Below are positions 1 through 25,024 of a DNA stretch of 25,024 nt, in pieces. The DNA lies in the IMG/VR virus record IMGVR_UViG_3300036806_000225, positions 1 through 25,024 of that record. One strand, 5' to 3'. The notes beneath the pieces were generated by a model. The model saw only the letters and a list, made by a program, of their open reading frames with translations. It made no database searches and was not told the DNA's origin. This DNA comes from a virus. Every line of letters begins with the position of its first letter. Positions within the stretch are counted from its first letter, which is position 1. Made by a program: the position numbers and the translations under genes.

Positions 1-199
1 TCCAGTCGGGGATGAACGCCTCGGTGATGGAATGGCGGCCATCCTCCGGTATGGACGAGCAGCAGAACGGGCACGGCATCCCGGCAGCCCCGTAACAGTC
101 CACGCGGTGGCCTTCTACGGTCACTTCCCACGGGTACTCCGGGTGGTTCTCGCAGACGATTCCGTCGTCAAGGCAGTGCGGGCAGCGGGACGGTTTCAT
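1..199 (-). CDS. Small Cys-rich protein, 3' end cut by window edge
   Basis: I do not recognise a named family. The visible 66 residues start at an ATG that overlaps the stop of the upstream dehydrogenase gene by ATGA, so the two are probably translationally coupled. Cysteine pairs CPHC near residues 6-9 and CPFCC near residues 46-50 suggest a zinc-binding knuckle, and between them is a beta-rich segment (WEVTVEGHRVDCYG). The frame stays open to position 1, so the C-terminus lies outside the window. It is the last visible gene of the leftward modification region. Function is unknown; a small zinc protein is inference from the Cys spacing only. Confidence 0.6.
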   Translation of the reverse strand, partial: MKPSRCPHCLDDGIVCENHPEYPWEVTVEGHRVDCYGAAGMPCPFCCSSIPEDGRHSITEAFIPDW

Positions 200-1494
200 G
201 ACTTGCGGCCGATCCGGATCACGGTCACGCCCTGGGCGTCGGGGATGTAGCCCCACGGGTCAAGCACTACCGAGCCGGCCGGGAACTCGAAGCGCTCAAA
301 CTCGGGGTGACGGGTGCCGATCACGTACACGGCCCGGTAGTCCGGCGCGTCACAGTCGTCGGTGTGGGGATCCCATTGCTGCGGACGTGGCGCCGTCAGC
401 CCTGGCGCCGTCAGTCCGCCGGTCAGCTCATTCGCCGGCCATGGGGACCGTGGGCCAATGAGTTGCGCGAGCAGCAGCGCCGGGGAGCCCGCGGTGAGGT
501 CACTGCCCGGCTTGTACGCCTTGCCGAGGATCACGATGGGCAGCCCGGTCAGTTCGGCGTACTGCACAGTGAGGTCGGCCAGCCACCCGGCCTGTGCCTC
601 CCGGGCGCGGGTCATCTCACCCATCAGGTCATACGACAGGTCCAGCCGCTCCGCCAGCCACGACATCGCGAGCCCGTCACGCGGATGGCAGGCCCCGCCG
701 TCTCCCATCCCGCCGCTCAGGTAGCGGGGTGAGATCACCCGGTCAGTCGCCCGCGCCAGGGCACCGGTCACGTCGTCGCAGTCGGCACCGGTCTTGTGGC
801 AGATCTCCATGACCGTGTTCGCGAAGACGATCTTGGCGGAGATGAAGGTGTTGTAAGCGACCTTGGCCAGCTCAGCGCTCGGGATGCTCATCGTCAGCAC
901 CGGACGGCGGTGGACCGTGCCGAGCACCTGCCGCAGCGCGGCCTCGTCGCCCTCGCGCTGCACCCCGGCGAGCACGAACTCCGGTGCGCAGAAGTCTTTG
1001 ACCGTCGTGCCCATGGCAATAAAGGCCGGGCTGTAGATGAGTTTAACGTGGTCGTTCACCAGGGGCCAGAGCAACCGGTTCGTGGTTCCCGGCAGCACGG
1101 TCGACACCACCACGACCGTGATGTCCTTGCCCTGCTCCTGCGCCGCGCGGCACACGTCCCGGACCGCCTGCACCAGGTAGGCGTACTCGAAATCGCGGGG
1201 CTCAGCCGGGGCCGGGACCTCTCCCCCGTAGGCGGGTGCGTGTGGCGTCTGCACGGCCACGAACACCACATCGGACTCGGCCACCACGTCACCGGTGGAC
1301 GGGAGGACCTTGAGGCTGGAGGCTTCCAGGAGCGGCCCGATGCCCTCCTCCTGCGGAGGATCAGCCTCACCGGCGAGGATCTTCGCCGGGAGCGGGGACA
1401 CGTCGTAGCCCACGACCTGGTGGCGGCCGTGGTACTCCAGGGTCAGGGCGATCGGAAGCCCTATCTTCCCAAGCCCGATCATGCCGAGGTTCAA
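196..1494 (-). CDS. UDP-glucose/GDP-mannose dehydrogenase family protein
   Basis: Members of this family oxidise a nucleotide-sugar C6 alcohol to the carboxylate in two NAD-dependent steps in the cytoplasm. The 432-residue length is normal. A Rossmann nucleotide-binding motif GLGKIG lies at residues 7-12. The middle helix YNTFISAKIVFANT matches the conserved central domain. The catalytic cysteine is in GGACHPRD (Cys269), equivalent to the GGxCxPKD motif. A KAYKPGSD motif follows in the C-terminal domain. The start is TTG, preceded by GGAG at seven bases. Only 33 bp separate it from a divergent plus-strand gene. The exact sugar (UDP-glucose, UDP-HexNAc or GDP-mannose) cannot be told by eye. 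Its place near two glycosyltransferases suggests it supplies an acidic sugar donor. Confidence 0.88.
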   Translation of the reverse strand: MNLGMIGLGKIGLPIALTLEYHGRHQVVGYDVSPLPAKILAGEADPPQEEGIGPLLEASSLKVLPSTGDVVAESDVVFVAVQTPHAPAYGGEVPAPAEPRDFEYAYLVQAVRDVCRAAQEQGKDITVVVVSTVLPGTTNRLLWPLVNDHVKLIYSPAFIAMGTTVKDFCAPEFVLAGVQREGDEAALRQVLGTVHRRPVLTMSIPSAELAKVAYNTFISAKIVFANTVMEICHKTGADCDDVTGALARATDRVISPRYLSGGMGDGGACHPRDGLAMSWLAERLDLSYDLMGEMTRAREAQAGWLADLTVQYAELTGLPIVILGKAYKPGSDLTAGSPALLLAQLIGPRSPWPANELTGGLTAPGLTAPRPQQWDPHTDDCDAPDYRAVYVIGTRHPEFERFEFPAGSVVLDPWGYIPDAQGVTVIRIGRKS

Positions 1495-1515
1495 AGCCGT
1501 ACTCCATGGGGGGTG

Positions 1516-1530
1516 GAGGATAGGGGGATG
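1516..1530 (+). promoter_or_regulatory. Possible leaderless -10 element before the 1528 gene
   Basis: The hexamer GAGGAT is followed by AGGGGG and then the ATG, giving six bases between a weak NANNNT -10 and the start codon. The overlapping GGAGGA could equally be a ribosome binding site, so the reading is ambiguous. The same geometry recurs at 3446, 4582, 6629 and 16974. Confidence 0.25.
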
Positions 1531-1764
1531 CCGATAAGTGATCTAGCCGAGAAGCCCGGCGGGGCCCGCAATGTCGTGAGCTGGGACGTCCGTATTGAGC
1601 GCGACTACCGGCCGGTGTACCTGCTCAGCAACAAGCGTGCCGGGTACGAGTCAGGCACAGCGCAGAATGTTGTCGTGCAGATCGGCGTCCAGTTCGATGA
1701 CGACGAGTCGGCGCAGGAGTTTGAAGCGAAGGTACGGGCGATGCTGCCCGAGGTGGTGCGCTAG
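1528..1764 (+). CDS. Small hypothetical protein, 78 aa
   Basis: Not recognised. The start ATG at 1528 is chosen because GGAGGA lies eight bases upstream; longer frames reaching back to 796 only shadow the dehydrogenase on the other strand. The protein is mixed alpha/beta with a central strand (VVVQIGVQFDDDES) followed by an acidic amphipathic helix ending at the C-terminus. No signal peptide, membrane segment or cysteine cluster is seen. It diverges from the dehydrogenase with a 33-bp gap and is followed by another small plus-strand gene. Confidence 0.6.
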   Translation: MPISDLAEKPGGARNVVSWDVRIERDYRPVYLLSNKRAGYESGTAQNVVVQIGVQFDDDESAQEFEAKVRAMLPEVVR

Positions 1765-1838
1765 GGGTGAACGAAGGCATGCCGTGGCGGGATTACGTCC
1801 CGCTATGGGGAGCGAGGCGCAATGGGAGAACTGCAGCC

Positions 1839-1976
1839 ATGAAGTGCGCAATCATGCTGGCGCTTGCCGAAGGTAAGCATGTGCACGTGGCGTCCAACGC
1901 CGGGATGCGCTGCGCCGGGGGTGCCCCGGAATGCCCTGTGGAGCGCGTCAGCGGCCCGGACTACGGACTGCCCTAG
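1839..1976 (+). CDS. Small hypothetical protein with two Cys (45 aa)
   Basis: Not recognised. The ATG at 1839 has GGGAGA nine bases upstream. A GTG at 1767, two bases after the previous stop, would give 69 residues in the same frame, so the start is uncertain. The core reads as one amphipathic helix (AIMLALAEGKHVHVAS) and then a short Cys-containing tail (MRCAGGAPECPVE). The stop TAG lies inside CTAG at 1973-1976, which also supplies the stop of the opposing dioxygenase gene. Confidence 0.45.
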   Translation: MKCAIMLALAEGKHVHVASNAGMRCAGGAPECPVERVSGPDYGLP

Positions 1977-2668
1977 GCCGCACCTGCCTGCTCAGCGATT
2001 TCTTCCTGCGCGGCCACGATGTCCTCAGGGGCGTCGAACTGGATGACCAGCGCGTCCCGCCGGCGCCCCGGCGGCCCCTCGAGCGGGGTGGCGCCGTGCA
2101 TGAACCGGGCGTCATGGAACAGCAGGATCTCCCCAGGTGCCAGCTGGTGGTCCAGCACCTGCACGTCGTTCTCGAACAGGTAGGACCGTGCACCGTCGCC
2201 GATCCGGTCCAGCACGTAGGTGATGCCGTACTCGAACCCGTCGCGGTGCGGCGAGTTCACCACGTCGTTAAAGCTCCGGAACGCGTGCACGCCCCACGTG
2301 CCCCGCTCGTGCCGCGCCTCAGGCGGGATGAGCGACAGCTGCGCGGCGGCCATCTCCGCGCCGCCGGGGACTTTCATCCAGTGCAGCCGCGGCGCGGGCC
2401 GCCCTTCCACGCCGAGGCGGGCGAACCGGTCGGCGGAGGTCTCAGTCAGCAGGCACGTCTGCCCATCGGCCCACTCGTAGTGGAGGAAGTCTTTCGCCCG
2501 CCACCGGTCCGGCACCGGCCCCTGGGTGTCCGGGTTCGGCAGCAGCACCTCGGGCCGGAAGATCTCCGCCAGGATCTTGAACCTCAGCCCCGGGAAGCCC
2601 AGTTCGTCCTCGGTGACGATCGTGAACCCGCGCTCACGCATGTCCGCGTGGGCCCGCTCATAGTCCAT
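1973..2668 (-). CDS. 2OG-Fe(II) dioxygenase, PF10014-like
   Basis: The protein (231 aa) looks like the 2OG-Fe dioxygenase family that includes bacterial free amino acid hydroxylases such as isoleucine 4-hydroxylase. The iron-binding facial triad is visible as His141-x-Asp143 in SPHRDGFEY and His191 in FMHGATPL. Arg204 in RRRDALVIQF is a good candidate for the 2-oxoglutarate-binding arginine. The ATG overlaps the end of the methyltransferase gene by 11 nt, implying coupled translation. The substrate is unknown; a free amino acid or a sugar or protein side chain are both possible. It sits in the modification region with methyltransferase and glycosyltransferases, which suggests a shared product. 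Confidence 0.8.
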   Translation of the reverse strand: MDYERAHADMRERGFTIVTEDELGFPGLRFKILAEIFRPEVLLPNPDTQGPVPDRWRAKDFLHYEWADGQTCLLTETSADRFARLGVEGRPAPRLHWMKVPGGAEMAAAQLSLIPPEARHERGTWGVHAFRSFNDVVNSPHRDGFEYGITYVLDRIGDGARSYLFENDVQVLDHQLAPGEILLFHDARFMHGATPLEGPPGRRRDALVIQFDAPEDIVAAQEEIAEQAGAA

Positions 2669-3431
2669 CCGGGGAGTCTTTCCGTCTCAGGACCGCGCCG
2701 AGGAACCGGCCGGTAGCGGTCAGGTACTCGCAGCGCTCAACGGTGAACAGGTCCCCGAACCGCTCCACAAGCCGGGCCTCGCTGTACCAGTCGCTGTACT
2801 CGCCGACCGAGTCGAAGAAGGCGATGAACCGGCGGAACGAGCGGTCGGTGGTCACGTCGGCGGGCGGTTCGGTGCCGGTCGCCTCACGCCACCCCTGGTC
2901 GGAGTACAGCATCAGCCGGCACTGCCCACCGGGCCGCAGCAGCGCGTGGGCGTGTTCCATGATCTGCCGCGCCCACGGGATGTGATGCAGGACGCCACTG
3001 GCGTAGAACACGTCGTAGGAGCCGTCTGCGGCGTCGATGTACGGCGGCTCGGTCTGCACCAGGTGGTAGGTGAGCGGATCGCGGTACCCCGACAGGTACA
3101 GCAGCCGCCCGGCGACCTCGAGGTTGAGGCCGCTGATGTCGGCCAGGCCCACCCGGTTGCGGCGGCCGAGTTCCACCGCCTCCATGCCGACGCCGCAGCC
3201 GAAGTCGAGCACGTCCAGGCCGGTCAGCTCGTCCAGGCCCATCACGTCACGCCACCGGTTGCCGTGGTTGCGTTCCCCGTCATACCGGGAGCGGCGCATC
3301 GTGTCCGCGAGGGTGAGCAGCTGCTCGTCGCTCATCTTGAGCATCGCCTCAGCGGGCAGGTAGCCGACGTCATCGACCGGGGGGTTAGACCAGGCTTCTA
3401 CCTGCCGCTGGCCGAATCCGGGATCGGTCAC
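2658..3431 (-). CDS. Class I SAM-dependent methyltransferase
   Basis: The 257-residue protein has the class I SAM-binding motif VLDFGCGVG at residues 74-82, a second acidic strand end (RVGLADIS) and the post-II motif YDVFYASGVLHHIP followed by LLRPGG. This is typical of small-molecule or glycan methyltransferases. The start is a GTG at 3431, preceded by AGGAG at about eight bases; the frame extends further upstream but that part shadows the divergent gene. It overlaps the dioxygenase gene downstream. The methyl acceptor is not evident; phage glycosyltransferase loci often carry a sugar O-methyltransferase, so a glycan acceptor is a reasonable inference. Confidence 0.85.
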   Translation of the reverse strand: MTDPGFGQRQVEAWSNPPVDDVGYLPAEAMLKMSDEQLLTLADTMRRSRYDGERNHGNRWRDVMGLDELTGLDVLDFGCGVGMEAVELGRRNRVGLADISGLNLEVAGRLLYLSGYRDPLTYHLVQTEPPYIDAADGSYDVFYASGVLHHIPWARQIMEHAHALLRPGGQCRLMLYSDQGWREATGTEPPADVTTDRSFRRFIAFFDSVGEYSDWYSEARLVERFGDLFTVERCEYLTATGRFLGAVLRRKDSPDGL

Positions 3432-3445
3432 GCTGGAGTCTCCTG

Positions 3446-3460
3446 AATGATGGGGGGGTG
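3446..3460 (+). promoter_or_regulatory. Possible leaderless -10 element before the 3458 gene
   Basis: AATGAT at 3446-3451 is followed by six G and the GTG start at 3458. No conventional ribosome binding site other than the G-run is present. The 26-bp gap to the divergent methyltransferase start leaves no room for a normal 5' leader. Confidence 0.35.
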
Positions 3461-3883
3461 AGCGACGAACCCAGCGTGTTCCTTCAGTGGAAGGGCACCG
3501 ATGCCTGCCTGGACTTCTACTGCGCCTGCGGGCGGCAGTGGCATTTTGATGGCTATTTCGCCAAGGAACTGACCTGCGGCCACTGTGGGCAGACATGGGA
3601 ACTGCCGCACACCCTCACGCCGCAGCCCGTGGAGCCCGAGCACCCGCTGACGCTCGTCTTTGACGAGGCCGTTCTGCCCGCACCCACCGGCGTGCCTCTG
3701 GGTGATGAAGAGTTCACCCTGTTCTGGCCACGGCCGGAAGTAGACGGCGCACGGCCCGGCTCAATCGTGACCGTGGTGGATGACGACAACGGTCACGGCC
3801 GGGCGATGTACGCCGACCTGATCAAGGGCGAGTTGGCCGACGGAGGGCTGACACTCACACTGCGAACGCGCGGCCCGGTTTAA
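3458..3883 (+). CDS. Zinc-ribbon hypothetical protein, 141 aa
   Basis: Not a named family. An N-terminal zinc ribbon is visible: CACG at residues 22-25 and CGHCG at about 38-42. The rest is a beta-rich, acidic domain (EEFTLFWPRPEVDG; GSIVTVVDDDNGHG; LTLTLRTRGPV), which looks like a small barrel. The GTG start sits behind a G-run. Its stop lies in TTAA at 3880-3883, shared with the opposing glycosyltransferase. It is one of several Cys-pair proteins encoded on the plus strand between the minus-strand modification genes. Confidence 0.7.
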   Translation: MSDEPSVFLQWKGTDACLDFYCACGRQWHFDGYFAKELTCGHCGQTWELPHTLTPQPVEPEHPLTLVFDEAVLPAPTGVPLGDEEFTLFWPRPEVDGARPGSIVTVVDDDNGHGRAMYADLIKGELADGGLTLTLRTRGPV

Positions 3884-4566
3884 ACAGCAGCAAACGCGTC
3901 GATGACCGCCTGGAGTTTCGCCGCGTCAGCCACCCGCTCGGCCTCCAGCGACGCCCACAGGGCCACCACGTTGTCCCGCTGGCCGCGCAGCACCCGGTCA
4001 GTGTGAGTCTGGTCGAACGGCGCTTTGCCCACCCCGGGGTGAAGGTGCTCTATGTTCACGTCAGGCAAATAGACGCGCCGCCCGGTCTTGTCCGCCAGGT
4101 CGTTGATCCACGTGTCCCCGTAGTCGGAACTGAAGTACGGGGCGGTGAAGTAGCCGAGGGTCTCCACCCACCGGCGGTGCAGGAACGAGTGCGTGCCCAG
4201 GTCCGGCCCCTGGATCCCGTCCTCGCCGTGCACCAGCAGGATCTTGTCCGGCACCTTCTCAAACTCGGCCAGCACCGCGGTGTCCCACCCGGGGGTGTGG
4301 AACACGATGTCATCGGCGGCCTGCATCACGATCTCGCCCGAGGCCTGCCCGTAGCAGGCGTTCCACATCGCCGACAGCACGATCCTCGGCCCGGTGATCG
4401 TCACCACATCCAGCCGGGAGGTGATGTCCTCCGGCAGCGGGGCGTCGGAGTCGGCGTAGAACACGAACTCCAGGCCGGACGGGCTGTCGGCGGTCTGGCG
4501 GGCGGAGTGGATGAGCCGGCGGACGCTAGCCGGGCGGTTCCGGGTCGGTGCCAGGAGGGAGATCAC
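3880..4566 (-). CDS. GT-A fold (family 2-like) glycosyltransferase
   Basis: The protein (228 aa) opens with SLLAPTRNRP, a typical GT2 first strand, has acidic YADSD at residues 37-41 and a DxD-like AADDIVF at about 83-89, where metal and nucleotide-sugar bind. A later segment (DYGDTWINDLADKTG) resembles the acceptor-side region. I prefer GTG at 4566, with AGGAG eight bases upstream; an ATG at 4584 in the same frame is the alternative. It probably transfers a sugar in the cytoplasm; there is no membrane segment. Donor and acceptor are unknown. Its gap to the divergent gene at 4594 is only 27 bp. Confidence 0.78.
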   Translation of the reverse strand: MISLLAPTRNRPASVRRLIHSARQTADSPSGLEFVFYADSDAPLPEDITSRLDVVTITGPRIVLSAMWNACYGQASGEIVMQAADDIVFHTPGWDTAVLAEFEKVPDKILLVHGEDGIQGPDLGTHSFLHRRWVETLGYFTAPYFSSDYGDTWINDLADKTGRRVYLPDVNIEHLHPGVGKAPFDQTHTDRVLRGQRDNVVALWASLEAERVADAAKLQAVIDAFAAV

Positions 4567-4581
4567 GGGGGGTGCTCCTGT

Positions 4582-4596
4582 CATGCTTAGGGGGTG
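4582..4596 (+). promoter_or_regulatory. Possible leaderless -10 element before the 4594 gene
   Basis: CATGCT at 4582-4587 is followed by TAGGGG and GTG at 4594, the same six-base spacing as at 3446. It lies within 27 bp between two divergent starts. No -35 element is obvious. Confidence 0.35.
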
Positions 4597-4956
4597 AGCA
4601 ATGACCTGAACTGCCGCGACTGCGGCGCGGCAAGCGGCCAGCCACATGACGACGGCTGCGACATGGCCACCTGCGTGCACACCGGCCAGCAGCGGCTTGC
4701 CTGTGGGGCGATCGGCCCGCTGATAGGTCAGGAGCCGCACGACTGCGGCCACGACATCTGGATGGGCGAGCCCCACGGCTACGCCGAATGCCGCCGGTAC
4801 GGACTGTGGGTGTACTGCCCGCCTACCGGATCACCGGTGCCCTGCGGGCCGGATCACCCGGATGCCATCCCTAACATGAACGCACTCATCCGCAATGGCG
4901 TGTGGGATCGGCAGACCCAGACGTGGGTTCTCCTGGATGGCGTAGTGCGAGACTAG
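4594..4956 (+). CDS. Actinobacterial Cys/His-rich hypothetical protein, 120 aa
   Basis: The pattern (CRDCG near residues 7-11, DGCDMATCVHTGQQRL, HDCGHDIWMG, YAECRRYGLWVYC, VPCGPDHPDAIPNMN) resembles short conserved proteins of unknown function common in streptomycetes and their phages. The Cys and His clusters suggest one or two zinc sites. It starts with GTG, with no Shine-Dalgarno apart from a G-run, and diverges from the GT2 gene by 27 bp. Its stop lies inside CTAG at 4953-4956, shared with the HNH gene. No function can be assigned. Confidence 0.75.
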   Translation: MSNDLNCRDCGAASGQPHDDGCDMATCVHTGQQRLACGAIGPLIGQEPHDCGHDIWMGEPHGYAECRRYGLWVYCPPTGSPVPCGPDHPDAIPNMNALIRNGVWDRQTQTWVLLDGVVRD

Positions 4957-5381
4957 AAGAGAGTTATCCCTTCTTCCGGGTCATCCATCGGGACGGATGC
5001 CCACTTGATGCCGGCTACGGCCTTCCTGATCGTGGTGTGGCTGACGCCAAACTCCTCGGCCAGCGCCCGGGTCGACCCTTCCCTGCGTGCGCACCCTGGG
5101 CCGCCACCCGGCTTGCCCGGCCGGTACCGCTGCCGGATCTCAACAACCTGCGCCTCGGTCAGTTTCGCGGTAACGCTGAGTTCGCCACCCTTGTCGTACT
5201 GCATGTGGCACCGTACGCACAACTCGCGGTAATCCTGGCGGTTGCGCGAATACGAGCGCCCTTTAATCAGCGCCCACTGGCTAGTCGCGGCCTTGCCGCA
5301 CTCCTCGCGAATTCCCTCTTTGGAGTAGTGCGCATTCAGGTACATGTGTATAGCGGCATACTGCGTGCTCTCACCCGTCAC
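4953..5381 (-). CDS. HNH homing-type endonuclease with C-terminal HTH
   Basis: The protein (about 142 aa) has an HNH-type core: ECGKAATSQWALIKG, then YSRNRQDYRELCVRCHMQYD, as in small phage HNH nucleases. A C-terminal helix-turn-helix (TRALAEEFGVSHTTIRKAV) would aid DNA binding. I choose GTG at 5381 because it overlaps the GT4 stop as GTGA; the longer frame to 5465 would shadow the GT4 C-terminus. An internal ATG (MYLNAHYS) is possible. It is probably a free-standing selfish endonuclease lodged behind the glycosyltransferase. One zinc-knuckle pair seems incomplete, so activity is uncertain. Confidence 0.75.
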   Translation of the reverse strand: MTGESTQYAAIHMYLNAHYSKEGIREECGKAATSQWALIKGRSYSRNRQDYRELCVRCHMQYDKGGELSVTAKLTEAQVVEIRQRYRPGKPGGGPGCARREGSTRALAEEFGVSHTTIRKAVAGIKWASVPMDDPEEGITLF

Positions 5382-6565
5382 ACTTCCATTGTAGCCGATT
5401 CGGCGGCATATTTCGCCCTTCGTTCGGCCATCAATGGTTCCAGCCAGTCCAAGCACGGCTTCCAATAGTCCACCAAGACACGCTCAGTGTCGTATTGCAG
5501 AGCAAAGTCCCGGGCCTTAGCCTTCTTGGCGGTATATTCCTTGCCCCGCTGATAGGCCGTCTCGTAGACCTTCGCGAGCTGCGGTATAGATGGCTTGATC
5601 CAGGTAGCGCGGTGCGTCGGGTTCCAGAATTCCTCGCCGCCGACTTTCCACCCGGCCGCACCGACCTCGGAAAGCGCCGAGCAGTCCGTCACCACCGTCG
5701 GAATGCCGCACGCGGACGCTTCGAGCACCGGCAGGCAGAAACCCTCACCGAGCGAGCCGGCGGAGTACAGGTCCAGCGCCCCGTACCAGTTGATCAGATG
5801 CTCCTGCGGAACCTGGCCCGTCAGGTACGGGTACTGGTCAACAAAGGAAACGCAGTCCCCGATGCCCAGGTAGTCGGTGATCGCCGACAGGTCCACCGCG
5901 TGCTGCTCACGGACCATGCCGTGCACCAGCATCACCGTGTCCGGGTGCTTTTTATGCAGCAGCTGGAATGCGGCGAACTGCTCGAACATGCCTTTGCGGA
6001 AACCGTCCTTGTTCGCGGCGTTGATCCCGATCGCGAACCGGCCCGAGACGCCGAGCATCTTCCGCCACTCGTCCCGGCCCTCACCCGGCTTCCACACATT
6101 CGTGTCAATGGCGTGCGGCACGTAGAAGATGTCCGAATCCGGGAGCGCATCCCGCAGGAGCCGCTCCCCGAACCGCGACATCGCCAGCACCGGGGCATTG
6201 GAGACCTTCAGGCAGTCCCCGTCCATCCTCCCCAGCGGGGAGCAGTCCACCGGCATCCAGTGGCACACCGGCACGCCCTTGAGATGCTCCGGGCCGTACA
6301 CCCAGATGTCCCCGAGGGTGATCACCACGTCCGCGCCGGTGCGCTTGGCGTGCTCCCCGAGCATCTGCGCCCCATACGGGTCCGCGGGGGCGGAGCCGGG
6401 GATGACCGGGATGTCATTCCACGTAAGCGGGGCACCCTGGAGGCCGTAGAAGGCGGAGATGATGACCTCGTGGCCCAGTTCGGCCAGGCGCGGCACCCAC
6501 ATGGCTGTTTGCTGACCGTAGCCAGTCGGTGACCAGGGACTGTTCGAGTGCCAGATGATCTTGAT
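5378..6565 (-). CDS. GT4-like glycosyltransferase with unusual start
   Basis: A GT-B fold glycosyltransferase: the C-terminal half carries FCLPVLEASACGIPTVV, the donor-binding E-x7-E-like region, preceded by LYSAGSLGEG. The first ATG in frame (6502) would cut off the first strand. Upstream, in frame, lies KIIWHSNSPWSPTGYGQQT, the standard N-terminus of this family, and the frame is closed by a TGA two codons before ATC at 6565. So translation must start at a rare AUC, or the sequence is one base off: removing one C from ATGCACC gives an in-frame ATG. About 395 aa. Its acceptor is unknown; it probably acts with the GT2 and dehydrogenase genes. Confidence 0.8.
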   Translation of the reverse strand: MKIIWHSNSPWSPTGYGQQTAMWVPRLAELGHEVIISAFYGLQGAPLTWNDIPVIPGSAPADPYGAQMLGEHAKRTGADVVITLGDIWVYGPEHLKGVPVCHWMPVDCSPLGRMDGDCLKVSNAPVLAMSRFGERLLRDALPDSDIFYVPHAIDTNVWKPGEGRDEWRKMLGVSGRFAIGINAANKDGFRKGMFEQFAAFQLLHKKHPDTVMLVHGMVREQHAVDLSAITDYLGIGDCVSFVDQYPYLTGQVPQEHLINWYGALDLYSAGSLGEGFCLPVLEASACGIPTVVTDCSALSEVGAAGWKVGGEEFWNPTHRATWIKPSIPQLAKVYETAYQRGKEYTAKKAKARDFALQYDTERVLVDYWKPCLDWLEPLMAERRAKYAAESATMEV

Positions 6566-6604
6566 GGTGCATCAGCCCTTCGGGGGGGAAAGGGTGGATG
6601 GTAG

Positions 6605-6634
6605 TTGCGTCCGGTGTATCGGACGGGGTATCAT
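6605..6634 (+). promoter_or_regulatory. Promoter for the 6642-7267 operon
   Basis: TTGCGT at 6605-6610 and TATCAT at 6629-6634 are separated by 18 bases and resemble a housekeeping actinobacterial promoter. The ATG at 6642 follows seven bases after the -10, so the transcript would be leaderless or nearly so. This is the best-formed promoter in the window. Confidence 0.5.
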
Positions 6635-6641
6635 GGGGGGC

Positions 6642-6842
6642 ATGGATAGAGACAATCAGCCAGCGGTGCTCCGGGGAGCCCTGCGCCGCTGGGGTGGTCG
6701 GCAGCGCAACTTGGCCACCGAACGCGACCCGCTCGTCCTCGCGGCCCTTGAGGCGGGGATCAGCCGGGAAGAGGTGCACATCCTCACCGGGCTCGGGCGG
6801 ACCACCATTGACCGGATCGTGACGAAAGGGGAACAGGAATGA
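6642..6842 (+). CDS. Short helix-turn-helix protein, 66 aa
   Basis: The second half (LAALEAGISREEVHIL followed by GLGRTTIDRIV) reads as a helix-turn-helix like that of small actinobacterial proteins which pair 'DPLV.AA..AG' with 'TGIARTTIDRI'. The N-terminal half is basic. The start at 6642 is chosen because a -10-like TATCAT and a G-run sit immediately upstream; the frame continues to 6555 but that part overlaps the GT4 5' end. It overlaps the next gene by ATGA. A DNA-binding role is inferred from the motif only. Confidence 0.65.
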   Translation: MDRDNQPAVLRGALRRWGGRQRNLATERDPLVLAALEAGISREEVHILTGLGRTTIDRIVTKGEQE

Positions 6843-7267
6843 GCAACGAGACGATCGCCACCTACCAGGACGGTGGCCACACCTACGAGATCGACCACCT
6901 CGGCTGCGCCGTGGTCGCACAGTGGGGCACGTTCGCCGTTTACCGCGACAGTGAGCAGGTAACGGAGTTCGCGATCAAGGAATCCGCCCTCAAGCCGGAG
7001 CACCGCCCGGACGAGCTGCCGGTTTCAACCGACGAGCTGATCCAGCTCGCCAAGCAGGCGGTCGCGGCCGACGACGATGACGTGGATGACGAAGAGCCCG
7101 AGGACAACGCCGTGCGCGCCAAGTGGACCATCGACGGGGCCAAGACGCTGGCCGAGGCTGCCCAGAAGGCCCGCGAGTTCGCCGACTTCCTCCAGGGCCT
7201 GCACGACGAGGGCTACGTCCTCCGCAGCGAGATCGACGGCGACTACGGCTTCTACTACAAGCCCTGA
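6839..7267 (+). CDS. Acidic hypothetical protein, 142 aa
   Basis: No named family recognised. The N-terminal 60 residues are beta-rich (YEIDHLGCAVVAQWGTFAVY), the centre has a strongly acidic run (about residues 78-91, mostly Asp and Glu) and the C-terminus is a helix followed by EIDGDYGFYYKP, an ending often seen in small actinophage proteins. It starts four bases inside the previous gene (ATGA), so the two are co-translated, and it is followed by an inverted repeat that may end the transcript. Function unknown. Confidence 0.68.
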   Translation: MSNETIATYQDGGHTYEIDHLGCAVVAQWGTFAVYRDSEQVTEFAIKESALKPEHRPDELPVSTDELIQLAKQAVAADDDDVDDEEPEDNAVRAKWTIDGAKTLAEAAQKAREFADFLQGLHDEGYVLRSEIDGDYGFYYKP

Positions 7268-7284
7268 GGCCCTTACATAACCGC

Positions 7285-7320
7285 GGTCCCCGCGGGCGGG
7301 TCAGAGCGCTCGCGGGGACC
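7285..7320 (+). terminator. Hairpin after the 6642-7267 operon
   Basis: A 10-bp perfect inverted repeat, GGTCCCCGCG at 7285-7294 and CGCGGGGACC at 7311-7320, encloses a 16-nt loop. It begins 17 bases after the stop codon at 7267. There is no T-run, which is common for terminators in high-GC actinobacteria. Confidence 0.55.
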
Positions 7321-7342
7321 TGCCGACTGGATAGGAGTCGAC

Positions 7343-8131
7343 ATGGCCGACGGTACACGGCGCGGTGGCTATAGCCCCGCATGGACCGAGGCAGAACTGG
7401 CCTACCTCCGCGAGCACTACGCCACGGTGCCGGCCGGCGAGATCGCCGAAACGCTAGGGCGCAGCTATAACGCCGTCCTCGTCCGGGCCCACCTTGAGAA
7501 GTTGCCGTCAAGGCAGCGGGCCGGATGCAACTCGCTCGTGCCCGACTACTTCCGGGTCATCGACACGCCCATGAAGGCATACCTGCTCGGGCTGCTGGTG
7601 GCAGACGGGAGCATTAGCCCAGCGAACCAGCTCAAGCTAGAGGTTCACGAGAAGGACCGCTGTCTGGCGGAACTGGCCCGGCAGGAGATCGCGCCCAGTG
7701 CCCGCATCGGCTCGTACCGGACCCGAACCACGCCGATGGTGCGGTTCATGATCCAGTCCGCGGGCCTAGCGGCCGACTTGGCCCGTCACGGTGTAGTGAA
7801 CTGCAAGAGCCTGATCACCACATGGGCCGACGAGGTGCCCCCGCAGTACGAGAACAGCTACATCTGTGGCGTTTACGACGGCGACGGAAGCCTGGACCGG
7901 CGCTGGAGGTACCGGTGGAGCGTGATATCGGGTAACCCCGATTTCCTGGAGGTCATGCAGAACCACATCCTCGCGCGCACGGGGATCTGGGTCGGCGGCC
8001 CCTACTGTGACACGCGGCACGAGAACGCGTGGTCGATCGTGGCCACTGGCAGGCCAGTCCCGGAACTGGATGCATGGGTGCACCGTGATGTCCCGGGGCT
8101 GACCCGCAAGCGGTTTGCTACTGACTGGTGA
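7343..8131 (+). CDS. LAGLIDADG homing endonuclease, 262 aa
   Basis: Two LAGLIDADG helices are visible: YLLGLLVADGS (acid Asp88) and YICGVYDGDGS (acid Asp181), so this is a single-chain, two-motif enzyme that makes a specific double-strand cut. The N-terminal 55 residues form a SANT/HTH-like domain (AWTEAELAYLREHY ... IAETLGRSYNAV) that probably helps DNA recognition. TAGGAG lies six bases before the ATG. Its stop TGA (8129-8131) directly abuts the stop of the capsid C-terminal exon on the other strand (TGATCA). Because it lies outside, not within, the intron at 8242-8542 and on the opposite strand, it may home the intron by acting next to it; that link is inference. Confidence 0.9.
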   Translation: MADGTRRGGYSPAWTEAELAYLREHYATVPAGEIAETLGRSYNAVLVRAHLEKLPSRQRAGCNSLVPDYFRVIDTPMKAYLLGLLVADGSISPANQLKLEVHEKDRCLAELARQEIAPSARIGSYRTRTTPMVRFMIQSAGLAADLARHGVVNCKSLITTWADEVPPQYENSYICGVYDGDGSLDRRWRYRWSVISGNPDFLEVMQNHILARTGIWVGGPYCDTRHENAWSIVATGRPVPELDAWVHRDVPGLTRKRFATDW

Positions 8132-8241
8132 TCAGGACCAGGTACCCGTCGAGCCGGAACGGTCCGACTTCTGGATGCCCTGCAGAAGCCCGCAGTAGAA
8201 CGGGGCGTTGACCACCATGGCGCCGAACATGAACATGCTGT
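8132..8241 (-). CDS. Major capsid protein, C-terminal exon (exon 2)
   Basis: This stretch encodes about 35 residues: SMFMFGAMVVNAP, then FYCGLLQGIQKS, ending GTGTWS and a TGA at 8132-8134. It has no start codon with a proper ribosome binding site of its own and reads like the hydrophobic last strands and tail of a major capsid protein. Joined to exon 1 after the T at 8543, it restores a frame through FRYSMFMF and gives a total of 624 residues. The 5' boundary at 8241 is inferred from the intron's terminal G and from frame; it could shift by several bases. Confidence 0.7.
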
Positions 8242-8542
8242 CGATTTGTTACTCCCCGCTCTCGCGGAGGGGGCGGTCATTTCTGCCGCCCTCTGCGCCG
8301 CTAAGCGCAGACCCGGCCATATCTTCACCCCGGAGGGGTGTCCCGTACATGGTCTGTGAACCTTCCCATCGGAGCGAATCCAGGTGGGCTCGGCTGCTGA
8401 TTACCCCTGCTGCCCAGTTCTCAAGCCGTCACGCTCGGGCTTTCGCCCCACGTTGTGGCCTGGGCAGGTGATACGGGCTTTCCAGCAATTCTCGGGATTT
8501 TCACTAACGGGTTACCCCGTCAGGCGGCAAGCGTATATGCAT
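8242..8542 (-). ncRNA. Group I intron (IA-like) in the capsid gene
   Basis: On the minus strand the catalytic core elements occur in order. P2 is a hairpin with a GTAA loop (8507-8520). The P3 strand ATCCCG (8493-8498) pairs with CGGGA after P7. The P4 strand TTGCTGG (8482-8488) pairs with the R-element AATCAGCAGCC (8392-8402). The S-element GTTCACAGACCATG starts at 8361. P8 is CACCCC-TCC-GGGGTG (8326-8340). The P7 3' strand AAGATATGGCC (8315-8325) is the hallmark of phage IA introns. Three P9-region hairpins follow, the last with a GAGA tetraloop. Length is about 301 nt, with no reading frame inside. The 5' splice after the T at 8543 can pair CGGT with GCCG as P1; this junction is tentative. 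Confidence 0.85.
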
Positions 8543-10307
8543 ACCGGAACGACGCGTCGATCACGGGCCAGCTGATGCTCAAATAGTCCTGCACCGCGAC
8601 GAACTCCACCACGTTGCTGACGTTCGACCACGCGAAAGGCATGGTGTAGGACATCAGCAGCACGTTGCCTTGCGGCAACCACGGGTGGACGACAACCCTG
8701 ACCACGCTGCGCGTGACCGGGTTCTGGAACTCCGACACGGCCGCGCCGAGGCGGACGCCGGGCACCTCCGACTGCTCCACGAACAGCCGGTAGTTGGTGG
8801 CGGCACCGCTCTGCACGATGTCGTTGGACAGGCGGGCGATGTCGCCGCCTTCCCCGATGATCTCGGCCGGGTCCGCACGGAACGATCCGTACGTGGTCCC
8901 GGTGCCATCCCACAGGTTCTGGAGCGCCGTGTTCAGGACCGAGGTCTTCAGGGTGTCGCCGACCGACTGATTCACATAGCCGGCCTGCCACGAGCTGGGG
9001 TACACGGATGCGGTCGCAGCGTGACCCGACAGGACGGAGAACAGTCCCTCTTCGTCGTTCGCGGACGAGGTGCCCGAGTCGGTCGAGAGAGGCTGGGCGG
9101 TGGTGGTCGGCAGCGCACCCTGGAGGGTGTAGTACAGGCCACCAACGTTGTTGGCGAACAGGTGGTAGGTGCCCGCGGAGGCGCCCGTGGTCGCGTAGAT
9201 CTTGTACCACATGGCACCGGCGACCGGAGCGATCTGCACGTCCACGACCTGGCCCGAGGACCAGGCAACCGACGCCGACGATCCGGCTGCCGTCTCCCCG
9301 AAGAAGGTGAGGGCGCTGACCTCCACGAAAACGTTCGTGGTGATGCCGGTCAGTGCGGTCTCACCCGAGTTCGCCGACCTCGCGGTGAGGGTGGCGGCTC
9401 CGGGTGCGGAAATGGCCGAAGAAGTGGCGCCCAAATGGCTCGCCTCTTCGTTCAGCATGAATTCCTGGAGCAGTAGGAGATTGGCCAGTGCGGAAATGTC
9501 CTCAAAGCCCTGACCGCCAAACTGCGCAAGCCAGGAAAGGTTTTCCGACAATCCCCAAAAACGGTAAGGGATATTGAGGTCAACCGCGTCCTGCGTGCCA
9601 GTTCCGGGCAGGTTCAGCGGCCAGTTGACCGAGGAACTCGCGCCGGAGATCGCACCGCCGGACTGCACCAGCTCGGGAATCGCGAGGCGGACGAACGATC
9701 CGCCCGACGGGCCGGTCTGGGAGCCGGAGATGCCGGTGATGATCTTGCGCCGCCTGCTGGTGCCCTGGCCGGGCACACGGGCCAGCTTGTTGCGAAGCGG
9801 GCTGTAGACGGGGTAGATCAGCGACGACGGCGCCACCAGGTCGAACGGCACGAAACCGGTCGACAGCGGCGACGTCAGGGTGATGCTCTTGCCCAGTTCG
9901 GCCGACAGCACGTTGTTGAGCTGTGCGGTCAGCTGGCCGAGCGCTTGTGACTGCGGCGACGCCGACATGAAGGCGCCGAACTGGCCGGCGAACTCGGGCG
10001 CGAGGCCCTTGACCACTTCACCGGGCTGCTCGATGCCCTTCTTGATCGCCGACCGGAACTCGCGCTCGGCGCGCATGCTGCGCTTGAAGATCTCGCCGTC
10101 GTCGGACAGCGGCATGTTGCCGCCGACCTTGGCGTAGCCGGCGCCCTTGACGAGCGCGGGCATCTTGTCGGACAGCATGAGGTCCGGGGCCTTGTACCGG
10201 TGCGGGTCCGCGCTGGCGTACCACTGCGGGTTCTCACCGGCGGTTTCAAGGACAGCCGCGGCGGCCGTCCCGTAGGGCACCGCTGGGGTGTCCGTTACTG
10301 CGTCCAT
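8543..10307 (-). CDS. Major capsid protein, exon 1
   Basis: This 588-residue segment lies directly downstream of the protease and scaffold-like genes, as expected for a major capsid protein. The N-terminal third is helical and charged; then come SLIYPVYSPLRNKLARVPG and a long domain with Ala/Gly/Ser/Thr-rich beta repeats (roughly residues 290-400) that looks like an inserted Ig-like or decoration domain. The end, VVVHPWLPQGNVLLMSY ... QDYLSISWPVID, is capsid-like. The ATG at 10307 has GGGAGG six bases upstream. Unspliced, the frame stops at 8520, inside the intron. Product assignment rests on order and sequence feel, not a search. Confidence 0.78.
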
Positions 10308-10331
10308 GGGTGCCTCCCGTGAGGCATGTAC

Positions 10332-10352
10332 AGGGCCCATCTCGTGGGCCCG
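10332..10352 (-). repeat. Hairpin between scaffold-like and capsid genes
   Basis: GGGCCCA and TGGGCCC form a 7-bp stem with a TCTCG loop in the 59-bp gap before the capsid ATG. Candidate roles are a partial terminator, an mRNA processing site or a stability element that raises capsid mRNA. No T-run follows. Confidence 0.45.
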
Positions 10353-10366
10353 GAGAGCGCTGTGGA

Positions 10367-12979
10367 TCAGGCGGGAACATGCTCACCTGCCATCTGGTCA
10401 AGGAGGGCCTGAGCGCGCTCCCGCGTATCGGGGTCAGGCGATGCCGCCTGCTTGGTGACGTACTCAAAGAGGTCACGCTGGTCCTGCACCGCTGCAGCGA
10501 CGCGGGTTTCGTGGGCCTCGTCTACCAGGGACCGCTTCGCCACGGGCTGAGCGGTTCCTGTACCGGCCCGGGCCATCTGGCCCCGGACGGGGGCCATGGC
10601 CGGGTCAGGCTGTGAACCCAGTTCGTCAAGCTGCGCTTGCATCTTGGTGACCTGGGTGTTCTGGTCCGCCGCGTGGGCGGCGAGCTTGGTGGCGATGATC
10701 GCCTCGACTTCGGCGGGGCCGAGGATGTTCGCCTCGGCCGCGCGCAGGGCCTGCTCGAGCATCTTGGCGATCTTCTTCTTGCCGGCGCCCTTGTTGCCCT
10801 TGATCTTGCGGGAGGGGCCGGGGACACCGCCCATGTCCTCGCCCGCAGCCTTGACGGTGGAGACACCGCCGGTGGCGTGGGGCATCTTCATCTCCGGCGT
10901 GTTCGTGGCACCCATCCCCGGGGGGAGGACGGTGCGGGCGGGGGCCATCGGGCAGCAGCCGTCGTAGGTGGCCTGGATGTGGTCGTGCATGCTCCGCATC
11001 GCGGCGGCGGCCATGTCCTTCTCGGTGGCCGAGTAATACTCGTGGCCGCTTGAGCCGGGCGGGCTGGGGTTGTTCGGCCCGTGGTCGCCAGGGGATGGGC
11101 TCTGGTGGCCGGCGGTGAGGTTGCCGCGCTCGAACTGCTGCGGTTCGGGGGTGTGGGTGGACGGCGGGACGTTCACCGTCCACTTGTTCGCCGACTCGGC
11201 CGCGTGGCCCGAACCGAGGTAGGGCCGCTGGAACGAGCCGGGCTTGATGCCCATCGACGGGGTGATGTGCTCGTCCGGGTACATGTCCATGAACGACTTG
11301 TGCAGCGCGGCGTGACCGTCGGCGACCGCGGCCGGGACCTCGGCGGCACGCTTGCGGAACGCCTGCGCCATCGCGGCGAGAGCGGAGAACGCGCCCGCGG
11401 GGCCGAACTCGCCCTTGCCGAGCAGTTCGGCCGCTTCCTTCGCGAACGGCTCCGGGTCGACCGCGTCGGCGACCGACTTCATCGCCGGGTAGGCGGCCAG
11501 CACGTCATCGGCGGCGTACGCGGCGCAGGTGGCGTCGTGCATCCGCTGCACCTCATAGGAGGCCTTCATCGACAGCGCGGCCACGCTCGCGGGCACGTGG
11601 TCCATGTGCTGGTCCGGGTCGGTGCCCAGGCCAGCGTCGGGTTCCAGCTGCTCCACGGTGGAGGTGCCGTCAGGCTCGCGGTGCGGCGCGACAGGCATCA
11701 CCTCAGGCGGCAGTGGCCGGGCGCCCGGCCCAGCGGCCTTGGCGGCCTCCTGCTGGATCTGGGCGATCAGCTCACCGGCGACCCTGTCGCTGATCAGGCC
11801 CTCGGCGAGGGTCGCCTTGACCGCCTCGGTGGCGGCGTGGGTGGCCTTTTCTGCCTTGGTGGGCTTCATGAAGCCCTTGCCCTTGCACGCGGGGCACTTC
11901 ATGCCGCCACCGCGGATCATGCCCTTGCCCTTGCAGGTGCCGCAGTTCTTGCCCTTCGGCATGTCGTCACCGTCGGCCTTCTCGGCCACCTCGGCGGCAG
12001 GGGCCACGGCGGCAGGCACGGCGGGCGCTTCTGGGATCCCGGGAGTCTCGGCGGCGTCCTTTTTGGTCTCGTTGCCGTCATCGAGCGGGTTGGGCACGCC
12101 GAGTTCGCTGGCCCGCCGTGCGATGAGGTGCCGGGCCGCAGTGACATCGCCGTGCCCGGAGCGGGCGAGGTCGGCCGCGTTGCCCAGGTCTTCCTTGTTC
12201 TCGATCGGGTAGGACAGGTTCGGCAGCGCCTTGTGGTCGGCCGCGAGACGGCGCCGTGTGGCGGTGTCGATGTCCCGCTTGTAGACCGGACGCTCCGCCT
12301 CCATGACGGCCTTCAGCATGTCCTCCGCGGCTTCCCCGATGACGATCGGCTCGTCCCCGGTCAGAGTCACCAGCTCGGGGCCGGTCTCGCCCACGAACGC
12401 CGGGACCGGGCCAGTGCCGTGCTTGGCCAGCCAGATCGCCGCGCCCGCCTGGGTGCCGTCGAGGCCCTCGGCGTCGCCGTGGGCGGACCACTTGCGCCAC
12501 GCGGCCTGCGCCTGCAGGTACTCGGTGCCGGTCGCCGCGCCCTTGCCGAGCGGCTCGGTGGAGCGGTGCTCCTTCAGGGCCGCCAGGTAGGCCGCCTGGT
12601 CGTCCGGGGAGGCGTTCTTCACCGCCAGCGTGCCGTCAGGGTCCAGTTCGGGCGCGGCTTCCTTCGCGGCGCTCTCCGCGCCGTCCTCAGCGGCGTCCGC
12701 GTCGCTGGCGGCAGTTCCGGCGTCGTCGTCGGCTTCCTTCTTCGCACCCCCTACGCCCTCACCGTCCTCATCGGAGCCGGGGACCAGGCGGGTGTCGTCG
12801 TCACCACCGTCCATGGAGTCGGTCTTGCTGTCGGCGTCCATGTCACCCCCCTGGGCGGCTTTGATGACGAGAAAGGGCAGGCCCGAGGCGGGCGCGAGTA
12901 CGCCGTCGACGCGATCGGGGTCAAATTTCTCAAGCTCGGTGATGCCTTCGAGATCGTCCTCGAGCACGGGCTTGGCCAT
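10367..12979 (-). CDS. Scaffold-like structural protein with Zn-finger-like repeat (870 aa)
   Basis: Placed between protease and capsid genes, as scaffolds often are. The N-terminus (about residues 18-45, FDPDRVDGVLAPASGLPFLVIKAA) resembles the opening of actinophage head-assembly proteins. Residues ~55-115 are highly acidic and Ala-rich. Residues ~240-297 (ADHKALPNLSYPIENKEDL and a following helix) resemble a short domain found in phage head proteins. Two CxxCxGKG repeats (CGTCKGKG, CPACKGKG) lie at about 344-370, like half a DnaJ zinc domain. The C-terminal ~120 residues are basic then helical (LIKK-type and KMQAQLDEL), fitting a capsid-binding scaffold tail. The ATG follows the protease stop by two bases. 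Function is inferred. Confidence 0.6.
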   Translation of the reverse strand: MAKPVLEDDLEGITELEKFDPDRVDGVLAPASGLPFLVIKAAQGGDMDADSKTDSMDGGDDDTRLVPGSDEDGEGVGGAKKEADDDAGTAASDADAAEDGAESAAKEAAPELDPDGTLAVKNASPDDQAAYLAALKEHRSTEPLGKGAATGTEYLQAQAAWRKWSAHGDAEGLDGTQAGAAIWLAKHGTGPVPAFVGETGPELVTLTGDEPIVIGEAAEDMLKAVMEAERPVYKRDIDTATRRRLAADHKALPNLSYPIENKEDLGNAADLARSGHGDVTAARHLIARRASELGVPNPLDDGNETKKDAAETPGIPEAPAVPAAVAPAAEVAEKADGDDMPKGKNCGTCKGKGMIRGGGMKCPACKGKGFMKPTKAEKATHAATEAVKATLAEGLISDRVAGELIAQIQQEAAKAAGPGARPLPPEVMPVAPHREPDGTSTVEQLEPDAGLGTDPDQHMDHVPASVAALSMKASYEVQRMHDATCAAYAADDVLAAYPAMKSVADAVDPEPFAKEAAELLGKGEFGPAGAFSALAAMAQAFRKRAAEVPAAVADGHAALHKSFMDMYPDEHITPSMGIKPGSFQRPYLGSGHAAESANKWTVNVPPSTHTPEPQQFERGNLTAGHQSPSPGDHGPNNPSPPGSSGHEYYSATEKDMAAAAMRSMHDHIQATYDGCCPMAPARTVLPPGMGATNTPEMKMPHATGGVSTVKAAGEDMGGVPGPSRKIKGNKGAGKKKIAKMLEQALRAAEANILGPAEVEAIIATKLAAHAADQNTQVTKMQAQLDELGSQPDPAMAPVRGQMARAGTGTAQPVAKRSLVDEAHETRVAAAVQDQRDLFEYVTKQAASPDPDTRERAQALLDQMAGEHVPA

Positions 12980-12981
12980 GT

Positions 12982-13506
12982 TCAGCTCCTCAGGGCCGCG
13001 AGCGCCTCAGGGGACGGCCGGCGGCGGCTGGCGCTTCCCTGCATGCTCACGCCATTGATCCGTTTTGACAGGACGAGGTCCCAGGCGTCGGGTGACCACA
13101 CGATGCCGACGAGCCAGTCCCCGGCCTTGACGGTCTGCTCGCTGCCGTCGGAGGCCTTGATGGTCCAGTCGTCCCCGCGCCAGATGTAGGACTCGACTAC
13201 GGTGCCGCTGCCGTCGGTGCCCGGGGCGTGATGCAGCCCGACCTTCGGGGATTTGGTCAGGTACGCCCAGGCAGCCTCTTCGAGCGCCTCAGGGCCGGTG
13301 AAGTCCCGGTGCCCGTCCGCGGCTATCACGGCGTCGGCCTTGTTGACCGGGTAGGCAACCTGCAGGGTGTAGCGGCGGTGCGGAGACGCTTTCACCACCG
13401 GGCCGGCGATGCTGGAGCCGTCCCACTCACCCTTACGGGCGGCCGTGGCGGCGGTGCCGCCCTCGATCACGACTTTCCCGGACGAATCTTCCACTGTGAC
13501 CCGCAC
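12982..13506 (-). CDS. Prohead serine protease, XkdF/peptidase S78-like
   Basis: The 174-residue protein follows the XkdF-type (Peptidase_S78_2) pattern: a strand QVAYPVNKADAVIAADGHRD, a helix with WAYLTK, then VGLHHAPG (candidate catalytic His92 or His93), VVESYIW, the strand AGDWLVGIVWSPDAWD and INGVSMQG (candidate catalytic Ser154). Such enzymes cleave scaffold and capsid during maturation. The start is GTG, with GGAGGGGG about seven bases upstream. The stop is two bases before the scaffold-like gene's ATG, so the two are co-translated. Family assignment is by motif; the exact catalytic residues need an alignment. Confidence 0.78.
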   Translation of the reverse strand: MRVTVEDSSGKVVIEGGTAATAARKGEWDGSSIAGPVVKASPHRRYTLQVAYPVNKADAVIAADGHRDFTGPEALEEAAWAYLTKSPKVGLHHAPGTDGSGTVVESYIWRGDDWTIKASDGSEQTVKAGDWLVGIVWSPDAWDLVLSKRINGVSMQGSASRRRPSPEALAALRS

Positions 13507-13560
13507 CGTGCCCCCCTCCGCTGCTATTCGGGAGTGCTGAAACGGGCGTGACCCGGGCCT

Positions 13561-13770
13561 TCAGAGCGCGGGAGTAAGCACCTGCGGGGCTGCGGGCCGC
13601 AGCGGGCCCAGCACCTGCGGTTCCCACAGGGCCTGCTGGCCGTTCGCGGACACGGCCGTCACGGCCACCTGCGCGGCCGGGGCGAGGGTCACCGCGGCCG
13701 GGGGCCCGCCGGTGACGGTGACCACCACATCGTCCAGCGCGCCGGAGACGGCCGCTACCGGGATGGTCAC
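13561..13770 (-). CDS. Small beta-rich hypothetical protein, 69 aa
   Basis: Not recognised. It begins with GTG inside the preceding gene's stop (GTGA overlap) and reads as alternating strands rich in Val, Ala and Pro (IPVAAVSGALDDVVVTVTGG, then VAVTAVSANGQQALWEPQVL). A short Ig-like or fibronectin-like strand set is possible. It is encoded between the beta-sandwich gene upstream and the protease. A longer frame to 14130 only shadows the upstream gene. Confidence 0.5.
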   Translation of the reverse strand: MTIPVAAVSGALDDVVVTVTGGPPAAVTLAPAAQVAVTAVSANGQQALWEPQVLGPLRPAAPQVLTPAL

Positions 13771-14156
13771 GGCTGCGGGTTGCCCTGCACGATCAGGTTC
13801 CCCGTCGCCCAGGTGACCGCGGTCGTGGTCGAGGGATACTCCCAGAGCGCGTGGAAATAGGCCCCGGGCGTGAGGGCGGCGGTCGCGACCGGGAACATCT
13901 CGATCTCCACCGACGACACGGTGGCCGTCGAGGTGACCGTCAGGACCCCGTTGGTGCCTGCGGTCGGGGTGAGCTTCACCAGTGGCGTGCCCATGTCGGT
14001 CGCCGACGAGCGCACCACATATTCCCAGGCCGTGGCGGAGATGCTGTAGGGCGTCACACCACCGGGGGCGGTGGTGGTGAAACTGAACGTCCAGTTCTGC
14101 GCTGAGCCCGCCGGCATCAGCAGCGTCCACGGCAGCACCGAGGAGGAGTTTGTCAC
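13767..14156 (-). CDS. Small beta-sandwich structural-type protein, 129 aa
   Basis: The sequence is almost wholly strand-forming and Thr/Ser-rich: LLMPAGSAQNWTFSFTT, then SATAWEYVVRSS, GVLTVTSTATVSSVEIEMF and a closing YFHALWEYPS segment. This pattern resembles small phage baseplate or head-decoration beta-sandwich proteins whose strands read 'WTFTL ... G.Y...L'. The start is GTG at 14156 with GAGAGGTGGGG just upstream. It overlaps the next gene by GTGA. Whether it is in the virion is inference from its place in the head block. Confidence 0.6.
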   Translation of the reverse strand: MTNSSSVLPWTLLMPAGSAQNWTFSFTTTAPGGVTPYSISATAWEYVVRSSATDMGTPLVKLTPTAGTNGVLTVTSTATVSSVEIEMFPVATAALTPGAYFHALWEYPSTTTAVTWATGNLIVQGNPQP

Positions 14157-14196
14157 CGCCCCACCTCTCGCGCAGCCTGTGGTTTACCGCCGGGCC

Positions 14197-14229
14197 GGGA
14201 GACGGCTCCCCGCTCAGGGGCCGCCTCCC
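14197..14229 (-). terminator. GC-rich hairpin after the Ig-like gene
   Basis: Arms GGGAGACGGCTCCCC and GGGGCCGCCTCCC pair with one or two bulges around a GCTCA loop. It starts 20 bases after the Ig-like gene's stop and ends about 40 bases before the next GTG. It could attenuate transcription between these head genes. Confidence 0.45.
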
Positions 14230-14249
14230 GGATCCGGGGCGGGGATGGG

Positions 14250-14543
14250 TCAGGCCTCGTCGGTCACGGCGCCGGGGGTGAGCACCAGCGACGCCACAGC
14301 ACCGGGGGTGACCGTGATCAGGTCCGACGCCGACAGGGTGCCGTCGGTCACCGAGATCGTCGCCGAGCCGGGGGCCACGGCAGCGAACACGGCCGACAGG
14401 CCGTCATCGGCCGGGGTCACAGTCAGCACGGCGCCGCCGTCGTCGGACGACCAGGTGAGGGTGTCGGCCACCTGGAAGCCCTTCGAGTCCTCGGGCTCCA
14501 CCGCGTACGAAACCTGCTGGACGTCGGTCATGGTTACAGACAT
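14250..14543 (-). CDS. Ig-like domain protein, 97 aa (internal start)
   Basis: The strand pattern (QVSYAVEPEDSKGF, DTLTWSSDDGGAVLTV, FAAVAPGSATISVTDG, DLITVTPG) matches a bacterial Ig-like (BIG2-type) domain such as those found as capsid or tail decoration proteins. The ATG at 14543 has AGGAG nine bases upstream. The frame stays open upstream with no stop to at least 14786, so this may be a separate product or the C-terminal domain of a longer one. A hairpin lies just downstream. Confidence 0.65.
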   Translation of the reverse strand: MSVTMTDVQQVSYAVEPEDSKGFQVADTLTWSSDDGGAVLTVTPADDGLSAVFAAVAPGSATISVTDGTLSASDLITVTPGAVASLVLTPGAVTDEA

Positions 14544-14786
14544 GCCGTGTTCTCCTGTTCTGGTGGGTACAGCCGGACCAGGAAAGGCCGGCAGCGGGAA
14601 AGTGAAAGGGGCGGGGATCAGGCGCAGGTGGTGCGGGCGGCCCTCGAGGAAACGGGCGAATTCGCCGGCGGTGTGGAGGATCTCATCCAGGAACGAGGTG
14701 CGGAACGGCCACTCGCGGCGGTCCTGCGAGGCGTGCAGTTCCACCGCCAGGGACAGGCCCATCTCGCGGGCATCGCTGACATCCAA
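14250..14786 (-). CDS. Possible long form: helical domain fused to Ig-like domain
   Basis: From a TTG at 14786, with GGAGG about seven bases before it, the same frame encodes DVSDAREMGLSLAVELHAS and SFLDEILHTAGEFARFLEG, a helical pattern found in small actinophage proteins. It then passes through a Pro-rich linker (IPAPFTFPLPAFPGPAVP) into the Ig-like protein without a stop. Two outcomes are possible: one 178-residue fusion, or a separate short gene whose stop has been lost, with the Ig-like product made from the internal ATG at 14543. The helical portion (14544-14786) is probably coding; which product is made cannot be told by eye. Confidence 0.45.
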   Translation of the reverse strand: MDVSDAREMGLSLAVELHASQDRREWPFRTSFLDEILHTAGEFARFLEGRPHHLRLIPAPFTFPLPAFPGPAVPTRTGEHGMSVTMTDVQQVSYAVEPEDSKGFQVADTLTWSSDDGGAVLTVTPADDGLSAVFAAVAPGSATISVTDGTLSASDLITVTPGAVASLVLTPGAVTDEA

Positions 14787-15004
14787 CGGGCCACCTCCAG
14801 GGAGTCGGTAAGCTGACCGGAAGCTCCCACTAGGGGCGGCGTTCAGGGATGGGCAGTGCGGGTGTGTGCCAGCGGGTGACAGGTGCTCCAGTGACCTCGC
14901 CCCAGAGTCCCGCCCGGCGGCCAGAGCCGATCTGACTGGCTCCCTGCTGCCCCGCACCTCGATGAAGTGCCCCGGTCCCGTGGCGCACGCGGAGCCGGGT
15001 TCAT
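14787..15004 (-). other. 218-bp stretch with only weak short frames
   Basis: Between the HAD-like gene and the TTG at 14786 no convincing gene is seen. Two weak minus-strand frames exist: one opens with ATG directly after the HAD stop (TAGATG), about 53 residues, and one opens with GTG in another frame and ends LWGEVTGAPVTRWHTPALP before TAG. Neither has a clear ribosome binding site. It may hold a short gene or a decayed one. Confidence 0.3.
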
Positions 15005-15793
15005 CTAGGGCTGAGGCCCGAGGCCGAGCCAGTAGCGCAGCACCGGGTAGGAGGCGTACAGCCGTGACCCGCTGCGCCTGACGCCCTCGGTGTAAGGCCG
15101 GAGCGGCATCCACACCTGCACACCGGGGCGGGGGACGCTCACGGCCTTGAGCGGGTCGTCATCAATGAGCACGGCCGGGTGGCTCTCGCCGTAGCGCTGC
15201 GCCATGAACGCGGGCTTGTTGCCGTGGCCGACCGCGTTCACCTCAACCGCCGGGCCGCCCCAGTCGTGCAGCCACTGCTCCGTCGCCTCTTGCAGCGACG
15301 GGTGGCGCTCGGTGGTGATCAGGCACTCGTACCCGGCCTCATGTGCGTCATTGAGCGTGCCGAGTGCGCGGAAGTCGGGTGCCTCGGTGGCGGCGAACGC
15401 TGGCTGGCGGTGCTCGGCGGCGATCCACGCGCCCTGGGCATCGGGGAGGCGGTCGGTGCGGAGCGTGCCGGGGAAAAAGCCTTGCGACTGGGGTGAGTAG
15501 GTGGTGCCGAACCGGGCGTTCAGCGCCTGGCAGAGGGCTTCGGCGGTGAAGGCGAGGATTCCGTCCACGTCCCACACCAGGGTGGGGCGGTGGGTCAGCG
15601 GGTCCTGTTCAGGCGGCCAGCCGCCGTCCTGGGTGGCGGCGGCGATGGTGCGGGGAATGTTCCAGGCGGCTTCCAGGAGCGGCAGCCCGGACGCTGAGGC
15701 GGCACGCTGAATGTCGGCCAGGACGAGATGCCCAGGGTCGCCGTGATCGGTGGAAGGGACGAGGCACCCGCAGTCCGTGCAGACCTTGACCAC
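15005..15793 (-). CDS. HAD-like hydrolase with N-terminal CxxC segment, 262 aa
   Basis: The core carries HAD motif I as LVWDVDGIL (Asp75, Asp77), a motif II region CLITTERHPS and a motif IV-like VLIDDDPLKA, so a phosphatase or 5'-nucleotidase role is likely; the second motif I Asp is present but the usual Thr is Ile (DVDGI). The N-terminus is a separate small module with CTDCGC and DHGDPGH that may bind zinc. The first start in frame is GTG at 15793, but the natural N-terminus may lie in another frame (15794-15869), separated by a run of six G. It lies between MuF-like and Ig-like genes, an odd site for a metabolic enzyme. Confidence 0.65.
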   Translation of the reverse strand: MVKVCTDCGCLVPSTDHGDPGHLVLADIQRAASASGLPLLEAAWNIPRTIAAATQDGGWPPEQDPLTHRPTLVWDVDGILAFTAEALCQALNARFGTTYSPQSQGFFPGTLRTDRLPDAQGAWIAAEHRQPAFAATEAPDFRALGTLNDAHEAGYECLITTERHPSLQEATEQWLHDWGGPAVEVNAVGHGNKPAFMAQRYGESHPAVLIDDDPLKAVSVPRPGVQVWMPLRPYTEGVRRSGSRLYASYPVLRYWLGLGPQP

Positions 15794-15869
15794 CCCCCGG
15801 TTCGCCGTCGCCGGGAACCGGCATCCACCACGGGATGAGCGGGCGCTCGATCCCCGCCATCTCGCTCAC
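15609..15869 (-). other. Alternate-frame 5' end of the HAD-like gene (frameshift site)
   Basis: A GTG at 15869 overlaps the MuF-like stop as GTGA, the usual junction here, and opens MSEMAGIERPLIPWWMPVPG. At a run of six G (15793-15798) this frame would need to lose one base to join VVKVCTDCGC of the HAD-like protein; otherwise it runs on to 15609 as Arg-rich, non-biological-looking sequence. A programmed slip, a real mutation or a homopolymer sequence error are all possible. Confidence 0.45.
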
Positions 15870-16795
15870 CGCTGCGGCTCCCCCTTCGGGGGCGGGGCCT
15901 GTGCGGGCAAGATCGAGCAGCGGCACCGTGGGTGGGCGGGGACTGTCTTCTGGCCGCTGGGGAACACAGATCCGAGCGGGACCGGGCTCGCTTTCTGGTT
16001 AGCCATGCAGCGGGCACACACAAGCGAGTCGTTGCGGGTCTGCCAGCGTATCCACTTGACCCCGGCGGCCTGGTAGACGGCGAACGCCGCCCAGCCGGAC
16101 GCCCAGGTGACCTCTGTCTGGGTGACCAAGAGGGCGCTAACAAGGCTAGAGAGGATGTCATTGATGGCCTGCGCCAGCCGGTCGCCGTCCCAGCCCTCAC
16201 GCAGCGCCTGGGTCAGGACCCGCTGGATCCGGGACATGCGGGTCTGGAGTATCCAGCCGATCCGCTGCTGCCCGGCGATGATCAGTTCCTCGAGCGCGGC
16301 CTCGGCGCCTTCCACCTCGCCGACACCGAGGACGGCGATGGCTGAGGCCCAGCCGAGCGCGAACGCGGCGGCCCACAGGGCGCCGAGGATCGCCACCAGG
16401 ATGGCGAACAGCGCGGCCGTGACGCCGAGCCCGTTCAGGAACTGCCGCGGCGCAGGCCGGGTGGTGGTCTGCTGCTGCGGTGGCGGTGGCTGCTGTGCCG
16501 GTGCCCCGCCGCTGCTACGCCGGCGCTTCTTCTTCTTGCGCTTTTTCGGGACGCCGCGGCGGTGGCGGGGCACCAGGCCTCTGCTGCCCAGCCAGCCCTG
16601 GGCGACGAGCGCCACGTTCACGCCCGCGGCGAGGGCGGAGGCGAGCTTCTGCGCCTGCTCGGCGGCCAGCTGCTGGTCGGAGAACCAGCCGGGCCACTGC
16701 TGGTTCATGAACGCCGCTTTCGCAGCGTCCTGGCCGAGCAGGAGGGCACCCATGCGGGTGACGGCTAGCTCCAGGTCAGGCCCGTCAGGCTCCAC
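15866..16795 (-). CDS. MuF-like minor head protein with hydrophobic insert
   Basis: The C-terminus has the MuF signature: VCARCMANQ at about residue 259-266, then PLGSVFPSG and PAHPRCRCSILP, where Cys and His likely bind zinc. MuF proteins sit at the portal and aid head morphogenesis or DNA ejection. Unusual for the family, the first half contains a run of ten basic residues (KKRKKKKRRR, about 81-91), a Pro/Gln/Thr-rich linker and about 35 hydrophobic residues (VTAALFAILVAILGALWAAA onward, about 124-160) that could cross or bind a membrane. The start is GTG, with GGAGGGG nine bases upstream. Confidence 0.75.
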   Translation of the reverse strand: MEPDGPDLELAVTRMGALLLGQDAAKAAFMNQQWPGWFSDQQLAAEQAQKLASALAAGVNVALVAQGWLGSRGLVPRHRRGVPKKRKKKKRRRSSGGAPAQQPPPPQQQTTTRPAPRQFLNGLGVTAALFAILVAILGALWAAAFALGWASAIAVLGVGEVEGAEAALEELIIAGQQRIGWILQTRMSRIQRVLTQALREGWDGDRLAQAINDILSSLVSALLVTQTEVTWASGWAAFAVYQAAGVKWIRWQTRNDSLVCARCMANQKASPVPLGSVFPSGQKTVPAHPRCRCSILPAQAPPPKGEPQR

Positions 16796-16820
16796 GGGCC
16801 GTCACCCCTCCGTCAGGTCA

Positions 16821-16922
16821 CTAGCCCTTGAGGCTGACGACGATCACTGTGCCGCAGACGAGGGCGACGATCGCTACGAGGGCGGAGGCCCAGACGATGG
16901 AATCCACTGCCGCTCCCGTCAT
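16821..16922 (-). CDS. Tiny single-span membrane protein, 33 aa
   Basis: Starting at ATG 16922 the frame encodes a short polar head (MTGAAVD), one membrane span (SIVWASALVAIVALVCG then TVIVVS) and a KG tail before TAG. The hydrophobic pattern is too regular to be chance in this GC-rich DNA. No strong ribosome binding site is seen. It lies 25 bp upstream of the MuF-like gene, which itself has a hydrophobic segment, so a partner role is possible. Its small size resembles holin-like or accessory phage membrane peptides, but nothing shows a lysis role. Confidence 0.5.
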   Translation of the reverse strand: MTGAAVDSIVWASALVAIVALVCGTVIVVSLKG

Positions 16923-16957
16923 GGCCTGACACCACCCCGGCGTGTCGCGGCGGCTTA

Positions 16958-16989
16958 TTTACATAGCCCTGGGTAAACTTTTCTACATG
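16958..16989 (+). promoter_or_regulatory. Putative PadR promoter and operator
   Basis: TTTAC (16958-16962) and GTAAA (16973-16977) form an inverted repeat in a locally AT-rich patch. A -10-like TAAACT at 16974-16979 lies seven bases before the ATG at 16987, so the gene may be leaderless, and the repeat overlaps the -10 as an autoregulatory operator would. No ribosome binding site is visible. Confidence 0.45.
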
Positions 16990-17283
16990 GCCCGAATGAC
17001 CCTGCGCATCCTGGAAGTCGTCGCCGTCCTGATGGAAGCCCCCGAGGGTGAGGTGTACGGCCTCCAGGTCATGCAGCAGACCGGCCTGGCCAGCGGGGCC
17101 GCCTATCCCCTGCTGGAGCAGATGAAACAGGCCGGATGGGTCACCGGGCGATGGGAGGACATTGACGAGCACAAGGAGGGGCGCCGGGCCCGCCAGTATT
17201 ACCGGATTACACCGGACGGTGTAGTGGCGGCCCGGCAGGCGATGTCCCGGCTGCCGCTGTCCCTGACGGGAAAGGAGGCCTAG
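16987..17283 (+). CDS. PadR-family transcriptional regulator, 98 aa
   Basis: A winged-helix protein of PadR type: helix ILEVVAVLMEAP, then VYGLQVMQQTGLASGAAYP (recognition helix) and the wing LEQMKQAGWVTGRWED ... ARQYYRITPDGV. Members bind short palindromes and often repress their own gene; the inverted repeat just upstream fits. ATG 16987 is chosen over the ATG at 16942 because the upstream part is the promoter. It runs opposite to the head genes on both sides and leads into the zinc-ribbon gene by a one-base TAGTG overlap. Its target in the phage cycle is unknown. Confidence 0.82.
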   Translation: MARMTLRILEVVAVLMEAPEGEVYGLQVMQQTGLASGAAYPLLEQMKQAGWVTGRWEDIDEHKEGRRARQYYRITPDGVVAARQAMSRLPLSLTGKEA

Positions 17284-17876
17284 TGGGCCGCAAGGAACAC
17301 GAACTTCCGGAAAAGGTAATCTGGGCCACGCATGCGCTGCTAACGGCCTGGGAGCATATGAATCCGAGCGCTCCCCTGAAAACCGCCGAGGTCTTCAAGT
17401 ACCTTGAAGGGCGGATGGCACCGCGCAGGCTGGGTGATGCACTTCGCGCCGCGGCAAACGAAGGCCTGGCAGAACATCCGGCCCGTGGCATCTGGGTTCC
17501 CACCGCCTGCGCGTGGGCGATGCGCGCCGCCCTTGAGGACTTCACGCTCCGCCGATGGGCCTTCTGTGATGTCTGCACCAAGGCCTTTAAGCCAGCCACC
17601 GACGGGCAACTGCGATGCTCAGAAGCCTGCCGTGAGTTCGTGCGGCGGTACAAGAAAATACCTACGGAACAACTTCCAAAGCTCTGGGCCGAGGCCCAGG
17701 CCCGCGAAGGACCGTGCCCAAGTGGCAAAGTTGCCTACCCAGACAAGAAGGCTGCCAGGAAGGGCGGCCAGGGCGTTACATACCTGCGCTACAGCGGCTG
17801 CCCCGGCTGGATCGACGTCTACCAGTGCGGCAAGTGCTCAAGCTGGCACCTGACATCCAAGCCGCAGCGGGCCTAG
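17283..17876 (+). CDS. Two zinc-site hypothetical protein, 197 aa
   Basis: Residues 1-80 are helical and may form a winged-helix-like fold (LKTAEVFKYLEGRMAPRRLG). CDVC ... CSEAC at about 97-118 forms a first zinc site. The C-terminal part has CPSGKVAYPDKKAARKGG, then DVYQCGKCSSWHLTSKP, a small zinc ribbon common in actinobacterial proteins. The start GTG has AAAGGAGG five bases upstream and overlaps the PadR stop by one base. The stop lies in CTAG at 17873-17876, shared with the portal gene. Probably nucleic-acid binding; function unknown. Confidence 0.75.
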   Translation: MGRKEHELPEKVIWATHALLTAWEHMNPSAPLKTAEVFKYLEGRMAPRRLGDALRAAANEGLAEHPARGIWVPTACAWAMRAALEDFTLRRWAFCDVCTKAFKPATDGQLRCSEACREFVRRYKKIPTEQLPKLWAEAQAREGPCPSGKVAYPDKKAARKGGQGVTYLRYSGCPGWIDVYQCGKCSSWHLTSKPQRA

Positions 17877-20800
17877 CCGCCGGCGTGCGACCGCTTGAGT
17901 TTCTCCCACTCGGCGTCCGCACGGGTGGCGGCCTGCTGAACCTGCGGGGTGACCTTGACCTTGCCGCCGAAAGCGGTCCCGTGTTTCCACTCGCGAATCG
18001 CCTGAATCGCGGTAGCGATAGCGTGGGATTCGCTGTACCCCTCGTCCCTCATGAGCGCCCGCGCAGTGTTCTGATGGTAGGCGGGGAGTTGCTGCATGGA
18101 TGGGACGTGCCTGTCGGGAGTGTGCCACAGGCCCTCGTGGCCGAGCGGATGGTGGACCGTGGAGACGACCGGCGTCTGCGCCGACTTGGACAGCGCCCGC
18201 CGGATCAGCTTCGCGTCCGCCGAAAGCTCCGGCCGCACCGCCGGGTTGTCCTTGATCTGCTCCGGGTACCACCAGGCGAGTGCTTCAACTGTGTCGCCGT
18301 CCGGGTCGCCGTCGGGGTTGGCCACCTCATCGCGGTCCCCGAAGACGTCGACGGCATCCTCGGACGGGACGGTGAGCACGAAGCCGCGGTAGCGGCCGTT
18401 GGAGGCGTTCCACAGCCCGTCCAGGTCCCCGTCAGGCGCGGCCACGCCGACCTCTTCGCTCCACTCGCGGAAAGCGGCCTCGAGCGCGTTCTCACCCTCG
18501 TCCAGCCGTCCGCCGGGGAACTCCCACAGGCCGCCGGCGTTGTCGCCGTCATCGACGGCGCGCTGAAGCATGAGGATGCGCCCGGTGTCGGCCGCCCGCA
18601 CCACGAGCCCAGCCGCGCGCAGGCCTTTCTTGCCCTTGACCGCCGCGTCGCCGATCGGGAACCGCTGCACCTCGCTGCCGCGGTGCACTGACAGGTGGGT
18701 GAAGACCACCGGCCGGGGTGCCAGCGGGGCCGGGAGGGGCTCCCCCTCGTCCAGGTAGGCGAGGGTGACGTGGGGACGCCAGTCCTTGTGCTCGCTGGCG
18801 GACAGGTGCTCCAGGTCCGCCCGCAGCATCTGCGCGCCGGGGACGTGCGCCGGGATGTAGGCGGGGACCTTGCCGTCGCTGCTGGCGCTGGCCGGGAAGG
18901 TGGCGATGCCGGACAGTTCGCCCGCGAGCGGGCCGCTCATCCCTGCTGCCGCATTCCTGGCTTCGGTGCACGCCTGGGCGAACAGTTCGTCACGCACGTC
19001 CGGGCCGAGGTAGACCACGGTGATGTGGTGGTCGGTGACGCCACCCGGCAGGGGCTGGACGGTGCCTTCCGGCAGGTCCAGGGAGATCATCCCCGAGCGC
19101 GGCGTCAGGCCCGGCGTACCGCCTTTGACTGTCGGCGCAACGCCCGCGATGGTGGCCTTGGCCAGGTCGCACGCGAGGTCGACGCCCACACCCTTGGCCA
19201 GGGATTCGCTGATCTGCGCGAGGGCACCCTGGCCGATGGAGCGGGGCTGCCACGAGCTTACGGCGCCCCCCCGGCGCAGATGGGCTCGCAGCAGCCCCAG
19301 TTCCCGCAGCGCCGGCTTGACACCTGCGGCGGGAGCATCGGCGGTCACCGGCACATCACCGGCGAGCAGCGCTGCTGTGATCGCCTTGCGTACCGGTGAC
19401 GGCTCCCCGCCTGCCGTCTTGGCAGTCTTGGCCCGGTGTGCGGACGCGGCCCCCGCGTGCGCCGGCGTGCCCGTTGGGCCGGTGGAACGCTGCGCGTGGC
19501 TGACGGCCTGGGCCTGCTGGTGGCGCTGGCCGGACGACAGCCGGTTCCGTGGCACCGTCGGCGCGACGCTCGGGCCGCCGGCCTGGGGGGTGCCGCCGGG
19601 CAGGGCCAGCGCGCCCGCCGGGCCTTTGCCGCCCGGGCCACCGGGGCCGCCGGGGCCGGGTGCGCCGCCGAGTGGCTGCGCGGTCGCGTTCGTGACGCCG
19701 GTGAGCGGCACCAGGCCGCCCCACTGCGTCGCCCACCCCGGGTCGGAGGTGATCTCCAGGCCCCACGGGTCGCGGCCCAGTTCCTTGCGCGCCTCGTCAA
19801 TCGACGCGAGGCCAACCTCGACCTGCTGGGCGAGGACCGGGGTGAGGGTCGCGGCGTCCGGCTCCTCGGACATGCCGTCCCACTGCCACTCCATGTCCCA
19901 CTGGCCGCAGACCGTCTGGATGATCCGGTCGAACAGGGCGAGTTTGAAGAACAGCAGGATCGGGACGGTCGACTTGCGGTCCCGGATGCCGACCTGGGCG
20001 GTGACGGTCTGGCGGGCCGACCCGGATGAGGCGGCGGCGGCGGACAGCTGGGGGATGATGCCGACCTCGAACGGCTGCACGTCGAAACCCATGCACGTCT
20101 GGATCTGCACCAGGGTGTCGAAGTCGTCGGCGAGGACGGTGGACTTCTGCGGGTCGATCTTCGAGCCGCCCGGCAGGACGATGATCTTGTGCTTCCACGC
20201 CTGGTCGCCGGCGATGGCGTTCAGCGCGTCCTGGAGTTCCCGCAGCTGGGAGGGGGTCATGGACGTGTCGCCGGGCGAGATGTACACGGCCGGGACGGTG
20301 CCCTCGGTGTAATACTGCCGCTGCCATTCCTGCTTGTTCAGGCCCGTCATGACCGGCACCAGGGCACGCTCGATGAAGCTCATGCCGTACGGCGTCCACA
20401 CCCTTTTGGTGAACGGCATGTACATGAGCTGGTCGCTGCGGTACTCCGCCGTCAGTTCCTCATCGGGCGCGGCACCGTCGCGCTGCTCCTCGATCAGGGT
20501 CATCAGGTCCACGCGGGGCACGCCGTACTCGAACTGCTGGAACGCCGGGTTCGGGGGCGTGGGGCGGCCGCCGCGGACCGTCACGAGCGGCTTGATCAGC
20601 GCACCGTCGATCAGGTCCAGCGCCGCGATGGACGTCCCCATCAGGCCCTTGCCGGCGAGCCTGGACGGCTGCGCGTAGAGGCTGATCGAGTCGGTGACGA
20701 ACAGTTCCTCGAGGATGGCGTTGAACCAGCCGGTGAAGTCGTCGTACTGCTCAGGGTCGGGCTTGCGGAAGAACCGGATCACCTTGTCGCGGCGCTCGGC

Positions 20801-21313
20801 GAAGTCGGCCGCGGCCTTGTGGTCGCCGCGCATCGCCTTCGCCGCCTGCGCGGTCGGCGCGATGTCCCACGCGATCGACCGCAGCTCGGACTTGCGCAAC
20901 TCGATGCACGCCCGCGCGACCGAGTACAGGTCACACAGCTGGCGCAGCGTGGAGAACGAGGCGAGCTTGCCGACGCCCTGCTGCCCAGGCTGGAAACCCG
21001 GCATGTTGTAGGAGACCGGGTACTCGTACCGGCGCGGCTCGGGCCGCTCAGCCCCCGGCTCGGGGACGTCGATCGGCACCGGCTGGATAGGGGCCAGCGG
21101 GCCGAACATGCCGCCGAGGAACGTGCGCCAGTCCCTGGGCAGCGCGGCGTTCGTGCCGTACTGGTGCGCGCCGAACGACTCGTTGTAGGACGCCACCAGC
21201 GGGCTCGGGCCGGGCCCGACGTAGGGCGCCGGGTTGTTGCCGTACCCGCCCATCGACGGCGCCGGCGCGGTGGCCTTGAGCGCACGCATCACGGCGCGGG
21301 GGTCAGCAGCCAC
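17873..21313 (-). CDS. Portal protein fused to 2H phosphoesterase and Nudix domains
   Basis: Residues ~1-540 are a phage portal: long helices, KQEWQRQYYTEGTVPAVYI, and AQQVEVGLASIDEARKELG near the end. A collagen-like Gly/Pro linker follows (about 545-575). Two HxT motifs (His763-Ile-Thr in HHITVVYLG and His848-Val-Thr in RPHVTLAYL) define a 2H phosphoesterase (LigT/2'-5' RNA ligase-like). A full Nudix box, G-x5-E-x7-REW-x-EE-x-GV, spans 935-957 inside a domain at about 905-1040. The last ~95 residues form another helical domain with RALMRDEGYSESHAIATAI. GTG start; stop in CTAG shared with the opposing gene. Portal forms the DNA gate at one capsid vertex; the enzyme tail would be carried in or on the virion. 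Confidence 0.88.
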   Translation of the reverse strand: MAADPRAVMRALKATAPAPSMGGYGNNPAPYVGPGPSPLVASYNESFGAHQYGTNAALPRDWRTFLGGMFGPLAPIQPVPIDVPEPGAERPEPRRYEYPVSYNMPGFQPGQQGVGKLASFSTLRQLCDLYSVARACIELRKSELRSIAWDIAPTAQAAKAMRGDHKAAADFAERRDKVIRFFRKPDPEQYDDFTGWFNAILEELFVTDSISLYAQPSRLAGKGLMGTSIAALDLIDGALIKPLVTVRGGRPTPPNPAFQQFEYGVPRVDLMTLIEEQRDGAAPDEELTAEYRSDQLMYMPFTKRVWTPYGMSFIERALVPVMTGLNKQEWQRQYYTEGTVPAVYISPGDTSMTPSQLRELQDALNAIAGDQAWKHKIIVLPGGSKIDPQKSTVLADDFDTLVQIQTCMGFDVQPFEVGIIPQLSAAAASSGSARQTVTAQVGIRDRKSTVPILLFFKLALFDRIIQTVCGQWDMEWQWDGMSEEPDAATLTPVLAQQVEVGLASIDEARKELGRDPWGLEITSDPGWATQWGGLVPLTGVTNATAQPLGGAPGPGGPGGPGGKGPAGALALPGGTPQAGGPSVAPTVPRNRLSSGQRHQQAQAVSHAQRSTGPTGTPAHAGAASAHRAKTAKTAGGEPSPVRKAITAALLAGDVPVTADAPAAGVKPALRELGLLRAHLRRGGAVSSWQPRSIGQGALAQISESLAKGVGVDLACDLAKATIAGVAPTVKGGTPGLTPRSGMISLDLPEGTVQPLPGGVTDHHITVVYLGPDVRDELFAQACTEARNAAAGMSGPLAGELSGIATFPASASSDGKVPAYIPAHVPGAQMLRADLEHLSASEHKDWRPHVTLAYLDEGEPLPAPLAPRPVVFTHLSVHRGSEVQRFPIGDAAVKGKKGLRAAGLVVRAADTGRILMLQRAVDDGDNAGGLWEFPGGRLDEGENALEAAFREWSEEVGVAAPDGDLDGLWNASNGRYRGFVLTVPSEDAVDVFGDRDEVANPDGDPDGDTVEALAWWYPEQIKDNPAVRPELSADAKLIRRALSKSAQTPVVSTVHHPLGHEGLWHTPDRHVPSMQQLPAYHQNTARALMRDEGYSESHAIATAIQAIREWKHGTAFGGKVKVTPQVQQAATRADAEWEKLKRSHAGG

Positions 21314-21470
21314 CTGCTCACCCCCCGGACGTGGCTAGGTGAGGATGGTGGCAGTCCCCGGCAGCAAGAAAGGCGCGGTCCCGCCTGCGCGGATACCACA
21401 CCTCTTCGCACCGGAGTTTAATGGGGCGCCAGCGCGGCGGCAAGCCGGGCGCGGAGAAAGGTGCGGGAGA
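21314..21470 (+). other. Divergent gap between portal and 21471 gene
   Basis: The plus-strand frame of the 21471 gene stays open back to 21339 and encodes VPGSKKGAVPPARIPHLFAP, which looks protein-like, so an N-terminal extension or a separate short leader gene is possible. A G-rich tract before the portal start resembles that of other divergent gaps. No clear promoter is seen. Confidence 0.3.
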
Positions 21471-21923
21471 ATGTCAGAGGTGGATGTTAAGGCGGTCCAG
21501 TGGCTGCGGGAGCAGGTGCAGGCGCGGCTGGAGACGGCGCGAGCAGCTGCACAGGCCGACGGAACCCACCCAGCCTGGGAAGCGCCATTCGGCGGCGACT
21601 TCCTGGTTGATGCCGCCGACCCGGACTACGCGATCATCGTGGGCACGCTTGGCGAGATCGCAGTCCACATGGCCCTGAACGACCCGCAGGACGTCATTGC
21701 CCGGTGTGAGGTGGAACTAGCCATCCTGGACGAGCACCAGTTCGATACCACCGGGAAGTTTGGTGCGCCGGACCGGCCCCGGTGCCTCGTGTGCCTCACT
21801 GACCGGGACGGCTATGAAGAGCTATGGGTAGCTGACCCGTGGCCATGCAAGACGATCCAGCACGTCGCGTCGGGCCACAGGCACCGGGCAGGCTGGGCTG
21901 AGCACTGGGGAGGGGGGGCATGA
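21471..21923 (+). CDS. DUF6221-like small protein, 150 aa
   Basis: The pattern matches a conserved actinobacterial and actinophage protein: an N-terminal helix (VQWLREQVQARLETARAAAQ), a core with MALNDPQDVIARCEVELAIL-DEH, a CLVC pair and a C-terminal WVADPWPCKTIQHVASGH. These proteins usually have a Cys pair plus a WPCxT motif, as here, suggesting a zinc site, but no function is known. GGGAGA lies directly before the ATG at 21471 and GGAGAAAGG further up. The next gene starts at ATGA overlap, so three genes (21471-22416) form one operon. Confidence 0.75.
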   Translation: MSEVDVKAVQWLREQVQARLETARAAAQADGTHPAWEAPFGGDFLVDAADPDYAIIVGTLGEIAVHMALNDPQDVIARCEVELAILDEHQFDTTGKFGAPDRPRCLVCLTDRDGYEELWVADPWPCKTIQHVASGHRHRAGWAEHWGGGA

Positions 21924-22237
21924 GCTATGCGGACGGGATCATCGAGGACTACTTCCGCCGCGCTGGCCATCCGCATGATCAGGCGATGGACGCCACGTGG
22001 CAGTTTGAGCGCGCCTTGCTGCGGGACATGCTGACCCGGCTGGAAGTGATCCTTGAGGACGAGGGCGTAGACCGCACCACTGCGGGACGCGTCATCCGGT
22101 GCATGCTCTACGGCTCGCCGTCGCCCGCCGCAGCCGAGATGCGGATGCGTGAGGCGGAGAGGACGATGGACCTCCTACGGCGGCTGCCGCCTGTGCCGAT
22201 CGAGATCATCGACCTGAAACCGAAGAGACCACGATGA
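21920..22237 (+). CDS. Helical hypothetical protein, 105 aa
   Basis: Not recognised. Nearly all helical: IIEDYFRRAGHPHDQAMDA, then ERALLRDMLTRLEVILEDEG and EMRMREAERTMDLLRRLPP, closing with a basic tail KPKRPR. It has no cysteine cluster or membrane segment. It is joined at both ends by ATGA overlaps to the DUF6221-like gene and a Cys-pair gene, so it belongs to the same operon. Confidence 0.65.
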   Translation: MSYADGIIEDYFRRAGHPHDQAMDATWQFERALLRDMLTRLEVILEDEGVDRTTAGRVIRCMLYGSPSPAAAEMRMREAERTMDLLRRLPPVPIEIIDLKPKRPR

Positions 22238-22416
22238 GCGCCCCACGGGGATGGCTGCGCTGCGCCACCTGCGGCACTTTGATGCCGCGCGATCCCCCGT
22301 GCTCCGACTTGGCGCTGCTCACGCTGCACTGGATGAGCGGGCACCCGGAACGACGGCTCGAACTGCACCCCGAAGACGCGTGGTTCCTGACATCTGTATC
22401 GCAAGTTGCGATGTAG
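22234..22416 (+). CDS. Cys-pair small protein, 60 aa
   Basis: Not recognised. CATC at residues 10-13, a further Cys at about 23 and two His later (TLHWMSGHPERR) could form a single treble-clef-like zinc site. The ATG overlaps the preceding stop as ATGA. It is the last gene of the 21471 operon; a CCCCGGGGG palindrome follows at once. Confidence 0.6.
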   Translation: MSAPRGWLRCATCGTLMPRDPPCSDLALLTLHWMSGHPERRLELHPEDAWFLTSVSQVAM

Positions 22417-22539
22417 CCCCGGGGGCAGACATCTGTTCACTCCTCCCGAACGCCCACGCTGATCTTCGCCTGCCGTTAGCCTGCGCGTAGCCGTAAAGAC
22501 ACGAAACGTAATGCAAGGGTAAAGCGGGGGGAGCGAATC

Positions 22540-23058
22540 ATGGAGGAACAGGAGCAGGAGGAGGAAACCCGGGGGTACGGCCCCTGGGCTGGCTTCACCT
22601 TGGTCGCGACGGGATTCCTGCTCGCCGCCGGTGCCGCAGCCTGGGTCAGGCCCTGGGCAGCCACTCCCGCTGCCGCCCCACCCGCAGCACCGACCATGCC
22701 GGCCGGGGCCATCACCTACCAGCCCCCACTGAACAACGCCGGCCCGTTTATGGTGCATACCGGGGGCTTCGCCGACTGGGTCGCAAACTGGCCCTGGTGG
22801 GCCGCCTGGGCTGTCCCCTGGACGTTCGTTCTCGTCGCGGTCACGGTGTTCGCATGCGCGGTGGCGTACCTGATCGGCAAGCCCGAGCGCAAGCACCGCA
22901 AAGCTCCCGCACCAGCCATGGCCGCCCAGCCGCAGCCGGTGGCCAGCAACGGCGGCGACATCTGGCATCCCCTGCCCGGCGACACGGACTCGTTCAGTGT
23001 CCGTGCGCTTGAGCGGGCGCTGCGCGACGGTGACGCCGCTAGCCCCGTGCCACGATGA
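22540..23058 (+). CDS. Two-span membrane protein, 172 aa
   Basis: A short acidic N-terminus (EEQEQEEETRG) is followed by one membrane span (FTLVATGFLLAAGAAAWV, about 19-36), an Ala/Pro-rich external loop and a second span (WTFVLVAVTVFACAVAYLIG, about 93-112), then a basic stop-transfer KPERKHRK and a cytoplasmic tail. Both ends therefore likely face the cytoplasm. GGGGGGAG lies upstream of the ATG. The preceding 123 bp (22417-22539) holds AT-richer sequence that may contain a promoter. No lysis or defence motif is seen. Function unknown. Confidence 0.65.
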   Translation: MEEQEQEEETRGYGPWAGFTLVATGFLLAAGAAAWVRPWAATPAAAPPAAPTMPAGAITYQPPLNNAGPFMVHTGGFADWVANWPWWAAWAVPWTFVLVAVTVFACAVAYLIGKPERKHRKAPAPAMAAQPQPVASNGGDIWHPLPGDTDSFSVRALERALRDGDAASPVPR

Positions 23059-23260
23059 GGCCACCGGCACACGACTGCTCGTGCTTGCGCTTGTCGGCCG
23101 CGCGCTCCACGAACTGGCGCTGAGTGTTCGCCACCCACGTCTTCCCGCAGAACACCTCCCCCGAGGTGCAGCACAAGATCGCGGGCAGGCGGACGGGGGC
23201 ACCCATCACGTCACCAGCACCTGCGGTCGTAGACGGGTTCGGCGTGTATGTGGTGCTCAA
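23039..23260 (-). CDS. Small Cys-containing hypothetical protein, 73 aa
   Basis: Not recognised. The N-terminal third is Thr/Ser/Pro-rich and flexible; the rest has LCCTSGEVFCGKTWV, a basic helix (QFVERAADKRKHEQSC) and a short end. CC, C and H-x4-C might bind zinc. I prefer TTG at 23260, as AGGAGGGG lies directly upstream; an ATG at 23305 is in frame but has no site. Its 3' end overlaps the membrane-protein gene by 20 nt and its start is 29 bp from the divergent GmhB-like gene. Confidence 0.55.
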   Translation of the reverse strand: MSTTYTPNPSTTAGAGDVMGAPVRLPAILCCTSGEVFCGKTWVANTQRQFVERAADKRKHEQSCAGGLIVARG

Positions 23261-23289
23261 CTGCCCCTCCTGATAGTTAGGCTCAGAGA

Positions 23290-23820
23290 ATGCCCCCCAG
23301 GCCAATCGTTCCCGACCGTGCGGTACCCGTCCTGTACCTGGACCTGGATGGCACCGTCCGCCACGGCAAGGACGAGCTGGGCCGGTTCGTCAACGGCCCC
23401 GAGGACGTGGTGGTCTTCCCGGAGGCGCTGGAGATGATGCGCCGCTGGAAGCAAGATGGTGGCCGGATCATCGGCGTCAGCAACCAGGGTGGTGTCGCAC
23501 TCGGCCTTGTGTCCTACGACAAGGTCGCGGCGGCGATGGGCGTGACCTACGCCAGGACAGAGCGGCTGTTCGACAAGATCGCGTTCTGCGTCCACCACCC
23601 CAGGGCAGAACACCCCGAGATGGCCCGCTGCTGGTGCCGCAAGCCCTCACCCGGCCTGATCATCGAGTCAGCACTTGAGGTGGCGCAGCAGCACGGCGAG
23701 TTCTACCCGCCGTACATGGGGCTCATGGTCGGCGACCGTCCCGAGGACGAGGAATGCGCCCGGCTGGCCGGGCTCGATTTCCAGTGGGCCTCTGACTGGC
23801 GGAAGCAGGCTGTCAATTGA
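23290..23820 (+). CDS. HAD phosphatase, GmhB/HisB-N-like
   Basis: The features fit the D,D-heptose 1,7-bisphosphate phosphatase / histidinol-phosphatase branch of HAD enzymes: DLDGT at residues 18-22 (Asp18 nucleophile, Asp20 acid), VSNQGG with Ser64, a zinc loop with Cys100, His102, Cys114 and Cys116 (CVHHP ... CWCRKPSPG), Lys118 and GDRPED with Asp149 and Asp153. The 176-residue length is typical. A weak GATAGT lies 12 bases before the ATG and no ribosome binding site is evident. In this window it may make a heptose- or sugar-phosphate precursor for the glycosyltransferases, but substrate choice cannot be seen. Confidence 0.83.
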   Translation: MPPRPIVPDRAVPVLYLDLDGTVRHGKDELGRFVNGPEDVVVFPEALEMMRRWKQDGGRIIGVSNQGGVALGLVSYDKVAAAMGVTYARTERLFDKIAFCVHHPRAEHPEMARCWCRKPSPGLIIESALEVAQQHGEFYPPYMGLMVGDRPEDEECARLAGLDFQWASDWRKQAVN

Positions 23821-24482
23821 CCGATCCGCCCGTGGTGCACGAGGACGGCACCGTCGTGTCGACCGAACCGGAGCCGTCGCTGATCGTGCTGCGGATGGAA
23901 TGGCCCGGCGGTGCCTACCGCGAGTACACGGTGAGGCAACCTCTTGAGTTCACGTTCGCCGTCGCACCGTCGGGCGGCAATGGGCGCAGCGAGCCGAAGA
24001 TCGCGCTCATGTTCGCGGGCAACCCGCAGGCGGGCGGGGTGCAGGTCAGGCAGGAAGGCGCGGTCTTAGCCCCCGTCCGGTGGTGGCGGCAACTGGTCGG
24101 CGAAGATGATGCCCGAGTCGTCCCAGTCGTGCCAGTAGGTGACCTTGCGGATCATCACCCGGTCGCCCTGCATCGTGAACTCGACCGAGCGCACCCGCGG
24201 GCATTCCCGGCCGTGCAGCCCACCGCAGGTCTGGCAGGGACCGGGGTGGATCTTCCCGCACTGGGTGCAGGGGTTTCCGGTGGGTGGCTCGAACTGGGCG
24301 TACAGGTGGCGGATCTCGTCCGGGCCGAGGTCTTCCATGCCCGTCTCCGCCGGGCGGCGGGCCAGCTCAGTGCGGGCCTCGCGCAGATCCGTCCGCGCGT
24401 CGCGGAGCTTGCGGCGCAGGCGGGCGAGTTCGGCCGCATCGTCAGCCAGTGGTGGTCACCACCCCTCCAGGGATGTTCGTAG
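23817..24482 (+). CDS. Beta-rich hypothetical protein; 3' half doubtful
   Basis: Opens with TTG overlapping the GmhB-like stop (TTGA). The first ~83 residues look coding: SLIVLRMEWPGGAYREYTV, then LEFTFAVAPSGG and IALMFAGNPQAGG. Past about 24066 the frame stays open to 24482 but runs antisense to a convincing zinc protein, so the extra ~138 residues are probably not real protein. A TAG at 24067-24069 in the next frame lies just where other convergent pairs in this window end. Either one base is extra here or the gene truly overlaps its neighbour. Confidence 0.4.
   Translation: MTDPPVVHEDGTVVSTEPEPSLIVLRMEWPGGAYREYTVRQPLEFTFAVAPSGGNGRSEPKIALMFAGNPQAGGVQVRQEGAVLAPVRWWRQLVGEDDARVVPVVPVGDLADHHPVALHRELDRAHPRAFPAVQPTAGLAGTGVDLPALGAGVSGGWLELGVQVADLVRAEVFHARLRRAAGQLSAGLAQIRPRVAELAAQAGEFGRIVSQWWSPPLQGCS
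24066..24449 (-). CDS. Coiled-coil plus zinc protein; start uncertain
   Basis: The best part runs from ATG 24338: CTQCGKIHPGPCQTCGG and GRECPRV give two Cys pairs, then a small beta domain (VEFTMQGDRVMIRKVTYW, GIIFADQL), a layout known from small actinophage proteins. Upstream, in frame, lies a clear amphipathic coiled coil (AELARLRRKLRDARTDL, then REARTELARRP), so the true start is further up. Before that only a TGA (24453 side) and a CTG at 24449 are found; CTG would overlap the preceding stop by eight bases. The start could be a non-standard codon or the sequence could be one base off. Confidence 0.6.
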   Translation of the reverse strand: MADDAAELARLRRKLRDARTDLREARTELARRPAETGMEDLGPDEIRHLYAQFEPPTGNPCTQCGKIHPGPCQTCGGLHGRECPRVRSVEFTMQGDRVMIRKVTYWHDWDDSGIIFADQLPPPPDGG

Positions 24483-24660
24483 TGGTGGTGGAGGTCCATG
24501 TCTGCGGCCAGGCGCTGCCCGTGACCGAGATGGGCCCAGGGTCATCGCCGCCGCCAAGCACGGCCTTCACGCCACCATCCGGGCCGCAGCGGTGGGTATC
24601 GACGTGCGGTGCCACGACGGCATCGCAGCGAGGGCAGATCCACGGCTTGCGCTCAGCCAT
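24442..24660 (-). CDS. Small CxxC protein with Thr-rich tail, 72 aa
   Basis: Not recognised. AAGGAGG four bases upstream of the ATG at 24660 gives a firm start; a longer frame to 24918 has no such site. The N-terminus has WICPRCDAVV and a later HRCG, likely one zinc site. The C-terminal third is a low-complexity Thr/Gly/Trp-rich stretch (TSTTTTNIPGGVVTTTG) that may be surface-exposed. It leads into the coiled-coil zinc gene. Confidence 0.62.
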   Translation of the reverse strand: MAERKPWICPRCDAVVAPHVDTHRCGPDGGVKAVLGGGDDPGPISVTGSAWPQTWTSTTTTNIPGGVVTTTG

Positions 24661-24844
24661 CAGGCCTCCTTGGGGGTAAGTGGTACCGGGCGCAGGCAGC
24701 AGTCGGTAACGGGCAACTGAAAGGTGGGCCGCCCTGCTCCTGCCTTCGCTCCTGCGTGCGTCCACCGCCGCGGTGGCCCGGAGGCGCAAATGGGCCTTGA
24801 GAACTGCGGGCGGGGTCGGCACGGGCCGCGTTGACGCCCGGCAC
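24653..24844 (-). CDS. Short Pro/Arg-rich frame, 63 aa, doubtful
   Basis: A GTG at 24844 opens a frame ending eight bases inside the next gene, with CPLPTAACARYHLPP near its end resembling a Cys-pair tail. Its ribosome binding site would have to be AAGGAGG about 20 bases up, which is too far. A competing frame (24660-24884) ends at TGATG, just before the next ATG. One of the two may be a real small gene. Confidence 0.3.
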   Translation of the reverse strand: MPGVNAARADPARSSQGPFAPPGHRGGGRTQERRQEQGGPPFSCPLPTAACARYHLPPRRPDG

Positions 24845-24862
24845 CAGGATCTGGGGGCGGCC

Positions 24863-25024
24863 TTAGTCCTCCTTGCAGTGGCAAGGGCCGCCGTTGTGTG
24901 CTTCTGCGCGGTGCTCAAGGAGTTGCACGAGCTTCATGTCGCCCTGCTGCTGTGCTCTCACGTACATGGCATCAAGGCCGTCCAGGATCACGTCCTGGCC
25001 GTCTATGTTCACGACGCCAACGCT
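24863..25024 (-). CDS. Small helical protein, 5' end at or past window edge
   Basis: The frame is open to the window end and reads VNIDGQDVILDGLDAMYVRA, then a helix (QLLEHRAEAHNG) and a CHCKED tail before TAA. A GTG at 25012 could start a 49-residue protein, but no ribosome binding site is seen before it, so the gene may continue beyond the window. Not recognised. Confidence 0.55.
   Translation of the reverse strand, partial: SVGVVNIDGQDVILDGLDAMYVRAQQQGDMKLVQLLEHRAEAHNGGPCHCKED

Follow-up and report, generated by a model that had tools for sequence, protein, structure and literature searches.

A catalytic group I intron very probably interrupts the major capsid gene of a tailed soil phage on the minus strand of the window, at 8242-8542. 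By window we mean the whole stretch of DNA that was analysed, a complete IMG/VR virus record of 25,024 bases. We assign a probability of about 92% to this reading, according to which the intron belongs to a lineage residing in virion genes and likely spread by endonuclease-helped recombination. The fold, the boundaries, the restoration of the frame and the distribution over genes were determined by computation, and the contigs used are metagenomic.

According to the proposed mechanism the capsid transcript would fold into a P1-P9 ribozyme, a guanosine cofactor would cut after U8543 and the freed 5' exon would then attack after G8242, joining FR-Y-SMFMF to give a capsid protein of 624 aa. The intron lineage would be specialised on major virion genes, relatives having between 1 and about 9 copies in each capsid gene, at about 30 conserved sites. 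The window copy has no endonuclease of its own; it would most likely pass from phage to phage when capsid loci recombine, with the aid of Vsr-like or antisense LAGLIDADG genes in sibling introns and here perhaps of the homing endonuclease gene (HEG) that touches exon 2. Splicing in vivo, guanosine-dependent self-splicing, cleavage by the HEG product, mobility and any contribution of the neighbouring endonuclease are all inferred, as there are no RNA or protein data for the phage. Table 1 gives the coordinates of the individual features.

Table 1. Features of the interrupted capsid gene, its intron and the adjacent endonuclease gene.
Feature	Position	Strand	Details and support
Exon 1, major capsid gene	8543..10307	-	PHROG 13692 match; alignment with 15 relatives
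Exon 2, capsid gene	8132..8241	-	Last 35 codons and stop TGA (8134-8132); matches C-termini of intronless relatives
Group I intron, 301 nt, without internal ORF of note	8242..8542	-	First base A8542, last base G8242
P1: exon CGGU (8546-8543) with IGS GCCG (8528-8525)	8525..8546	-	U8543.G8528 at the 5' splice site
P2 hairpin CTGACGGG-GTAA-CCCGTTAG	8504..8523	-	Compensatory change in 8/8 pairs
P3 (8497-8493 with 8345-8341) around P4-P6	8341..8497	-	100% paired, 3/5 pairs compensatory
R element AATCAGCAGCC	8402-8392	-	Within the P3-enclosed P4-P6 part
P7 GACCAT (8354-8349) with ATGGCC (8320-8315); P8 8339-8327	8315..8354	-	
P9, P9.1 and P9.2 hairpins and terminal GAGTAACAAATCG	8242..8311	-	Alignment and covariation
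LAGLIDADG endonuclease gene, 262 aa, motifs LLGLLVADG and ICGVYDGDG	7343..8131	+	

The interrupted capsid gene

The identification of the gene as that of the major capsid protein, presumably of the HK97 fold, rests on homology to an annotated protein and on gene order, the structural model being poor. The predicted product is 25% identical (E 1e-9) to the major capsid protein annotated in Arthrobacter phage Mufasa8, and the genes upstream are those for portal, head morphogenesis and protease proteins. The match to the SU10_MCP profile stayed below the cut-off. An AlphaFold2 model of the intronless homologue L002 reached a pLDDT of only 54.5, with the SPO1 and SU10 capsids as best Foldseek matches (E about 3e-3 and 0.3), and because of its poor quality the intron sites were not mapped onto the capsid fold.

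The mechanical ORF call starts the capsid frame at ATG 10340; an alternative is ATG 10307, which is preceded by GGGAGG and on direct reading has the better ribosome-binding sequence. Left unspliced, the frame terminates at TGA 8522-8520. Excision of 8542-8242 yields 635 aa from the first start and 624 aa from the second, with a stop that ends at 8132, and the match to the PHROG 13692 profile grows from 467 to 490 of its 491 positions and from 207.6 to 223.2 bits. Intronless relatives, which run on through the junction, can be aligned with the spliced 624-aa product over its whole length, and nearly invariant C-terminal residues are encoded in exon 2. Of the 23 relatives from the protein search, 15 encode the spliced protein uninterrupted, among them L002-L011, L014 and L024. 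The join of T8543 to A8241 and the resulting 624 residues are those that the original prediction had given. That prediction had also placed the stop correctly at 8520, though not correctly just after ISWPVIDASF: RYAYTLAA follows ASF in frame, so the stop does not lie directly behind that peptide.

We also noted some neighbouring genes. The portal frame (17873-21313, minus strand) encodes 1146 aa in an unusual fusion with 2'-5' RNA ligase/2H phosphoesterase-like and NUDIX domains. An 870-aa low-complexity ORF (10367-12979, minus strand), in which a DnaJ-like CxxCxGxG zinc motif occurs, lies between the protease and capsid genes and may encode a scaffold. The region 196-6502, downstream of the capsid gene, holds a glycan-type cluster with nucleotide-sugar dehydrogenase-like, methyltransferase-like and two glycosyltransferase-like ORFs, of which the first three were assigned by reading only.

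Intron identity, boundaries and fold

Searching the minus strand with the Rfam model RF00028 returned a match at 8552-8293 over the full model (1-253) with 63.1 bits (E 4.7e-14), compared to a gathering score of 50 bits. The boundaries were derived from the empty site. In blastn alignments with L003 and L011 the window positions 8542 and 8241 fall on one and the same base, so the insertion measures exactly 301 nt. This fixes the boundary to within one base, and the group I rule, by which the 5' exon ends in U and the intron in G, picks T8543/A8241. No endonuclease ORF and no other frame of note was found within the 301 nt. The same insertion site, 600.1, is occupied in L012, L015, L131 and L128, and all five carriers have the intron at the identical nucleotide in separate assemblies. 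A blastn search of the window intron and of an intron of a second structural class (class B, see below) against 50,697 phage records gave no match, leaving the window intron without cultured relatives.

To assess the fold we aligned 11 related compact introns from seven sites to a hand-drawn P2-P9.2 structure. In this alignment 92.2% of the cells were paired, compared to only 33-42% when the partners were slid by 1-3 columns. Changes on both sides affected 45 of the 70 pairs, a count never reached in 500 shuffles (mean 29.7). Compensatory changes occurred in P2, P3 and P5-P9 including the P3/P7 core; P7 was paired in 93.9% of its cells, with changes of C-G to U-A and A-U to C-G, and in the window copy it contains a single A.C mismatch. 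The window intron folds with a z score of -3.5, that is 3.5 standard deviations below shuffles. P1 pairing averages 4.5 bp at called sites versus 3.3 bp at nearby T's, and P10 is weak at the window site on direct reading. Furthermore the intron end GAGTAACAAnnnG is common to most of the 55 related introns described below and to the proven BAKA intron.

The RF00028 match, the intronless homologues and the covariation agree with the original prediction that a group I intron splits the capsid gene. Its order of P elements on the minus strand recurs within the RF00028 match, and its splice sites, which had been offered as inference, proved exact, with U ending the 5' exon, G ending the intron and a U.G pair in P1. 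It had rightly described 301 nt without an internal frame, but calling this a minimal ribozyme was overstated: 301 nt is an ordinary size for an ORF-less group I intron, and sibling introns here measure 224-283 nt.

The adjacent endonuclease gene

The original prediction was silent on the LAGLIDADG gene next to exon 2. This gene is convergent with the capsid gene and abuts its stop, the two stop codons lying back to back at TGATCA. The product matches the phrog_4645 endonuclease (4e-27) and scores 21.8 bits with LAGLIDADG_3, just under the cut-off. It is 31% identical to the enzymes of antisense HEGs located at site 297 within the capsid introns of L044 and L133; given these homologues inside relatives' introns, it may mobilise the window intron. 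In other sibling introns, at several sites, the sense strand encodes Vsr-like proteins containing DUF559. A small ORF at 4953-5465 (minus strand) is a possible second free-standing HEG; it matches HNH endonucleases weakly and has a helix-turn-helix at its C-terminus.

One specific route is collaborative homing, in which the free-standing LAGLIDADG enzyme would cut an intronless capsid allele at or near 600.1 and repair would copy the intron together with exon 2 and the HEG. This is plausible because the HEG directly adjoins exon 2, at 110 nt from the insertion site, because L005 lacks this additional insertion, the same neighbours being 88 bp apart there, and because it is related to the L044 and L133 enzymes, which are intron-borne in the same gene. 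Both motifs also retain their catalytic acidic residues, and in L015 the intron is accompanied by a HEG remnant in the same place. Precedents for the arrangement are described for ICP1, T7-like phages and a cyanophage (PMC10448857). The window resembles those loci in that its HEG lies outside the intron and adjoins the interrupted gene, and differs in that the association is partial, the enzyme is convergent with the host gene and cleavage is inferred. However, no HEG was detected in the sequence available for the 600.1 carriers L012, L131 and L128, whereas in L115 and L135, which lack the 600.1 intron, remnants of the HEG sit at the 3' end of the capsid gene, and no target site is known. A strict co-occurrence of intron and HEG was rejected on this basis, and the location of the HEG outside the intron and the remnants beside capsid genes without this intron indicate that the link is loose. 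We therefore entertain collaborative homing only tentatively and would put its chances somewhat below even.

Introns in related capsid genes

The window alone does not reveal that the capsid family habitually carries many introns, and the original prediction did not mention those of the relatives. After the removal of duplicates we counted 55 full-length introns in 20 capsid genes, at 31 called positions that correspond to about 30 real sites. The calls were made with a spliced protein-to-DNA aligner whose only demand is that exons end in U and introns in G. Nearly all of the 55 introns end in (G)TAACAnnnnG, a feature unused by the aligner, and the 72 intronless capsids that served as control gave a single internal call, without the TAACA end. 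Terminal "introns" (residues below 75 or from 625) were discarded as junk as the same calls appeared in the intronless controls. Short internal calls of 42-57 nt, obtained with a lowered length limit, were also rejected except for a pair at site 168.2, because the controls gave similar calls in a variable loop.

Micro-exons of 13-42 nt were encountered in the multi-intron genes. L012, whose exons are about 87% identical to the window exons at the DNA level, has five introns (after residues 171, 258, 587, 600 and 614) and exons of 38 and 42 nt. L017 has four introns, L131 five with one exon of about 13-16 nt, and L128, from a metagenome-assembled Actinomycetes bin, at least four in the part available. 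The largest number, about nine, was found in L129 (a 132-kb record): there are nine full-length calls, six of them with independent RF00028 matches, a 19-nt exon and one ambiguous 3' boundary. For the L129 intron at site 176.1 (minus strand, 3949-4250) restoration of the frame would need A, not G, at the end.

The sites are unevenly distributed. Three stretches (residues about 157-182, 258-299 and 574-623) contain 93% of them. Together these stretches account for 21% of the protein and are its best-conserved regions (mean conservation 0.80 vs 0.67), a result never reached in 10,000 random sets and only in 2 of 548 circular shifts. Sites 271, 276, 587 and others hold the class-B introns. These resemble the LittleE intron and that of BAKA, with 69-70% identity to the latter over about 215 nt, as seen for those at site 276 in L016 and L017. 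The intron tree is star-like and nearly unresolved, so the routes of spread remain uncertain. Site labels are slightly clustered on it (21 changes vs a shuffled mean of 23.3, reached in 13 of 300), and no clustering by phage label was found.

At site 168.2 we observed insertions of only 53 and 60 nt (L133:4001-4053, plus strand, and L129 minus-strand 3866-3925). These elements have U...G ends, their IGS fits the exon and a P2-like hairpin is conserved, but a ribozyme core is absent. Their removal is needed for PFDL(V/L)APSRLIY, and a 23-nt exon followed by a full group I intron lies downstream. Ribosomal bypass was rejected, as splicing yields the conserved-length DL(V/L)APSRLIY and bypass would not.

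Genes that host the lineage

A scan of the whole records of 28 related phages with RF00028 mapped matches to the capsid gene only. As the model misses many class-B copies, class-B introns elsewhere in these records are not excluded. For a search independent of the gene we used an exact 22-nt motif from the R-element (core), counting contig stretches that were not dereplicated. The motif was found in 36 stretches, 29 in three major-capsid families (21 in this family, 5 in PHROG 1357 and 3 in PHROG 10 major head genes) and 7 in a probable major-tail gene. One type of gene follows the motif in the seven tail stretches, with weak to moderate matches to the PHROG 10528/9522 major tail protein (1.4e-7 to 2e-3); L056 was assigned by a shared peptide only. 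Judged by these matches, the lineage sits in genes for abundant virion proteins, the major capsid and the probable major tail protein. The intron is located just inside the probable major tail protein gene in all seven (L032, L037, L039, L045, L051, L056 and L062), and this gene lies upstream of a tail-assembly-chaperone-like gene.

The same bias towards capsid and tail genes, together with about 30 sites in one gene and the lack of a HEG in most copies, would also be accounted for if free introns attacked the abundant late capsid and tail mRNAs by reverse splicing through short IGS matches, with reverse transcription and recombination fixing the copies. The IGS does fit each local exon end, and L012_614 and L015_168 are sisters (support 99/98) from different sites and phages. 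However, an IGS match is needed for splicing whatever the insertion route, endonuclease targeting also predicts that sites follow the most conserved columns, and no reverse transcriptase is in evidence (no search was made). We consider this route unlikely.

Discussion

Transcript data are lacking, yet it is very improbable that nothing is spliced, be it that the capsid ends at the TGA (606 aa or shorter) with a dead intron or that the split is an assembly artefact, given the nearly invariant residues in exon 2, the core and peripheral helices that stay paired through sequence change and the five carriers with the identical insertion nucleotide in separate assemblies.

A single, spliced capsid intron, as in our preferred reading of the window, is an already known type. 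For the Cluster J mycobacteriophages the splicing of the LittleE gp13 capsid intron and the BAKA gp34 tail intron was confirmed by RT-PCR, and the LittleE intron has an antisense HEG reported as LAGLIDADG-like (PMC3706429). These likewise belong to group I, have U...G ends and interrupt virion genes of high-GC Gram-positive phages, and the BAKA intron ends in GGAGTAACAAACCG like the siblings studied here. LittleE and BAKA differ in having one intron per gene and another capsid family; the window copy differs in its structural class (R element CAGGGGTAATCAGCAGCC) and in the position of the HEG outside the intron. Several group I introns per gene, small exons and exon skipping are described for Twort orf142 and the Bastillevirinae (Landthaler and Shub 1999, cited in PMC11878797). 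The maximum reported there is two or three introns per gene, mainly in DNA polymerase, terminase and RNR genes (PMC11878797); here the major capsid gene holds as many as five in L012 and about nine in L129, with micro-exons down to 13 nt. The intron density and the specialisation on virion genes are new as far as the open-access literature shows; subscription literature was outside our scope.

A broader proposal is that, in actinobacterial soil phages, this lineage has specialised in the virion genes with the highest expression, at a density unknown in phages (about nine per gene, with exons of 13-23 nt), and that the 53- and 60-nt insertions, which would be reduced to P1-P2 and lack a core, are spliced by the ribozyme of the neighbouring intron. 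Resting on sequence comparison alone, this remains possible but doubtful.

Most descriptions of phage introns concern genes of DNA metabolism, and the reason for that choice is an open question (PMC11878797). The lineage studied here does the opposite, occupying major capsid and probable major tail genes, the mRNA of which must be spliced in bulk. In metagenomes, ordinary gene callers will truncate or miss multi-intron capsid genes. With five to nine ribozymes and exons of 13-23 nt the speed and accuracy of cis ribozymes under coupled transcription-translation becomes testable, and the multi-intron capsid genes also open exon skipping and the route of introns to new sites to test.
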